Source of the DNA: Nocardiopsis suaedae
Lineage (GTDB): Bacteria > Actinomycetota > Actinomycetes > Streptosporangiales > Streptosporangiaceae
DNA: 58,262 bases
Assembly (NCBI RefSeq): GCF_027706745.1
Contig: NZ_JAQFWP010000044.1
Coordinates: 1-58,262, forward strand
Reading direction: 5' to 3'
Shown here: positions 1-58,262 of the stretch, piece by piece
Numbering within the stretch: position 1 is the first letter of the stretch
Layout: every line of letters starts with the position of its first letter
Made by a program: the position numbers and the translations under genes
Notes under the pieces: model-generated
The model's input: only the letters and a program-made list of their open reading frames with translations
What the model was told of the DNA's origin: nothing
The model's database searches: none

Positions 1-566
1 CCCGGGTCGAGGCGCTGGGGCAGGTGGTTGCCGATGCGCTTGAGGGCGCGGTCGGTGGCACCCTCCTGGGCGGCGGTGACCATGATGTGCTCGGCCTTGG
101 ACCGGTAATCGGCCGCGTCCGGGTGCAGTTCGGTGCACCGTCCCGCCACGGCCTTCTCGGACAGGTCCATGATCTGGGCGAGGTGGGCGAAGCCGATCCG
201 CCCCTCCTCGGCCGCCGCGACGGCCTCGGGGTAGTCGTCCAGGTGGTCGGCCACGGTGGTGATCGCTTTGGCCTGGGCGGCCGAGCGGCCGTGCTCGCGC
301 AGGAGCCCGGCCACGGTGGTGTTCCCGGATCCGGCCAGGGCGCCGGTGTGGTTGATGCGGGCGGCCAGGCGGGCCAGGGCCAGGTCCAGCGGGCCGAGCC
401 CGGCGGCCAGCACCGCCACGAGGTCGCCGAGCAGGTGCTGGGCCCCGGACGGGAGGTCCTCGGCAAGGGCCCCGTGGGCCTGGTCGAGCACACCGGCCAG
501 GGCGGTCTGGATGCGCTGGGCGCGCGATCCGGGCGGGGGCCCGCTGGGGTGCTTCTCGCTTGCCAT
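1..566 (-). CDS. DUF222 domain protein, HNH endonuclease family, N-terminal part only
   Basis: The first 188 residues of a protein whose C-terminus lies beyond the left edge; the frame is open from ATG at 566 to base 1. Residues from about 50 onward match the DUF222 (13E12-repeat) region that precedes an HNH nuclease domain in a very abundant actinobacterial family. I see LAARINHTGALAG, AGLLREHGRSAAQAK and HPDAADYRSKAEHIM in the expected order. The HNH zinc and catalytic residues would be off the window, so nuclease activity rests on family membership only. Such genes occur in many copies per genome and their cellular role is unclear. GGGAG lies only one base before the ATG, so the start is not fully certain. 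Confidence 0.75.
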   Translation of the reverse strand, partial: MASEKHPSGPPPGSRAQRIQTALAGVLDQAHGALAEDLPSGAQHLLGDLVAVLAAGLGPLDLALARLAARINHTGALAGSGNTTVAGLLREHGRSAAQAKAITTVADHLDDYPEAVAAAEEGRIGFAHLAQIMDLSEKAVAGRCTELHPDAADYRSKAEHIMVTAAQEGATDRALKRIGNHLPQRLDP

Positions 567-1162
567 GCTCCCAACGTTAGAACAGGGGTACGACAGAACG
601 GGGACGGATCTGGCCCCTGTGGGAAAACCACGGAACCCCAGGTCAGACCCGCCAAGATCATCTCCGGGCAGAGGTCTCGGGTGGCGGCGGGGGCGGGTGC
701 CGCGCGCGGGCGCGCCTACCCGCCCCCGCCGGTCCAGCCCGGCCCATCCCCTCGCCCCTCCGGGGGCATCCCGGGTGGCGGAACCGACGCTTTGAGGCGG
801 ATCGGGTGGCGGATCCGCCACCCAGGACGGGCAGGCCGGAGTATTCATGCCCGGTATGCGCCACTCGTGCAGTCCCTCCTACTGCCTGCGCCCCGGCGGC
901 CCAACGCCCGGCCGGGGCCCGTCAGCGGGGTACCGGCCGAGCCGCCGCCCACCCGCACCGCAAGGGACCCAGCGGACGGCAAGCAGGCCCGGGGAACCAC
1001 CCCGTCCGCGCCGTCGCCGCCCTCCACCTCGCACCCCTGCGGCCCGCCGCCCGGCCAGGGCCCGTCAGCGGGGCACCAGCTCGTCCCGTCGTTGCCGTCC
1101 CTCCCCGGCGTGGGTGCCGGAGGCGCCTCCGTGTGACGAGCCTCTTGCGCCTCCTGGCCGCC
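567..1162. other. Intergenic stretch without a convincing gene
   Basis: About 600 bp of extremely GC-rich sequence. Several open frames cross it, but all are rich in Pro, Arg, Gly and Ala, lack a ribosome site and resemble no family I know. The only structure I see is a 33-bp imperfect direct repeat, listed separately. A poorly conserved gene cannot be excluded. Confidence 0.5.
905..1080. repeat. 33-bp imperfect direct repeat, two copies
   Basis: Copies at 905-937 and 1048-1080 share a core GGGCCCGTCAGCGGGG and differ at three positions. They are 143 bp apart, in a region without a gene. This may be a small tandem duplication; no function is suggested. Confidence 0.6.
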
Positions 1163-1483
1163 TCACCTCCGGGGGACGTTCTCTCCCTGGGGAACCGCCC
1201 AGGTGCGGTCGAAGTCCGGGTGGCCCGCGTAGGCCGACGCCAGGTGCTCCAGCGCCTTCCGCCACGCGTGCAGCGCGCCCCACGAGTCGTCGCTCGCGGG
1301 CGCCCCCCGGCCTCCTATGGCGTCCACCCCCGACCGGTAGGCCCGCACGTACTCGTTCACGATGCGCCGTTTGGCCGCCACGTCCGCGCGGACGCGCCCG
1401 GGGCCGCCGGTGCCGGGGGAGGCGGCGTGCGCGGCCCTCTCGTCCTCGTCCAACCGTGCATAGAGGAACTCGACGATGGTCAC
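1163..1483 (-). CDS. DUF6221-like small protein
   Basis: 106 residues. It begins MTIVEFLYARLDEDER, continues with a segment containing AAKRRIVNEY, and ends with LASAYAGHPDFDRTW. This order (an acidic helix with LDEDER, then AKRRIV, then a YADHPDY-like end) is what I recall of DUF6221, a family of unknown function common in actinomycete genomes and their phages. The start is GTG at 1483, with GGGAG nine bases upstream. A three-codon frame (ATG GTC GCG TGA) overlaps that start by GTGA, perhaps by chance. No operon partner: the upstream neighbour PhzF is divergent. Confidence 0.65.
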   Translation of the reverse strand: MTIVEFLYARLDEDERAAHAASPGTGGPGRVRADVAAKRRIVNEYVRAYRSGVDAIGGRGAPASDDSWGALHAWRKALEHLASAYAGHPDFDRTWAVPQGENVPRR

Positions 1484-1645
1484 GCGACCATGCTCCCTTC
1501 ACCTGCGGCTGCGCCCTCACGCGTCGTATATCACCCGTGCGGGCGCCCAGGGAGGCCCTCGGCGCGGCCGGACACGGACACGCATCAACACCCCCATAAC
1601 CGGACGAAGTTCCGCGCGCCCGAGTGGCGGTGGTTCAATCGTCCT

Positions 1646-2341
1646 GTGGACGACGACACCGCCGCAACCGGAGCCCCGACCGTACACGTCCTGCGCGTTT
1701 TCATCGGGCCCGACGGCGGCGGGGGCAACCCCCTGGGCGTCGTCCTCGACGGCCCCGCGCTCCCCGGGCGGGAGGCGCGCCAGGCCCTGGCGGCGCGGCT
1801 GGGCTTCAGCGAGACCGTGTTCGTCGACGACCCGGACACCGGCGCGGTCGACATCTACACGCCGGGCGTGCGCCTGCCCTTCGCCGGCCACCCCCTGGTG
1901 GGCACCGCCTGGCTGCTGCGCCGGTCCGGCCGCCCCGTGCGGGAGCTGCGCCCCGAGGCGGGCACCGTGCCCGTGCGGGAGGACGCCGACGGCACCGTGT
2001 GGATCCGCGCCCGGCCGGAATGGGCCGCCGGCCGCCGCACCGAGCGGTACCCCTCCGCCGGGGAGCTGGAGGCCCTTCCGGGGCCGCCCGAAGGCGACGG
2101 CTGGCTGTACGCGTGGGCCTGGATCGACGAAGGCCGGGGGCTGGTCCGCGCCCGCGGCTTCCCCCGCCGGGGCGACGTCGTCGAGGACGAGGCGACCGGG
2201 GCCGCCGCCCTGGTCCTCGCCGGTGAACAGGGCCGCCCCCTGGACATCCGCCAGGGCAGGGCCTCCCTCATCCGCACCCGCCCGGCCCCGGAGGGCACCA
2301 TCGACATCGGCGGGGGTGTGGCCGACGGGGGCGCCCTCTGA
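1646..2341 (+). CDS. PhzF-family isomerase-like protein
   Basis: 231 residues, somewhat shorter than the usual 260-300 of the family. Family marks are visible: GNPLGVVLDG near the N-terminus, FSETVFV with the conserved Glu, the YTPGVRLPFAGHPLVGTAW block that builds the active-site floor, and DEATGAAA near residue 180. PhzF proteins are diaminopimelate-epimerase-fold enzymes; only a few act in phenazine synthesis and most have unknown substrates. I chose the GTG at 1646 because similarity begins with HVLRVFIG just after it. The frame stays open far upstream only because of GC bias. It stands alone, 48 kb from the phzCDE genes, so a shared pathway should not be assumed. Confidence 0.8.
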   Translation: MDDDTAATGAPTVHVLRVFIGPDGGGGNPLGVVLDGPALPGREARQALAARLGFSETVFVDDPDTGAVDIYTPGVRLPFAGHPLVGTAWLLRRSGRPVRELRPEAGTVPVREDADGTVWIRARPEWAAGRRTERYPSAGELEALPGPPEGDGWLYAWAWIDEGRGLVRARGFPRRGDVVEDEATGAAALVLAGEQGRPLDIRQGRASLIRTRPAPEGTIDIGGGVADGGAL

Positions 2342-2414
2342 CGCCTCGGCCGGGTGGGCCCCGGCGGTGCGCCGTCGCGCCGCCGGGGCCCACCACCGTC
2401 CTCTGGGCCGGACC

Positions 2415-3800
2415 TCACCCCCAGGCCAGGGCGACGCCCTCGGGGTCCTCCAGCATCGCGCCGATGTCCCGCAGGACCTTGGAGCCGAGCTCGCCGTCGA
2501 CCAGGCGGTGGTCGAAGGACAGGGACAGCGTCGTCACCTTCCGCAGCTTCAGCTTCCCCTTGTGCGCCCAGGGCATGTCGCGGATCTGGCCGAACGCCAG
2601 GATCGCCGCCTCGCCCGGGTTGAGGATGGGCGTGCCCGCGTCGACGCCGAAGACGCCGACGTTGGTGATGGTGATCGTCCCGCCGGTCATGTCCGCCGGG
2701 GACGTCCTGCCCGCCCGCGCCGTCTCGGTCAGCGCCTGCAGGTCCCGCGCCAGCTCGGGCAGCGGCTTGGCGTGCGCGTCCTTGACGTTGGGCACCACCA
2801 GGCCGCGCTCGGTCGCCGCCGCGATCCCCAGGTTCACGTACTTCTTGAGCACGATCTCCTGCGCCTGCTCGTCCCAGGAGGCGTTGACCTCCGGGTGCCG
2901 CCGGACCGCCGTCAGCAGCGCCCGCGCCACCAGCAGCAGCGGCGACACCTTGGTGTCGGCGAACTCGGGCCGCTCGCGCAGCCTCCGCACCGCCTTCATC
3001 ATCCTGGTGACGTCCACCTGCAGGAACTCGGTGACGTGCGGGGCGGTGAACGCGCTGTCCACCATCGCCGCGGCGGTGCGCTTGCGCACCCCCTTGACCG
3101 GGATCCGCTCCTCCAGCGCCGACCGGTCCACCGCCGGGGCGGCGGGTGCCGCTGCCGGTGCCTCCGCCGGGGCGGCGGGGGCACCGGAGGCCGCGGGGGC
3201 GGGGCCCTCGGCGGCGCGCCGCACGTCCTCGCGGGTGACGAGGCCGCCCTCACCGGTGGGCTCCACCGTCCGAAGGTCCACGCCCAGGTCCTTGGCCAGC
3301 TTGCGCACGGGCGGCTTGGTCAGGACGGGGGCCACCGCCTCCTTCTCCCGTGCGGGCTCGGGGGCGGGCGGCTCCTCCACCGCCGTGGCGGGCCCGCTCC
3401 CGTTCGCGGCGGCCGCCGGACGGCGCCGCGGGCGCCGCTTGGTGGAGGCGGCCTTCTCGCCGTACCCGACGAGGGGCTTCTCCTTCTCCTCCCCGGCGTC
3501 CCCGGACGGGGACGCCGACTCCGCGGACCCGGCCGCCTCGCCGCCCCCGCTGCCGTCGTCCACCCGGATGATGGGGCTCCCGACCTCGACCGTGGCCCCG
3601 GCCTCGGCGAGCAGCTCGTGCACCGTGCCCGCGTACGGGCTGGGCAGCTCCACCGCGGCCTTGGCGGTCTCGATCTCGCAGATCATCTGGTTGACCTCGA
3701 CCCGGTCACCGGGCCCGACGTACCACTGCAGGATCTCGGCGTCGACGAGGCCCTCGCCGACGTCGGGCAGCCGGAACTCCTGAATGCCACTGTGCGCCAT
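2415..3800 (-). CDS. 2-oxoacid dehydrogenase E2 (dihydrolipoamide acyltransferase)
   Basis: 461 residues; last gene of an E1-alpha/E1-beta/E2 operon. E2 forms the core of the cytoplasmic branched-chain 2-oxoacid (or pyruvate) dehydrogenase complex and passes the acyl group from its lipoyl arm to CoA. The lipoyl domain spans about 5-80, with Lys47 in EIETAKAAV as the lipoylation site. An Ala/Pro/Glu-rich linker follows, then an E3/E1-binding domain (VRKLAKDLGVDLRTVEPTG) and a C-terminal catalytic domain with SFDHRLVDGE, where His430 and Asp434 are the catalytic pair. A GGAG ribosome site lies in the 20-bp gap after E1-beta. Substrate class cannot be fixed from sequence; the form resembles branched-chain E2 proteins of actinomycetes. 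Confidence 0.93.
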   Translation of the reverse strand: MAHSGIQEFRLPDVGEGLVDAEILQWYVGPGDRVEVNQMICEIETAKAAVELPSPYAGTVHELLAEAGATVEVGSPIIRVDDGSGGGEAAGSAESASPSGDAGEEKEKPLVGYGEKAASTKRRPRRRPAAAANGSGPATAVEEPPAPEPAREKEAVAPVLTKPPVRKLAKDLGVDLRTVEPTGEGGLVTREDVRRAAEGPAPAASGAPAAPAEAPAAAPAAPAVDRSALEERIPVKGVRKRTAAAMVDSAFTAPHVTEFLQVDVTRMMKAVRRLRERPEFADTKVSPLLLVARALLTAVRRHPEVNASWDEQAQEIVLKKYVNLGIAAATERGLVVPNVKDAHAKPLPELARDLQALTETARAGRTSPADMTGGTITITNVGVFGVDAGTPILNPGEAAILAFGQIRDMPWAHKGKLKLRKVTTLSLSFDHRLVDGELGSKVLRDIGAMLEDPEGVALAWG

Positions 3801-3820
3801 GCTCTTCTCCGACTCCCTGC

Positions 3821-4801
3821 TCAGTACGCGAACGCGCGGTCGACCCCGTCCAGCACCCGGTCCAGGTCCGGCAGGTAGTGCTCCTCCAGCCGGGACTGCG
3901 GGTAGGGGGTGTCGAAGGCGGCGACCCGGACCACCGGGGACTCCAGGTGGTAGAAGCACTCCTCGGTGACGCGCGCGGCGATCTCGGCGCCGGGGCCGAG
4001 GCTGAGCGGCGCCTCGTGCGCGATGACCAGGCGGCCGGTGCGGCGCACCGACTCGGTCACCGTCGCGTAGTCGACCGGGCTGATCGAGCGCAGGTCGATG
4101 ACCTCGATGGAGCGCTCCTCGTCGGCCTCCGCCGCCTGCAGGGCGGTCTTGACCATGGGGCCGTAGGCGAGCAGGGTGGCGTCGGTCCCCGGGCGGGCGA
4201 TGCGGGCCCGCCCCATCGGCGCGGCGCTCTCCAGCGCCGCGTCGGTGTCGACTTCGGCCTTCTCGTAGTAGCGGCGCTTGGGCTCCAGGAAGACGACGGG
4301 GTCGTCGCTGCGGATGGCCTGCTGGATCATCCAGTAGGAGTCCACCGCGTTGGCGACGGTGACCACCCGCAGCCCGGCGGTGTGCGCGAAGTAGGCCTCG
4401 GGGGACTCGCTGTGGTGCTCCACCGCGCCGATGCCGCCGCCGTAGGGGATGCGCAGCACGACCGGCACGCTCACCTTGCCCGCCGACCGGCGGCGCAGCT
4501 TCGCGAGCTGGGTGAAGGTCTGGTTGGCGGCGGGGAAGAAGAACCCGTCGAACTGGATCTCGCACACCGGCCGGTACCCGCGCAGGGCCAGGCCGATGGC
4601 GGTGCCCACGATGCCGGACTCGGCCAGCGGGGTGTCGATGACCCGGTCGGCGCCGAAGTCCTTGTGCAGCTGGTCGGTCACCCGGAAGACGCCGCCCAGG
4701 CGGCCCACGTCCTCGCCCATGACCAGGACCTTGGGGTCGGCCTCCATGGCGCGGCGCAGCCCCGCGTTGATGGCCTTGCCGATGGTCAGGTTGGTGCTCA
4801 T
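3821..4801 (-). CDS. 2-oxoacid dehydrogenase E1 component, beta subunit
   Basis: 326 residues, the normal family size. With E1-alpha it forms the thiamine-diphosphate-dependent alpha2beta2 decarboxylase that charges the E2 lipoyl arm. I see the conserved VLVMGEDVGRLGGVFRVT, the LAESGIVGTAIGLALRG block, the central QFDGFFFPAANQ segment, and VRVAAFDTPYPQSRLEEHYLP near the C-terminus. The ATG at 4801 follows the E1-alpha stop by three bases, so the two are translationally coupled; E2 follows after 20 bases. The family name (branched-chain versus pyruvate) is not settled by the sequence. No E3 gene adjoins. Confidence 0.93.
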   Translation of the reverse strand: MSTNLTIGKAINAGLRRAMEADPKVLVMGEDVGRLGGVFRVTDQLHKDFGADRVIDTPLAESGIVGTAIGLALRGYRPVCEIQFDGFFFPAANQTFTQLAKLRRRSAGKVSVPVVLRIPYGGGIGAVEHHSESPEAYFAHTAGLRVVTVANAVDSYWMIQQAIRSDDPVVFLEPKRRYYEKAEVDTDAALESAAPMGRARIARPGTDATLLAYGPMVKTALQAAEADEERSIEVIDLRSISPVDYATVTESVRRTGRLVIAHEAPLSLGPGAEIAARVTEECFYHLESPVVRVAAFDTPYPQSRLEEHYLPDLDRVLDGVDRAFAY

Positions 4802-4804
4802 CGG

Positions 4805-5920
4805 TCAGCGACCCCCTTCGGCCCCGGCGTCCTCGAAGGACGCGAGGTAGTCGGCGAAGTCCGCCCGCTGGCGGTCGATGTGGACGTTGGGCTCGGCGTA
4901 GACCTCGTCGAAGATCTCCAGGGGCCCGGGGTCGGGCAGGGCGCGGCACTCGGCGCGCACCTGCTCGCCGATCCGGTCGGCCTCCTCGTCGACGCCCGCG
5001 AAGAACGCCTCGTCGGCCAGGCCCTGCTTCTCCAGGTAGGTCCGCAGCCGCAGGATGGGGTCCTTGCGCTTCCACTCCTCCAGCTCGGCGGAGGCCCGGT
5101 AGCGGGTGGGGTCGTCGTTGGTGGTGTGCGCGCCCATCCGGTAGGTGAACGCCTCGATGAGGGTGGGGCCGTTGCCCTCGCGGGCGTTCTGCAGCGCGGC
5201 CCGGGTCACCGCCAGGGTGGCGAGCACGTCGTTGCCGTCCACCCGGACGCCGGGGAAGCCGAAGCCGGACGCGCGCTTGTAGATCGGCACCCGCGACTGG
5301 CGGTCCAGCGGCTCGGAGATGGCCCACTGGTTGTTCTGGCAGAAGAACACCACCGGGGCGTTGTTCACGGCGGCGTAGTTGAAGGCCTCGTTGGTGTCGC
5401 CCTGGCTGGTGGCGCCGTCGCCGAAGTAGGCGATGACCGCCTCGCCGTCGTCGCCGAGGGCGCCGTCCCGCTGGACGCCCATGGCGTAGCCGGTGGCGTG
5501 CAGCGCCTGGCTGCCGATGACGATGGTGTAGAGCTGGAATCCGTGCTCGTCGGGGTCCCACCCGCCGTTGGTGACGCCCCGGAACATGCCGAGCAGTTCC
5601 CTGGGGGCGATGCCGCGGCACCAGGCGACGCCGTGCTCGCGGTAGGAGGGGAAGGCCATGTCGCCATCGCGCAGGGCGCGGCCGGAGCCGATCTGTGCGG
5701 CCTCCTGCCCCAGCAGCGACGCCCACAGGCCGAGTTCGCCCTGGCGCTGCAGGGCCACCGCCTCGGTGTCCACGCGGCGCACCAGCACCAGGTCGCGGTA
5801 GAGCGACCGGGCCTGGTCGGCGTCGACCTCCAGCGGGTAGTCGGGGTGCGTCACCAGCTCCCCGTCGGGTGTCAGGAGCTGGACGAGCTCCGGTTCGTCG
5901 TGCGCGGTGGTGTCCGACAC
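4805..5920 (-). CDS. 2-oxoacid dehydrogenase E1 component, alpha subunit
   Basis: 371 residues from the GTG at 5920, preceded by GGAG seven bases upstream; an in-frame ATG at 5992 would add 24 Arg/Pro-rich residues and has no ribosome site. The subunit binds thiamine diphosphate through the GDG...N motif seen as YFGDGATSQGDTNEAFNYAA followed by FFCQNNQWAIS. The phosphorylation-loop region (YRMGAHTTNDDPTRY) is also standard. It opens the operon, and a roughly 430-bp region with two inverted repeats precedes it. The complex needs a dihydrolipoamide dehydrogenase (E3) from elsewhere in the genome. Confidence 0.93.
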   Translation of the reverse strand: MSDTTAHDEPELVQLLTPDGELVTHPDYPLEVDADQARSLYRDLVLVRRVDTEAVALQRQGELGLWASLLGQEAAQIGSGRALRDGDMAFPSYREHGVAWCRGIAPRELLGMFRGVTNGGWDPDEHGFQLYTIVIGSQALHATGYAMGVQRDGALGDDGEAVIAYFGDGATSQGDTNEAFNYAAVNNAPVVFFCQNNQWAISEPLDRQSRVPIYKRASGFGFPGVRVDGNDVLATLAVTRAALQNAREGNGPTLIEAFTYRMGAHTTNDDPTRYRASAELEEWKRKDPILRLRTYLEKQGLADEAFFAGVDEEADRIGEQVRAECRALPDPGPLEIFDEVYAEPNVHIDRQRADFADYLASFEDAGAEGGR

Positions 5921-6126
5921 CTGTCGCTCCTCGGGTACGTCGGGGCCGAGCCGCGTGGGTGGACGCCGCCGGCCGGTCCTCCGCCCGCTCACCCGGGGTA
6001 ACGGGTCTGTCGGGCGGCCCTGGGCATATCGTGACAGACCTCACCGTGCCCAGCGCAAGCCCCGGCGCCACCTTTTCGGCTGCGGGCCCATGATCCCCCA
6101 GACCGGGAAAACCGCAACTACCAGGA

Positions 6127-6167
6127 CTTCCTAGGAAGCACAAGGTCGTCCGAAGAAAAATTCGGAC
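6127..6167. promoter_or_regulatory. Two inverted repeats upstream of the E1/E2 operon
   Basis: A perfect 12-bp palindrome CTTCCTAGGAAG (6127-6138) is followed by a 7-bp inverted repeat GTCCGAA/TTCGGAC with a 6-nt A-rich spacer (6148-6167). They lie 207-247 bp before the E1-alpha start. Either could be a repressor site; no regulator is assigned. The second could also form a weak RNA hairpin. Confidence 0.4.
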
Positions 6168-6218
6168 CACCGAGCACCCGCGTCCGCCGCCCGGCGTACC
6201 CCCGGAAAGCACACGGAC

Positions 6219-6247
6219 GGCCGGCCCCCGGGGAGGAGGGACCGGCC
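6219..6247 (-). terminator. Hairpin terminator after the sigma-factor gene
   Basis: GGCCGGCCCC pairs with GGGACCGGCC with one mismatch (10-bp arms) around a 9-nt loop, about 105 bp past the sigma gene stop. There is no clear U tract, as is usual in actinomycetes. Confidence 0.5.
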
Positions 6248-6353
6248 ACGAACACCGCGGATTCGGCTACTCACAGTGATGTTCCTGGGGGGCGACGGTC
6301 ACCGGTGATCACCTGAGGTGAGCGTCGCGGGGGACGGAAAGAGCGCCGGCCGC

Positions 6354-6959
6354 TCAGGCGGCGGCGTGCGCCCCGCGCTCGCGGGCGTAACCGGCGAGCT
6401 GCTCGCGGAGCTGGCGCCGGGCGCGGTGCAGCCGCGACATGACCGTGCCGAGCGGCGTGCCCATGCGCGCGGCGACCTCCTTGTAGGAGAAGCCCTCCAC
6501 GTCGACCAGGTAGACGACCAGGCGGAACTCCTCGGGGAGCGCGGCCAGCGCCGAGCGGATCCCGGAGTCGGGCATGTGGTCGAGCACCTCGGCCTCGGCG
6601 GACCGGGCGCCGGCGGAGGTGTGCGCCTCGGCGGCGGCCAGCTGCCAGTCCTTGATCTCGTCGGTGGAGTCCTGGCGCGGCTCGCGCTGCTTCTTGCGGT
6701 AGCCGTTGATGAAGGTGTTGGTCAGGATGCGGTACAGCCAGGCCCGGAGGTTGGTGCCGGCCTTGAACTGGTGGAAGTTGGCGAAGGCCTTGGCGAAGGT
6801 CTCCTGCACCAGGTCCTCGGCGTCGGCGGCGTTGCGGGTCATCCGCAGCGCCGTCGGGTAGAGCTGCTCCGCGTACGGGGTCACGGCCTCCGCGAAGTCG
6901 AGGGCCGTGTCCTGGTCCTCGGCCTGCGGGGCGGTGCGCTCGAGTTCGATGGTCGTCAA
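6354..6959 (-). CDS. SigR-like ECF RNA polymerase sigma factor
   Basis: 201 residues, closely like Streptomyces SigR, the thiol-oxidative-stress sigma factor. Region 2 is clear ([56 protein letters not shown]), and region 4 has [27 protein letters not shown] and [13 protein letters not shown]. The start is TTG at 6959. Unlike Streptomyces sigR, an in-frame stop at 7023-7025 rules out a long N-terminal isoform. In relatives an RsrA zinc anti-sigma gene follows directly; none is seen here. Upstream lies an 18-bp palindrome. The neighbour purS is divergent. SigR function is an inference from family. Confidence 0.88.
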
Positions 6960-6986
6960 AACTCCCCCTCGGGACGACCGGGTGTC

Positions 6987-7004
6987 CGGTACCGATCGGT
7001 ACCG
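6987..7004. promoter_or_regulatory. 18-bp perfect palindrome upstream of the sigma gene
   Basis: CGGTACCGATCGGTACCG reads the same on both strands and begins 28 bp before the TTG start. Its size and symmetry fit a dimeric repressor operator. It does not match the SigR promoter consensus (GGGAAT, 18 bp, GTT), so it does not by itself show autoregulation. Confidence 0.5.
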
Positions 7005-7224
7005 AACTGTTAGACGCGCACACTAGCGCCGAATGATGACAACCATCCGGGTGATGCGCGTCACGGATCACGTATCGGCCTGGGAATCGGGAATTTCCGG
7101 CGCGGACCTTTACCTTCGGCTCCCGTCCGGGGCGCCCGCGGGGTCCCGCTACCCGTGCGATGCCGCAGGTACCGTACGCTTTCCCTGCTCCCTCGACTCC
7201 ACTCCCAGACCAGCCGGAGGAACC

Positions 7225-7470
7225 GTGGCCCGCGTCATCGTCGACGTCATGCTCAAGCCCGAGATCCTGGACCCGCAGGGCCAGGCGGTCGTGGGGGCCT
7301 GCGGCCGCCTCGGCTTCTCCGGGATCGAGCAGGTCCGCCAGGGCAAGCGCTTCGAGGTGGAGGTCGAGGGCGAGGCCGACGAGGCCCGCCTGGAGGAGGT
7401 CCGCCGCCTGGCCGAGACGCTGCTCGCCAACCCGGTGATCGAGGACTTCGAACTGCGCGTCGCGGAGTAG
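7225..7470 (+). CDS. purS: Phosphoribosylformylglycinamidine synthase subunit PurS
   Basis: 81 residues. PurS is the small scaffold protein that joins PurQ and PurL into the FGAM synthase complex of purine synthesis. The sequence shows the typical opening ARVIVDVMLKPEILDPQGQAV, the GFSGIEQVRQGKRFEVEVEG core, and LANPVIEDFELRV at the end. GTG at 7225 has GGAGG four bases before it. purQ and purL follow on the same strand, but with two other small genes between, a looser order than the usual compact purSQL. Confidence 0.93.
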   Translation: MARVIVDVMLKPEILDPQGQAVVGACGRLGFSGIEQVRQGKRFEVEVEGEADEARLEEVRRLAETLLANPVIEDFELRVAE

Positions 7471-7585
7471 GGTCCGAAAGCTCCCGATTCAGGGATGTCG
7501 GACCCGAACTGCCCGTTTCACCGCCGGGTCCGCGGGCAGCGGTGGGAGTAGCGCCACCGACAGCGGAGCACCCAGGACATCCGGC

Positions 7586-8029
7586 ATGGACGTCGACATC
7601 TCCTTCGCCCTTCCGAGACGGACCTCCTCCGTTTCCGTGATGCGTGACCGGGTCGGCACCGTGCTGCGCACGGCCGGGATCGGCGGGGACCGGGCGTTCC
7701 GCCTGCTCACCGCCGCCTCCGAGGCGTGCGCCAACGCCGTCGAGCACGGAGAGCCCGCCCGCGAGTTCCAGGTGCGGGTGCAGGCCGACGCCCGCCGCTG
7801 CCGCATCGCCGTCAGCCACCGGGGCCGCGGGTTCGTGCCCGTGCCCCGTACGCCCGCGCCCGGAGCCGAATCCGGGCGCGGGCTCCTTCTCATGGACGGC
7901 CTCGTCTCCGACGTGCGGGTGAGCACCCCGCCGCCGGGGCGGCAGGGCCGCACCACCGTGCTGCTCACCGAGGACCTCGGCCCCTGGGGGCGGGACGCGC
8001 CCGGGCCCCGGCTACCGGTAACCTCGTGA
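7586..8029 (+). CDS. RsbW-like ATP-binding protein (HATPase_c_2, GHKL fold)
   Basis: 147 residues with a single GHKL ATPase domain of the anti-sigma-factor-kinase kind. The N box is EACANAVEHG and the G1-type loop is reduced to SHRGRGFVPV, then GRGLLLMDGLVSDV. These small proteins are abundant in actinomycetes; some bind sigma factors or phosphorylate STAS-domain antagonists, most are unstudied. No STAS or sigma partner is adjacent. It sits between purS and purQ with no obvious link to purine synthesis, and a hairpin follows its stop. Confidence 0.8.
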   Translation: MDVDISFALPRRTSSVSVMRDRVGTVLRTAGIGGDRAFRLLTAASEACANAVEHGEPAREFQVRVQADARRCRIAVSHRGRGFVPVPRTPAPGAESGRGLLLMDGLVSDVRVSTPPPGRQGRTTVLLTEDLGPWGRDAPGPRLPVTS

Positions 8030-8032
8030 CGA

Positions 8033-8053
8033 GGGCGCGTCCCCGACGCGCCC
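8033..8053 (+). terminator. Hairpin after the RsbW-like gene
   Basis: GGGCGCGTC pairs perfectly with GACGCGCCC across a 3-nt loop, four bases past the stop codon. It may end transcription between this gene and purQ, or partly attenuate it. Confidence 0.5.
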
Positions 8054-8140
8054 CAGGTCCCGCCCGCCGCGCGGGCACCGGCCGGTCCGTTCGCCGCGCC
8101 GCGAGCCGCGGCGCCTCCACCGACTCATCGGAGAGTGCCC

Positions 8141-8848
8141 ATGACAGCCCGTGTGGGCGTCGTCACCTTCCCCGGTTCCCTCGACGACCGGGACGCCGTG
8201 CGCGCCGTCCGGATCGCCGGCGCCGAGCCCGTGCCGCTGTGGCACGCCGACGCCGACCTCAAGGGGGTGGACGCGGTGGTGCTGCCCGGCGGCTTCTCCT
8301 ACGGCGACTACCTGCGCTGCGGCGCCATCGCCCGGTTCGCCCCGGTGATGGGGGAGCTGGTGCCCGCCGCCCGCTCCGGCGCGCTGCCGGTCCTGGGGAT
8401 CTGCAACGGCTTCCAGGTCCTGTGCGAGAGCGGCCTGCTGCCCGGCGCGCTCACCCGCAACCGGTCGCTCCACTTCATCAACCGTGAGCAGCGGCTGCGC
8501 GTGGAGTCCGCCGAAACGGCCTGGACCGGCCGCTACACCGCGGGCGAGGAGATCACCGTGGTGCTCAAGAGCGGCGAGGGCCGCTACACCGCCGACGCGG
8601 CCACCCTGGACGCGCTGGAGGGCGAGGGCCGGGTGGTGGTGCGCTACGCCGGGCAGGCCCCCAACGGCTCCGACCGGGACATCGCCGGGATCACCAACGG
8701 GCACGGCAACGTGGTGGGCCTCATGCCCCACCCCGAGCACGCCGTCGAGGCCCTGACCGGCCCGTCCGAGGACGGCCTGGGCTTCTTCACCTCCGTCCTG
8801 GCCCACCTGGCCGGGGCCGTGCCGGCCGGGGCCGACCGGTCGGGCTGA
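8141..8848 (+). CDS. purQ: Phosphoribosylformylglycinamidine synthase subunit PurQ
   Basis: 235 residues; class I glutamine amidotransferase that makes ammonia for PurL in FGAM synthesis. The nucleophile Cys lies in [10 protein letters not shown], the oxyanion loop in [15 protein letters not shown], and the His/Glu pair in MPHPEHAVE near the C-terminus. I chose ATG at 8141, five bases after GGAGAG, over an in-frame GTG two codons earlier. The complex also needs PurS and PurL, both present here. Confidence 0.95.
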
Positions 8849-8885
8849 ACAGGCTGACACGCGAACGCGAGGGGGCGGTCCTTCG

Positions 8886-9371
8886 ATGATGGCGCTGATG
8901 CGGTCCCGGCGGACGATGGCCGTCATGGTCGGCCTGGTCATCGTCGCCATGGTGGCCACCGGCGCGGCGGGGCTGTTCAACGCGCTGAGCACGCCGCCGC
9001 CGCAGGAGGACCAGGCGCCCCCCGAGGACGCCCCCGCGATGGAGGCGCTCGGCGGCTCGCCCTCCACGGTCGGCTATGTCGACCTGGGCCAGCAGTGCCG
9101 ATCCGGGCAGGGCGGGCAGCCCGGCGAGTGCTACCGCACCGTCGGCCTGCAGCCGGCCGAGGGCGAGGAGATCGAGGCCGAGGACGCCTTGGAGGACGTG
9201 CGCGGGCACCTGATCGACGACGGGTGGGAGCCGCTGGTCCCGCAGGGCACCGACCCCGAGGACGTGTCCGCCGAGGAGTTCGTGCTCTCCGACGGGTCCG
9301 TGATGGCCATGGCGAGCCCGGTCCCCGCGGACTCCTCGACCCCCGCGGCGGTGGTGCTCGCCCACTACTGA
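8886..9371 (+). CDS. Small membrane-anchored or secreted protein of unknown function
   Basis: 161 residues. An N-terminal hydrophobic segment (about residues 11-31, [20 protein letters not shown]) after a basic start is either a signal peptide or an anchor; there is no lipobox Cys. The rest is acidic and Pro-rich, then a possible small domain with two Cys ([13 protein letters not shown]) that could form an extracellular disulfide. It lies between purQ and purL on the same strand, with 37- and 82-bp gaps. I do not recognise a family. Confidence 0.7.
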
Positions 9372-9453
9372 CCGCCCCCGGCCGCCCCGGCCCGCCCACC
9401 GCAGCAGACCACCGCGCACCACGACCGCAGCGCACCGAACGGAAGATCTCCGC

Positions 9454-11763
9454 ATGTCCCACACCCGCGCCATGGACACCGTGGCCAACGCCGAGACCAC
9501 GCCGGACACCCCGCAGCCCTACGCCGAGCTGGGCATGGCCGACGACGAGTACGCGCGCGTCCGGGAGATCCTCGGCCGCCGCCCGACCGCGGCCGAACTG
9601 GCGATCTACTCGGTGATGTGGAGCGAGCACTGCTCCTACAAGAGCTCCCGGGTGCACCTGAAGAAGTTCGGGGAGATGGCCCCCGAGTCCGACGCCCTGC
9701 TGGTGGGCATGGGCGAGAACGCGGGCGTGGTGGACGTCGGCGAGGGCCGCGCCGTCACCTTCAAGATCGAATCGCACAACCACCCCTCGTATGTGGAGCC
9801 GCACCAGGGCGCGGCCACCGGTGTCGGCGGCATCGTGCGCGACATCCTCACCATGGGCGCGCGCCCGGTGGCGGTCATGGACGCGCTCCGGTTCGGCCCG
9901 GCCGACGCCCCCGACACCCGCCGGGTGCTGCCCGGGGTGGTCTCCGGCATCTCCTTCTACGGCAACTGCCTGGGGCTTCCCAACATCGGCGGCGAGCTGG
10001 GCTTCGGCCCCGGCTATGCGGCCAACCCGCTGGTGAACGCGCTGTGCGTGGGCGTCATGCGGCACGAGGACATCAAGCTGGCCCAGGCCCCCGGCCCCGG
10101 CAACAAGGTGGTGCTGTTCGGCGCCACCACCGGCCCCGACGGCATCGGCGGCGCCTCGGTGCTGGCCAGCGCCACCTTCGACGACGAGAGCGAGGCCAAG
10201 CGGCCCAGCGTGCAGGTCGGCGACCCGTTCCTGGAGAAGCTGCTCATCGAGTGCAGCCTGGAGCTGTTCGCCGAGGACCTGGTCGTCGGCATCCAGGACC
10301 TGGGCGCGGCCGGGGTGTCGTGCGCCACGACCGAGCTGGCCGCGGGCGGCACCGGGGGGATGCGCATCGAGCTGGACCGGGTGCCGCTGCGCGACTCCAC
10401 GCTCAAGCCGGAAGAGATCCTGATGAGCGAGTCGCAGGAGCGCATGATGGCGGTCGTGGAGCCCGCCAAGCTGGAGGCGTTCCTGGCGGCCTGCGGCAAG
10501 TGGAACATCGAGGCCGCGGTGATCGGCGAGGTCACCGACGTGTCCGCGGACGAGGCCGAGCGCGGCGGGCGCCTGGTGATGACCTGGCACGGCGAGACCA
10601 TCGTCGACCTGCCGCCGCGCACCGCTGCCGACGAGGGGCCGGTCTACCACCGCCCCTACGCGCGCCCCGCCGAGCAGGACGCGCTGCAGGCCGACACCCC
10701 GGACCGGCTGGACCGGCCCAAGGACGCCGAAGGGGTGCGCGAGCAGGTGCTGTCGGTGCTGGCGGCGCCCGGCGTGTGCGACCCGGCGTGGGTCACGCAG
10801 CAGTACGACTCCTACGTCATGGGCAACACCGTGCTCGGGGCGCCCGCCGACGGCGGCATGGTCCGCATCGCCGACGATTCCGACCGCGGCATCGCGCTGG
10901 CCACCGACGGCAACGGCCGTTTCACCCGGCTCGACCCCTACACCGGCGTCCGCGCCGCCTACGCCGAGGCCTACCGGAACGTGGCCGCCACAGGGGCGCG
11001 CCCGATCGCGGTGACCAACTGCCTGAACTACGGCTCGCCGGAGGACCCGGGGGTGATGTGGCAGTTCGCCGAGTCCACCCGCGGCCTGGCCGAGGCCTGC
11101 CGGGACATGGGCACCCCGGTCACCGGCGGCAACGTCAGCTTCTACAACCAGACCGGGGACCGCGCCATCGACCCGACGCCGGTGATCGGCGTGCTCGGGG
11201 TCATCGGGGACGTGCACGACCGGCTCACCTCGGCGTTCCGCGCCGCCGACGACGGCGCCGCGCTGTACCTGCTCGGCGAGACCCGCGACGAGCTGGGCGG
11301 CTCGGCCTGGGCGGGCACGGTCCACGGCCACCTGGGCGGGCTCCCGCCGCGGGTGGACCTGGAGGCCGAGCGGGCACTGGGCGAGGTGCTGGCCTCGGCC
11401 GCCGAGTACGGGGTGGCGGCGGCCGCGCACGACCTGTCCGACGGCGGGCTGGCGGTGGCGCTGGCCGAGTCGTCGATGCGCGGCGGCGCGGGCTGCTCGG
11501 TGCGCCTGGAGGGCGGCGTGCAGGACGCGTTCACCGCGCTGTTCAGCGAGTCCACGGCGCGGGCCGTGGTGGCGGTGCGTCCGGACGCCGAGGACGCCTT
11601 CCGTGAGCTGTGCGTGCGGCACGGGGTCCCGGCGTCGGCGATCGGCACGGTCGGCGGCGGGGCGCTTTCGGTCTCCTTCGACGGCGGCGGGTTCGAGATC
11701 CCCGTCGAGGAGCTGCGCACGGCGCACGCCTCCACGCTGCCGGAGATCTTCGACGCCGAATAG
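9454..11763 (+). CDS. purL: Phosphoribosylformylglycinamidine synthase subunit PurL
   Basis: 769 residues, the small (PurS/PurQ-dependent) form. It converts FGAR, ATP and ammonia from PurQ to FGAM. Visible are the opening [35 protein letters not shown], the ATP-site segment [19 protein letters not shown], and the repeated AIRS-like half beginning near [13 protein letters not shown] with [17 protein letters not shown] and [14 protein letters not shown] at 9454 has GGAAG upstream. A strong hairpin follows the stop. purF and purM are not in the window. Confidence 0.96.
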
Positions 11764-11772
11764 GCGGGCGTA

Positions 11773-11805
11773 GCCTGGGAGGCGGACCCGGTCCGCCCCC
11801 CAGGC
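11773..11805 (+). terminator. Strong hairpin terminator after purL
   Basis: A 15-bp stem (GCCTGGGAGGCGGAC with GTCCGCCCCCCAGGC, one A-C mismatch) closes on a 3-nt loop nine bases past the purL stop. Confidence 0.7.
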
Positions 11806-11826
11806 GGCGCACGGCTTCGGAGGTGC

Positions 11827-12102
11827 ATGATGACCGATGCGGGCATGGCGCACGGCGGGTACGGGCGGCGCGGCCGCCGCGGCCGGCTCAGGGGCGCCCT
11901 GGGCAGCCACGACCGGCCGGCGAGCGCCCTGGCGTTCCGGCTGGTCCTGGCCTGGTTCGGGGCGGCGGTGCTGCTCGCCGCGACGGTGCTCGCGGTGGTG
12001 TGGGCCCACCACACGCTGCTGGCGGTGGTGTTCGGCGCCGGGTTCCTGGGGGCCTGCCTCAACGTCTACTGGGTCCGGCAGCGCCTGCGCCACGAGCGCT
12101 GA
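11827..12102 (+). CDS. Small two-helix membrane protein
   Basis: 91 residues: a basic, Gly/Arg-rich N-terminus (about 1-37), then two adjoining hydrophobic helices (about 38-60 and 63-80) and a short basic tail RQRLRHER. ATG at 11827 (or the next codon, also ATG) has GGAGG four bases upstream. It lies just past the purL terminator and is convergent with the protease gene. No family recognised. Confidence 0.65.
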   Translation: MMTDAGMAHGGYGRRGRRGRLRGALGSHDRPASALAFRLVLAWFGAAVLLAATVLAVVWAHHTLLAVVFGAGFLGACLNVYWVRQRLRHER

Positions 12103-12127
12103 CCCGGACCCGTTCACCGCGGCGGCC

Positions 12128-13138
12128 TCACGACCGGGTGGCCACGTTCCTCCGCTTGGCCAGCGGGAGGACGACGGCCAGGAAGATGAGCAGCTCCACC
12201 CCCGGGCCGAGCATGATCTCCCAGGACACCGAGCCCTGGTCGAGCGGGGAGGCGGTCTCGCCCGCGGCCGCGGCCAGCAGGAAGCCGCCGACGTTGTGCA
12301 CCACGTGCAGCCCGATCGCCGCCTCCAGGCCGCCGGTGCGGATGGTCACGTAGGCCAGGCACAGGCCGAAGAGGAACACCCAGGCCATGCCCCAGTCCCG
12401 GTAGCCGTGCAGGGACATGAAGACCAGCGAGCTGACGAGCGCCCCCGGCCAGGGGGTGCGCATGAAGGCGCCGAAGGCCTGCATCAGCCAGCCGCGGAAG
12501 ACGTACTCCTCGGCGGCCGCCTGGAAGGGGATGAGGACCACGATCACCGCCGCCGCCGGGAGGAAGGCGCCCCACCCGGCCCAGTCGACCTCGAACTCGC
12601 CCAGGCCCTGGCCGGAGAGCAGGGAGTAGGTGAGCGACACCCCCCAGCTCACCAGCATGGCGCCGAGCGCGACCGCGGCGCACAGCGCCATCCAGCCCCA
12701 CCGCAGCCTGCCGGCGACCGAGGAGGCCGAGCCCGCGGGGCGCCGCTGGACGAACCGGACGGCGAACAGCACCAGCGGGAGGGTCAGCGCCAGGCCGAGC
12801 GCCGTGGTCACCAGGGTGAGCAGGGGCATCTCGGTGAACAGGGCCTCGGGGTCGGTCATGTCCACGCCGGAGAAGGCGGCCACGATGCCCAGCACCATGC
12901 CGAGCCCCAGCACGAAGACGGCGCCGACGCCCAGGATGAACAGCGAGCCGACGACCGGCCGCCACCACCGGTTCCGGGCGGTGCGGGCGAGCAGGTGGTA
13001 GGGCTCCCCCTCGGGGACCGGGTCCACCGCGGGGGGAGGGGGCGCGACCGCGGCGGGGGCGCCGTAGGGGGGCGGCGGAAGCGGCCCGCCGGGCGGCGTC
13101 CCGCCGTCGCCCGGTCCCCGTTCCGTCGGCTCGTTCAT
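12128..13138 (-). CDS. CPBP-family (CAAX-like) intramembrane metalloprotease
   Basis: 336 residues with a Pro/Gly-rich cytoplasmic N-terminus of about 55 residues, then roughly eight membrane helices. The three catalytic motifs of the Abi/CPBP family are present in order: EEYVFR (EExxxR) near residue 205, FMSLH (FxxxH), and HVVHN (HxxxN). The family includes Rce1-type prenyl-protein proteases and many bacterial members of unknown substrate. GGAAGG precedes the ATG at 13138. It stands alone; the next gene is divergent. Confidence 0.9.
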   Translation of the reverse strand: MNEPTERGPGDGGTPPGGPLPPPPYGAPAAVAPPPPAVDPVPEGEPYHLLARTARNRWWRPVVGSLFILGVGAVFVLGLGMVLGIVAAFSGVDMTDPEALFTEMPLLTLVTTALGLALTLPLVLFAVRFVQRRPAGSASSVAGRLRWGWMALCAAVALGAMLVSWGVSLTYSLLSGQGLGEFEVDWAGWGAFLPAAAVIVVLIPFQAAAEEYVFRGWLMQAFGAFMRTPWPGALVSSLVFMSLHGYRDWGMAWVFLFGLCLAYVTIRTGGLEAAIGLHVVHNVGGFLLAAAAGETASPLDQGSVSWEIMLGPGVELLIFLAVVLPLAKRRNVATRS

Positions 13139-13605
13139 GTTCCGTCCTTCCTTGTCGCTCCGCCGCGTCCAGGTTCCCGCCGTGTGGGGGGCGTCGGGTA
13201 GGCGCCGGTGTCACCGGCCGGACGTGACGGACCGCTGTGCGGCGGGGATGACATCCGTCATCCACTGCCGGAGATGTTCCACGCTCATAGGAGAGGACGG
13301 CCCCGCCGCGCAACGGGTTCCGCAGTTCGGACACTCCGGCCGGAATCGGACAGGCGCCGGTGTGGCCCCCCTGTGCTGTCGATCTCGGGAAAAGCGCCCC
13401 TAAGAGTGGGCCGGTAGCGTCGTTTCTCCCGAGATCAACGCGGAGCACCTGTCCGCGCACGCGGCTGCGAGCAGCTCCACCTGGACTCGGGGACCGACCG
13501 CCACCCCGCGCACCGCTTCTCCCTCTCTTCGGGCATGGTCATTCCCGCCTTCCACTTCACCGGGCTCCTGGACGCCTGACGAGCACCCTCTGGAATCCTT
13601 GGGGA
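13139..13605. other. Intergenic region containing an acetyltransferase remnant
   Basis: 467 bp between the divergent protease gene and the plus-strand membrane-protein gene. Apart from the GNAT remnant at 13418-13579 I see no gene; the left 280 bp presumably carries the protease promoter. Confidence 0.55.
13418..13579 (+). pseudogene. GNAT N-acetyltransferase C-terminal remnant
   Basis: A frame ending at TGA 13577-13579 encodes a tail containing GCEQLHLDSGTDRHPAHRF followed by SLSSGMVIPAFHF. This is the standard end of a GNAT acetyltransferase: the LHLDSG strand, then the AHRFY helix, then the last strand with xxFHF. A TAG at 13415-13417 interrupts the frame just upstream, and nothing resembling the acetyl-CoA loop (Q/RxxGxG/A) or N-terminal half precedes it. 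I read this as the last 45 or so residues of a decayed gene. Confidence 0.6.
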
Positions 13606-15039
13606 ATGGCTCCCTCCCCCGCCCAGGGAAACACGCACCGGGTCGAGATCCGCGGCGGCCGCAGCGGCACCGTCCCGTTCCTCCTTCTGACGGCGGTCGT
13701 CGCCGCGATCGTCTGCGGCCTGTACTACGGCACGGCCGCCACGCTGCGCCTCCAGGGAGTCGCCGCGCTGTGGCAGGACGGCTACCTGTTCCACCGCGTC
13801 CTGGTCCTCGCGGTGACCGCCGGGCTGGTCTACGCCGCCTACCGGGTGCCGTACCGCCACACCTACCTGGAAGTCGAGGTCCTTCCCACCGGACTCGCGA
13901 TCACCGAGCGGCGGCGCTGGTGGGCGCCGGGCGGCCGCGCCGTCCTCGCCTGGGACGACGTCCATGCGGTCAGCGCGCGCACGGTGAACTACCGCAAGGG
14001 CTCGGAAGGCGGCACCGTGCGGCGCCCGGTGCTGGACGTCTATCTCCGCCGCAAGGTCTCCGGGTTGCCGAACGCGGCACGCCCCAAGCGCGTCCCCGAC
14101 GACGAGATCGACGTGGAGGACGTGACCGCCCCCGCGTTCCGGGTCCGCCTCGGCGGCGACAGGAAGGAGTACGCGGAGGCCGTCCGGAAGATCGCCCCGA
14201 TGCTGGGCGCGGTGCGGCCCGGCATCTTTCCCCAGGGACTCCGCGCCGAGCAGTGGTTCGTGCCTCCCGCCGCCGACCGGCCGCCGGAGGCCCACACCGA
14301 GGAGGCCGACCGTCCGGTGACCGGTCCCCCGGTCACCGTCGACTACCGGGCCTCCGTGCTGTCGCAGCTGGGCGTCGTCGCGCTGTCGGCGGCCGTGGTC
14401 GCCGGGAGCGGGTATCTGATGTCCAACCCGTTCGGGTGGGGGACCCTGGCGGCCGGCCTGCTCGCGCTGGTCCTGGTCGTCCCGTGCATCGGCTGCGCCC
14501 TGCTGTTCGGGGCCGCGCTGTGGACGCTCCCCCGGTCCACCGCGCCCCTCGCGGTCCGCGTCGGCGAGGGCGGCCTGGAGTTCGTCCGGAAGAAGCCGAT
14601 GCACTTGCGGGCCACGGTGACGACCGCCATCGAGTGGGAACGCGTCCAGGCGATCATCACGCGCGACCGCTCCGACCGGAACTCGGTCCGGGAGGACCTC
14701 AAGACCGAGGTCGTCGACGTCTTCCTGCGGGGCGGCGACCCGCTGTCGGGGTGGGGCGTTCCCGGGACCGGCCTCAAGCTGACCTGTGGACGGCAGGAGA
14801 GGCCGGATTCGACCGCAGTGGCGGAGCGGGTCGCCTTCCCCGCGTACCGGCTGCGGATGCTCTCCCCTGCCGGACCTTCGCAGAGCGGTCCGCCGCTGCG
14901 CGACGCGCTCCTGGGGAACGGCCCCCGCCCCGACAAGGTCCCGGCGACGAGCCTCCGCGCCGCGCTGTACGCCTTCCGCCCCGACCTGTGCCACGGGTTC
15001 GGCGACCTGTGGAGCGGGGAGGGGCGTTCGGCCCGGTAG
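13606..15039 (+). CDS. Membrane protein with two TM-pair/PH-like modules
   Basis: 477 residues, not assigned to a named family. Each half has a helical hairpin (about 22-75 and 250-305) followed by a beta-rich region resembling the bacterial PH-like domains that sit behind two membrane helices. In the first half this is LEVEVLPTGLAITERRRWW... with VLDVYLRRK; in the second it is LAVRVGEGGLEFVRKK... with VVDVFLRGG. Both halves end with a similar A-x-RP-x-xFxxG segment, suggesting internal duplication. ATG at 13606 has GGGGA just upstream. The next gene has one more module, so the two probably arose together. Function unknown. Confidence 0.7.
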   Translation: MAPSPAQGNTHRVEIRGGRSGTVPFLLLTAVVAAIVCGLYYGTAATLRLQGVAALWQDGYLFHRVLVLAVTAGLVYAAYRVPYRHTYLEVEVLPTGLAITERRRWWAPGGRAVLAWDDVHAVSARTVNYRKGSEGGTVRRPVLDVYLRRKVSGLPNAARPKRVPDDEIDVEDVTAPAFRVRLGGDRKEYAEAVRKIAPMLGAVRPGIFPQGLRAEQWFVPPAADRPPEAHTEEADRPVTGPPVTVDYRASVLSQLGVVALSAAVVAGSGYLMSNPFGWGTLAAGLLALVLVVPCIGCALLFGAALWTLPRSTAPLAVRVGEGGLEFVRKKPMHLRATVTTAIEWERVQAIITRDRSDRNSVREDLKTEVVDVFLRGGDPLSGWGVPGTGLKLTCGRQERPDSTAVAERVAFPAYRLRMLSPAGPSQSGPPLRDALLGNGPRPDKVPATSLRAALYAFRPDLCHGFGDLWSGEGRSAR

Positions 15040-15198
15040 GGCCCCGACCGGGGGCCGACGTCCCGCACCGCCTCCGTTCTGCGCCTTTCGACGGTGGTCG
15101 AAAACCGTTGTCCCGGGGCCGTGCCCATTGGGAACCTTCTTGGCGGTGCGCCCGGAGGTGCCGCGCCGCCGACGGAGTACACGACCGGGAAGGACCCG

Positions 15199-15984
15199 AT
15201 GCACGGCCCCATGCCCTTCAGCCCCCGCCACGCACCTCCGCAGAGCGTGCCTTTCGGGCGGGCCAAGCCGCGGCGCGTCGGCATCGCCGCCTTCTCCCTC
15301 ATGTACACGTTGGGGATCGGGAGCATGCTCGTGACCGCGGCGTCCGACGACCCCGGCGCCAAGGCGGCGCTGGCCGCTCCTTGGCAGGCGCCGCTCCCCG
15401 CGGCGCTCGCGCTCGTCTGCCTGGCGCTCCTCGGGGCCGGCCTGCTGGTGGGGCTCGTGGCGGCCCTTCCGAGCATGCTGGCGCGCTGCTCCGTCTCCGT
15501 CGGCCCCTTCGGGGTGGAGATCACCGAGCACACGAAGCTGTGGCGGCGCGGCCGCACCACCCGGGTGCCGTGGGAGGCGGTCCGCCTCGCCGTGTCCCGT
15601 GAAGCCCCTTTCCGCGCGGGCCGGTACACCACCGTCATGCGCCCCGTCTTCGAACTCTTCCTCGACCGCCCCTTCGAGAACCTTCCGGACTTCGCCGCCT
15701 TCCGGGAGGCCGGGGCCGGGGATTCGCGCGACGCCTATGGCCGCCCCGTGGCCCCCTACCTGCTGCGCATCGGAGCCACCGCGGCGTCCCGGGCGGAGGG
15801 GGTGCGGTACGTCGCCGACCTCGCGGCCCACCACCGCCAGGACCTGTTCCACCCGGCCCCGGGGACGGCCGTGGGCGAGTCGGACCTGTGGCTGGTCAAG
15901 GGATGGATCGTCGAGGCGTCGGCCCTCGCGGGCGTTCTGCTCGCCGGCATGGTCGCGACCGGCGTCTTCCAAGCGGCGGCGTGA
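15199..15984 (+). CDS. Membrane protein with one TM-pair/PH-like module
   Basis: 261 residues. A Pro-rich start, two membrane helices (about 30-50 and 65-95), then a beta-rich region beginning CSVSVGPFGVEITEHTKLWR with a central VFELFLDRP strand. It ends with LYLLRIG-like and VRYVADLAAHH segments, and a third hydrophobic helix near the C-terminus (LAGVLLAGMVATGVF). It resembles each half of the preceding gene. ATG at 15199 follows GGAAGGA by four bases. The 159-bp gap suggests a shared or nearby promoter. Function unknown. Confidence 0.7.
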   Translation: MHGPMPFSPRHAPPQSVPFGRAKPRRVGIAAFSLMYTLGIGSMLVTAASDDPGAKAALAAPWQAPLPAALALVCLALLGAGLLVGLVAALPSMLARCSVSVGPFGVEITEHTKLWRRGRTTRVPWEAVRLAVSREAPFRAGRYTTVMRPVFELFLDRPFENLPDFAAFREAGAGDSRDAYGRPVAPYLLRIGATAASRAEGVRYVADLAAHHRQDLFHPAPGTAVGESDLWLVKGWIVEASALAGVLLAGMVATGVFQAAA

Positions 15985-16111
15985 CGACCCGTGCCGGTGC
16001 GCCCGCGCGCGGTCGGCGCCACGGGAACCGAAACACCGGATATTCGGTCACATAGAGGATGAATCACCACGGGTCCGGCACACGGCCCGCCCACACCGAG
16101 GAGAACACCCC

Positions 16112-16408
16112 ATGATCACGGCCGCCCGTGTCATCCTGCACATCCTTCAGGCCATCTGCCTGGGATTCGCCGTCATCGGCACCATCGCCATCATCGTCGC
16201 CAGTGACGACCCGGGCCCCAACGACCACCTGATGATCGGGTCGTTCACCATGTTCGGCCTCCTCGCGATCGCCTTCTCGCCCACCCTGTGGTCGATCCCG
16301 CCCGTCGAGCGGAAGGGCGGGCGGAACGCCCTCGCCCCGCAGGCCCCGGCACAGCAGCACTACAACGCCCCCGTGCCGCCGCAGGGCCCCTACCGCGGCC
16401 AGGGGTGA
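16112..16408 (+). CDS. Small two-helix membrane protein, paralogue of 18461-18760
   Basis: 98 residues. It opens MITAARVILHILQAICLGFA, with one long helix to about residue 30, a short polar loop, a second helix (about 42-62), then a Pro/Gln-rich cytoplasmic tail. The gene at 18461 has the same plan and the same opening (RIILHALQVVCL), so the two are paralogues flanking the beta-propeller gene. GAGGAGA precedes the ATG. No family recognised. Confidence 0.75.
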   Translation: MITAARVILHILQAICLGFAVIGTIAIIVASDDPGPNDHLMIGSFTMFGLLAIAFSPTLWSIPPVERKGGRNALAPQAPAQQHYNAPVPPQGPYRGQG

Positions 16409-16774
16409 CCCCCGCGCGCCCCCGCGTGCGCCGCCTGCCCGCCGGTCTTCCAGGGCGTTTCCATGATCGTCGAAACACCTTGCCGCGCCCCGAGCGTCTG
16501 CGGGCATCATGGGTCCGCACCGAGGACGCCTCCGCCGTCCATCCCCTCCTCTCCGCACGGCGGAGGCGCCCCTCGGTCCACCGCGCCGGCGTGCCGATCG
16601 ATCCCCCCAGATCCGGTGCGCTCCCGGACGGCCGGGGGCCGCTCGCCCCCGGCCGTCACCCCGACATGGGCGCCGGCGCCGTGCTCACCGGAACCGCCCA
16701 GCGCACAGTCGCGTCAGACCTCCGCACGGGCGCCTCCCCAGCGCTCCTCGAATCTCCCGGAAGAGCACATCCCC
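16409..16774 (+). other. Intergenic region with two hairpins
   Basis: 366 bp with no plausible gene. Two hairpins lie here: CGCCTCCGCCGT/ACGGCGGAGGCG (16527-16568, 18-nt loop) and GACGGCCGGGGG/CCCCCGGCCGTC (16627-16657, 7-nt loop, perfect 12-bp stem). The second is a likely terminator before the beta-propeller gene, whose promoter would then lie in the last 115 bp. Confidence 0.5.
16627..16657 (+). terminator. 12-bp perfect hairpin
   Basis: GACGGCCGGGGG pairs perfectly with CCCCCGGCCGTC across a 7-nt loop, between the small membrane-protein gene and the beta-propeller gene. Confidence 0.55.
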
Positions 16775-18409
16775 ATGGCCGACGAGGATCGGATCAAGAA
16801 GCTCGCGCGCGAAGCGCGGCGCAATGCCCGTAAGAACGCCGGCGGCGGCAGCGGGGGCGGTTCGAACATCCCCCGCGACGAATGGGGCGTCCCCCTCGAC
16901 CCCAAGCACGTCCGCTCGGGCCTCTACGCGCGCGAATCCCGCCTGGCCCGCATGGGCGAGGGGCCCAAACGCAAGGACTTCAAGCGCCTCTTCACCCTCA
17001 AGCGCCTCCCTTTCCTGGCCGCCGGGCTCGCGGCGTCGGTGTTCGTCTCCTACTACTGGGGGAGCCAGAACATCACGGCGATCTTCGACCCGCCCATGAA
17101 GACCGAGGGGGAGTCCACGGCCGCCGTCCCCGTCTGGGAGGCCCCGGCGGACGACGTCCACCGGCCGGGCGGGGCGACCACCGACTTCGACGAGGTCTTC
17201 GCCCTGTGGCCGGGCGGCGGCGGTGCCGTGCGCGCCGACCGGGCGGGCGTGACCGCCTACGGCGTCGAGGACGGCTCCGCCTCCTGGCGCTTCACCGAGG
17301 GCGAGGGGCTGTGCGCCGCCGCCCAGGACCCCGCCGGGGAGGACGGCGGCTTGGCGCTGGTGATCGTCGAGCGCGAGGGCGGCGCCGGGGACGACGGCGC
17401 GCTGTGCGACACCCTGGTGGCGCTCGACCTGGACACCGGCGAGGAGCGGTGGCGCTGGGAGGTGCCCGAGCTGAACGAGGCCGAAGGCATCCCCGGCCGG
17501 GACGTGCACGTGTGGGCCGACGGTCCGAGGGCGCTGGCCGCCTGGGGGCCGCTGCTGGTCGGGGTGGACGCCGCCGACGGTGAGACGCTGTGGGCCGAGA
17601 CCGGGATCGAGGGGCCCGGCGAGGACTGCGTCTCGCACGGCAACGACGTGATGACCGAAGGCGGGAGCGCGGCGGTCGCGGGGAGCTGCGAGACCTCTGA
17701 CGGCACGAGCGCACCGTTCGCCGCCCGGCTGGACACCGCGACCGGGGAGGTGTCCGGGGTGCGGGCCTTCCCCACGGACATGAACATCGACTTCCTGAGC
17801 TCGGTCAGCGTCGTCAGCACGGACCCCTTGGCCGTGGTGCACGCGTCGCTGTCGTCGGAGCTGTCGTCGCTGCTGTCGGACGGGGACGGAGACGAGGAGC
17901 CGACCATCGGCTCGGAACTGCTGATCGCCGACGGCGAGGACGGGTGGAAGCGGATCGACGCCACCCAGGAGTCCGGCTACGGGGCGGCCAGCGAGGAGTG
18001 GCGGCTGGGCGACTCCGAGACGGCGCTGGCCTCCCACGACGGGGTGCTGTACGCGTCCCCGGGGAACTGGTCGGCCGACGAGCGGATGGTCGCGATCGAT
18101 CTGGAGGCCGGGGAGATCCTGTGGAACCGGCGCGTCGACGAGCACGCGGTGCAGGTGGTCGGCGCGGACGACCGGGGCGTGCTGGCGGTGGCCGAATACG
18201 GCGACAGCACGGAAGAGGAGACCCGCGTGCTGCGGCTGCCCCTCGACGGGGAGGGCCGCGCCCGGGTGCTCGCCACGGGCCTGCCCGAGCAGTCCTACAA
18301 CGCCGCGGGCGCCGTGCACGCCGTGGAGATCGACGGCGGGTTCGCGGTGGGCGCGCCGACCGACCCCTACGACGACGGACCGGTGGTCCCCCTGACCGCG
18401 GCCCGGTGA
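16775..18409 (+). CDS. Membrane-anchored PQQ-like beta-propeller protein
   Basis: 544 residues. A basic cytoplasmic N-terminus (1-75, with RIKKLAREARRNARKN), one membrane helix (about 77-98, LPFLAAGLAASVFVSYYWG), then a large extracellular region. That region repeats the blade pattern of PQQ-like propellers: LVALDLDTGEERWRWEV, LVGVDAADGETLWAE, MVAIDLEAGEILWNRRV. Such folds without the PQQ ligands serve as binding or scaffold domains. ATG at 16775 has GGAAGAG upstream; the frame continues upstream but becomes Pro/Arg-rich noise. Two small paralogous membrane proteins flank it, hinting at an envelope complex. Ligand unknown. Confidence 0.8.
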   Translation: MADEDRIKKLAREARRNARKNAGGGSGGGSNIPRDEWGVPLDPKHVRSGLYARESRLARMGEGPKRKDFKRLFTLKRLPFLAAGLAASVFVSYYWGSQNITAIFDPPMKTEGESTAAVPVWEAPADDVHRPGGATTDFDEVFALWPGGGGAVRADRAGVTAYGVEDGSASWRFTEGEGLCAAAQDPAGEDGGLALVIVEREGGAGDDGALCDTLVALDLDTGEERWRWEVPELNEAEGIPGRDVHVWADGPRALAAWGPLLVGVDAADGETLWAETGIEGPGEDCVSHGNDVMTEGGSAAVAGSCETSDGTSAPFAARLDTATGEVSGVRAFPTDMNIDFLSSVSVVSTDPLAVVHASLSSELSSLLSDGDGDEEPTIGSELLIADGEDGWKRIDATQESGYGAASEEWRLGDSETALASHDGVLYASPGNWSADERMVAIDLEAGEILWNRRVDEHAVQVVGADDRGVLAVAEYGDSTEEETRVLRLPLDGEGRARVLATGLPEQSYNAAGAVHAVEIDGGFAVGAPTDPYDDGPVVPLTAAR

Positions 18410-18428
18410 GGCCGGCGGGAACCGATCA

Positions 18429-18452
18429 CGAAGGAACGAAGGAACGAAGGAA
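18429..18452 (+). repeat. Three tandem 8-bp units carrying the ribosome site
   Basis: CGAAGGAA occurs three times head to tail, ending eight bases before the ATG at 18461. Each unit contains AAGGA, so the gene has three equivalent Shine-Dalgarno cores. Gain or loss of a unit by slippage would move them. Confidence 0.75.
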
Positions 18453-18460
18453 CGACGGAC

Positions 18461-18760
18461 ATGAACATCGCCCTGCGCATCATCCTGCACGCACTGCAGG
18501 TCGTCTGCCTGCTCATCGCCGCGTTCGGGGGCATCGCCATGCTGGTGTTCGCCACCAGCGGCGAGGAGATGGTGAACGAGGACCTGCTCATATCGAACAC
18601 GTTCATCATCTTCGCGCTGCTGGGGGGCGCGTTCGCGCCGTCGAAGTGGACGCTGAAGCGCCAGAGCACGGAGAAGGCGGCCCCGGCTCCGGTCCAGGCC
18701 CCCGCCCCGCATCAGCCGGGCCCGTACCCGCCCCACCCGGGGCAGCACGCGGGACGGTAG
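18461..18760 (+). CDS. Small two-helix membrane protein, paralogue of 16112-16408
   Basis: 99 residues: MNIALRIILHALQVVCLLIA opens the first helix, which runs to about residue 33. A short acidic loop (SGEEMVNEDLL) follows, then a second helix (about 46-62) and a Pro-rich tail ending HPGQHAGR. Same architecture and opening motif as the gene at 16112. It follows the beta-propeller gene by 51 bp and is probably co-transcribed with it. Its leader holds three repeated ribosome-binding cores. Function unknown. Confidence 0.75.
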   Translation: MNIALRIILHALQVVCLLIAAFGGIAMLVFATSGEEMVNEDLLISNTFIIFALLGGAFAPSKWTLKRQSTEKAAPAPVQAPAPHQPGPYPPHPGQHAGR

Positions 18761-18792
18761 CGGACGAGACGGCGCCGTGGCCCGCCGCGGGG

Positions 18793-20148
18793 TCACCCCT
18801 CCAGCTTCTCCACCGCGTTCACGTAGGCCTCGTTGAAGGTCGGGAACTGGGCGATCCCGTCGGCCAGGACGTCCAGGGGGACCTCCGCGCGCACCGCCAA
18901 GGCCGCGGTATGGATCCACTCCCCGGCCATCGGCGCCACCGCCCACGCCCCGATCAGGACCCGGCGCCCGGTGTCGGCCAGCACGCCCAGGCGGCCCCGC
19001 GGGTCGGTCGAGTAGGTCCACGGACGCGCCAGCTCCGTCGGCAGGTCCACCTCCGCCGACGCGGTCGCGATGCCGCGCTCGGCCGCCTGCCGCGCGGTCA
19101 GCCCCACCGCCGCCGTCTCCGGGTCGGTGAACAGCACCCGCGGCACCGCCGTGTAGTCCGCACGGCGGTCCCGCCCCAGGAGGTTGTCGGCGACCACGCG
19201 CCCCTGGTACTTGGCGACGTGCGTCAGCGCCGCCACCCCGGTGACGTCGCCGACCGCCCACAGCCCTTCCGCGGCCCGGCAGCGGTCGTCCACCTCCAGC
19301 CCCCTGCGGCCGACGTCGACCCCCTGCTCTTCCAGTCCCAGCCCGGCCGTGTTCGGGGTACGGCCGGTGGCCGCGAGCACCACCTCGGCCTCCACCCGCG
19401 AGCCGTCGTCCAGCTCCAGCGCGCTGAGCCCGGCGTCGTCGCGGAACGCCTTGACCACCTTGGTCCCCGTGCGCACCCGCGCCCCGTCGCGCTCCAGCGC
19501 CGCGGCGGCCTCCGCGCCGACCTCGGGCTCCTCCCGGCCCAGCAGGTGGTCCCCGCGCTCCAGCAGTTCGACGCCGGCCCCCATGCGCGCGAGGAACTGC
19601 CCCATCTCCACGGCCACCGCGCCCCCGCCGATCACGGCGACCGACGCGGGGACGCGCTCCAGCGTGGTCGCCTCCCGGTTGGTCCACGTCTCCACCGCGT
19701 CCAGCCCGGGGAGCGGCGGCAGCGCGGGCGACGACCCCGTCGCCACCACGATGTCGGGCGCGGCCAGGGTGCGGCCGGCCGCCTCCACCCGCCACGGGCC
19801 GCGGCCGGTCACCCGGGCGGCCCCCTTGACCACCGTGACGCCCTGCTCCTCGTAGCCCGCCACCTGACGGGAGTCGTCGAAGTGCCGTACGAGGGTGTCG
19901 CGGTAGTTCCGGATGCCCGGCCAGTCCAGCCCCGGCTCCGCGACCCCGGCCGACCCCGCGGCCTCGGACCGCACCTCGGGCGGGCGCAGCAGCGTCTTGG
20001 ACGGGATGCAGGCGTAGTACCCGCACTCGCCGCCGATCAGCTCCCGCTCCACGACCGCGACCCGCCTGCCCGCCGCCGCCAGGCGGGACGCGACCGTCTC
20101 CCCGCCGGGCCCCATTCCGATGACGACGGTGTCGAACCGTTCCTCCAC
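18793..20148 (-). CDS. FAD/NAD(P) disulfide oxidoreductase, class I flavoprotein, atypical C-terminus
   Basis: 451 residues, similar in plan to dihydrolipoamide dehydrogenase and mercuric reductase. The FAD site is VVIGMGPGGETVASRLA, the redox-active pair is CGYYACIPSK (CxxxxC), the NAD(P) site is VAVIGGGAVAVEMGQ and the second FAD site is GLWAVGDVTG. The C-terminal His-Pro motif that provides the acid/base in true lipoamide dehydrogenases reads FPTFNEA here, so the catalytic His is missing. It is therefore an unlikely E3 for the dehydrogenase at 2.4-5.9 kb. It lies 114 bp downstream of ispG on the same strand and could end that operon. Substrate unknown. Confidence 0.85.
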   Translation of the reverse strand: MEERFDTVVIGMGPGGETVASRLAAAGRRVAVVERELIGGECGYYACIPSKTLLRPPEVRSEAAGSAGVAEPGLDWPGIRNYRDTLVRHFDDSRQVAGYEEQGVTVVKGAARVTGRGPWRVEAAGRTLAAPDIVVATGSSPALPPLPGLDAVETWTNREATTLERVPASVAVIGGGAVAVEMGQFLARMGAGVELLERGDHLLGREEPEVGAEAAAALERDGARVRTGTKVVKAFRDDAGLSALELDDGSRVEAEVVLAATGRTPNTAGLGLEEQGVDVGRRGLEVDDRCRAAEGLWAVGDVTGVAALTHVAKYQGRVVADNLLGRDRRADYTAVPRVLFTDPETAAVGLTARQAAERGIATASAEVDLPTELARPWTYSTDPRGRLGVLADTGRRVLIGAWAVAPMAGEWIHTAALAVRAEVPLDVLADGIAQFPTFNEAYVNAVEKLEG

Positions 20149-20262
20149 GGCAGCCTCCTCGGTCCGCTGTCCGCTCCCTGGCTACCCCGGCGGGCGGGAC
20201 GGGTCGACGCGCCGCGCCGGTCGCGCCCCGGGCGGCCTCCTCCTCCGGCCGGGGCGCGGGGG

Positions 20263-21405
20263 TCACCCGTCCTCGGACACCTCCGCGATCTCCATCGCCT
20301 TCTCGATCAGCGCCTCCACGATCCTCGACTCCGGTACGGTCGCCACCACCTCGCCCTTCACGAAGATCTGCCCCTTGCCGTTGCCGCAGGACACGCCGAT
20401 GTCGGCCTCCCGCGCCTCCCCGGGGCCGTTCACCACGCACCCCATCACCGCCACCCGCAGCGCCGCCGGGAACCCCTCGAACGCGGCGGCCACCTCCTGG
20501 GCCAGCGTGTGCACGTCCACCTGGGCCCGCCCGCACGACGGGCAGGACACGATCTCCAGCCCCCGCTCCCGCAGGGCGAACGCCTCCAGGATCTGGATGC
20601 CGACCTTGACCTCCTCCACCGGCGGCGCCGACAGCGACACCCGGATCGTGTCCCCGATCCCCCGGCTCAGCAGCGCCCCGAACGCCGCCGCCGACTTCAC
20701 GGTGCCCTGCGGCGGCGGCCCGGCCTCGGTCACCCCCAGGTGCAGCGGGTAGTCGCAGCGCTCGGACAGCAGCTCGTAGGCGGGCACCACCACCGCCGGG
20801 TCGTGGTGCTTGACCGAGATCTTGATGTCGCCGAACCCGTGCTCCTCGAACAAGGAGCACTCCCACAGCGCCGACTCCACCAGCGCCTCGGGCGTCGCGC
20901 CGCCGTGCTTGGCCAGCAGGCGGCTGTCGAGCGACCCCGCGTTGACGCCGATGCGGATGGGCACCTGCGCGTCGGCGGCGGCCCGCGCGATCTCGCCGAC
21001 CCGGTCGTCGAACCTCTTGATGTTGCCCGGGTTCACCCGCACCGCGGCGCACCCGGCCTCGATCGCGGCGAAGACGTACTTGGGCTGGAAGTGGATGTCG
21101 GCGACCACCGGGATCTGCGACCGCGCGGCGATCCTCGGCAGCGCCCCGGCGTCGTCGGCGCTGGGCACCGCCACCCGCACGATCTGGCAGCCGGCCGCCG
21201 TCAGCTCGGCGATCTGCTGCAGCGTGGCGTCGACGTCGGCGGTGACGGTGGTCGTCATGGACTGCACCGACACCGGCGCGCCGCCGCCCACCGGCACGCC
21301 GCCCACGTCGAGGCGGCGGGTGGGGCGGCGGTCGGGCGCGCGCGGCCCCGTCCACGGCTCGGGGTCGGAGGGCATGCGGGGGAAGCCCAGTTCGGTCGCG
21401 GTCAT
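20263..21405 (-). CDS. ispG: 4-hydroxy-3-methylbut-2-en-1-yl diphosphate synthase (IspG/GcpE)
   Basis: 380 residues, complete. IspG is the 4Fe-4S enzyme that turns MEcPP into HMBPP, the sixth step of the MEP pathway. Key parts: [20 protein letters not shown] at the start of the TIM barrel, [26 protein letters not shown], and the iron-sulfur ligands in [11 protein letters not shown] and [11 protein letters not shown]. The ATG at 21405-21403 overlaps the dxs stop (ATGA), so it is translationally coupled. GGAGAGGAG lies upstream. Clustered with dxs, ispH and a prenyl synthase behind the encapsulin/terpene synthase genes, it is probably a second, pathway-dedicated copy (inference). Confidence 0.96.
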
Positions 21406-23273
21406 GGTGTGCTCCTCTCCCGGCGGACCCCGGAGTGCCCGGAGGCTCCGGGCCGGGAGCCGCCGTGCGGAAGGTGGTCGAGGACGGCGGCGGCGATCCC
21501 CGCCGGGTCGAGGCCGTGCTCGTCGAGGATCCCGGCGCGTGGGCCGTGCGGGAGGAACCGCGGCGGCAGCGCCAGGGTGACCGTGCGGGTGGCCGACCCG
21601 CGCCGGGCCAGCTCCTGGCCGAGCCGGGCGCCCAGGGAGTTGGCCGCGGTGGCGTCCTCGGCGGTCAGCACGAGGGGGTGCGCGGCGGCCAGTTCCACCA
21701 GGGCGTTGTCGAGCGGCGCGATCCACCGCGGGTCGGCCGCGCTGGTGCGCACCCCGCGCGCCGCCAGCATCCGGGAGGCCTCCAGGCAGGCCCCCGCCAT
21801 CGGCCCCACGCCTAGCAGCAGCACGTCGGCGGCGGGGTCCTCCCGCAGCAGGTCGCAGTGGCCGATCCGGGCCTGCGCGGGCACGTCCGGCCCGGCCGAG
21901 GCCTTGGGGTAGCGCAGTGCGGTCGGCCCGCCGTCCTCGTCGACCGCCTCGCGCAGCAGCTCCCGCAGCGCGGCGCAGTCCCGGGGCGCGGCCAGCCGCA
22001 GCCCCGGCACCACCGGCAGCAGCGCCGCGTCCCACATCCCGTGGTGGCTGGGCCCGTCCGGGCCGGTCACCCCCGCCCGGTCCAGCACCAGCACCACCGG
22101 CAGCCGGTGCAGGGCCGCGTCCAACAGCACCTGGTCGAAGGCGCGGCCGAGGAAGGTGGAGTAGACCGCCACCACCGGCCGCGCCCCGCCCAGCGCGAGC
22201 CCGGCGGCGGAGGTCACCGCGTGCTGCTCGGCGATGCCCACGTCGAAGACGCGCCCGGGGAAGCGGCGCGCGAACGCCTCCAGCCCGGTCGGCCCGGGCA
22301 TGGCGGCGGTCACGCACACCACGTCCGGGCGCTCGGCGCCGATCGCCGCGATCTCCTCGCCGAACACCGAGGTCCAGGACGGGCCGGACGGGGACCGCGC
22401 GCGGCCGGTGCGCGGGTCGACCACGCCCACGGTGTGCAGGTGGTCGGCCCGGTCCCGCTCGGCCGGCGGGTACCCGTGCCCCTTGCCGGTGACGCAGTGC
22501 ACCACCGTCGGCCGTCCGAGGGCGGCGGCCTCGCGCAGCGCGTCCTCCACCGCCCGGGTGTCGTGCCCGTCGACCGGCCCCAGGTAGGCGAGGCCGAGGG
22601 CGGTGAACACGCCGCCCCCGTCCTCGCCCGCCGCCTCCCTGCCGTCCGACCCGCGCAGGCGCGCCAGGTGTGCGGCCAGCCCGCCGGAGGTGGGGGAGTA
22701 GGAGCGCCCGTTGTCGTTGAGCACCACCACGACCGGCCGGTCGGGCGCGGCGCCCAGGTTGTTCAGCGCCTCCAGGCTCATCCCGCCGGTGAGCGCGCCG
22801 TCGCCGACCAGCGCCACCACCCGGCGGCGCCGCTCACCGCGCAGGGCCAGCGCCTTGGCCAGCCCGTCGGCGTAGGACAGCGCGGTCGAGGCGTGCGAGT
22901 TCTCGATGACGTCGGTGCCCGACTCGGCGCGGCTGGGGTAGCCGGACATCCCGCCCTCCGCGCGCAGCCCGTCGAACCCCTCCCGCCGCCCGGTGAGCAG
23001 CTTGTGCACGTAGGACTGGTGGCCGGTGTCGAAGAGCAGCACGTCCCCGCCCTCGCGGACGTCGAACACGCGGTGCAGGGCCAGCGTCAGCTCCACCACC
23101 CCGAGGTTGGGGCCCAGATGCCCGCCGGTCCGGCAGACCCGGTCGATGAGGAAGGAGCGGATCTGCCCGGCCAGGTCCGGCAGCAGCGCGTCGGGCAGGG
23201 CGCGCAGGTCGGCGGGGGAGTCGACGCGGTCCAGCAGCGGCGTGTGCGGACCGGCCCCGTTCGCCCCCGTCAT
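21402..23273 (-). CDS. dxs: 1-deoxy-D-xylulose-5-phosphate synthase (DXS)
   Basis: 623 residues, normal size. DXS joins pyruvate and glyceraldehyde 3-phosphate using thiamine diphosphate, the first and flux-setting step of the MEP route. Present are [33 protein letters not shown], the ThDP site [20 protein letters not shown] with ND in [11 protein letters not shown], and [15 protein letters not shown] with the catalytic Glu. The ATG at 23273 overlaps the ispH stop (ATGA) and its own stop overlaps ispG. A C-terminal tail of about 15 residues after ILDHLPHGG-like sequence is extra. Likely a cluster-specific isozyme. Confidence 0.96.
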
Positions 23274-24586
23274 CGGCGCCTCACCGGGGCGGGCAGGGTG
23301 AAGTGCACGGTCTCGCGGGCGGTCTCGTACTCGGTGACCGACAGCGGCCCCAGCCCGCGCAGCGCCGCGACCACCGCGTCGACCAGGGCGGGCGGCGCGG
23401 AGGCCCCGGCCGTCAGCCCCACCGTGCGGGCACCGGCCAGCCACTCGGGGCGGATGTCGCCGGGGGCGTCGATCAGGTGCGCCGGGGTGCCGTTCCGCTC
23501 GGCCAGCTCCACCAGGCGCACGGAGTTGGAGGAGTTGTCCGACCCGACGACCAGCACCGTGTCGGACTCGTCGGCGATGGCGGCCAGGGCGTCCTGCCGG
23601 TTGGTGGTGGCGTAGCAGATGTCGTCGGAGGCGGGACCGCGCAGCGCGGGGAAGCGGGCGCGCAGCACGTCCACGATCTCGGCCGTCTCGTCCACGGCCA
23701 GCGTGGTCTGGGTGAGGTAGGAGATCCGGCCGGGGTCGGGCACCTCCAGCCGGGCCGCCTCCTCGGGGGTCTGCACCAGGACGGTGCGGGAGGGCGCCTC
23801 GCCCAGCGTGCCCTCGACCTCTTCGTGCCCCCCGTGCCCGATGAGCACCACGGTGTCCCCGCGGGACGCGAACCGGCGCGCCTCGGTGTGCACCTTGGTG
23901 ACCAGGGGGCAGGTGGCGTCGATGACGTCGAGGCCGCGCCGGTCGGCCTCCTCGCGGACGGCGGGGGACACCCCGTGGGCGGAGAAGACGACGGTCCGCC
24001 CGGCCGGGACGGCGTCCAGCTCGTCGACGAAGACCGCGCCGCGCTCCTGCAGGTCGGCCACGACGCGGGTGTTGTGCACGATCTGCTTGCGCACGTAGAC
24101 GGGGGCGCCGCACTGCTCCAGCGCGCGTTCGACGATCTCGATGGCCCGCTCCACCCCGGCGCAGAACGAGCGCGGAGCGGCCAGGAGAACCCGGCGGGGG
24201 ACACCGGCCGCCTCCCGCCAGGAGGAGAACGCCGCACGGGCGGCCTCCTCGGTCCGCGCGGCCGCGCCTTCCCGCAGGTCCTCGATCTCGACCCCCAGGC
24301 CGATACGGGCGTCGGCGCCTTCGGCGCCGGTGCCGTCGAGGACGGCGGCGAGGACGGCGCCCGCGCCGGTGCCGCCGGGGCCGGGCAGGGAGACCGGTCC
24401 GCGCCGGACCGGGACCCCGGCGCGGGTGAGGGAACCGTCGAGCAGGTCGGCGGCGGGGCAGGGGACGGGCGGCCCGTCGTCGGGGACGAGGACGTCGGCG
24501 ACCAGCGCCGCCGTGGGCCCGGTGCCGCCGGGGGGCGGTCCGGCCGCGTGCGACGGAAGGCCCGTCGCACCGCTGGAAACGGTCAT
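23270..24586 (-). CDS. ispH: 4-hydroxy-3-methylbut-2-enyl diphosphate reductase (IspH) with N-terminal extension
   Basis: 438 residues; the usual enzyme has about 310-330. The IspH domain starts near residue 130 ([20 protein letters not shown]) and holds the three 4Fe-4S cysteines in [17 protein letters not shown] and [11 protein letters not shown], plus the [10 protein letters not shown] and SSNSVRLVE segments. It makes IPP and DMAPP from HMBPP. The first 130 residues form a distinct region with [20 protein letters not shown] and [12 protein letters not shown], of unknown function. Similar long forms occur in actinomycetes; here it could aid docking to a partner or shell (inference). GAGGAGG precedes the ATG. 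Confidence 0.93.
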
Positions 24587-24710
24587 GGCTTCCTCCTCGG
24601 GGGTCGTCGTGTCGGAAGTCGACGGATAGTGGTGATACGGCCCCTCTCGGTGACGGGGGCGGGGCGTCCCGCGCCGGTGCCGCGGCCGCGGGAGGCCCGC
24701 CCGGCCCGTC

Positions 24711-25802
24711 CTAGCCGTCGCGGTGGGCGGCCAGGCGTGCCAGGGACGCCAGCTCCTCCCGGTGGCGGCCGGGGGGGACCGCCGTGCGCAGGGCCTCCAA
24801 CGCGTTCTCCAGCAGGGCGTCCGCCCGTTCGGTCGCCCACGCCCGGCCGCCCGCCGCCTCCACGAGGCCCGCCGCGTGCTCGGCCTCGGCGCCGGAGAGC
24901 CGCTCGTGCCCGGCCATCAGCGCGTGCAGCTCGTCCCCGGCGGGGGTCCCCGACGCCACCGCCGCCACCACCGGCAGCGTCTTCTTCCGGCTGCGCAGGT
25001 CGGAGTGGACCGGCTTGCCGGTCACCTCCGGGTCGCCCCAGATCCCCAGCAGGTCGTCGGCGATCTGGAAGGACAGCCCCAGGTTCGCGCCGAAGTCGCG
25101 CATCGCCCCCACCCGGGCCGGTCCCGCCCCCGCCCACAGCGCGCCCAGGGCGGTACAGCAGGCCATCAGGGCCCCCGTCTTGCCGTGCGCCATGGACAGG
25201 CACTCGTCCAGGTCCACGTCCTCGCGCCGTTCGAAGGAGAGGTCGGCCGACTGGCCGCCGATCAGGTCCTGCACGGCGGCGGCGAGCACCCGCCCGGCCT
25301 CGGCGGCGCGGTGCGCCCCCACGAGGGACCCGCCCCGGGACACCTCCTCGAACGCCAGGGTGAGCAGCGCGTCCCCGGCCAGGACCGCCGGGCCCGCGCC
25401 GAACACCGTCCAGGCGGTGGGCCGGTGGCGGCGGGTGGTGTCCCCGTCCATCACGTCGTCGTGCAGGAGGGAGAAGTTGTGCACCAGCTCCACGGCGGCC
25501 GCGGGCGGCAGCGCCGGCCGGGCGCCGCCGCCGACGGCCTCGGCCGCCAGCAGCACCAGCGCCGGGCGCAGCGCCTTGCCGCCGCCCCCGGCCACCGGTG
25601 CCCCGTCTCCGTCGCACCAGCCGAAGTGGTACCCGCCGATGCGCCGCATCGCCGGGGGCAGGCCCTCCACGGCCTCGCGCAGCGCCGGGACCACCAGGTC
25701 GCGGGAGTCGGACAGCACACCGGCGGCGCTGCGCGGCGGCGGGCCCGCGGCGGCGGGCGGGGCCGGTGCGGTCGGCTCGGTTGCGGATTCTGTGGGGGAC
25801 AT
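24711..25802 (-). CDS. Polyprenyl diphosphate synthase (trans-isoprenyl)
   Basis: 363 residues. It condenses IPP with allylic diphosphates to make the substrate (FPP or GGPP) for a terpene cyclase. The first Asp-rich motif is [20 protein letters not shown] and the second is [29 protein letters not shown] binds IPP, and [11 protein letters not shown] is also standard. Phe at -5 and Ser at -4 before the first motif do not settle chain length. The first 28 or so residues ([20 protein letters not shown]...) are disordered Ala/Pro-rich, as in encapsulin cargo enzymes. ATG at 25802 has GGGAGG close by. Prenyl synthases are known cargo of family 2B encapsulins, and a shell gene lies 95 bp upstream. 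Confidence 0.92.
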
Positions 25803-25897
25803 GGGACCTCCCAAACGGGTCGGCGCGGCCGGTCGGGCCTCGGTTCTCTCGGAGGAGGGGCGGGGCCGCCGCTGTGCGGGCGGCCCCGGGGACGGGT

Positions 25898-27334
25898 TCA
25901 CCGGCCGAGTTCGACGTTCTCCAGCACGCCCAGGGCGTCGGGGACCAGGACCGCCACCGAGTGGTAGGCGGTCACCAGGAAGCGCCGGACCGCCTGGTCA
26001 CCGATGTCCATGGCGCGCACCGACACCCCGGGAACGTGCTCGTCGGGCAGCCCGGTGCGGTGCAGGCCGATCACCCCCTCGTCCTGCTCCCCGGTCCGCA
26101 TCACCAGGACCGAGGTGGTGCCGGCGCGGCTGACCGGGACCTTGTCGCTGGGCAGCAGGGGCACTCCGCGCCACGTCATCACGGCCTGCCCCTCCACCCG
26201 CGCGGTCCCCGGCATCACCCCGCGCCGGGAGCACTCGCGCCCGAACGCGGCGATCGCCTTGGGGTGCGCCAGGAAGAACTGCGACTTGCGGCGCCTGCTG
26301 AGCAGCTCGTCCAGGTCGTCCGGGCCGGGCGGCCCGGAGCGGGTGGACACCCGCTGCCGGGGGTCGGCGTTGTGCAGCAGGCCGAAGCCCCGGTCGTTGA
26401 GCAGGTCGAACTCGCGCCGCTCCATCAGCGAGTCCACCGTCACGCGCAGCTGCTCCCCCTGCTGGTCCATGGGCTGGCTGTACAGCTCGGCCACCCTGGT
26501 GTGCACCCGCAGCACCGTCTGGGCGATGCCCAGCTCGTACTCGCGCGGCGAGGGGTCGTAGTCGACGAACGTCCCCGGGACGACCGGCTCCCCGGTGTGC
26601 CCGGCCGCCATGGCGACGGCCGCCTCGCCGAGCCGGTTGGTCTCCGGGCGGGGGCCGTTCCGCGCCCGGCGCACCAGGGCGTCGAGCGCCGGGACGCGGT
26701 CGCGCAGCGCGGCGAAGTCGTCCGCCGCCAGCGCCAGCACCGTGCACCCGGTGGCGGCGGTCAGGGTCTCCGCCCACGGTTCGGCCTGCGACGCCGGCCC
26801 GGCCAGCGCCGAGCCCCCGGCGACCTCCCCGGACGACAGCAGCCCCAGGTGGGCCGGGTCGCCGAACGGGCCGGTGCCGGTGCGCCGCACCTTGCCGTGC
26901 GCGACCAGCAGCACCCGGTCGGCGGGCGATCCGGCCTCGGCGATGGTCTCGCCGGGCCGGTAGCGCACCTGGGTGAAGGCGTCGGCGACCGCGGTCAGCG
27001 CCTCCATCCCCGCGGCGCTCCCCTCGTCGGCCCCGCGCAGCAGGGCCAGTTCGCGCAGCCCGGCGGGGAGGGGCCGGTGGTCGGTGCCGACGCGGACCAC
27101 GGGCACGCGGCCGTCGCCGAGGGAGTGGGTCAGGCGGCGGTTCACCCGGTAGGCGCCGCCGGGGACGTCGGTCCAGGGCAGCATCCGGGAGAGCCAGCGG
27201 GGGGTGGTCTCCCGGGTGGCCGGGGGCGTCTTGGTGGTCGTGGCCAGTTTCCGTGCGGCCCCGGTGGCCAGGCTCTGCGGAGGCGGGGGGACCCCGTCCG
27301 CGGCCGCTCCGGGACCGTCGTGCGTCTGGGTCAT
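25898..27334 (-). CDS. Family 2B encapsulin shell protein (EshA type), copy 1, divergent
   Basis: 478 residues. Layout: N-terminal arm ([31 protein letters not shown]), an inserted cyclic-nucleotide-binding-like domain (about 85-215), and the HK97-fold shell domain. The shell domain has [80 protein letters not shown] and a PDALGVLENVEL end. Such proteins self-assemble into cytoplasmic nanocompartments around terpene or prenyl enzymes. It departs from copy 2 where [13 protein letters not shown] reads RRRKSQFFLAHP, and its nucleotide pocket lacks the usual Arg signature. Its ATG overlaps the cyclase stop (ATGA). EshA was first studied as a growth and antibiotic regulator, an alternative reading. 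Confidence 0.92.
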   Translation of the reverse strand: MTQTHDGPGAAADGVPPPPQSLATGAARKLATTTKTPPATRETTPRWLSRMLPWTDVPGGAYRVNRRLTHSLGDGRVPVVRVGTDHRPLPAGLRELALLRGADEGSAAGMEALTAVADAFTQVRYRPGETIAEAGSPADRVLLVAHGKVRRTGTGPFGDPAHLGLLSSGEVAGGSALAGPASQAEPWAETLTAATGCTVLALAADDFAALRDRVPALDALVRRARNGPRPETNRLGEAAVAMAAGHTGEPVVPGTFVDYDPSPREYELGIAQTVLRVHTRVAELYSQPMDQQGEQLRVTVDSLMERREFDLLNDRGFGLLHNADPRQRVSTRSGPPGPDDLDELLSRRRKSQFFLAHPKAIAAFGRECSRRGVMPGTARVEGQAVMTWRGVPLLPSDKVPVSRAGTTSVLVMRTGEQDEGVIGLHRTGLPDEHVPGVSVRAMDIGDQAVRRFLVTAYHSVAVLVPDALGVLENVELGR

Positions 27335-29607
27335 GGTGCGCACCGTTCGTCGAGTCGCGGTCGGGTGTGGGGGTGGTCGGGAGCGGAGGGCCGGGGGAGG
27401 CGGGCGGCCGCGGTCCCCGGGCCGCGCGGGCCGCCGAGGAGGCGGCGCAGCACCGGGCTGGTGGCCCCGGGCGCCCCGGAGGCCGGCACGGCCCGGTAGC
27501 GCCCCGTCGCGGCGGACCACGCGCGGTCTCCGGCGAGCCACAGGCGCAGGGCGTTCATGTACCGCTCTACCCGCGCCGTCGCCTCGCGTCCCAGCTCCAT
27601 CTCGGCGCACAGCGCCGGGACGTCCTCGCGGGCGGCCCGCTCGAACTCCTCCAGCCGGGCGTCGGCCGCCGCCGAGAGGATCCGGGCGGCGTCCTGGGCG
27701 GAGGTCCCGAAGAACCGCTGCGCCACCAGGACGCCGTTGTTGACGTCGGCCTCCTCCTCCATCTCCTTGCGGTAGGACAGGATGTCGTTGCGCAGCGGCC
27801 CCACGTCGGCCCAGGACTCGTTCAGCGACCGCACCGCGTCGTCGGCCAGGAAGTCCTCGGGCAGCGGCCCGCCGGGGCCGTCCCCGTCCGCCAGCCGGGC
27901 CAGCTCCAGCGAGAACAGGGTCCCGCCGGTGCGCCTGCGCATCTCGATGTAGTCGATCGGGTCGGGCACCCGGTGCTGGGCGTCGTTGGCCAGCTCCCAC
28001 AGCCACGACCCGGTGAAGTCGGCGAGGACCCGGGGGAAGGACCGCCGGGCCGTGGGCGACAGCAGCGGCGCGGTGCGCCGCCACAGGTCGGCCAGCCCGC
28101 GCTGGGCCGGGTCGGCCGGGGCGGGCGCCGCCCCGGGCTCCTCCGGCAGGAAGGCCTCCAGTCCTTCCAGGTAGGCGCGGGCCCCCGCGCGGTCCCGGGT
28201 GAGCTTGAACTCCTGGACGAACAGGTCGTCGAGGTAGAACCCCCACACGTGCCAGTCGGCGACCAGGTCCAGCTCCTCGGCGCCGGCCTCGGGGTGGGTG
28301 AGGGCGGCGAAGAGCCCGTAGTCGGCGGCGTCGAAGGCCGCCTCGTCCCACACCGGCGTCGACAGCATGCCCGTCGTCCCGGCCCACCCCTTGGTGTGCG
28401 CCCGCACCCGGTCCAGGTGGGGGCTGGTGCGCGCCGGGTAGGGCATCGCGAAATCGGGCGGCTCGACCGGCTCGGCCGGGGTGCGCTGCACCGGGCCGTG
28501 CGAGGTCGCGAACGCCCGGGAGCCCAGGGCGACGGTGGCCGCCGCCCGGACCGCCGCGGTGCCCGTCCCCTTGGGCACGGGGAGGCCGTCGGTGGCGGCC
28601 ACCGACGCGGCGCCGGGGTAGCGCCCCGACTCCAGGTGCCAGGCGTCGGTCCCGGAGAACCACTCCTGGAGCCCTTTGACGTAGCGCAGGACGCGCCCCT
28701 TCTCCGCGTCGTCGAGGGCGTGCTCGGCGAAGAGCGGGGGCAGCTCGGTGGCGGCGGTGTTCTCGATCAGGCGCATCCGCGACCCGACGACGTCCCGCAT
28801 CACCTCGGCGGCCCGCTGCGGCCCGCACTCCAGGAAGGTGTCCATCACCAGGACGCCGTTGTCGAGCTCGCCCTCCTCCTCGACCTCGCGGACGTAGGAG
28901 TACACGTCGTTGTGCATCCCGGCGGCGTCGGCGAAGGCGTCGGTGACCACCCGCAGCGGCCGGGTGCGGGCCACCCGGGCCGGCAGCTCGGCGCCGAGCA
29001 CCGCCTCCACCAGGCCGGCCGACCACTCGGCTCCGCCGGCCCGGCGCCGCATCTGCAGGTAGTCGATGGGGTTGGCGACCTCGTCCTTGGCGATGGAGAC
29101 CAGTTCCCGCAGCGACTCGTCGGTGAGGTTGCGGGTGTAGCCCAGGAACCGCTCGCGCCAGTCGCGGGACATCGCCGGGGCGGTGCGCAGCCACAGGTCG
29201 GCCAGGGACCGCTCGACGGGGGCGCCCGCCTCGGGCACCCCGTCCCCGGGGTCGAGCGGCATGTACGCCCGCAGGCCCAGCAGGTAGGCCTTGGCGGCCT
29301 CCTTGTCCCGGGTGCGCTTGAACATCTCCAGGAAGTGGTCGTCGAAGTAGAACACCCACACGTACCAGTCGGCGGCCAGCTTCATCAGCCGCTCGTCGCA
29401 GTCGGGGTGGGTGTAGGCGGCCAGGAGCGGGAAGTCGTGGGCCTCGTACTTCTCCCGGGTCCACACGGGCGTGCCGTCCGGTCCGGTGTCGTCGAAGATC
29501 CCCATCTCCTCGGTCCAGGCTCTGGAGTGCTCCCGCGCGGCCTCCACATGGGGGTTCAGCCGCGCGGGGTACAGCGCGTAGAACGGCGGGATCCGGTAGG
29601 GGTGCAC
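27331..29607 (-). CDS. Two-domain class I terpene synthase, germacradienol/geosmin synthase type
   Basis: 758 residues, against about 725 for Streptomyces geosmin synthase, with which it shares the opening IPPFYALYPARLNPHVEAAREHS. Domain 1: DDHFLE at 89-94 and the NSE triad N233-D-V-Y-S237-x3-E241. Domain 2: DDLFVQE from 460 and NDILSYRKE from 607, so both metal sites look intact; classical geosmin synthases have DDYYP in domain 2, so the second reaction may differ. A Pro/Ala-rich linker (331-388) and a C-terminal tail (705-758, Arg/Pro/Ala-rich) look disordered. The GTG at 29607 is four bases after the upstream shell gene, with GGGAGG inside that gene. It probably cyclises FPP to a germacradienol-like product inside a shell. 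Confidence 0.9.
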   Translation of the reverse strand: MHPYRIPPFYALYPARLNPHVEAAREHSRAWTEEMGIFDDTGPDGTPVWTREKYEAHDFPLLAAYTHPDCDERLMKLAADWYVWVFYFDDHFLEMFKRTRDKEAAKAYLLGLRAYMPLDPGDGVPEAGAPVERSLADLWLRTAPAMSRDWRERFLGYTRNLTDESLRELVSIAKDEVANPIDYLQMRRRAGGAEWSAGLVEAVLGAELPARVARTRPLRVVTDAFADAAGMHNDVYSYVREVEEEGELDNGVLVMDTFLECGPQRAAEVMRDVVGSRMRLIENTAATELPPLFAEHALDDAEKGRVLRYVKGLQEWFSGTDAWHLESGRYPGAASVAATDGLPVPKGTGTAAVRAAATVALGSRAFATSHGPVQRTPAEPVEPPDFAMPYPARTSPHLDRVRAHTKGWAGTTGMLSTPVWDEAAFDAADYGLFAALTHPEAGAEELDLVADWHVWGFYLDDLFVQEFKLTRDRAGARAYLEGLEAFLPEEPGAAPAPADPAQRGLADLWRRTAPLLSPTARRSFPRVLADFTGSWLWELANDAQHRVPDPIDYIEMRRRTGGTLFSLELARLADGDGPGGPLPEDFLADDAVRSLNESWADVGPLRNDILSYRKEMEEEADVNNGVLVAQRFFGTSAQDAARILSAAADARLEEFERAAREDVPALCAEMELGREATARVERYMNALRLWLAGDRAWSAATGRYRAVPASGAPGATSPVLRRLLGGPRGPGTAAARLPRPSAPDHPHTRPRLDERCAP

Positions 29608-29611
29608 GGTG

Positions 29612-31039
29612 CTACCCGGCCTCCCGGCCGAGCTCGACGTGCTCCAGGATCCCCAGGGCGTCGGGCACCATGACCGCCGCCGAGTAGTAGGTGCTCACCA
29701 GGTAGGAGATGATCGCCTTCTCGTCGATGCCCATGAACCGCACCGACAGGCCGGGCTCGTACTCGTCCGGCAGCCCGGTCTGGTTCAGCCCGATCACGCC
29801 CTGGGTCTGCTCGCCGGTGCGCATCAGCATGATCGAGGAGGTGCGGGTGGAGCTGACCGGGATCTTGTTGCAGGGGAACATCGGCACCCCGCGCCAGGCC
29901 GGGATCTGGTGGCCGCCGTGGTCGACGGTCTGCGGGTACAGGCCGCGCTCGGAGCACTCCCGGCCGAAGGCGGCGATCGCCTTGGGGTGGGCCAGGAAGA
30001 ACGCGGGCTCCTTCCACACCAGGCTGAGCAGGTCGTCCATGTCGTCGGGGGTGGGCGGCCCGCTGCGGGTGGGGATGCGCTGCTCCAGCGCGGCGTTGTG
30101 CAGCAGCCCGAACTCGCGGTTGTTGACCATCTCGGCCTCCTGGCGCTCGCGCAGGGCCTCGATGGTGAGCCGGAGCTGCTCGCCGACCTGGCTCATCGGC
30201 TCGTTGTAGAGGTCGGCGACGCGGGTGTGCACCCGCAGCACCGTCTGGGCCACGCTCAGCTCGTACTCGCGCGGCTCCATCTCGTAGTCGACGAAGGTTC
30301 CCGGCAGGTCGGGCTCGCCGACGTGGCCCGAGGACATGTCGATGGCGGCCTCGCCGTGCTCGTTGGCGGGGGCGCCCAGGCCGGACAGGAAGGCCTCGAT
30401 GTGCGCGCGCAGGTCCTCGGAGCGGTCGGCGACCTCCTGGAAGGCCGACCGGTCCAGGGAGAGCACGGTGGTGGGGGTGACCGCCTTGACGGTGATCTCC
30501 CACCGGTCGGCCCCGCCGACCAGCGACAGGTCGCCGAAGTGGTCGCCGTCGACGAGGGTCTCCAGCACCACCGGGTCGCCGAACTCGCCGGTGCCGATCT
30601 CGTTGGCCTTGCCGTGCGCCACCAGGTGGACCCGGTCGGCGGCGTCCCCGGCGGTCACGATGGGCTGCCCGGCCTCGTACTCGGACTGCTGGAAGCGGCC
30701 GGCCAGCTCGGTCAGCAGGGCGTCGTCGTCGAAGCCGCGCAGCAGCGGCAGTTCGCGCAGTTCCTGGGGGATCACCGAGATCTCGGCGCCGCGGGTGGTG
30801 AAGGTGACCCGGCCGTCGCCGACCACGGCGCTGAGCCGGCGGTTCACCCGGTAGGCGCCGCCCGCGCAGCGGACCCAGGGGAGCAGGCGCAGCAGCCAGC
30901 GGGAGGAGATCTCCTGCATCTGCGGTTGGGACTTGGTGGTCGTGGCCAGGTTGCGGGCCGCGGCCGTCCCGAGGCTGAGCTGGGGCCGGGGAGCGCCGCC
31001 GTCCTGGGCTTCGGTACCGGATTCGAGCTGCTCGGTCAC
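29612..31039 (-). CDS. Family 2B encapsulin shell protein (EshA type), copy 2
   Basis: 475 residues; first gene of the operon. It has the canonical family 2 shell features: [16 protein letters not shown] arm, [16 protein letters not shown], a cyclic-nucleotide-binding-like insert (about 90-215, with [20 protein letters not shown]), and [18 protein letters not shown]. Then come [38 protein letters not shown] and [19 protein letters not shown]. The nucleotide cassette reads [17 protein letters not shown], without the usual Arg-Ala pair, so ligand binding is doubtful. The start is GTG at 31039 with a weak ribosome site. A palindromic operator begins 26 bp upstream. With copy 1 it may form a mixed shell around the cyclase and prenyl synthase. 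Confidence 0.94.
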
Positions 31040-31599
31040 GGAGCACCGCCATTTCTGCAGTCGTGTGAACTCTTCACGGGGGTGGACGGCGCGATGCCCG
31101 CGCAGCGGCCTCCTCGGGGGGAGGGGACCGCGTGGGAACCGCGCCGACACAAGGGGATTGAAAGCCCGCTCGGTCGACCGACGTCCTACCCCCGCCTTTC
31201 TCGGGACATGCCGGGGCGTATTCGCGGCAGCGGGGGAAATTCGCTCCCCGGAGTACGCACGGGGTGATTCGGCCCCGGCGGGCGGGGTGGGGACGAGTGG
31301 GGTCGCACCGGTCCTTCCTGCGAAGAGTCGGGACGCGCGCGGTTGCGGACAGGCTCCAATATTCTCCGCAATGAAGGAGGGAGCACGGGTTTCCGCCCTT
31401 GCGGACCCGTTATGTATTCGGCGCGCATCCCCGAGGTCCGGTCATCCTCATCCGCTATGTCTGAGTGAATTCGTTTGGGGTGTTGATCGGTTATCGGCGA
31501 TGACGGGCGGGGAGGGCGGGATTGCACGTTCGTTACTGCATCGGGGGGAATGTCCGGCGGTAGGGTCGGTGCCGGGATCGACCGGAGGGGTGGTGCGCG
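31040..31599. other. Divergent control region between encapsulin operon and sensor kinase
   Basis: 560 bp without a plausible gene, notably less GC-rich than its surroundings in places (31360-31510). It must hold the promoter of the encapsulin/terpenoid operon (minus) and of the two-component genes (plus). Besides the full operator at 31065-31078 there is a partial copy at 31465-31478 (GTGAATTCGTTTGG), whose left arm is intact and right arm changed. Confidence 0.6.
31065..31078. promoter_or_regulatory. Operator-like site RTGAAYTCNTCAYG (encapsulin operon)
   Basis: GTGAACTCTTCACG, with GTGAA and TTCAC forming a perfect inverted repeat around CTC. It starts 26 bp before the start codon of the first shell gene. 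It is one of five near-identical sites in the window, all intergenic. Confidence 0.65.
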
Positions 31600-32817
31600 A
31601 TGGCGCGGTCGGTGCGGCGGTGGGCCCAGGACCTGCTCGTCTTCGGGTTCGTCCTGGCGTGGGCGCCGATCATGGCGGTGGTGCACGCGGTCGACGGCGC
31701 GCCGCGGGACGTCCCGGAGCCGGTGGTGGCCGCCGACACGCTCGCCTGGGTCGCGGCCGCGGCCGCAGTGTGGGCGCGGCGGCGGTGGCCGGTGGGCACC
31801 GCCCTGTTCCTGGTCGCCCTGAGCACCTTCTCCGAACTGGTCGGAGGGGCGATGCTGGTCGCCCTGTACGGGGTGGCCCTGCGCCGCCCCACGCGCACCG
31901 CGGCGGCGGTCGGCGCGGCCGCGGTGGCCGCCGGCCTGGTCTTCGGCGCGCTGCGCCCCGAGCCCGGCCTGCCCTTCGCCTTCAACCTGCTCTTCGCCGC
32001 GGCCGTCGGCGGCGTGCTGTCGTTCGCGGTGCTGGGGTGGGGGATGTACGCGCGCGCCCGCCGCAGCCTGGTGGAGTCGCTGCGCGAGCGCGCCGTCCGC
32101 GCGGAGGGGGAGGCGCGGGCCCAGGCCGAGCGGGTCCGGCTGGCCGAGCGGGAGGCGGTGCTGCTCGCCGACCGGGCGCGGCTGTCCGAGCGCGAGCGCA
32201 TCACCCGGGAGATGCACGACGTGCTGGGGCACCGGCTGTCCCTGCTGAGCGTGCACGCCGGGGCGCTGGAGTACCGCCGCGACGCCTCGCCGGAGGAGGT
32301 CGCCGGTGCCGCCGGGGTGATCCGGGACAGCGCGCACAAGGCGCTGGAGGACCTGCGCGAAGTGATCGGCATGCTGCGGTCCGACGACGATGACGGCGGC
32401 GACGGCGGCAGCGCCGGCGGAGGCGCCGGATTGGACGGGATCGCCGCCCTGGTCGAGGAGTCGCGGGCCGCCGGGATGGACGTCGGCCTGGACGAGGACG
32501 TCGCCGAACCCGGGGCGGCCCCGGGCGCGGCCGGGCGCAGCGCCTACCGCGTCGTGCAGGAGTGCCTGACCAACGCGCGCAAGCACGCCCCGGGCGCGCG
32601 GGTCGCGGTCCGCGTGGCCGGTGGGCCGGGCGACGGGCTCGACGTGGAGGTGGTCTCCGATCCCTGCCCCGGCCCCGCGCCCGGCCCCGGGGCAGGGTCG
32701 GGCGCGGGCCTGGTCGGCCTGTCCGAGCGCGTGGCGCTGGCCGGGGGCACCCTGGAGCACGGCCCCCGTGCCGACGGCGGGTTCGCGGTCCGGGCGTGGC
32801 TACCCTGGGCACCATGA
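31600..32817 (+). CDS. NarL-family sensor histidine kinase
   Basis: 405 residues. Four to six membrane helices occupy about 1-150, then a coiled-coil linker rich in Glu/Arg/Ala (155-200). The HisKA_3 dimerisation box has the phospho-accepting His206 in REMHDVLGHRLSLLS. The ATPase domain shows QECLTNARKHAPGARV (N box) and GAGLVGLSERVALAGG (G box). There is no obvious extracellular sensor domain; the membrane part may sense. An Asp/Gly-rich low-complexity stretch (SDDDDGGDGGSAGGGAG) sits between. Its stop overlaps the ATG of the response regulator (ATGA), so the two form a pair. Divergent from the encapsulin operon. Confidence 0.93.
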   Translation: MARSVRRWAQDLLVFGFVLAWAPIMAVVHAVDGAPRDVPEPVVAADTLAWVAAAAAVWARRRWPVGTALFLVALSTFSELVGGAMLVALYGVALRRPTRTAAAVGAAAVAAGLVFGALRPEPGLPFAFNLLFAAAVGGVLSFAVLGWGMYARARRSLVESLRERAVRAEGEARAQAERVRLAEREAVLLADRARLSERERITREMHDVLGHRLSLLSVHAGALEYRRDASPEEVAGAAGVIRDSAHKALEDLREVIGMLRSDDDDGGDGGSAGGGAGLDGIAALVEESRAAGMDVGLDEDVAEPGAAPGAAGRSAYRVVQECLTNARKHAPGARVAVRVAGGPGDGLDVEVVSDPCPGPAPGPGAGSGAGLVGLSERVALAGGTLEHGPRADGGFAVRAWLPWAP

Positions 32818-33470
32818 CGAGCATCCGCGTCCTGCTGGCCGACGACGACCCGCTGGTGCGCTCCGGGCTGGCGCTGATGCTCGGTGGCGCGCCCGACGTC
32901 GAGGTCGCCGGGGAGGCCGGGGACGGCGACGCGGCCTGCGCCCTGGCCCGGCGGCTGCGCCCGGACGTCGTCCTGATGGACATCCGGATGCCCGGGACCG
33001 ACGGCCTGGAGGCCACCGAGGCGCTGCGCGCCGGGCCGGACGCCCCGGAGGTGATCATCCTGACCACCTTCGACACCGATGAGCACGTGCTGCGCGCCCT
33101 GCGCGCGGGCGCGGCGGGGTTCCTGCTCAAGGACACCCGCCCGGAGGAGATCGTCGGGGCGCTGCGCCGCCTGCGGGCGGGCGAGCCGGTGCTGTCCCCG
33201 TCGGTGGCCCGGCGCCTGATCGCGCACGTGGCCGGGGGCGGGGACGAGGCGCTGCGCCGCCGGAACCGGGCGCGCGAGCGGCTGGCGCTGCTGAGCGGCC
33301 GCGAGCGGGAGGTGGCGGCGGCCATCGGCCGCGGCGCGTCCAACGCCGAAATCGCCGACGGGTTGTACATGGGCCTGCCCACGGTGAAGACGCACGTGTC
33401 CCGCATCCTCACCAAGCTCGATCTGAACAACCGGGTACAGATCGCCCTGCTCGCCAACGACGCGGAATGA
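32814..33470 (+). CDS. NarL-family response regulator, partner of the kinase
   Basis: 218 residues. Receiver domain (1-120) with acidic pocket DDD at 10-12, phospho-acceptor Asp56 in LMDIRMPGTDG, Thr and Lys in ILTTFDTDEH and FLLKDT. The C-terminal LuxR-type helix-turn-helix has LSGREREVAAAIGRGASNAE and TVKTHVSRILTKLDLNNRVQ. It is translationally coupled to the kinase. It is a candidate to bind the shared RTGAAYTCNTCAYG sites because NarL proteins bind short inverted repeats, but nothing in the sequence proves it. Confidence 0.95.
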   Translation: MTSIRVLLADDDPLVRSGLALMLGGAPDVEVAGEAGDGDAACALARRLRPDVVLMDIRMPGTDGLEATEALRAGPDAPEVIILTTFDTDEHVLRALRAGAAGFLLKDTRPEEIVGALRRLRAGEPVLSPSVARRLIAHVAGGGDEALRRRNRARERLALLSGREREVAAAIGRGASNAEIADGLYMGLPTVKTHVSRILTKLDLNNRVQIALLANDAE

Positions 33471-33569
33471 CGGAAGCCTGCCTCCTTGCCGTTTCATGAC
33501 GCGGAATCGGTCGGCGGTGCGGCGCGAGGCGCAGGGAAACCGAAGTCGATTAGTCCTGCCGTGAACATC

Positions 33570-33587
33570 TTGTCCGAAAGTGGACAA
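33570..33587. promoter_or_regulatory. Inverted repeat upstream of the second NarL regulator
   Basis: TTGTCC, six bases, GGACAA: perfect 6-bp arms, 120 bp before the GTG of the regulator at 33707. TGTCCGAA from this element recurs at 33625-33632. Possibly an autoregulatory site. Confidence 0.4.
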
Positions 33588-33706
33588 TTGTGAAAAGTCG
33601 GGACGAGGTCGGGACCCACTAAAGTGTCCGAAGGCGGCCACCGCCCCCGGGGCGGCCATGAAGGACAGCCGTCGCCGTCCACCGCCGGAAGGAAGAGAAC
33701 ACAGCA

Positions 33707-34312
33707 GTGATCCGGGTGATCCTGGCCGAAGACATGCACATGGTCCGGGGAGCGCTGGTGTCCCTCCTCGGCTTGGAGGACGATATCGAGGTCGTCGCCG
33801 AAGTGGTCTCGGGGGACGAGATCCTCCCGGTCGTCCTCGAGCACCGCCCCGACGTCGCGATCATCGACATCGACCTGCCGGGCAAGGACGGCCTCACCGC
33901 CGCGACCGAGATCCGGGACAAGGCGCCCGAGACGCGCACGCTCATCCTCACCAGCCTCGGCAAGCCGGGGACGATGCGGCGCGCCCTGGAGGCCAAGGTC
34001 GGCGGCTTCCTGCTCAAGGACGCCCCGCCCAAGGAGCTCGCCGACGCCGTGCGCGGGGTCAACTCCGGGCGCCGGGTCGTCGACGGGGAACTGGCCCTCG
34101 CCGCGTTCGAGACCGAGGAGTGCCCGCTGACCCCCCGGGAACTGGACGTGTTGCGCCTGGCGGCGGACGGGATCGACGTCACCGACATCGCCGGGCGGCT
34201 CTTCCTGACCGCCGGGACCGTGCGCAACTACCTGACCTCGGCGACCACCAAGCTCAACGCCCGCAACCGGGTGGACGCCATCCGCATCGCCGCGGAGGCG
34301 GGCTGGATCTGA
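33707..34312 (+). CDS. NarL/DesR-like response regulator without adjacent kinase
   Basis: 201 residues. Receiver domain with the acidic pair in ILAEDMHMVR, phospho-acceptor Asp54 in VAIIDIDLPGKDG, LTSLGKPGTM and GGFLLKDAPPKEL. The C-terminal LuxR helix-turn-helix has LTPRELDVLRLAADGIDVTD and GTVRNYLTSATTKLNARNRV. This resembles DesR-type regulators that often stand as pathway regulators next to lantibiotic or other RiPP genes. GTG at 33707 has GGAAGGAAG upstream. It is convergent with the SagB gene and is the regulator closest to the TOMM genes. The kinases at 55-58 kb are DesK-like and could be partners (inference). Confidence 0.92.
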   Translation: MIRVILAEDMHMVRGALVSLLGLEDDIEVVAEVVSGDEILPVVLEHRPDVAIIDIDLPGKDGLTAATEIRDKAPETRTLILTSLGKPGTMRRALEAKVGGFLLKDAPPKELADAVRGVNSGRRVVDGELALAAFETEECPLTPRELDVLRLAADGIDVTDIAGRLFLTAGTVRNYLTSATTKLNARNRVDAIRIAAEAGWI

Positions 34313-34328
34313 CCGGAGGCGGCCCGCC

Positions 34329-35708
34329 TCACCCGGCGCTGAAGTCGCCGGTGGGGACCTCGGCGATGCCGTCCAGGCGCAGGGCCCGGGCCGAGGTCTC
34401 GCCGTCGCCGGTGACCAGGACCGAGGCGGCCAGGCGCAGGTCCTGGGCGGCCTGGCGCAGCCGCTCCTGCAGGGCGCCGGTCAACAGCAGGGCGGTGGCG
34501 TACGGGCTGGCCTCGACCGACCGCGGGATGGCCGGCATCCGCGCCGCGATGGTGATCAGCACCGCCGGGACCGGGCCGCTGCCCCCGGCCACCCGGGCGC
34601 AGTCCAGCAGCGCCCGGGTGTCCTCCTCGTCGGAGTTGACCAGCAGCAGCGCGTGGCCCCGCGGGGAGTAGCGGTAGATGCCGCGCTCCACGTCGCTGCT
34701 GTGGTTGACGGTGATGTAGAAGTCCAGCGACCGCTCCGGCCCCGGCACCGCGGGCACCGCGTCCATGACGCCGGGGGCGCCCTGGTCCAGCGCACGTGAG
34801 AGCAGGGCCCCCAGCTCGGCGGCGCGCAGGGGGCGTCCCGGGTCCGGGGGGACCACCACGGCGCGCACCGGCGGCTTCGCCCCGGGGAGCGGGACCCGCC
34901 GGGGCGGCGGCCGGTTCCCCGGCCCGGTCCGGGCGGACGCGGCCAGCGACCGGCCGTCGCGACCGGGTCGGCGCCGGGAGTGGAACAGCAGGTCGTGCGG
35001 GGACCAGGGGGCCAGGCGGGTGTCGGTGTCCTCCAGCAGGAGCGGGCGGCCGCCCTCGGGCCCGCGCCGCCCCTGGACCGCCACCCCGGCCGCGGTCAGG
35101 TGGGCGACCACCTCCCACAGCACCGCGGGCGCGATGTCGTCCAGCTCCGCGGCCAGCTCCTCGGGGCCCACCGGGGAGGCCAGCGCCCCGATCACCCGCA
35201 GCGCCTCGGACCGGTGGAGCACCACCCGGTGCAGCGCCAGCGGGGACTCGGCCAGCAGCAGGGTGCCCGAGGTGCGCACCACCGCGTACCGCGACATCCG
35301 CACCACCAGCCCCGCCGGGAGGCGGGGCCGCAGCGGCGGGGTGAACCGGGCCCACGGCGCGACCGGTTCCACGGACAGCACCGGGCCGCCCAGATTCCCA
35401 TCGGACAGCGAATGGACCACGCACCCGTCCAGGTCCTCCAGGACGCGCCGGACCCCGTCCAGCGCCCGGTCCCGTTCCGGCCCCCCGCAGGGGAGCACGT
35501 TGTCCGGGCTGACCGGCCCCAGCGACATCCGGTCCAGCAGCGTCCGCACGGCGGGGCCGGGGTCGGCGACGCGCACGTCCCCCCACCGCGAGGCGACGGT
35601 CAGCGAACCGTCGGCGCCCTCCTCGACCAGGGCGCCGTCGATGAGGGAGAGCAGTCGCTGGGGGCGCGTCCCCCCGCCGTGCTGGAACATCCGCCGTCCA
35701 AGGGTCAC
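34329..35708 (-). CDS. SagB-like FMN-dependent dehydrogenase of a TOMM pathway
   Basis: 459 residues. SagB enzymes oxidise azolines on a RiPP precursor to thiazoles or oxazoles using FMN. The N-terminal half (SRYAVVRTSGTLLLAESPLA, ALRVIGALASPVGPEELAAEL) matches the SagB-associated domain. The C-terminal half has the nitroreductase-fold features LDFYITVNHSSDVERGIYRY and LLLVNSDEEDTRALLDCARV. It then diverges: the usual GASRRRSxRxF entry segment and part of the flavin motifs are hard to see, so activity is not certain. GTG at 35708 overlaps the YcaO stop (GTGA), showing coupling. Only one cysteine and several Thr/Ser exist in the likely substrate. Confidence 0.75.
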   Translation of the reverse strand: MTLGRRMFQHGGGTRPQRLLSLIDGALVEEGADGSLTVASRWGDVRVADPGPAVRTLLDRMSLGPVSPDNVLPCGGPERDRALDGVRRVLEDLDGCVVHSLSDGNLGGPVLSVEPVAPWARFTPPLRPRLPAGLVVRMSRYAVVRTSGTLLLAESPLALHRVVLHRSEALRVIGALASPVGPEELAAELDDIAPAVLWEVVAHLTAAGVAVQGRRGPEGGRPLLLEDTDTRLAPWSPHDLLFHSRRRPGRDGRSLAASARTGPGNRPPPRRVPLPGAKPPVRAVVVPPDPGRPLRAAELGALLSRALDQGAPGVMDAVPAVPGPERSLDFYITVNHSSDVERGIYRYSPRGHALLLVNSDEEDTRALLDCARVAGGSGPVPAVLITIAARMPAIPRSVEASPYATALLLTGALQERLRQAAQDLRLAASVLVTGDGETSARALRLDGIAEVPTGDFSAG

Positions 35709-38032
35709 AGGAATATCGGGACCGGATTCAGCTCCTCGTACGGCGTCGGCGCGGCGAGCCTGCCCAGCTCCACCGGGACGTCGAAGAGCCGTCCCGGCGC
35801 GAACCGGGACCAGAATCCGCGCAGGCCCGGCACGATCACCTTGGCCACCGGGAGCCCGATGTCCGGCCGGGTCTGGTCGAGCACCAGGGTCTCCAGGCCC
35901 GCGGCGGAGAACCGGTCGCGCAGGGCGCGCACGTCCCCGGCGAGGTCGTCGCCGGAGGCGTCGTCGTAGTCGTCGGGCCGCAGCGGGCGCCGCCCGGGGT
36001 CGGGCAGCAGGTAGGAGGCGCCGTCGGTGCCGGGCCCGGCGAGCCAGCGGGCCGCGTCGGGGTCGTCCGAGCCCAGCAGGCCCTGCGCGCAGGGGAGCAT
36101 CTGGCAGGCCTCGGCGACGGCCCGCCGCAGAGCGGTGCGGGCGTCCAGGTGGGCACCGAAGCCGAACATCACGTTCTGCGGCCCCGGGCCGGTGTCGCGG
36201 TACACCGCGGCCATCGCGGGCACGCCCAGGTCGGAGGTGACGTCCAGGACCCACAGCCGCCGCCCGGCGTCGGAGAACGCCCCGCGTATCCGGTCCACCC
36301 ACGGATCGGCGAAGGCGTCCAGGTCCACGCCCGGCTGGCGGGTGCGGTTGTACCACCACAGGGCCACGGCGTCCCGCTCGACCAGTTCCAGGGCGCCCTG
36401 GAGGACCGCGTCCTCGAAGCTGGTCCCGGCCGCGTTGCCGTTGGAGTCGGCCACCACGGGGGCCCACCCCGGCTCGTGCGGCGCGCCGAAGTAGAGCAGG
36501 GCGGTGGGGAGCAGGGTGGTGCACTCCCGCGTCAGCGACCACACCGGGGTCCAGTCCAGCGGGCTGTGGTCGTCGAAGGGGTCGCACACGTGCTGGAACA
36601 GGCCGTGCTCGGCGTTCCAGCGCTCCCGGCCGGGGTACTGCCGCGGGTCGTAGAGCGTGCACGCGTCCGGGTGCACGGCCCGGTCGGCCAGCTCGGCGTA
36701 GCTGCCGCGGACCACCTCCTCGTCGCCGTGGTAGGCGCCGCTGTGCCGCTCCAGCGCCTCGCACAGCGCGCTGACCCGGGCGTGCAGGTCGGTGGTGCCC
36801 TTGCCGCCGTTCTCCGCCCGGGTGACCACGCGCATCTGTTCGAGGTCGGCCCAGGCGGCGGCCATGTTGGGGCCGCTGCGGTAGATGTGCGCACCCCGGG
36901 GGGCGGACGGCTCGGGGCGCAGCTCCTTGACCAGGCCGGTGACCGGGCTGACCAGGTGCCCGTAGGCGTCCATCACCTCCTGGGCGGTGCGCGAGCGGTG
37001 CCCGGTGGCGCCGTCGGCGGTCTTGGGGCGGGTGTGCAGCTGCACCGGGCGCCGCGTCCGGGCGCGCACCAGGCCGGGGTCGCCGCAGTACGTGCACTGC
37101 GGGCGGGCGCGCAGCTCGTGCCGGCGGGTCTGCAGGGTCAGGCTGTCCAGTGTGCACACCGCGCTCTGGTGCGCGTCGCGGTGGCCCGCGGTCCACTTGG
37201 CCGCCTCCAGGGCGATCAGCCCCAGTGCGGCCGAGGACAGCGCGGGGACGGTGGGCGCGGGGCAGGAGATGGGCCCGTTCAGGCGCAGGTCGCGCTGGGC
37301 GCGCAGTTCGGCCTGGCGGTGGAAGCGGAGGCGGTGGGCGAGGCAGTGCCAGCAGGCGCCGCCCTGCCCCGGGGTGAAGAAGGGGCCGATCCACACCCGG
37401 GCCCCGGCGGGGCGGGCCAGCAGCCAGGGCAGGTTCTGGGCCCGGTGCGCGGCGTCGATCTCGTCCAGTCCGGCGTCCAGGTAGTCGCCGCAGACCACCA
37501 CCGACAGTGCGGTGCCCTCGGCGGGCGTGTGGCGGGAGCCGGGGAGGTGGGTGAGCGCGTCGGCGGTGTGCAGCCCGGTGGCGGCCAGGGCGTGGAGGGC
37601 CGCCGCGGCGTCGGCGCCGCCGACGGCCACCGGCTGGACGGGGGAGGCGGCGACGGTGCGGGCGACGGCGGCCGAATCCAGCCCGGCCGCCGCCCAGTAG
37701 GCGGCCTCCGCGGGCGGCTGCGGCGCGGCCGGGGCGACCAGTCCGGCCTCGTGCAGGCGGCCGACGACCCGGTCGACGGTGCCGGGGGCCAGATCGGCGG
37801 GCGCGTCCCGCCGGAGCGCCCCGATGTCGCGGGTGCCGTCCAGCAGCGGTGCGAGTGCCTCGACCCCCGCACCGCGCAGGGTGGTCACACCGGCCTCGGA
37901 GAACAGGTAGACGCCCTCGCCGGAGACGGTCTCGGCGCGCAGACCGGCCCGGAAGCCCAGCGGCTCCGCGGGGGCGGAGGCGGTGTGGAGGGCAGGGGAC
38001 GGCGGCGTCTCGGAGGTCGGTTCGGGGTGCAT
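35705..38032 (-). CDS. TOMM cyclodehydratase, fused E1-like (leader-binding) and YcaO protein
   Basis: 775 residues. It installs azoline rings on Cys/Ser/Thr of a ribosomal peptide with ATP. Residues 1-330 form the E1-ubiquitin-like partner that binds the leader; it has two zinc CxxC pairs, ACWHCLAHRL and QCTYCGDP. Residues about 360-775 are YcaO, with LEQMRVVTRAENGGKGTTD, ALCEALERHSGAYHGDEE, NGNAAGTSFEDAVLQGALEL and VERDAVALWWYNR. The C-terminus ends NPVPIFL rather than the typical PxPxP. GGAGG lies upstream of the ATG. Two operator-like sites and a terminator lie between it and the precursor gene. Confidence 0.92.
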   Translation of the reverse strand: MHPEPTSETPPSPALHTASAPAEPLGFRAGLRAETVSGEGVYLFSEAGVTTLRGAGVEALAPLLDGTRDIGALRRDAPADLAPGTVDRVVGRLHEAGLVAPAAPQPPAEAAYWAAAGLDSAAVARTVAASPVQPVAVGGADAAAALHALAATGLHTADALTHLPGSRHTPAEGTALSVVVCGDYLDAGLDEIDAAHRAQNLPWLLARPAGARVWIGPFFTPGQGGACWHCLAHRLRFHRQAELRAQRDLRLNGPISCPAPTVPALSSAALGLIALEAAKWTAGHRDAHQSAVCTLDSLTLQTRRHELRARPQCTYCGDPGLVRARTRRPVQLHTRPKTADGATGHRSRTAQEVMDAYGHLVSPVTGLVKELRPEPSAPRGAHIYRSGPNMAAAWADLEQMRVVTRAENGGKGTTDLHARVSALCEALERHSGAYHGDEEVVRGSYAELADRAVHPDACTLYDPRQYPGRERWNAEHGLFQHVCDPFDDHSPLDWTPVWSLTRECTTLLPTALLYFGAPHEPGWAPVVADSNGNAAGTSFEDAVLQGALELVERDAVALWWYNRTRQPGVDLDAFADPWVDRIRGAFSDAGRRLWVLDVTSDLGVPAMAAVYRDTGPGPQNVMFGFGAHLDARTALRRAVAEACQMLPCAQGLLGSDDPDAARWLAGPGTDGASYLLPDPGRRPLRPDDYDDASGDDLAGDVRALRDRFSAAGLETLVLDQTRPDIGLPVAKVIVPGLRGFWSRFAPGRLFDVPVELGRLAAPTPYEELNPVPIFL

Positions 38033-38095
38033 CAGAGGGCCTCCTGGTCCGGCGGGGCGGTCTCATTGTGGACGTCGGTACGGCCGGGCCTGCAG

Positions 38096-38132
38096 TGTGT
38101 TCGTCATGCGGGGGCGTGTGAATTCCTCATGG
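38096..38132. promoter_or_regulatory. Paired operator-like sites before the YcaO gene
   Basis: A full site GTGAATTCCTCATG (38119-38132) and a half-conserved one TGTGTTTCGTCATG (38096-38109) lie 23 bp apart, 64-100 bp before the YcaO start. Confidence 0.6.
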
Positions 38133-38160
38133 CGTCAGGCCGCAGAGGGGCGGAGGTGAC

Positions 38161-38201
38161 ACACTCCGGGCCGCCCGTAGGACGGGCGGCCCGGAGTGTG
38201 C
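38161..38201 (-). terminator. Very strong hairpin between precursor and YcaO genes
   Basis: A perfect 17-bp stem (left arm 38161-38177, right arm 38185-38201, core CCGGGCCGCCC/GGGCGGCCCGG) closes on a 7-nt loop, 40 bp past the precursor stop. It should end most precursor transcripts before the enzyme genes, which then use their own promoter. Confidence 0.8.
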
Positions 38202-38240
38202 TGCGTTGCGCGGCTCAGCGGCATCGCCGGGCGCCGGTGC

Positions 38241-38432
38241 TCACGCCGAGGCCGGGGCGGGGGTGGGGGTGCGCTCGGGAGCGGGGGCGGTGGTGCGGCG
38301 CGGTGTCGGCAGCCCGCAGCGGCCGCCGGTGGCGGCGGCGACGACGTGGGAGGGCAGGGTCCAGCTGTCGAAGACGTCGATCTGCAGCTCGGTGTCGGTG
38401 AGGGCCTGAGCGGACAGGGCGGTGGGGGCCAT
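38241..38432 (-). CDS. Putative TOMM/RiPP precursor peptide
   Basis: 63 residues. It begins MAPTALSAQALTDTELQIDV and continues FDSWTLPSHVVAAATGG, a leader-like segment with a hydrophobic/acidic recognition patch (LQIDVFDSW). Gly36-Gly37 could mark cleavage. The predicted core is RCGLPTPRRTTAPAPERTPT followed by PAPASA: one Cys39, several Thr and many Pro. An excellent GGAG site precedes the ATG. Position just upstream of the cyclodehydratase, small size and the terminator that follows support precursor status. The core is unlike known Cys/Ser-rich linear azole peptides; which residues are cyclised cannot be read from sequence. Confidence 0.7.
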   Translation of the reverse strand: MAPTALSAQALTDTELQIDVFDSWTLPSHVVAAATGGRCGLPTPRRTTAPAPERTPTPAPASA

Positions 38433-38521
38433 TGCCGTCTCCTTCGTGATCCGGTTTCCGTATCCGGTCCGTGTCGATCGGAACGAAAGACATTCTCCAC
38501 AGAAGGGGCGAGCCGGACATA

Positions 38522-38558
38522 GTGCGCACCTCACGGGTGGGCGCATGGGTTCGTCATG
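38522..38558. promoter_or_regulatory. Paired degenerate operator-like sites before the precursor gene
   Basis: GTGCGCACCTCACG (38522-38535) and ATGGGTTCGTCATG (38545-38558) are 23 bp apart, 90-126 bp upstream of the precursor ATG. The first closely matches the upstream member of the pair at 45439. Confidence 0.5.
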
Positions 38559-38664
38559 TCGGATCCGTGAACCCCGATCCGTGAACTCCGAGCCGGGCAC
38601 CGCCGCGGCCACCGCCGGTTCCCCACCGCGATCAGCGGTCCTTCCGCCTCCCCGAACACCTCGC

Positions 38665-39558
38665 TCAGGGCGTCGCCTCCAGTGAGCGCCAGTAGGCGGT
38701 GACCGCTGCGGCCAGTGTGCGGCGGGGGCGCCAGCCGAGGAGGGACCAGGCGCGCGCCGTGTCCACCACGATCCGGTCCTCGGTCCGGGGCGCCCGCTCC
38801 TGCACGGGGGGCGGGGACTCGATCACCCGGGCGGGGACGCCGCTCGCCGAGACCAGCAGGTCGACCGGTTCACGGACGGGAACGCTGTGCCCTGAACCGA
38901 TGTCGACGACCGCACCCGGCGGGTCGCTCCGGGCGGCCGCGCAGACCGCCTCGGCCACGTCGCGGACGTCGACGAAGTCCCTCTGGGCCCTCAGCGGTGC
39001 CAGTTCGACGACCGCCTCCCCGCGCTCGCGCTTGGCCTCGGTGAGCGCTCCGGCCACCTTGCCCAGCAGGCTGATCTCCGGGGTGCCCGGACCGATGACA
39101 TTGGCCACCCGCAGAACCGTCCCCTCGATGCGGCCTTCCGCCGTCGCCAGCAGGATCTCCTGGGTCGCCGCGCGCTTGGCCCTGCCGTACGCCCCGCTCG
39201 GAGGAGAACCGTGCTCCAGGACCGAGCCGAGGTGGACCAGGCGGGGTGTGCCCGGGATCAGCGAAAGCGCCTCGACCAGGGTGCGGACCGGTGTCAAGCA
39301 GCGGCGCTCCATCTCCGTATCGGACGCCCCCCAGATGCTGCCCACCGCGTTCACGACCGTGTCGGGCCGGATCCGGGCGAGCAGCTCGGCGAGCTCCAGC
39401 GGGGAGGCCTCCGCGAGGTCGATGGTGAGGTGGTCGGCCCCGTGCGGCTCGCCGCCGCCGCGGGAGGCCGTGATCACCTCATCTCCTTCTTCGGTGAACT
39501 GGGAGCACACATGGCGGCCGACGAATCCGGTGGCGCCGAAGACCAGGACCCGCTTCAC
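38665..39558 (-). CDS. NAD-dependent epimerase/dehydratase family, probable NDP-hexose 4-ketoreductase
   Basis: 297 residues, short-chain dehydrogenase fold. Rossmann motif VLVFGATGFVGRH (GxxGxxG) at the N-terminus, active-site YGRAK (YxxxK) after GSVLEHGSPPSGA, and RDFVDVRDVAEAV in the substrate part. In deoxysugar clusters such proteins reduce the 4-keto group as the last step before transfer. GTG at 39558 overlaps the stop of the N-methyltransferase gene (GTGA), placing it in the sugar operon. C-4 stereochemistry cannot be predicted here. Confidence 0.82.
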   Translation of the reverse strand: MKRVLVFGATGFVGRHVCSQFTEEGDEVITASRGGGEPHGADHLTIDLAEASPLELAELLARIRPDTVVNAVGSIWGASDTEMERRCLTPVRTLVEALSLIPGTPRLVHLGSVLEHGSPPSGAYGRAKRAATQEILLATAEGRIEGTVLRVANVIGPGTPEISLLGKVAGALTEAKRERGEAVVELAPLRAQRDFVDVRDVAEAVCAAARSDPPGAVVDIGSGHSVPVREPVDLLVSASGVPARVIESPPPVQERAPRTEDRIVVDTARAWSLLGWRPRRTLAAAVTAYWRSLEATP

Positions 39559-40268
39559 CGCCGTACTCCGACGAATAGGCCCCGCGCCGTGTACTCCGCG
39601 GACACGTACTCGACGTCGAATCCGGCGCCCGCGAACGCCTGCTCGTAGTCCTCTCGGCGGAACAGCGTGTAGCGGTGCTCCTCGGTGAAGTCGCTGAGGC
39701 CGTGCTGCGAATCGGCCACCGCGTAGTGCACGCGCATCACCGCCCGCTCGCCTTCCCGCCGACTGTGCGACATGCGTGAGATCAGTGTGTCACCGGAGCG
39801 CACCACGTCCCCGGCCACATGGCCGGGGGTGAAATTCTCCGGGAACCACCAGGGCTCCACCACCGCCACCCCGCCTGGGCGCAGGTGCGCGGCGAACCGT
39901 TCCAGGGCCGCCTTCAGATCGGCCGCGGCCCCGGCGTAGGCGATCGAGCAGAAGAGGCAGGTGATGGCGTCGAACGTGCGCCCGAGGTCGAAGGTGCGCA
40001 TGTCGCCGTGGGTGAGCGGCACCGAGGGGAGGCGCCGGGCCGCGGCCTGAAGCATGGGGCCGGACAGGTCCACCCCTTCGACGCGGTCGAAGTGCGTGCC
40101 GAAGTGTTCCAGATGGGCGCCGGTTCCGCAGGCGACGTCGAGGAGAGAGCGCGCCCCGGGCGTGCGGCCGAGGACGGCATCGGTGGCTTCCGCGGCCTCG
40201 GCTGCGAAGTCCTTGCCCCGCGCCGTGTGCAGGGTGTCGTAGAGGGGGGCCGATTCACTTCCGTACAT
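39555..40268 (-). CDS. NDP-3-amino-deoxyhexose N,N-dimethyltransferase (DesVI/TylM1-like)
   Basis: 237 residues, the same length as DesVI. SAM-binding motif LLDVACGTGAHLEHF, then VEGVDLSGPML and LTHGDMRTFDLGRTFDAITC. The family hallmark VVEPWWFPENFTPGHVAGDV is present, as is the RGLFVGVR C-terminus. These enzymes add two methyl groups to the 3-amino group of a TDP-deoxysugar. GGAG precedes the ATG at 40268. It is followed by the ketoreductase with overlap. The match is close enough that a dimethylamino sugar is a firm prediction. Confidence 0.93.
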   Translation of the reverse strand: MYGSESAPLYDTLHTARGKDFAAEAAEATDAVLGRTPGARSLLDVACGTGAHLEHFGTHFDRVEGVDLSGPMLQAAARRLPSVPLTHGDMRTFDLGRTFDAITCLFCSIAYAGAAADLKAALERFAAHLRPGGVAVVEPWWFPENFTPGHVAGDVVRSGDTLISRMSHSRREGERAVMRVHYAVADSQHGLSDFTEEHRYTLFRREDYEQAFAGAGFDVEYVSAEYTARGLFVGVRR

Positions 40269-40450
40269 GAGAACTCCTTCGGGAGGTCCGGCCCCCGGAC
40301 GAGGGCAGGACGGCGGGCTGGGCCCCAGGGCGCGCCCGGGGCCCGGCGGCCTGCACGAGACGGCCGCCGGGTCGGACCGGCAACCGGTGCCGGGCCATCG
40401 TTGCCGTGGGCGGGGCAGGTCCCTTCCCTGCCGGTGCGGGGCCGGGGCCC

Positions 40451-41584
40451 TCAGCCGGCCAGCTTCTCCAGCCGCCTGACCGTTTCCGAGGGCGGCGTCA
40501 TCGATCGGATCTCCGCCGCGGCCTCTGCCGCGCGGACGCGGTAGGACGGTTCCTGCAAGAGCCTGCGGCATGCGTCGCTGGCCGACCGCGCGGTGAGGTC
40601 GTCCGGGTGCAGGGCGATCGCGACCCCGGCGGCGTCCATGCGCCGCCCGAGGTCGAACGTGGCGTCCTCCTCGGGGACCACCAGCTGTGGCACCCCCGAG
40701 TCCATGGCGGCGAAGGACGTGGTTCCTCCGGCATGGTGGACGAACAGGTCGCACGTGGGGGCGACCACGTCGAGCGGGATCCACCCCACGCGTGACCGCC
40801 CGGCGATCGGGGCGACCGCCTCCGCGAGCGCCCCGGGGACGGCCACCAGCACTTCGGCGCCCAACCCGTGCACCGCCTCGATGAGCGGCCGCAGGTAGTC
40901 CACATGCTGTTCCGGGGTGGCCCGGCTCCCCGCCGTGACGACCACGCGCGGGCGCGATCCGCGGGTCAGCATCCAGGGCTCGACGCGCCGCTGCGTGTTC
41001 CCGGGACGCCAGCGCATGTACTCGGTCTCCGGGGCACCCGCGGGGCGCAGGCTCGGCGGGCAGATCTCGATCGCCAGATCCGGGCCGGGAACGGCGTCCA
41101 CCCCGAGTCGGGCGAGTTCAGGCGCGAGTTCGGCCGCCGCTCCCTCGTCCACCTCCGACCACTCGCCGATGTCCACGGCCTGGCGTGCGAACGGGACGCC
41201 GATGGAGGATGCGAGAAGGGCGGCCGCGTAATCCAGCCGACCGCCGACGATGAGGTCCGGGCGCCAGTAGCAGGTGAGGTCGCGCAGGCCGTCCAGGCAT
41301 CCCGCCGCCAGGCGGCCGTACCAGCCGCCGGCGAACAGGCGCTGCTCCCGCGCTCCGCGCTCGGGGAACGCGAGCGGCGTACCGTCCCTGCCACGGACCC
41401 CGTAGTCCTCCTCGGAGCGCTCCGAGACCGGGACCACGGGCAGTCCCACGGAGGTCACGACGGGGACCATGTCCTCCGTCGAGGTGACGAGGACCTCATG
41501 GCCCGCGTTGCGGGCCGCCGTGGCCAGAGGGACGAGGCCGAAGACCGGAGCGGCGCTCCCCCTGCTGACGAAGAGGACCCTCAT
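40451..41584 (-). CDS. GT1-family glycosyltransferase for a deoxysugar
   Basis: 377 residues with the two-Rossmann GT-B plan. The N-terminal acceptor domain starts MRVLFVSRGSAAPVFGLVPL. The donor domain has PRVVVTAGSRATPEQHVDYL and the nucleotide-sugar signature LFVHHAGGTTSFAAMDSGVP followed by QLVVPEEDATFD. Such enzymes attach TDP-deoxysugars to secondary-metabolite aglycones. No P450-like activator (DesVIII type) is adjacent. Its ATG overlaps the stop of the upstream methyltransferase (ATGA). The acceptor is unknown; candidates are the modified peptide, a hydroxyanthranilate unit or a terpenoid alcohol. Confidence 0.92.
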   Translation of the reverse strand: MRVLFVSRGSAAPVFGLVPLATAARNAGHEVLVTSTEDMVPVVTSVGLPVVPVSERSEEDYGVRGRDGTPLAFPERGAREQRLFAGGWYGRLAAGCLDGLRDLTCYWRPDLIVGGRLDYAAALLASSIGVPFARQAVDIGEWSEVDEGAAAELAPELARLGVDAVPGPDLAIEICPPSLRPAGAPETEYMRWRPGNTQRRVEPWMLTRGSRPRVVVTAGSRATPEQHVDYLRPLIEAVHGLGAEVLVAVPGALAEAVAPIAGRSRVGWIPLDVVAPTCDLFVHHAGGTTSFAAMDSGVPQLVVPEEDATFDLGRRMDAAGVAIALHPDDLTARSASDACRRLLQEPSYRVRAAEAAAEIRSMTPPSETVRRLEKLAG

Positions 41585-42309
41585 GCCCGCTCCCCTCTCG
41601 GCTCCTCAGGCCGCAGGATCTCGAAGAGCCGGAAGGTGACGCCCTCGCCCGAGAGGAGGCGGGTGGACTCTCCGAGACGGTGCAACCCGACACCCGCCTG
41701 GCGCGCCGTCTCCTCGATGCGCCGCTGGTCGCCCAGGCTGTTGAAGGTCACCAGGGCGCGTCCGCCGGGCGTGAGCCGGTCGTGCACCTCACTGAGGTAG
41801 CGGCGCAGCGCCGAGTAGCCGCGGTCGAAGATCGCCCACTCCACGTCGCGGGTGAACTCGAAGTCCTCGGGCGCCTCGATCACACTGCAGTTCCAGAACA
41901 CGAGGTCGAAGCGCTCATCCGGGGCCAGGTCGGAGAAGACGTCGCTGCGCTGCGCCCGGACGCGGTCACCGACCCCGTGGCGGGCCGCGTTGAGGGCGGT
42001 GTTGCGCACCGCGGACTCCACGACGTCGGTGGCGGTGACGTGGCCGCATCCGTGCAGGGCGGCCCACACGGCGGTGACCCCGGCCCCACAGCCGATCTCC
42101 AGGAACCGGGGCGCGTTCCGGTAGGGGATGGCGGTGGTGTACCACTCCGTCCCGGTGCCCGGACGGGGCCAGAAGACACCGGGAAGCAGGTCCCACTGCC
42201 TCCCGAGGAGCTCGAAGGCCTCCGTCCCGTCCGTTTCCCCGCCCAAGCGGGCGGCGAGGTCGAGCCCGGTGCGGTAGCGGTCGTCGAAAGTCGTCTCCGT
42301 CTGCTGCAT
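41581..42309 (-). CDS. SAM-dependent methyltransferase
   Basis: 242 residues. Class I fold with RFLEIGCGAGVTAVWAALHG (motif I), VTATDVVESAVRNTALNAAR and a motif IV region FDLVFWNCSVIEAPEDFEF. The last is an NPPY-position variant (WNCS) of the kind seen near PrmC/HemK-type N-methyltransferases. It sits between the aminotransferase and the glycosyltransferase genes and overlaps the latter. Its target could be the sugar or the aglycone; N-, O- and C-methylation are all possible. GAGAGAGG precedes the ATG. Confidence 0.82.
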   Translation of the reverse strand: MQQTETTFDDRYRTGLDLAARLGGETDGTEAFELLGRQWDLLPGVFWPRPGTGTEWYTTAIPYRNAPRFLEIGCGAGVTAVWAALHGCGHVTATDVVESAVRNTALNAARHGVGDRVRAQRSDVFSDLAPDERFDLVFWNCSVIEAPEDFEFTRDVEWAIFDRGYSALRRYLSEVHDRLTPGGRALVTFNSLGDQRRIEETARQAGVGLHRLGESTRLLSGEGVTFRLFEILRPEEPRGERA

Positions 42310-42350
42310 GCGGACCTCTCTCTGTGATGGTGGGGCGGGGCGGGGTGGGT

Positions 42351-43466
42351 TCACAGCCGGTCGACCACGGTGCGCAGAGCGTCGATCACACGGTCCTGCG
42401 CGGAGCGGGGCAGGGAGGGGTACATCGGAAGAGAGAAGATCGTGTCGGCGACCTTTTCGGTGACCGGAAGGTCTCCGGTGGTGTAGCCGTGACGGCCGAA
42501 CCCCTCCATGGTGTGCACCGGCCAGGGGTAGCTGATGTTCAGCGAGATGCCGTGCTCTTCGAGCGCCTCCATGATCCGGTCGCGCTCGGGGTGGCGGACG
42601 ACGTAGACGTAGTAGACGTGCTCGTTGCCGGGGGCGGTGCGGGGCAACTCCAGCCCGGTCCCCGCCAGGCCCTCCTCGTAGCGGCGGGCCACCGCGCGCC
42701 GCCCGGCGATGTAGGAGTCCAGGCGGGACAGCTTGCCTCGGAGGATCTCGGCGTGGACCTCGTCGAGACGGCTGTTGTGGGCCGGCGTCTCCCACGTGTA
42801 GTACCGCCCTGGCCGCATCCCGTAGAAGCGGAGCCGGCGCAGGCCCTCGTCGAGCCGGGTGTCCGAGGTGACCACGGCCCCGCCGTCCCCATAGGCGCCC
42901 AGCACCTTGGTCGGGTAAAAGGAGAAGGCCGACGCCTCCCCCATGCTCCCGGCGATCTCGCCGTGATGCCGCGCACCGTGCGCCTGCGCGCAGTCCTCCA
43001 GAATCGCCAGCCCGTGCCGACGGGCGATTCGCTTGAGCGGGGCCATCTCCACGCACTGTCCGTACAGGTGCACGGGGAGAAGGACCTTGGTGCGGTCGGT
43101 GACCGCTGCGGCCACCTGGTCGGTGTCCATGAGGAAGTCGTCCTCGCGCACGTCCACGAAGACGGGGACGGCGCCGAGGGCGTCGATCGCCACGACCGTG
43201 GGGGCGGCGGTGTTGGACACGGTGATGACCTCGTCTCCCGGGCCGACGCCCAGGGCCTGGAGGCCGAGTTTGATCGCGTTCGTTCCGTTGTCCACTCCGA
43301 CGGCGTGCGCGGCACCGTGGTAGCGAGCGAACTCTTCTTCGAAGCTCCGGACGCCATCGCCCAGGACGAGCACTCCGGATGAGAAGACGCGGTCCACCGC
43401 GGCGAGGATCTCCTCGCGTTCTTCGGCGTATTCGGGCAGATAGTCCCATACACGTTGGACGGCCAC
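42351..43466 (-). CDS. DegT/DnrJ/EryC1-type NDP-hexose 3-aminotransferase
   Basis: 371 residues. PLP-dependent transfer of an amino group from glutamate to a keto sugar. The PLP lysine is in [18 protein letters not shown]; other marks are [38 protein letters not shown], and an HVYYVYVVR strand. This is the DesV/TylB sort that makes 3-amino sugars, consistent with the N,N-dimethyltransferase two genes away. GTG at 43466, with an in-frame upstream extension (to about 43577) that lacks family similarity. First gene of the five-gene sugar operon running to 38665. Confidence 0.93.
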
Positions 43467-43603
43467 GGCCGATCCTCTCTGCTCTGGTTCGAAAGAAGGG
43501 AAAAGAGGGTTTCCGGAGGTGGAGAGCATCCGTTTCTCCGGAACGCCCACATGGCAGAATGCGGCTTTTCGGAGCAACGGAACAACAGGAAGCCGTAAAG
43601 GGT

Positions 43604-43617
43604 GTCAACTCGACACG
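43604..43617. promoter_or_regulatory. Operator-like site (two mismatches) before the aminotransferase operon
   Basis: GTCAACTCGACACG matches RTGAAYTCNTCAYG at all but two positions and lies 138 bp before the aminotransferase start, inside a GTGTC/GACAC inverted repeat (43602-43616). Confidence 0.45.
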
Positions 43618-43640
43618 GCGCCGCCCATCGGTTCCGGAAC

Positions 43641-43683
43641 GGACGGCGGCCCGGCGCTCGATCAGAGCGCCGGGCCGCCGTCC
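43641..43683 (-). terminator. 19-bp perfect hairpin terminator after the exporter gene
   Basis: GGACGGCGGCCCGGCGCTC pairs fully with its complement across a 5-nt loop GATCA, 22 bp past the MFS gene stop. It separates exporter transcription from the sugar operon. Confidence 0.8.
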
Positions 43684-43705
43684 CCCTCAGGCGGGGGCGC
43701 CGTCA

Positions 43706-45292
43706 TCAGTGCTCGGTCGTCGCCCCCGCAGTGCTCTTCGGCTCGGCCGGGGACGCGCTGTCCCCGGCCTGTTCGGCGGAGGCGGGCGCTCCCCGCAGGA
43801 AGCCGAGCGCGAGGACGGCGCCGACCGCGAGCAACACGGCTCCGGCGCCTGCGGCGACCTGCAATCCGTCGGAGTAGGCCGCGTGAACCGCCTCCAATAG
43901 GGCGGCCCCGGTGGCTCCCGTCGTCTCCTCGGCGATGCGCACACCCGCTCCCACGGTCTCCTGGGCGGCGTCGAGGGACCCTTCGTCCACCCCGGCGGGT
44001 GCCGCTTCGGTCAGGCGTACCTGGTAAACGGCCATCGTCGCCGCTCCGAGGAAGGCCATGCCGCTCGCCAGGCCGAATTCCCCGCCGCTCTCGGCGACGC
44101 CGGAGGCCATGCCCGAGCGCTCCTCGGGCGCCGAGCTGACGATCAGGTCGGTGATGAGCGCCAGCGTCGGCGTCACTCCGGTGTAGAGCACGGTGAAGCC
44201 GATGATGGCCGCCGGAAGGCTCTGCATGGGTGCGGTCACGGCGAGCATGCCGGAACCGACGGCCGCAATGGCCAGGCAGACGCCCACCACCTTCGCCGGG
44301 CGGATGCGCGTGACCATTTTGGGCGCGAGCAGTGTGGCGATGATGCCGAGGACGATGGACGGCACGGTCCACAGGCCCGCCTGGAACGGCGACAGCTCCA
44401 GCACCGACTGCAGGTACTGCAGGACCAGCAGCTGGCTGCCGGCCATCGCCGCCACCGCGATCACCTGTGTGGTCAGTCCCGCACTGAAGGCGGGCAGACG
44501 GAAGAGGCGCAGGTCCATCATCGGGTCGTCCATCCGCAGCTGGCGCCGGCAGAAGACGGCGCCGACCGCCAGGCCGAGGACGGCCCAGCCGATGGGCTCC
44601 AGCCCCACGCCCGACAGGGCCAGCTTCTTGACCGCGTACACCAGCGGCAGGACCGAGGCGATGAGGAGCGTGGCGCTGACCATGTCCAGGCGCCCGGGGA
44701 GCCGTTCAGAGGACTCCGGCAGCACGAAGGGGCCCACCGCCAGGAGCAGCGCCATGACGGGAACGCCGATCAGGAAGATCGACCCCCACCAGAAGAGCTC
44801 CAGCAGTGCCCCGCCGATCAACGGGCCGATCGCCTCACCCGCGGTGAAGCAGGTCATCCACACGGCGATGGCGAAGGTCCGCTGCGCCGAGGTGTGGAAC
44901 ATGTTGGTCAACAGGGCCAGGGTCGACGGCATCAGTGTGGCGCCGGCCACGCCGAGCAGGGCCCGAGCGGCGATCAGCGTCTCGACCGTCGGAGCGAAGG
45001 CGGCCAGGACCGACGCGGCGGCGAAGGCCGCGGCGCCGATGAACAACAGGCGCCTGCGGCCGATCCTGTCGCCCAGGCTCCCCATGACCAGGAGGAAGCT
45101 CGCGACCATGAATCCGTAGACGTCCAGGATCCAGAGCAGCTGGCTCCCGGTGGGATCGAGGTCGGCGCTGAGTGTGGGGGCCGCCAGGTGCAGCACCGTC
45201 AGGTCCATGGACAGGACCACGGTGGGCAGCGCGAGCACCCCCAGCCCGATCCATTCGCGTCGGCCGGCGCGGGCGGGCGTCGTCTTCTCCAC
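43706..45292 (-). CDS. MFS drug/product exporter, 14-helix DHA2 family
   Basis: 528 residues with about fourteen membrane helices, as in EmrB/QacA exporters. Motif A-like GSLGDRIGRRRLLFIGA follows helix 2, LWILDVYGFMVASFLLVMG is helix-2 sequence, and a motif C region VAGATLMPSTLALL is visible. Proton-coupled export and self-resistance are the likely roles. The start is GTG at 45292. It is divergent from rmlA, and the pair of operator sites at 45439-45475 lies between them, so export and sugar synthesis are probably switched together. Confidence 0.92.
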   Translation of the reverse strand: MEKTTPARAGRREWIGLGVLALPTVVLSMDLTVLHLAAPTLSADLDPTGSQLLWILDVYGFMVASFLLVMGSLGDRIGRRRLLFIGAAAFAAASVLAAFAPTVETLIAARALLGVAGATLMPSTLALLTNMFHTSAQRTFAIAVWMTCFTAGEAIGPLIGGALLELFWWGSIFLIGVPVMALLLAVGPFVLPESSERLPGRLDMVSATLLIASVLPLVYAVKKLALSGVGLEPIGWAVLGLAVGAVFCRRQLRMDDPMMDLRLFRLPAFSAGLTTQVIAVAAMAGSQLLVLQYLQSVLELSPFQAGLWTVPSIVLGIIATLLAPKMVTRIRPAKVVGVCLAIAAVGSGMLAVTAPMQSLPAAIIGFTVLYTGVTPTLALITDLIVSSAPEERSGMASGVAESGGEFGLASGMAFLGAATMAVYQVRLTEAAPAGVDEGSLDAAQETVGAGVRIAEETTGATGAALLEAVHAAYSDGLQVAAGAGAVLLAVGAVLALGFLRGAPASAEQAGDSASPAEPKSTAGATTEH

Positions 45293-45726
45293 TTCTCGTC
45301 CCTTTCTGTACGCGGTGTTCGGGTGTCCGCCGACCGGTGGTGGGCGACGCGCGCGGTCTCCGGTGCAGTTCGGCCGTCAACACTGCTCCTCAGGCTCGAG
45401 GCACCGTCATTCTGCTCTGAAACGGGGCGGCGGCGGCAGTGCGCACATCACCGAACCGTTTATGAATTCTTCATCGAGGGTCGGCCGTGGGGTGACCGCC
45501 TCCCGCCCGCTGTGACGCATCCACCCCCGGGTTCGTGAGGCTCGCACTCCCGCCCGGGAGCCCGGCGGGCGAATAATCCCCGGGGCGACGAGCGTCAAGG
45601 GCTCCCTGCCGCTCACGTCGGCGAAGGGGGCCGGGGAAAAGTCGTTCCGCCCGGCGTAGAGCCCGTGTCGGCGGCTGGCGCACGGACGCTGGAAGGAAAC
45701 CGACCCAGGCCGAATCGGAGGTACCC
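45293..45726. other. Divergent control region, exporter/rmlA
   Basis: 434 bp without a gene. Contains the paired operator-like sites described separately and the promoters of the exporter gene (minus) and of rmlA (plus). GC content falls locally around the sites. Confidence 0.6.
45439..45475. promoter_or_regulatory. Paired operator-like sites between exporter and rmlA
   Basis: GTGCGCACATCACC (45439-45452) and ATGAATTCTTCATC (45462-45475) are 23 bp apart. The same arrangement, with the same GTGCGCAC variant first, is found before the precursor gene. Confidence 0.65.
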
Positions 45727-46695
45727 GTGAAAGGGATGATCCTGGCCGGAGGCAGCGGAACCCGACTCCACCCGATCACGCGCGGAGTCTCCAAACAGAT
45801 GCTCCCGGTCTACGACAAACCGATGATCTACTACCCGCTCTCGGTGCTGATGCTCAGCGGGATCAGGGAGATTCTGCTCATCTCCACCCCGCAGGACCTG
45901 CCGGGCTTCCGGCGGCTCCTGGGCACGGGCGAGGAGCTGGGCCTGTCCCTCGACTACGCGGTGCAGGAGGAGCCCCGAGGCCTGGCCGACGCCTTCCTGA
46001 TCGGCGCCCGGCACGTCGGCGGCGAGCCCTCCGCCCTGGTGCTCGGGGACAACATCTTCCACGGCCCGGGGCTGTCGGGGCTGCTCCAGCGCAGCGCCCT
46101 CGGCGTCGACGGGTGCACGCTGTTCGGCTACCCGGTCTCCGACCCCGAGCGCTACGGCGTCGGCGAGGCCGACGCGGAGGGCCGCCTGCTCTCCCTGGAG
46201 GAGAAGCCCGAGCGCCCGCGGTCCAACCGGGCGATCACCGGGCTGTACTTCTACGACGGGCAGGTGGTCGACATCGCCCGGACGCTCACCCCCTCCGCGC
46301 GCGGCGAGCTGGAGATCACCGACATCAACCGCACCTATCTGGAACAGGGCCGGGCCCGACTGGTCGACCTGGGCCGCGGCTTCGCCTGGCTCGACACCGG
46401 GACGCACGACTCCCTGGTCCAGGCCGGAGAGTTCGTCCAGATCCTGCAACAGCGGCAGGGGGTGAACATCGCCTGCCTGGAGGAGATCGCCCTGCGCATG
46501 GGATTCATCGACGCGGTCGAGTGCCACCGGCTGGGCGAGCGCCTGGCCAAGTCGCCCTACGGCCGCTACGTGATGGAGGTCGCCGAGTCGTTCGCCGCGG
46601 CGCCGACCCCGGCCTTCACCCTTGAGGCCGAGCTGGCGCCCCCGTTCCAGGACCCCCGGGAGACCCCCGTGATCGAGCGCCCGTCATGGGCGTAG
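45727..46695 (+). CDS. rmlA: Glucose-1-phosphate thymidylyltransferase
   Basis: 322 residues, slightly longer than the usual 290-300. It makes dTDP-glucose from glucose 1-phosphate and dTTP. Signature [22 protein letters not shown] at the start, [31 protein letters not shown] and [20 protein letters not shown]. The ending also fits ([18 protein letters not shown]), then a 30-residue Pro-rich tail. GTG at 45727 with GGAGG five bases before. It starts the plus-strand sugar genes and supplies the deoxysugar pathway. Confidence 0.95.
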
Positions 46696-46797
46696 CCGAC
46701 GCGGACCAGCGGCTCGCCCCGGCCGAGAACGACCGGCAGGGGGGCATCGTGAAGGCGGGGGCACCGATCCGGTAGTGCTCCGGTCCTCCGTCGCCGT

Positions 46798-46811
46798 ATG
46801 AATTCCTCACG
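46798..46811. promoter_or_regulatory. Operator-like site 1 upstream of rmlB
   Basis: ATGAATTCCTCACG, a full match to RTGAAYTCNTCAYG. A much weaker copy (GTGCTCCGGTCCTC) lies 23 bp upstream, in phase with the pairs seen elsewhere. Confidence 0.6.
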
Positions 46812-46930
46812 GGCGAGAGGGGCCCCTCGTAGGGCGGGGCGGGGCGTCGAGATCCCCGTTCCAAGGCATTCTCGGCCGCCGTGCGGACGCTCTTCGAACG
46901 GCGATGGGCGTGTTCGCCGTGAACGGGCCC

Positions 46931-46944
46931 GTGAATTCGTCATG
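46931..46944. promoter_or_regulatory. Operator-like site 2 upstream of rmlB
   Basis: GTGAATTCGTCATG, a full match. Twenty-three bp upstream GCGTGTTCGCCGTG (46908-46921) keeps part of the pattern. The site is 187 bp before the rmlB start. Confidence 0.6.
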
Positions 46945-47058
46945 GGATGCCGTCCGAGATCGGGCGTGGAATCGGATCCAGAGGTGCGGATGTGACACAC
47001 CGGCCGGAAGCGGCTGTCCCGAAATGATTCCCGGACGCGAAGGTCGGAGGTGAACTCG

Positions 47059-47112
47059 CGGCCCCGGGAACCGGGCCGCGTCGCTTCCGTGCCCGGCCGC
47101 GGCCGGGCACGG
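47059..47112 (+). promoter_or_regulatory. Two tandem hairpins in the rmlB leader
   Basis: CGGCCC/GGGCCG (47059-47078, 8-nt loop) is followed by a perfect 26-bp palindrome centred at 47099/47100 (arms CCGTGCCCGGCCG and CGGCCGGGCACGG). The palindrome ends one base before the GGAAAGGAAGG ribosome site. It could be an attenuator, a site of translational control or a dimer operator. Confidence 0.5.
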
Positions 47113-47130
47113 GAAAGGAAGGTGCCGACA

Positions 47131-48111
47131 ATGAGGATCCTTGTGACCGGAGGCGCGGGGTTCATCGGTTCGCAGTACGTCCGGACGCTGCTCGAGGACG
47201 GCTACCCGGGGTACGAGGGCGCCGAGGTCACCGTGCTGGACCTGCTCACCTACGCGGGCAACACGGCCAACCTGCCGATGGACCACCCCCGTCTGACCTT
47301 CGTCCGCGGCGACGTGGGCGACGCCGCCCTGCTGGACGGTCTGCTGCCCGGCCACGGGGCCGTGGTCCACTTCGCCGCCGAGAGCCACGTCGACCGCTCG
47401 ATCGCCGGCGCGGGCGCGTTCGCCCGCACCAACATGCTGGGCACGCAGGCGCTGATGGAGGCCGCGCTCAAGGCGGGCACCGGGCGCGTGGTGCACGTGT
47501 CGACCGACGAGGTGTACGGATCCATCGACGAAGGGTCCTGGGACGAGGCCGAGCCGGTCGACCCCAACTCGCCCTACTCGGCCTCCAAGGCCGGGTCGGA
47601 CATCATGGCCCTGGCCTACCACCGCACCCACGGCCTGGACGTGTCCGTCACCCGCTGCACCAACAACTACGGGCCCAACCAGCACCCGGAGAAGCTCATC
47701 CCCCGGTTCATCACCAACCTGTTGGAAGGGCAGAAGGTGCCCCTGTACGGGGACGGCGGCAACGTCCGCGAGTGGCTCCACGTCGAGGACCACTGCCGGG
47801 CCGTGCACCAGGTGCTCACCCGCGGCCGCGCGGGCCGGGTCTACAACGTCGGCGGCGGTGAGGACCGCACCAACCTGGAGATCACCGAGCTGCTGCTGGA
47901 GCTGTGCGGCGCGGACGCGTCGGCAGTGGAACGGGTCGAAGACCGCGCTGGCCACGACCGCCGCTACTCGGTGGACGACACCCGGATCCGCGAGGAGCTC
48001 GGCTACGCCCCGCTCGTCCCCTTCGAGCGCGGGCTGGCCCGCACCGTCGCCTGGTACGCCGACAACCCCGCCTGGTGGAAGCCGCTGCGCCGGACCGGTG
48101 TGCGCACCTGA
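47131..48111 (+). CDS. rmlB: dTDP-glucose 4,6-dehydratase
   Basis: 326 residues, the family size. It converts dTDP-glucose to dTDP-4-keto-6-deoxyglucose with bound NAD. Visible are MRILVTGGAGFIGSQYVRTL, VVHFAAESHVDRSI, VHVSTDEVYGSI (Thr-Asp-Glu catalytic triad region), YSASKAGSD (YxxxK), RCTNNYGPNQHPEKLIP and GGNVREWLHVEDHC. ATG at 47131 follows GGAAAGGAAGG. The 2,3-dehydratase follows after 28 bp. No RmlC-type 3,5-epimerase is present, so a D-configured sugar is expected. Confidence 0.96.
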   Translation: MRILVTGGAGFIGSQYVRTLLEDGYPGYEGAEVTVLDLLTYAGNTANLPMDHPRLTFVRGDVGDAALLDGLLPGHGAVVHFAAESHVDRSIAGAGAFARTNMLGTQALMEAALKAGTGRVVHVSTDEVYGSIDEGSWDEAEPVDPNSPYSASKAGSDIMALAYHRTHGLDVSVTRCTNNYGPNQHPEKLIPRFITNLLEGQKVPLYGDGGNVREWLHVEDHCRAVHQVLTRGRAGRVYNVGGGEDRTNLEITELLLELCGADASAVERVEDRAGHDRRYSVDDTRIREELGYAPLVPFERGLARTVAWYADNPAWWKPLRRTGVRT

Positions 48112-48139
48112 GCCGCCGCGGCGGCGAGAGGAGGAGCCG

Positions 48140-49582
48140 ATGAACCCGCGTACGGCGCCGACACAGGTCGGCGCCCTCCCCGACGCCCGAGGGCTCGGTC
48201 CCGCCCTGCGATGGAGGAAGGAGGCCGCCGTCGGCGCACGCCTGCGCCGCTCGGTGGAGGTGTACTCGGCCCCGCCGCCGCTCTCCGGTCCGGACGGCGT
48301 CGCCGACTGGGTGGCCGAGCGCCGCGCGGCGGGCGGCTTCCGCGTCGACCGGGTGCCCTTCGCCGACCTCGACGGCTGGGGCTTCGACCGGCGCACCGGC
48401 GACCTGGCCCACCGCAGCGGCCGCTTCTTCACCGTGTCGGGGCTGCACGTGCGGGTCGAGGGCGGTGTTCCGGTGCCCGAATGGCACCAGCCGATCATCG
48501 ACCAGAACGAGGTCGGCGTCTTGGGCATCCTCGTCCAGGAGATCGACGGCCTGCCGCACATGCTGATGCAGGCCAAGATGGAGCCCGGCAACGCCAACAC
48601 CGTCCAGCTCTCGCCGACCGTCCAGGCGACCCGGAGCAATTACACCCGGGCGCACGGCGGCCGGGCGGTGCGCTATATCGAGTACTTCACCGAGCCCGGC
48701 CGCGCCCGGGTGCTGGCCGACGCGCTGCAGTCCGAGCACGGCTCGTGGTTCCTGCGCAAGAGCAACCGGAACATGATCGTCGAGGTGCCACCGGACGCGG
48801 ACGTGCCGGTGCACGAGGACTTCCGCTGGGTCAGCATGGGGGCACTCGGAGAGCTGCTGCGCCACGACGACCTGGTCAACATGGACGCCCGCACGGTGCT
48901 GGCGTGCGCCCCCGTCGCCGAGGAGGAGCCGCAGGCGCTGCACCCCGACCCCGAACTGCTGTCCTGGTTCACCGGAGAGCGCTCCCGCTACCGGGTGCGG
49001 GCCGAGACCGTCCCGCTGGCCGGCATCCCCGACTGGGTGCGCGAGCCGGACCGCGTCCGCCACCGGGAGGGGCGGTACTTCGACGTGGTCGGGGTGCGGG
49101 TGCGGGCGGGCACGCGCGAGGTCGGCGGCTGGACCCAGCCGCTGATCGAGCCGTGCGGGACGGGCGTGACCGCCTTTCTCACCCGCAGGATCGGCGGCGT
49201 GCCGCACGTCCTGGTGAACGCCCGGGTGGAGGGCGGCTTCCTGGACACGGTGGAGCTGGGCCCCACCGTCCAGTGCACCCCGCGCAACCATGCCCACCTG
49301 CCCTCGGCGGATCGCCCGCCCTTCCTCGCGGCGGTGCTGGGGTCTCCCCCTGAGCGGATCCGCTACGAGGCCGTCCATTCCGAGGAGGGCGGACGCTTCC
49401 TGAACGCGCGGAGCCGCTACATGGTGGTCGACGCCGAAGGGCTGACGCCCCTGGCGCCGCCGCCCGGGTTCGTGTGGGCCACCCCCGGCCAGCTGAACGC
49501 GCTGGTCCGGCACGGCCACTACGTCAACGTCCAGGCGCGCACGCTGCTCGCCTGCATCAACACCGGCGCCGTGCGGCTGTGA
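48140..49582 (+). CDS. NDP-hexose 2,3-dehydratase (EvaA/TylX3-like)
   Basis: 480 residues made of two homologous halves. Each has a conserved WHQPIIDQNEVGVLGILVQE-type core: the first as written, the second GGWTQPLIEPCGTGVTAFLT. Each core is followed by NANTVQLSPTVQATRSNY or LDTVELGPTVQCTPRNH. The enzyme removes water across C2-C3 of dTDP-4-keto-6-deoxyglucose, giving the 3,4-diketo-2,6-dideoxy intermediate. In this cluster the 3-aminotransferase would then act, giving a 2,3,6-trideoxy-3-amino sugar. GAGGAGG precedes the ATG at 48140. A convergent phzE gene follows. Confidence 0.94.
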   Translation: MNPRTAPTQVGALPDARGLGPALRWRKEAAVGARLRRSVEVYSAPPPLSGPDGVADWVAERRAAGGFRVDRVPFADLDGWGFDRRTGDLAHRSGRFFTVSGLHVRVEGGVPVPEWHQPIIDQNEVGVLGILVQEIDGLPHMLMQAKMEPGNANTVQLSPTVQATRSNYTRAHGGRAVRYIEYFTEPGRARVLADALQSEHGSWFLRKSNRNMIVEVPPDADVPVHEDFRWVSMGALGELLRHDDLVNMDARTVLACAPVAEEEPQALHPDPELLSWFTGERSRYRVRAETVPLAGIPDWVREPDRVRHREGRYFDVVGVRVRAGTREVGGWTQPLIEPCGTGVTAFLTRRIGGVPHVLVNARVEGGFLDTVELGPTVQCTPRNHAHLPSADRPPFLAAVLGSPPERIRYEAVHSEEGGRFLNARSRYMVVDAEGLTPLAPPPGFVWATPGQLNALVRHGHYVNVQARTLLACINTGAVRL

Positions 49583-49641
49583 CGCGCGGTGCCGGTCCGG
49601 GCGGGGCGGCGGTCTTCCGGCGGGGCCGCCGCCCCGTCGCC

Positions 49642-51555
49642 TCAGACCGGCACGGCGTCCGGCCGGAGGACTCCGGACAGGGTCCGGGCCAGGATGCCCA
49701 CGCCGTCCCGGGTCAGCAGCGATTCGGGGTGGAACTGCATTGAGGCGAAGCCGGGCCCCCGCAGGGCGTGCACCTCCCCGGTCCGTGCGTCGCGGGCGGC
49801 CTGGACCGGGCTGGGGAGGTCTCCGGCGGGGACGAACACCGGTTCGGCGCAGCGTGCGGCGAAGGTGTTGTAGAAGCCGACCCGCTCGTGGCGGCCGAAC
49901 AGGTCGACGGTGTGCTGGGCGCCCTGGTTGGGCGTGTCCCGGCGCATCACCTCCAGGCCCAGCTCCAGGCAGAGCGCCTGGTGGCTCAGACAGACCGCCA
50001 GGAACGGCGCCCGGGCGGCCAGCAGCGCGCGCACGGCCCTGCGCACCCCCGCGATCTTGGGGTGCACGGTGTCCCGCGGGTCACCCGGACCGGGGCCCAT
50101 GACCACCAGCCCGCGCCCGTCCAGCCGGAACGGCTCGTCGTAGCGGCGCACCTCCACGTGTGGGCCCAGGGCGCGCAGCTGGTGGGCGAGCATCGCGGTG
50201 AAGGTGTCCTCGGCGTCCACGACCAGCACGCCCAGCCCCGCCAGCTCCGGGACGGCCGCCCGCCCCGAGCGCCCCAGCCAGAATCCGGAGACCTGCTCGT
50301 TGCGCCGGGCCAGGGCCGAACGGACCTCGCTGTGGTCGGCCAGCCCCCGGGTGCGGTCGGCCTCCAGCGCGGCGAGCACCCCGGCCGCCTTGGCCCGGGT
50401 CTCCTGGACCTCGGCCTGCGGGTCGGAGTGGCGCACCAGGGTCGCACCCACCCCCAGGCGCAGGCCGCCCTCGGGCGAGATCTCCGCCGTGCGGATCAGG
50501 ATGGCCGAGTCCACGGCGCGCCCGCCGCCGGAATCCCGCCCGATCAGCGCCACCGCGCCGCTGTAGTGGCCGCGCCCCTCGGGCTCGTGGCGGGCCACCA
50601 CCCGGCAGGCGCTCTCCAACGGGCTGCCGGTGACCGTCGGGGCGAACATGGTCTCGAGCAGGATCTCGCGCGGGTCCCGGGAGCTCTCCCCTTCGATGTG
50701 GTACTCGGTGTGCGCGAGGCGGGCCATCTCCTTGAGGCGCGGACCGATGACCCGGGGCACCGAGTCGCAGATCCGGGCCATCATCTTGAGCTCCTCGTCC
50801 ACCACCATGTAGAGCTCGTCGGCCTCCTTGCGGTCGGCGAGGAAGGCCTTGACCCCCTCCAGCGCCGGCCCTGAGGAGGGGTATCGGTAGGTGCCGCTGA
50901 TCGGGTTCATCACCGCGGTGCCCCGGTCCAGGCTGACGTGCCGCTCGGGGGAGGCGCCGACGAACGTGCCGTACGGGGTGTGCACCACGAAGGTCCAGTA
51001 GGCGCCGGACTCCTGGCTGAGCAGTCGGCGGAACAGGGTCAGCGCGCTCGCGGCGGAGAACCCCTCGACGGTCGCGGTGAAGGAGCGCTTCAGCACGAAG
51101 TTCGCGCCCTCGCCGTTGCCGATCTCGCCGTCGATGATCCGGCGGGCGGTGGCGGCGTAGGCGGCGTCGTCCACGTCGAACCCGCCGTCGGACAGCGTGA
51201 TGCCGGTGTCGGGGACGCGGGCGCGGAATCCGGCCAGCGGCACCCGTCCCTGGTCCTCGACGCGCAGCGTGATCAGCGGGGCGCCGTCGTCGGCGCAGTC
51301 GAATCCGCGCTCGCGGATCTGCCGGTAGGGGACCAGGGCGAGCAGCTCGTGCCGCGCCGGGGTGGTGCCCTCCCCGGCGTCCCGGGCGGGTGCGGGGTCC
51401 AGTGGCAGGTCGGCCAGGGACGCGGTGGTGGAGGCCGGTCCGGCCAGCACCTCGACCGCGTCCGGACCGGCGGCCGACTCGGGCCGGTACAGCAGGGCGA
51501 AGGAGGACCTCCGGTCGGCCAGCACCTCCTCCAACAGGGTGCTTCCGGTGTTCAT
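49642..51555 (-). CDS. phzE: 2-amino-2-desoxyisochorismate synthase (PhzE-like)
   Basis: 637 residues: an anthranilate-synthase-like chorismate domain (1-425) fused to a glutamine amidotransferase domain (about 440-637). Chorismate part: [50 protein letters not shown] and [18 protein letters not shown]. Amidotransferase: [17 protein letters not shown] with the catalytic Cys, and [11 protein letters not shown] with His/Glu. PhzE makes ADIC and, unlike anthranilate synthase, keeps the enol ether. The ATG overlaps the phzD stop (ATGA). Similar proteins feed benzoxazolinate, dibenzodiazepinone and 3-hydroxyanthranilate pathways as well as phenazines. Confidence 0.94.
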
Positions 51556-52232
51556 GCCACCGCCTCCTCGCGGGGGGCCGGTGCGTCGGCGGCCCCCTCC
51601 AGCGCTCCGGCCAGCGTCCCGGTCAGTGCGACCACCCCGCAGCGCCGGGCGGTGTAGTCCAGGGCCAGCCGGTGGAACCCGGGGGAGAAGTCGGCGACGG
51701 CGTCGGCGGCCAGGAACGTCCGGATGTCGTTGGTGAACGCGTCCACGGCGGTCATCAGCACGCCGACGTGGGCGTAGACCCCGGCGACGATGATCTGATC
51801 GCGGCCGGAGGCGCGCAGGCGCTCCAGCAGGCCGGTGTGGTGGAAGGCGCTGTAGCGCCACTTGCTCAGCGTCCAGTCGCCGGGCTCCGGTGCCAGCTCG
51901 GGCACCACCTCCCGGTCTTCGAGGGACATGGTCATCCCCGGTCCCCAGAAGTCCTTGAGCAGGCCGCGCTGTTCGGCGGACATGCCGCCGGGCTGCGCCG
52001 TGTAGGCGATGGGCACCCCCAGCGCGGCGCAGGCGCGGCGCAGCCGGGCGCAGTTGCCGATCAGGTCGTCGCGGAGCGCGCCGGCCTCGTCGAAGGGGCG
52101 CAGGAAGAAGCGCTGCATGTCGTGCAGGAGCAGGACCGCGCGGTCGGGGTCGGGCGTCCAGTCGGCGGTGTTCACCGGGAGGTCGTCCTCGTCGGGCATG
52201 GGGTAGGCGGAGATGGGCGGGATCGCGGGCAT
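51552..52232 (-). CDS. phzD: Isochorismatase-family hydrolase (PhzD-like)
   Basis: 226 residues. It hydrolyses ADIC to trans-2,3-dihydro-3-hydroxyanthranilate (DHHA). The catalytic Asp is in [17 protein letters not shown]; Lys lies in [14 protein letters not shown]; the region [20 protein letters not shown] has Gly where cysteine-dependent relatives have Cys, as expected for PhzD. The opening [13 protein letters not shown] is also typical. ATG at 52232 with GGAGG upstream. It sits between phzC and phzE with coupling to the latter. Confidence 0.95.
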
Positions 52233-52294
52233 GGTCGTCCTCCGTCGAGGGGCGTGCAGGGGGGTGTGCCGGGCGGCGGGGTGCGGGGCCGTGC

Positions 52295-53464
52295 TCAGGC
52301 CGACCATGCCGAGGCCACCTCCGCCGCCTGCACCGGGTTGAGCCTCGGATCGCAGAAACTGGTGTACTTGCCGACCACCTCGTGCTCGTCGCCCTGGTCG
52401 CGCACGCACTCGGTGACCTGCTCGGGGGTCGCCTCCAGGTGCAGCCCTCCGGCCACGCCTCCGGCCCTGCGCACCGCCTCCTGGAATTCGCCGGTCTCGC
52501 GGACCATCGCCTCGACGTGCCGGGTCTTCAGCCCGCAGGAGGTGGTGACGGTGTTGCCGTGCATCGGGTCGCACAGCCACACCACGGGGTGCCCCGCCGC
52601 GCGGACCGCGGCCGCCAGGCCGCCGAGCCGCTCGGCGGCGGTACCGGCGCCCATCCTGGCGACCAGGGTGAGCCGTCCCGGCTCGCGGCCGGGGTCCAGC
52701 CGGGCGCACAGCTCCACCAGCTCGGCGGCGTCGATGGACGGGCCGATCTTGCAGGCGACGGGGTTGGACACCTCCGCCAGCATCGCCGTGTGCGCACCGT
52801 CCGGGTCGCGGGTGCGGTCGCCGATCCAGGGCCAGTGCGTCGAGGTGAGCAGGCGGCGGCCGTCGTCGGCGGTGCGGATCTGCGGCAGCTCGTAGTCGAG
52901 CAGCAGCGCCTCGTGGGCGGTCCACACGGAGGGGGAGCCCTGCGCGCCTGAGCCCAGCCACCCCATGTGGCCCAGCACCGAGCGGGCCGAGGTGTAGGCG
53001 GTCAGCAGGCGGGAGGGGGAGGGCATCCGCGCGGAGGGATCGGGCTCGGGCCCGTTGACCATGTGCCCGCGGTAGGCGGGCACCTCGACGCCGCCGCAGA
53101 CCTCTGTCGGCCGGGAACGGGGCTTGGCGGACTGTCCGGCGATGCGCGCCGCGCGCACCACCGGGCGCCGCGCGGCGATCTGCAGGGCCCCGGCGGTCAG
53201 CTCTACCAGGCCGGTCTTGGCGGCGACGTCGGAGGCGGTGCAGTCCGACGGGTCCTCGGCACAGTCCCCGGCGATCACGGCGAGGAGGCGCCCCTCGGCC
53301 ACGTCGGCCAGCGTACGGCGCAGGCGGTCGGTGTCGCTCGCACGCACCAGCGGCGGTCGGGCGCCCAGGGCACGGCGGACCGTTGGCAGATAGGGGTCCT
53401 GTGCCCAGTCGGGTTGCTGGAGGACGGTCCGGGAGTCGATTGCGAGCAGGGCGGGTTCGTCCAC
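52295..53464 (-). CDS. phzC: Class II DAHP synthase (PhzC-like)
   Basis: 389 residues from the GTG at 53464, which has GAGG eight bases upstream. An ATG at 53563 would add 33 Pro-rich residues and lacks a ribosome site. The enzyme condenses erythrose 4-phosphate and PEP, the first shikimate step, to raise chorismate supply for PhzE. Plant-like type II features: [57 protein letters not shown] and [15 protein letters not shown]. It opens the phzC-D-E operon. Confidence 0.94.
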
Positions 53465-53773
53465 GACGGACTCCTCAACGGGTGATGGAGTGGGCGGCGG
53501 CCCGGGGCCCAGAAGGGACCGGGGCGTTCCGCCCGCCGCACGGCTGAGTGCGGGGCTCATCATGCGCGAGCTGTGCGAAGGGTCGCCAAAGGCCGTCAGG
53601 GACTTCGTCAAGTACGTGACACGCACGGCTGCATGTCGCCCAGGTGTGGCGGACGGGGGCCGATGGCCGGTCGGGTGCGGTGCCCCGCGGGCGCCCGGGT
53701 GTCGCGTCCCGGGCAAGGCGCGCCCGTCAGGGCCTTGGCCCCTTCTCTCCAGGTGTCTCCAGGGTGATCGCGG
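53465..53773. other. Intergenic region between phzC and the IS701-like gene
   Basis: 309 bp with no gene; both flanking genes run on the minus strand. A weak operator-like match GGGACTTCGTCAAG (53599-53612, three or four mismatches) lies 135 bp before the phzC GTG. The part nearer 53773 would hold the end of the IS701-like transcript; I see no strong hairpin. Confidence 0.45.
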
Positions 53774-54988
53774 TCAGCGGGAGAGCATCGCCACCGCGTG
53801 CGCCGCGGAGGCCAGGGTGGCGTGGCGGTGCCATCCGGCGTAGGAGCGCCCGGTGTAGTCCCGGAGTCCCACACTCGTGCCGATGGAGTCCTGGACGTGG
53901 TCGGTCATGCGGAGCAGGCCGCCGTAGGCGGGGATCGCCACCGTGCTCTGCGGATAGGGCAGGGTCGACAGCCATACCTCTCGTGGCCAGAAGCGGTTCG
54001 CCGGTCCGATCCCCACCAGAACGAGTCCCGCCCCCGCGCGGGACCGGTCCGCCAGGCCGACGCGGACCGCGGCCGCCATGTCCGGCCGCCCCGCGAGAGG
54101 GCGGCGCGGAGCGCGCGGCCGGGTGCCCGGTCCGCCGCCGGTGCCGCGCACCGGGCGGCGCAGGTCCTGCGCGGCGCGCAGGACCTCCTCGGCGTGCAGC
54201 ACCCGTCCGTTGTGGCCGACCAGTGCCGGGTCGGCCACCTGGAGGCGGACGTCGCCGGTGATCCGGGCGACCGGGTGCAGCCTCGCCGCGCGCAGTCGGC
54301 GGACCGCCGGAGCCACCGCCTCCCCCTCCAGGTCGAGTACGAGCGGACGGGGCGGCAGCCCCCAGTCGGTGAGCACCTCCAGGCCGGCGTCGACGCCGTC
54401 GGCGGCGGTGCCGGGCGCCTCGTCGGAGGCGGGCAGGTGGAGGCTCCAGTGGACGGGGACGGCGGTGGACTCGGAGGCGGCCCACACACCCATCGCCATC
54501 TGGGCGCTCACCGGGTAGTCCTTGCCGCCGTAGCGGCCCACGCCCACCGAGTGGCGCCCGGTCTTGGGGATGAGCAGGGGGCGCACCACCCAGGCGCGCG
54601 GGGGCGCGGTGCGGACCAGGTACTCGGCCAGCGCCCTGCGCACCGGCACCCAGTCCCAGGTGGAGCTGGAGACGAAATGGTGCAGGCTCTGCCCGGTCCC
54701 GATGCCCCCGAGCAGGGCCGCCATGTTGCGGATGGACTTGCGCCCCGGCGTGGTCAGCAGGCCGCGGAGATAGTCGGAGCCCCTGCGCCGCTGGTCGGTG
54801 CGGCGCAGGGAGGCGAACAGCTCCTCGGACAGCTCTTCGAGGATCTTCTCGCTCCCCGCCGCGCCGGGCGGGGCGGGGAGCGCTCCGGGCAGGCGCGGGG
54901 TGTCCCGTGCCTTGACGGCGGGCGCCGGACCCCCGGGGGCCGGCGCGCCGAATCCCTTCACCGCTTGCTTTTCCGTGGTATCACTCAT
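53774..54988 (-). CDS. IS701-family transposase-like protein, apparently catalytically dead
   Basis: 404 residues, the size of an IS701 transposase. The N-terminal part fits (RGSDYLRGLLTTPGRKSIRN, QSLHHFVSSSTWDWVPVRR). Where active members carry the first catalytic Asp in a VIDDTGFPK-type motif this protein reads VVRPLLIPKTG, followed by the still recognisable HSVGVGRYGGKDYPVSAQMA. GGAGGGG precedes the ATG at 54988. I find no inverted repeats around the gene. Such stranded IS701-like genes are frequent inside actinomycete biosynthetic clusters and may act as DNA-binding regulators; that role is an inference. Confidence 0.8.
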   Translation of the reverse strand: MSDTTEKQAVKGFGAPAPGGPAPAVKARDTPRLPGALPAPPGAAGSEKILEELSEELFASLRRTDQRRRGSDYLRGLLTTPGRKSIRNMAALLGGIGTGQSLHHFVSSSTWDWVPVRRALAEYLVRTAPPRAWVVRPLLIPKTGRHSVGVGRYGGKDYPVSAQMAMGVWAASESTAVPVHWSLHLPASDEAPGTAADGVDAGLEVLTDWGLPPRPLVLDLEGEAVAPAVRRLRAARLHPVARITGDVRLQVADPALVGHNGRVLHAEEVLRAAQDLRRPVRGTGGGPGTRPRAPRRPLAGRPDMAAAVRVGLADRSRAGAGLVLVGIGPANRFWPREVWLSTLPYPQSTVAIPAYGGLLRMTDHVQDSIGTSVGLRDYTGRSYAGWHRHATLASAAHAVAMLSR

Positions 54989-55430
54989 TCTGCCCCTCCG
55001 GAGGGATCGGTCAGGCGAGAGAACAGCGCCCGGGGTCACGGGGAGCCGATTCGGGATCAGAGGATTGGAGATACCGAAATAGAGTACGCGCGCAATGTGC
55101 CCTTCCTCGTCGGTCGCCCGGGCGTGCTTCGCCTCGTCGCCGCGAAAGGGGGCCGCGGAGGGGTGCGGGGCGCGCCGATTGGGCAGGGAATGACGGCAGT
55201 CTTTCCTGGTGTTGTGGCAATGCTATTTTCCGGCCCTGTTCGGAGCAATATGCGGAAAGCATCGATGGTATTGTTCGAATCCATTGCGTTCCCGGCCCTT
55301 CCGTCACCGCTTCCCCTGTGAGGGGGTCATGGAGGGGGCGGGCGGGTCACCGCTTCCCGATGCGCGAGGCCGCCGTCGGCACCGCCAGGATCATCGCCGC
55401 TTCGGCGAAGGGATGCGCGAGCGGTTCAGG
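54989..55430. other. Intergenic region without a visible gene
   Basis: 442 bp between two minus-strand genes. The stretch 55195-55300 is AT-richer than the surroundings, as expected for the promoter of the IS701-like gene or for horizontally acquired DNA. TTCGAATCC near 55268 looks like a tRNA T-loop, but no stems can be drawn. Confidence 0.45.
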
Positions 55431-56723
55431 TCAGGAGGGGCTCGTCCCTGTCTGCTGGGCCTCCGTCGGCTCCGGGGCGTTCCCTGCCGGACGGAGGGGC
55501 CACGCGGCGGCGACCGCCGGTCGGGCGCCGCCGGTGTCGCCGTGGCGGTGCTTGGGCAGGTCGACGGTGACATGGAACCGGCCGTCGCAGCCGATCCCGC
55601 TGACCAGGGTGCCGCCGAGGGCCGCGGCGCGGTCCGCCAGGTTGTCCAGGCCGCCCGAGCGCTCCCCCGACCCGGAGGAGCGCTCGGGGCGGACCCCGTC
55701 GTTGGTGAACGCGGCGCGGACCCGGTCGCCCTCCTCCCGGATGGTGATCTCGCAGTTCTCCGCCCGGCTGTGGCGCAGCAGGTTGGTGGCGCTCTCCCGC
55801 AGCACCGTGGCGACCACCGTGCCCACCTGGGTGGGCAGTTCGCCGTGGCCGACCTCCATCCGCACGTTCACTCCCGCGGTCGTCAGCACCGAGCGCACCG
55901 ACGTGCACTCCTCCTCCAGGGACAGGTCCCGGTAGCCGTGGGCGACGGCGCGCACGTCGGTCAGCGCCTGGCGTCCGGTGTCCAGCAGCTCGGACAGCTC
56001 GTCCTGGGCCTGCTCGGGCCGGAGGGGGAGGAGCCGGTGCGCCAGCTCGGCCTTGAGGGTGACCGCCGAGAGGCTGTAGCCGAGCAGGTCGTGCAGATCG
56101 CGGGCGAACCGCAGCCGCTCGCGGACCACCGCCGCCTCGGCGAGCTCGGTCCGCGCCTCGTGCAGGTCGACCACCATCTTCCTGAACCGGGTGAGGCCGT
56201 AGATGATCAGCCCGGTCACCACCACCTGGATGGTCATGAACAGCGGCCCGGCGGGGACGCTCGCCGGAAGCGGGTTGAACCAGGCGTGCACCGCGGCCAC
56301 GCTCGCCGCGGTCGCGGTGAAGGCGGTCCATCCGGCGCGGGGTCCCAGGACCAGCAGGGTGCTGCCGGCCAGGTACCCCGAGATGCCCATCCACGCGTCC
56401 TGGAAGACCGGCGGCGGCGCGAAGACCAGGACCGCCTGCGCGGCCAGGCAGGCGCGGGAGGCGGTGCGCCGGTCCGCCCGGCCGTACCACAGGCACACCA
56501 GCAGCTGCAGGACGAGCAGAACGGGCAGCACCGCGAACGCGGCGGCGCGGTGGGCCGGGTCGGTGAACGGGTGGACGTAGGTGATCTGCAGGTTGCTCAG
56601 GAAGAAGGCGGCCACGGCCGTGATGGAGACGGCCCAGGCGAAGGTCGGCGCCATGCCGTGGGGCGCGGAGGAGGGGCCGAGGACGGCGGAGGCGGTGGTG
56701 GACGCGTTCGGTCCCGTCGTCAC
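55431..56723 (-). CDS. DesK-like orphan sensor histidine kinase, copy 1
   Basis: 430 residues. Five or six membrane helices (about 25-175), then a HisKA_3 box FARDLHDLLGYSLSAVTLKA with the phospho-accepting His. The ATPase domain has VLRESATNLLRHSRAENCEI as N box and SGGLDNLADRAAALGG as G box. No response regulator gene adjoins. The GTG at 56723 has GAGGGA upstream. It shares long identical stretches with the kinase at 56941 (for example DVRAVAHGYRDLSLEEEC versus DARSVAHGYRDLSLDDEC), so the two are tandem duplicates. The orphan NarL regulator at 33707 is a possible partner. Confidence 0.92.
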   Translation of the reverse strand: MTTGPNASTTASAVLGPSSAPHGMAPTFAWAVSITAVAAFFLSNLQITYVHPFTDPAHRAAAFAVLPVLLVLQLLVCLWYGRADRRTASRACLAAQAVLVFAPPPVFQDAWMGISGYLAGSTLLVLGPRAGWTAFTATAASVAAVHAWFNPLPASVPAGPLFMTIQVVVTGLIIYGLTRFRKMVVDLHEARTELAEAAVVRERLRFARDLHDLLGYSLSAVTLKAELAHRLLPLRPEQAQDELSELLDTGRQALTDVRAVAHGYRDLSLEEECTSVRSVLTTAGVNVRMEVGHGELPTQVGTVVATVLRESATNLLRHSRAENCEITIREEGDRVRAAFTNDGVRPERSSGSGERSGGLDNLADRAAALGGTLVSGIGCDGRFHVTVDLPKHRHGDTGGARPAVAAAWPLRPAGNAPEPTEAQQTGTSPS

Positions 56724-56940
56724 GGCGTCGTTCCCTCTCGCAGGCGGCGGGCGGTCGACACGGTCGGCCGACCGGGGGCGATGGTGCGGCGGAACGCGCC
56801 GAGTGGGAACGCGTCCGTGACCGGCCCACGCTCAAACTAACCCGCGCCGGGCACGCCGGAGAAGCGGGGGAGGGGGCCCAGACCCCGCGGCCGCGGGCGG
56901 GCGCGGCGGCACCGGAACGGCGGAGCCCGTGCCTGTCTGT

Positions 56941-58143
56941 CTACGCGAGGTGTCGGCGGGACGGTCGCCGGACGGACCGGGCGCCGGTCTCCGGCCGGTG
57001 AGGACCGGCTCTGAGGGGCTCCAGGGGCAGCTCCAGCGCCAGGCGGAAGCGTTCGCCTCCGAGGAACTCCGCGGTGAGTGATCCGCCGAGGGCGCGGGCG
57101 CGTCCGGCGAGGTCGCCCAGGGCCCGCGTGTACCGCGCCGCCCCCTCGTCCCCGGGCGCGCCGTCGTTGACGATCTCGGCGGTGATCCGCTCCGGCCCCT
57201 GCACGAGCGCGATCGTGCAGGACTCGGCCCGGCTGTGGCGGAGCAGGTTGGTGGCGCCCTCGCGCACCAGGGCGGCCACCACGGTGCCGACCCGCGGGGG
57301 CAGGTCCCCGTACTCGGCGCGCAGCCGCAGGTCGACGCCGGCCGCGGTGAGCACCGACCGCACCGAGCGGCACTCGTCGTCCAGGGACAGGTCGCGGTAC
57401 CCGTGGGCGACCGAGCGGGCGTCGGACAGGGCTTGGCGCCCGGTCGCCAGGACGTCCTCGACCTCCTGCTGGGCCTGGGCCGGACGGGTCGGGGCCATCC
57501 GGTGCGCGAGCTCGGCCTTGAGGATGATCGAGGACAGGCTGTAGCCGAGCACGTCGTGCAGGTCGCGGGCGAAGCGGAGGCGCTCCCGGGCGACCGCGGC
57601 GCCCGCCAGCCGCTGCTGGGCCGCGCGCATCCGCTCCATGACCACGCGCAGGTAGGACAGCCCGTACACGGCCAGCCCGAAGACCGTGAAGGTCGCCGCG
57701 GCATAGCCCAGGACCGTCCAGTCGGAGGTGTAGGCGGTGTGGATGGCGACGTCGGTGGCCAGGACCGCCGCGAAGCAGGACCACCCGTAGAGCGGGGGGA
57801 GCACCAGGGGGGCGCTGCCCGCGAAGAAGATCGGCATCGACGCCCACCCCATCTCGAAGTAGGGGATGGGCGCGTAGGCGAGGACGGCCTGTGCGGCCAG
57901 GATGCTCCGGGCCAGGGACAGGTGGTCGGCGTCCCCGGCGAGGCGGAACTGCGCCATCTGGAGCAGGAACAGCGCGGTCATCCCGGCGGCGGCCGCCGCC
58001 GTAGCCCAGGGGCCGTGCCCCTGGTCGAGGACGATGGAGAACGACATCAGGCAGATGCCGGTGAACACGACGGCGGTGACGCCCCAGGCCAGCCGGGGCG
58101 CGATGGACTCGCCGGACTCGGCCGCGGTGTCGCTCCGCTCCAC
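56941..58143 (-). CDS. DesK-like orphan sensor histidine kinase, copy 2
   Basis: 400 residues, same layout as the preceding kinase: membrane helices to about residue 175, HisKA_3 box FARDLHDVLGYSLSSIILKA, N box VREGATNLLRHSRAESC, and a G box TRALGDLAGRARALGGSL. The C-terminal tail is basic (RSVRRPSRRHLA). GTG at 58143 with GGAGGGG upstream. The gap to copy 1 is 217 bp. Divergence in the membrane part and closeness in the catalytic part suggest different signals feeding the same or related regulators. Confidence 0.92.
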   Translation of the reverse strand: MERSDTAAESGESIAPRLAWGVTAVVFTGICLMSFSIVLDQGHGPWATAAAAAGMTALFLLQMAQFRLAGDADHLSLARSILAAQAVLAYAPIPYFEMGWASMPIFFAGSAPLVLPPLYGWSCFAAVLATDVAIHTAYTSDWTVLGYAAATFTVFGLAVYGLSYLRVVMERMRAAQQRLAGAAVARERLRFARDLHDVLGYSLSSIILKAELAHRMAPTRPAQAQQEVEDVLATGRQALSDARSVAHGYRDLSLDDECRSVRSVLTAAGVDLRLRAEYGDLPPRVGTVVAALVREGATNLLRHSRAESCTIALVQGPERITAEIVNDGAPGDEGAARYTRALGDLAGRARALGGSLTAEFLGGERFRLALELPLEPLRAGPHRPETGARSVRRPSRRHLA

Positions 58144-58209
58144 CGTCCCCTCCTCCGATCCCCCGCACGGCCCACAGCCCCGGGGTGGACTGGGCCTCCC
58201 CGAGCAAAC

Positions 58210-58262
58210 TAGTGTCCTGAGTCGTTAGTTCGTTGGCGGCTGTAGGGTGGGGTGATGCCTGG
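58210..58262 (+). mobile_element. Possible left end of an IS element, cut by the window edge
   Basis: From AGTGTCCTGAGTCGTTAG onward the sequence changes character (lower GC, followed by TGTAGGGTGGGGTG and an ATG at 58255). This looks like the terminal repeat plus start codon of an IS630-type transposase inserted at a TA inside ACTAGT. Only 53 bp are visible and the other end is outside, so this is a suggestion. Confidence 0.3.

Follow-up and report, generated by a model that had tools for sequence, protein, structure and literature searches.

The window, that is, the whole stretch of 58,262 nucleotides that was analysed, comes from Nocardiopsis suaedae, a soil-type actinobacterium, and carries on its minus strand an operon for a predicted two-shell nanocompartment. 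Its genes are read in the order Enc1, cyclase, Enc2, prenyl synthase (PT), ispH, dxs and ispG (Table 1). The original prediction described shell, cyclase and second shell genes on one strand, with a 4-base gap after Enc1 and an ATGA overlap of the cyclase with Enc2, and the coordinates confirm this exactly; a GTGA overlap joins Enc2 to PT. The gene ends of the span first given, 25898..31039, are exact, but the span is too short, since PT, ispH, dxs and ispG adjoin it on the same strand beyond Enc2.

Table 1. Genes and motifs of the locus, in the order in which the minus strand is read
Feature	Position	Strand	Details
Enc1, family 2B encapsulin shell	29612..31039	-	475 aa, GTG start; NF041163 765.8 bits; PF19307 + PF00027
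Enc1 diagnostic motif 1, LVWK	30011..30022	-	residues 340-343; TVWK in S. lydicus Enc1 (PMC12407261)
Two-domain class I terpene cyclase	27331..29607	-	758 aa, GTG start; two PF19086 stretches
Domain 1 metal motif, DDHFLE	29326..29343	-	residues 89-94; from sequence
Domain 1 NSE motif, NDVYSYVRE	28885..28911	-	from sequence
Cargo-type motif between domains, KGTGTAAVRA	28543..28572	-	residues 346-355; degenerate against the consensus in PMC8346489
Domain 2 metal motif, DDLFVQ	28213..28230	-	residues 460-465; in place of geosmin-type DDYxP; from sequence
Domain 2 NSE motif, NDILSYRKE	27763..27789	-	from sequence
C-terminal cargo-type motif, GPRGPGTAAARL	27397..27432	-	residues 726-737; degenerate against the consensus in PMC8346489; low-confidence tail
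Enc2, second family 2B encapsulin shell	25898..27334	-	478 aa; NF041163 667.4 bits; PF19307 + PF00027
Enc2 diagnostic motif 1, RRRK	26285..26296	-	residues 347-350; RRRK in S. lydicus Enc2 (PMC12407261)
Polyprenyl diphosphate synthase (PT)	24711..25901	-	396 aa; NF041169 454.6 bits, residues 60-395
IspH	23270..24586	-	TIGR00216 313.7 bits, past cut-off
Dxs	21402..23273	-	TIGR00204 512.4 bits, past cut-off; chosen start ATG 23273 overlaps IspH stop
IspG	20263..21405	-	TIGR00612 400.2 bits, past cut-off; chosen start ATG 21405 overlaps Dxs stop
Pyridine nucleotide-disulphide oxidoreductase, possibly last gene of the run	18793..20148	-	PF07992 + PF02852

Both shells belong to family 2B, as had been proposed. 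Each has an HK97-type SrpI-like domain (PF19307) with an inserted cNMP-binding-like domain (cNMP_binding, PF00027), and each exceeds the 400-bit cut-off of the NCBIfam model for family 2B encapsulins, NF041163. Their identity over the full length is 54%, with 44% across the cNMP-like domain and 61% across the C-terminal HK97 part. In a tree of 88 shell rows, from which the shell rows of 13 near-duplicate loci had been dropped, Enc1 stands among VWK-type and Enc2 among RRR-type shells, so the two are not recent duplicates. This phylogeny and the identities together rule out a recent duplication of the shell gene. The differing shell-domain motifs pointed out earlier are real. Less than 10 kb of the locus holds two separate genes of family 2B, one with a VWK and one with an RRRK motif 1, a difference reported as diagnostic for Enc1 and Enc2 (PMC12407261). 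The best PDB match of Enc1 is S. lydicus Enc1 (9bje, 661 bits; 622 for 9bix), and that of Enc2 is S. lydicus Enc2 (9bix, 520 bits; 488 for 9bje). Diagnostic motif 2, in a luminal A-domain loop, resembles in Enc1 the AVDFHGHSLP of S. lydicus Enc1; the Enc2 version, TARVEGQAVM, bears a weak likeness to GAELHGTDVR. When motif 1 was classed by a crude regular expression, the window shells being kept apart, 38 upstream shells gave 31 VWK, 3 RRR and 4 unread, and 73 downstream shells gave 55 RRR, 14 VWK and 4 unread. In one comparison of the loci, the VWK-type shells lying downstream were each the first of the two shells in a TC-Enc-Enc operon.

In broad terms, terpene synthesis within encapsulins is already known, and the best-studied encapsulated terpene cargo makes 2-methylisoborneol. 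Family 2B cargo that includes two-domain "geosmin-synthase-like" cyclases, and operons with two shells, were described in 2021 (PMC8346489); the order Enc1-TC-Enc2-PT was described in 2025 by Dutcher, Andreas and Giessen (PMC12407261). Among 80 named loci fetched, 31 share this order and 3 more have two flanking shells without PT. These papers and loci dispose of the idea that the arrangement was undescribed: the two-shell layout is already described, and the new element is the cyclase, whose second domain departs from the type of the geosmin (earthy-odour) enzymes. The window resembles the published TC/PT operons in gene order, in the VWK and RRRK motifs, in the cNMP-like insertion and in its actinobacterial host. 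It differs from that system in the 54% identity of its shells to each other and in the tail of MEP genes after the operon, and the characterised S. lydicus pair, unlike that of the window, comes from a putative xylulose kinase operon and was studied without cargo (PMC12407261). S. lydicus Enc1 alone forms no regular shells; it co-assembles with Enc2 (PMC12407261). By analogy, a mixed shell of Enc1 and Enc2 is likely here too. Shells of T=1 geometry consist of pentamers only. The characterised two-component shells, of about 28 nm and with irregular mixed tiling (PMC12407261), are consistent with T=1, and they lend no support to the idea that the two proteins hold fixed, different positions in the capsid, pentamers versus hexamers.

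PT passes narrowly the 450-bit cut-off of the model for polyprenyl transferase cargo of family 2 encapsulins, NF041169, and its first 59 residues lie outside that model. As to chain length, its best general match is GGPP synthase IdsB, at 339.9 bits and short of the 475 cut-off. IspH starts with some 125 extra residues, an extension common to the four named Nocardiopsis loci. Each of ispH, dxs and ispG has a second copy on another contig of the genome (C2, C94 and C51, respectively). A pyridine nucleotide-disulphide oxidoreductase gene follows the operon in three other loci (L010, L011 and L134).

With two PF19086 stretches in one protein and family 2B shells on both sides, the cyclase has the layout of a geosmin-synthase-like cargo. 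It matches the model for terpene cyclase cargo of family 2 encapsulins, NF041168, over its full length (profile 2-735 of 735), but with 892.4 bits it falls short of the curated cut-off of 1200. Its AlphaFold2 model has a mean pLDDT of 88.1. The published cargo motif has the consensus GPTGLGTSAAR and is found in the linker of the two domains as well as at the C-terminus (PMC8346489). The window cyclase is like that cargo in its two domains and in its encapsulin neighbours, and at both motif places it carries a degenerate version; it is unlike it in its score and in a domain 2 that lacks DDYxP-type residues. The motif between the domains overlaps a low-confidence stretch of the model, residues 341-350. 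Across the compared cyclases the motif is of little use as a marker of shell linkage, because unlinked cyclases have it and the genomes examined hold shells elsewhere. That the cyclase is a likely cargo has support from sequence.

Domain 1 is of the germacradienol synthase type by its sequence: residues 2-335 align with the germacradienol/geosmin synthase 5dw7 (384 bits), with DDHFLE and NSE kept. This structure and 5dz2 presumably represent the S. coelicolor enzyme. A close relative of 5dw7, L110, is 51% identical to the window in domain 1 and 39% in domain 2, where the window lacks the geosmin-type residues. Unlike the window, where shells flank the cyclase, L110 lies in a short locus without a family 2B shell; its genome has two elsewhere. 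Of the earlier picture of a mixed shell around a geosmin-like cyclase, the mixed shell is likely, and the likeness to geosmin synthase holds for domain 1 only.

Domain 2 of the window lacks the residues that DDxxP second domains have in common. The window forms a group with 15 relatives from Nocardiopsis and Actinomadura, all shell-linked, and every one of these 16 departs from a set of 91 DDxxP cyclases at six positions that the set conserves to 97-100%: P464 (100% among the 91), T457 (99%), F561 (98%), L453, C433 and H698. We infer the role of these residues from conservation, not from mutants. Five cyclases outside the clade (L082, L108, L129, L136 and L138), non-DDxxP and without a family 2B shell in their fetched flanks, belonged to neither group of this comparison; they too lack the proline, so the clade is not the sole place of its absence. 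The comparison drew on a table of 112 cyclases, from which ten duplicate loci and one at a contig end (L131) had been dropped and in which L012, which holds an N, was kept; a cyclase tree of 97 rows was left after 15 near-duplicates were dropped. Positions of the two domains were compared in 36 hand-chosen cyclases of the 112. At position 457 (F in 12 of 16 of the clade) and position 599 (aromatic in 13 of 14) the clade's domain 2 resembles domain 1 and not geosmin-type domain 2, and 4 of 14 share the G of domain 1 at position 561; positions 453 and 698 match neither.

A further tree took in 33 second and nine first domains, picked by hand and without the long rows L108, L136 and L138. Rooted on the first domains, it places the clade's domain 2 as the sister branch of all 22 sampled second domains of geosmin type (99/94, 100/100). 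No matching deep split is seen among the first domains, where L013_D1 and L049_D1 group together (95/97), so long-branch attraction or domain replacement may explain part of the basal position of domain 2.

We think it probable that the locus encodes a two-component terpene nanocompartment that produces a terpenoid other than geosmin. Enc1 and Enc2 would together build a T=1 shell in which they are irregularly mixed, as they do in S. lydicus; motifs in the disordered linker and tail would bring the cyclase inside, and PT would probably enter by its disordered N-terminus. The extra Dxs, IspG and IspH would provide more C5 precursor, and PT would make FPP or a longer linear prenyl diphosphate. 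Domain 1 would convert FPP to a germacradienol/germacrene-type product. Domain 2 retains an Asp pair and NSE while the geosmin-type residues are absent, so its most likely role is to ionise a prenyl diphosphate or to convert the domain 1 product in some other way, and the final product is most likely not geosmin. The score below the NF041168 cut-off and the two degenerate cargo motifs count against this reading, as do the mismatch of positions 453 and 698 with both domain types and, in domain 2, the Q of Nocardiopsis and the often higher dN/dS given below.

A wider proposal can be put forward tentatively. The encapsulated cyclases of Nocardiopsis and Actinomadura may form a sister branch that split off deeply from the geosmin synthases, with a second domain that either never gained or lost geosmin chemistry. 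Such an enzyme would have two ionising active sites, share a two-component shell with its own PT, draw its supply from dedicated MEP genes and make an undescribed terpenoid.

Alternatively, domain 2 could be a remnant in decay that leaves domain 1 to work alone, as a germacradienol/germacrene D synthase in practice; we find this rather doubtful. The distal motif residue of domain 2 is Q in Nocardiopsis instead of the E or D of 9 of 10 Actinomadura members, so DDLFVQ lacks the distal acid and domain 2 could be weak or inactive. It also changes faster than domain 1: between the window and L134 the domains are 84% (domain 1) and 71% (domain 2) identical, with dN/dS of 0.29 and 0.52, and domain 2 has the higher dN/dS in 5 of 8 pairs of the clade (in another, 0.54 vs 0.15), the three closest pairs excepted. 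Yet NSE and both aspartates are intact in all six Nocardiopsis copies, R703 is invariant in an alignment of 57 rows (L012 left out), and the predicted fold is confident. In all 13 pairs compared dN/dS is below 1 in both domains, and for domain 2 it is 0.24-0.56, the highest value coming from N. halophila (L012), which is partly out of frame behind an N. The frameshift there was considered as decay of domain 2 and rejected: the break sits at the assembly N, and another frame continues to the C-terminal motif.

It is unlikely that this is an ordinary encapsulated geosmin synthase whose domain 2 yields geosmin despite the changed residues. The NSE and Asp pair kept in both domains, the full-length NF041168 match, the strong likeness of domain 1 to 5dw7 and the identical gene order of DDYxP operons would all fit, but the six residues are missing from every one of the 16, and domain 2 falls outside every sampled geosmin-type second domain. 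Moreover, one contig of A. kijaniata carries, besides the encapsulin-linked cyclase (L021), a second one with DDYFP (L034).

Separate assembly of Enc1 and Enc2, say into one shell around the cyclase and another around PT, seems quite improbable: there are two shells and two different putative cargos, and separate assembly was left possible in PMC8346489, but the behaviour of S. lydicus Enc1 and the diagnostic motif 1 that the window shells share with that pair argue against it. Perhaps, at a long stretch, the geosmin pathway is split in trans, with encapsulated domain 1 supplying germacradienol to a paralogue in the same genome (C99), which lacks the Asp pair in domain 1 and has a geosmin-type DDYYPL in domain 2.

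Shell-linked cyclases whose second domain is not of the geosmin type, as in this clade, offer a straightforward place to look for a new encapsulated terpenoid. Comparison of the sister second domains could tell what the geosmin-type residues do, and the system allows a test of whether PT and cyclase share one shell.

Every one of 59 actinobacterial sample genomes with a two-domain cyclase also has a family 2 shell match. By a count made by eye from coordinates, 30 are linked (within 15 kb on one contig) and 29 unlinked. Elsewhere in this work the label "no shell" means none in the fetched flank, of up to 10 kb for named loci and about 1-1.5 kb for L105-L127. The search for shells elsewhere covered 33 of 41 genomes with any cyclase match, the window's own genome and seven weak ones being left out. 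Among 34 comparison genomes, the seven weak-match ones and 27 without a cyclase match, 8 have a shell, 3 of these being weak-match genomes. Since all 59 have shell matches and 29 of them are unlinked, it becomes testable whether ordinary geosmin synthases enter shells encoded elsewhere.

The shell-cyclase-shell operon of the window is genuine and was accurately noticed in the original prediction, yet it is of a described operon type; judging from sequence, its variant part would be the non-geosmin second domain of its cyclase, with the clade to which that cyclase belongs. All three genes lie on the minus strand at the positions predicted, with four bases between Enc1 and the cyclase gene and an ATGA shared by the end of the cyclase gene and the start of Enc2. 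Pfam and NCBIfam likewise name both shells as had been claimed, and these two genes are the two matches that pass the family 2B cut-off in the 6.97 Mb genome, of which the window is contig C44. Among named relatives, Nocardiopsis chromatogenes and N. endophytica come closest (cyclase identity 93-94%).

Coordinates of the features discussed
Feature	Location	Strand	Remarks
Enc1	window 31039-29612	minus	family 2B encapsulin (Pfam, NCBIfam)
Two-domain terpene cyclase	window 29607-27331	minus	two terpene synthase stretches (Pfam)
Enc2	window 27334-25898	minus	family 2B encapsulin (Pfam, NCBIfam)
IspH	window 23270-24586		
Histidine kinase, two LuxR-type response regulators	window 31600-34312	plus	divergent from operon
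YcaO cyclodehydratase	window 35705-38032		337 bits
Sugar epimerase, EryCIII-like glycosyltransferase, DegT aminotransferase, MFS pump, nucleotidyltransferase	window 38665-46695		
Paralogous cyclase (L137)	contig C99, same genome (G000), locus 10138-12468		two-domain; domain 1 without Asp pair
DyP-type peroxidase, family 1 encapsulin, two-domain cyclase (L138)	contig C3, same genome (G000), locus 7065-11401		peroxidase tail ASLGIGGLRG; encapsulin NF041155, 314 bits

The operon reaches past Enc2, which overlaps by GTGA with a polyprenyl diphosphate synthase gene (PT) whose product scores 454.6 bits, above the cut-off of 450, against the encapsulin-cargo family NF041169. A further 124 bases on come ispH, dxs and ispG, the latter two with ATG starts overlapping the preceding stop codons, and then an oxidoreductase gene. 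Since the genome holds another ispH (contig C2), dxs (C94) and ispG (C51), those of the operon are extra copies. Such a tail is not unheard of, as passages of PMC8346489 state that terpenoid precursor genes are often encoded in PT systems. The IspH is extended at its N-terminus by about 125 residues, a feature common to the four named Nocardiopsis loci (L009-L012), and has no Pfam match beyond the LytB domain, extension included.

The arrangement had been proposed to be undescribed. This does not stand: in passages of PMC12407261, which reports 503 two-component operons, the terpene cyclase can be flanked by Enc1 and Enc2, PT following the latter. The shells there are irregular and mixed, about 28 nm across and consistent with T=1, and are told apart by motif 1 (TVWK versus RRRK), to which the shell-domain difference of the original prediction corresponds. 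Identity between Enc1 and Enc2 is 54% overall, and differs between the cNMP-like domain (44%) and the C-terminal HK97 part (61%). Their best solved structures are S. lydicus Enc1 (9bje) and Enc2 (9bix), codes that come from the same source and were assigned by reading the motif 1 letters. In an 88-row shell tree Enc1 falls with VWK-type shells and Enc2 with RRR-type ones. Neither type is a single clade (five changes for VWK, four for RRR; six rows unread).

Gene order was counted in 80 named loci, which are the best of the 316 relatives that the cyclase retrieved; 14 lie near enough to a contig end for a neighbour to be missing. Shell-cyclase-shell-PT occurs in 31, the same without PT in three, cyclase-shell-shell in 18, shell-cyclase in five and cyclase-shell in three, and 20 have no shell in the fetched flanks. 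IspH, Dxs or IspG lies downstream in 10 of the 31 (by script criteria; L060, with split IspH matches, is uncounted).

Among 246 class-level genomes, the window's own included, 59 contain the two-domain cyclase (NF041168, E<=1e-100), and every one of these also matches the family 2 shell model (NF041163, E<=1e-60), G151 by a partial match (251.7 bits); these figures ignore shared descent, and a shell elsewhere in the genome may serve another cargo. Shells also match in 14 of 187 cyclase-less genomes, four full-length, all of one genus (g46), and ten partial (about 207-450) and perhaps family 2A. An earlier sample gave 33/33 against 8/34. Cyclase and shell lie within 15 kb in 30 of the 59 (counted by eye); the 29 unlinked cases, 23 from one genus (g75), hint at loading in trans.

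The cyclase had been called geosmin-type, which holds for domain 1 and fails for domain 2, where conserved positions are lost. According to passages of PMC6604706 and PMC10881772, domain 1 of geosmin synthase makes germacradienol and domain 2 carries out its retro-Prins fragmentation, both having an Asp-rich motif, NSE, pyrophosphate sensor and RY. In the window's cyclase, domain 1 retains DDHFLE and NDVYSYVRE, and residues 2-335 align with germacradienol/geosmin synthase 5dw7 (384 bits). Against L110, which is near to the 5dw7 protein (737 bits) and stood in for geosmin synthase, identity is 51% in domain 1 and 39% in domain 2. Two all-helical domains make up the AlphaFold2 model, which was built from 57 aligned rows and reaches a mean pLDDT of 88.1; pLDDT falls below 50 at 341-350 and over most of 709-758. 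In or adjoining these stretches are degenerate versions, KGTGTAAVRA (346-355) and GPRGPGTAAARL (726-737), of the GPTGLGTSAAR motifs proposed in PMC8346489 as targeting sequences.

DDxxP is found in domain 2 of 91 of 112 cyclases. Sixteen others lack the proline after their DD (for instance DDLFVQ, DDLFVE and DDFFVD); six of them, including that of the window, come from Nocardiopsis and ten from Actinomadura, and all adjoin at least one shell. Five further proline-less cyclases fall outside this group. All 16 have lost P464 (present in 100% of the 91), T457 (99%), F561, L453 and H698 (98% each) and C433 (97%), and 19 positions in domain 2 and three in domain 1 separate the two sets. A 97-row tree contains 15 of them and groups these as a single clade (SH-aLRT 97 by a quick method). 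Aligned to domain 1, domain 2 of the group is domain 1-like at 457 (F in 12/16) and 599 (aromatic in 13/14), has G at 561 in 4/14, the 14 rows taking in three outside the clade, and resembles neither domain type at 453 and 698. In a second-domain tree (mixture model, rooted on nine first domains), 11 clade members (99/94) separate from 22 geosmin-type domains (100/100). The first domains are not divided in this way, and the basal split may therefore reflect domain replacement or long-branch attraction. Rough Nei-Gojobori dN/dS of domain 2 is 0.24-0.56 in eight clade pairs (the 0.56 pair includes L012, partly out of frame) and exceeds that of domain 1 in five, suggesting constraint that is on the whole less than in domain 1. 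Encapsulin searches of the open PMC library listed no report of such a clade; most subscription papers and supplements lay outside that scope, so one may exist.

The C99 paralogue mirrors these losses: its domain 1 reads RDESRA, without the Asp pair, while domain 2 has DDYYPL and NDLFSYQKE. Compared with L128, its domain 2 is better kept than domain 1 (97% versus 90%; dN/dS 0.18 versus 0.40). The complementary losses could hint at a geosmin pathway split between the C44 and C99 enzymes. L128, L130 and L135 resemble L137, with the Asp pair lost (RDDARA in L135) and DDYYPL in domain 2. In N. potens (G003), a further unlinked cyclase (L132) keeps DDDFLE and DDVYPV. The C3 paralogue, in which the domain 1 metal motif is degraded (AAHFRG), lies downstream of the peroxidase and family 1 encapsulin, an order that recurs in two further Nocardiopsis genomes (L129 and L131, from ORF sequence; the family scan covered L138).

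Beside the operon, the histidine kinase and LuxR-type regulators are candidates for its control. The YcaO gene suggests an adjoining azoline peptide cluster, and the genes that follow look like a cluster for a deoxysugar or glycosylated product.
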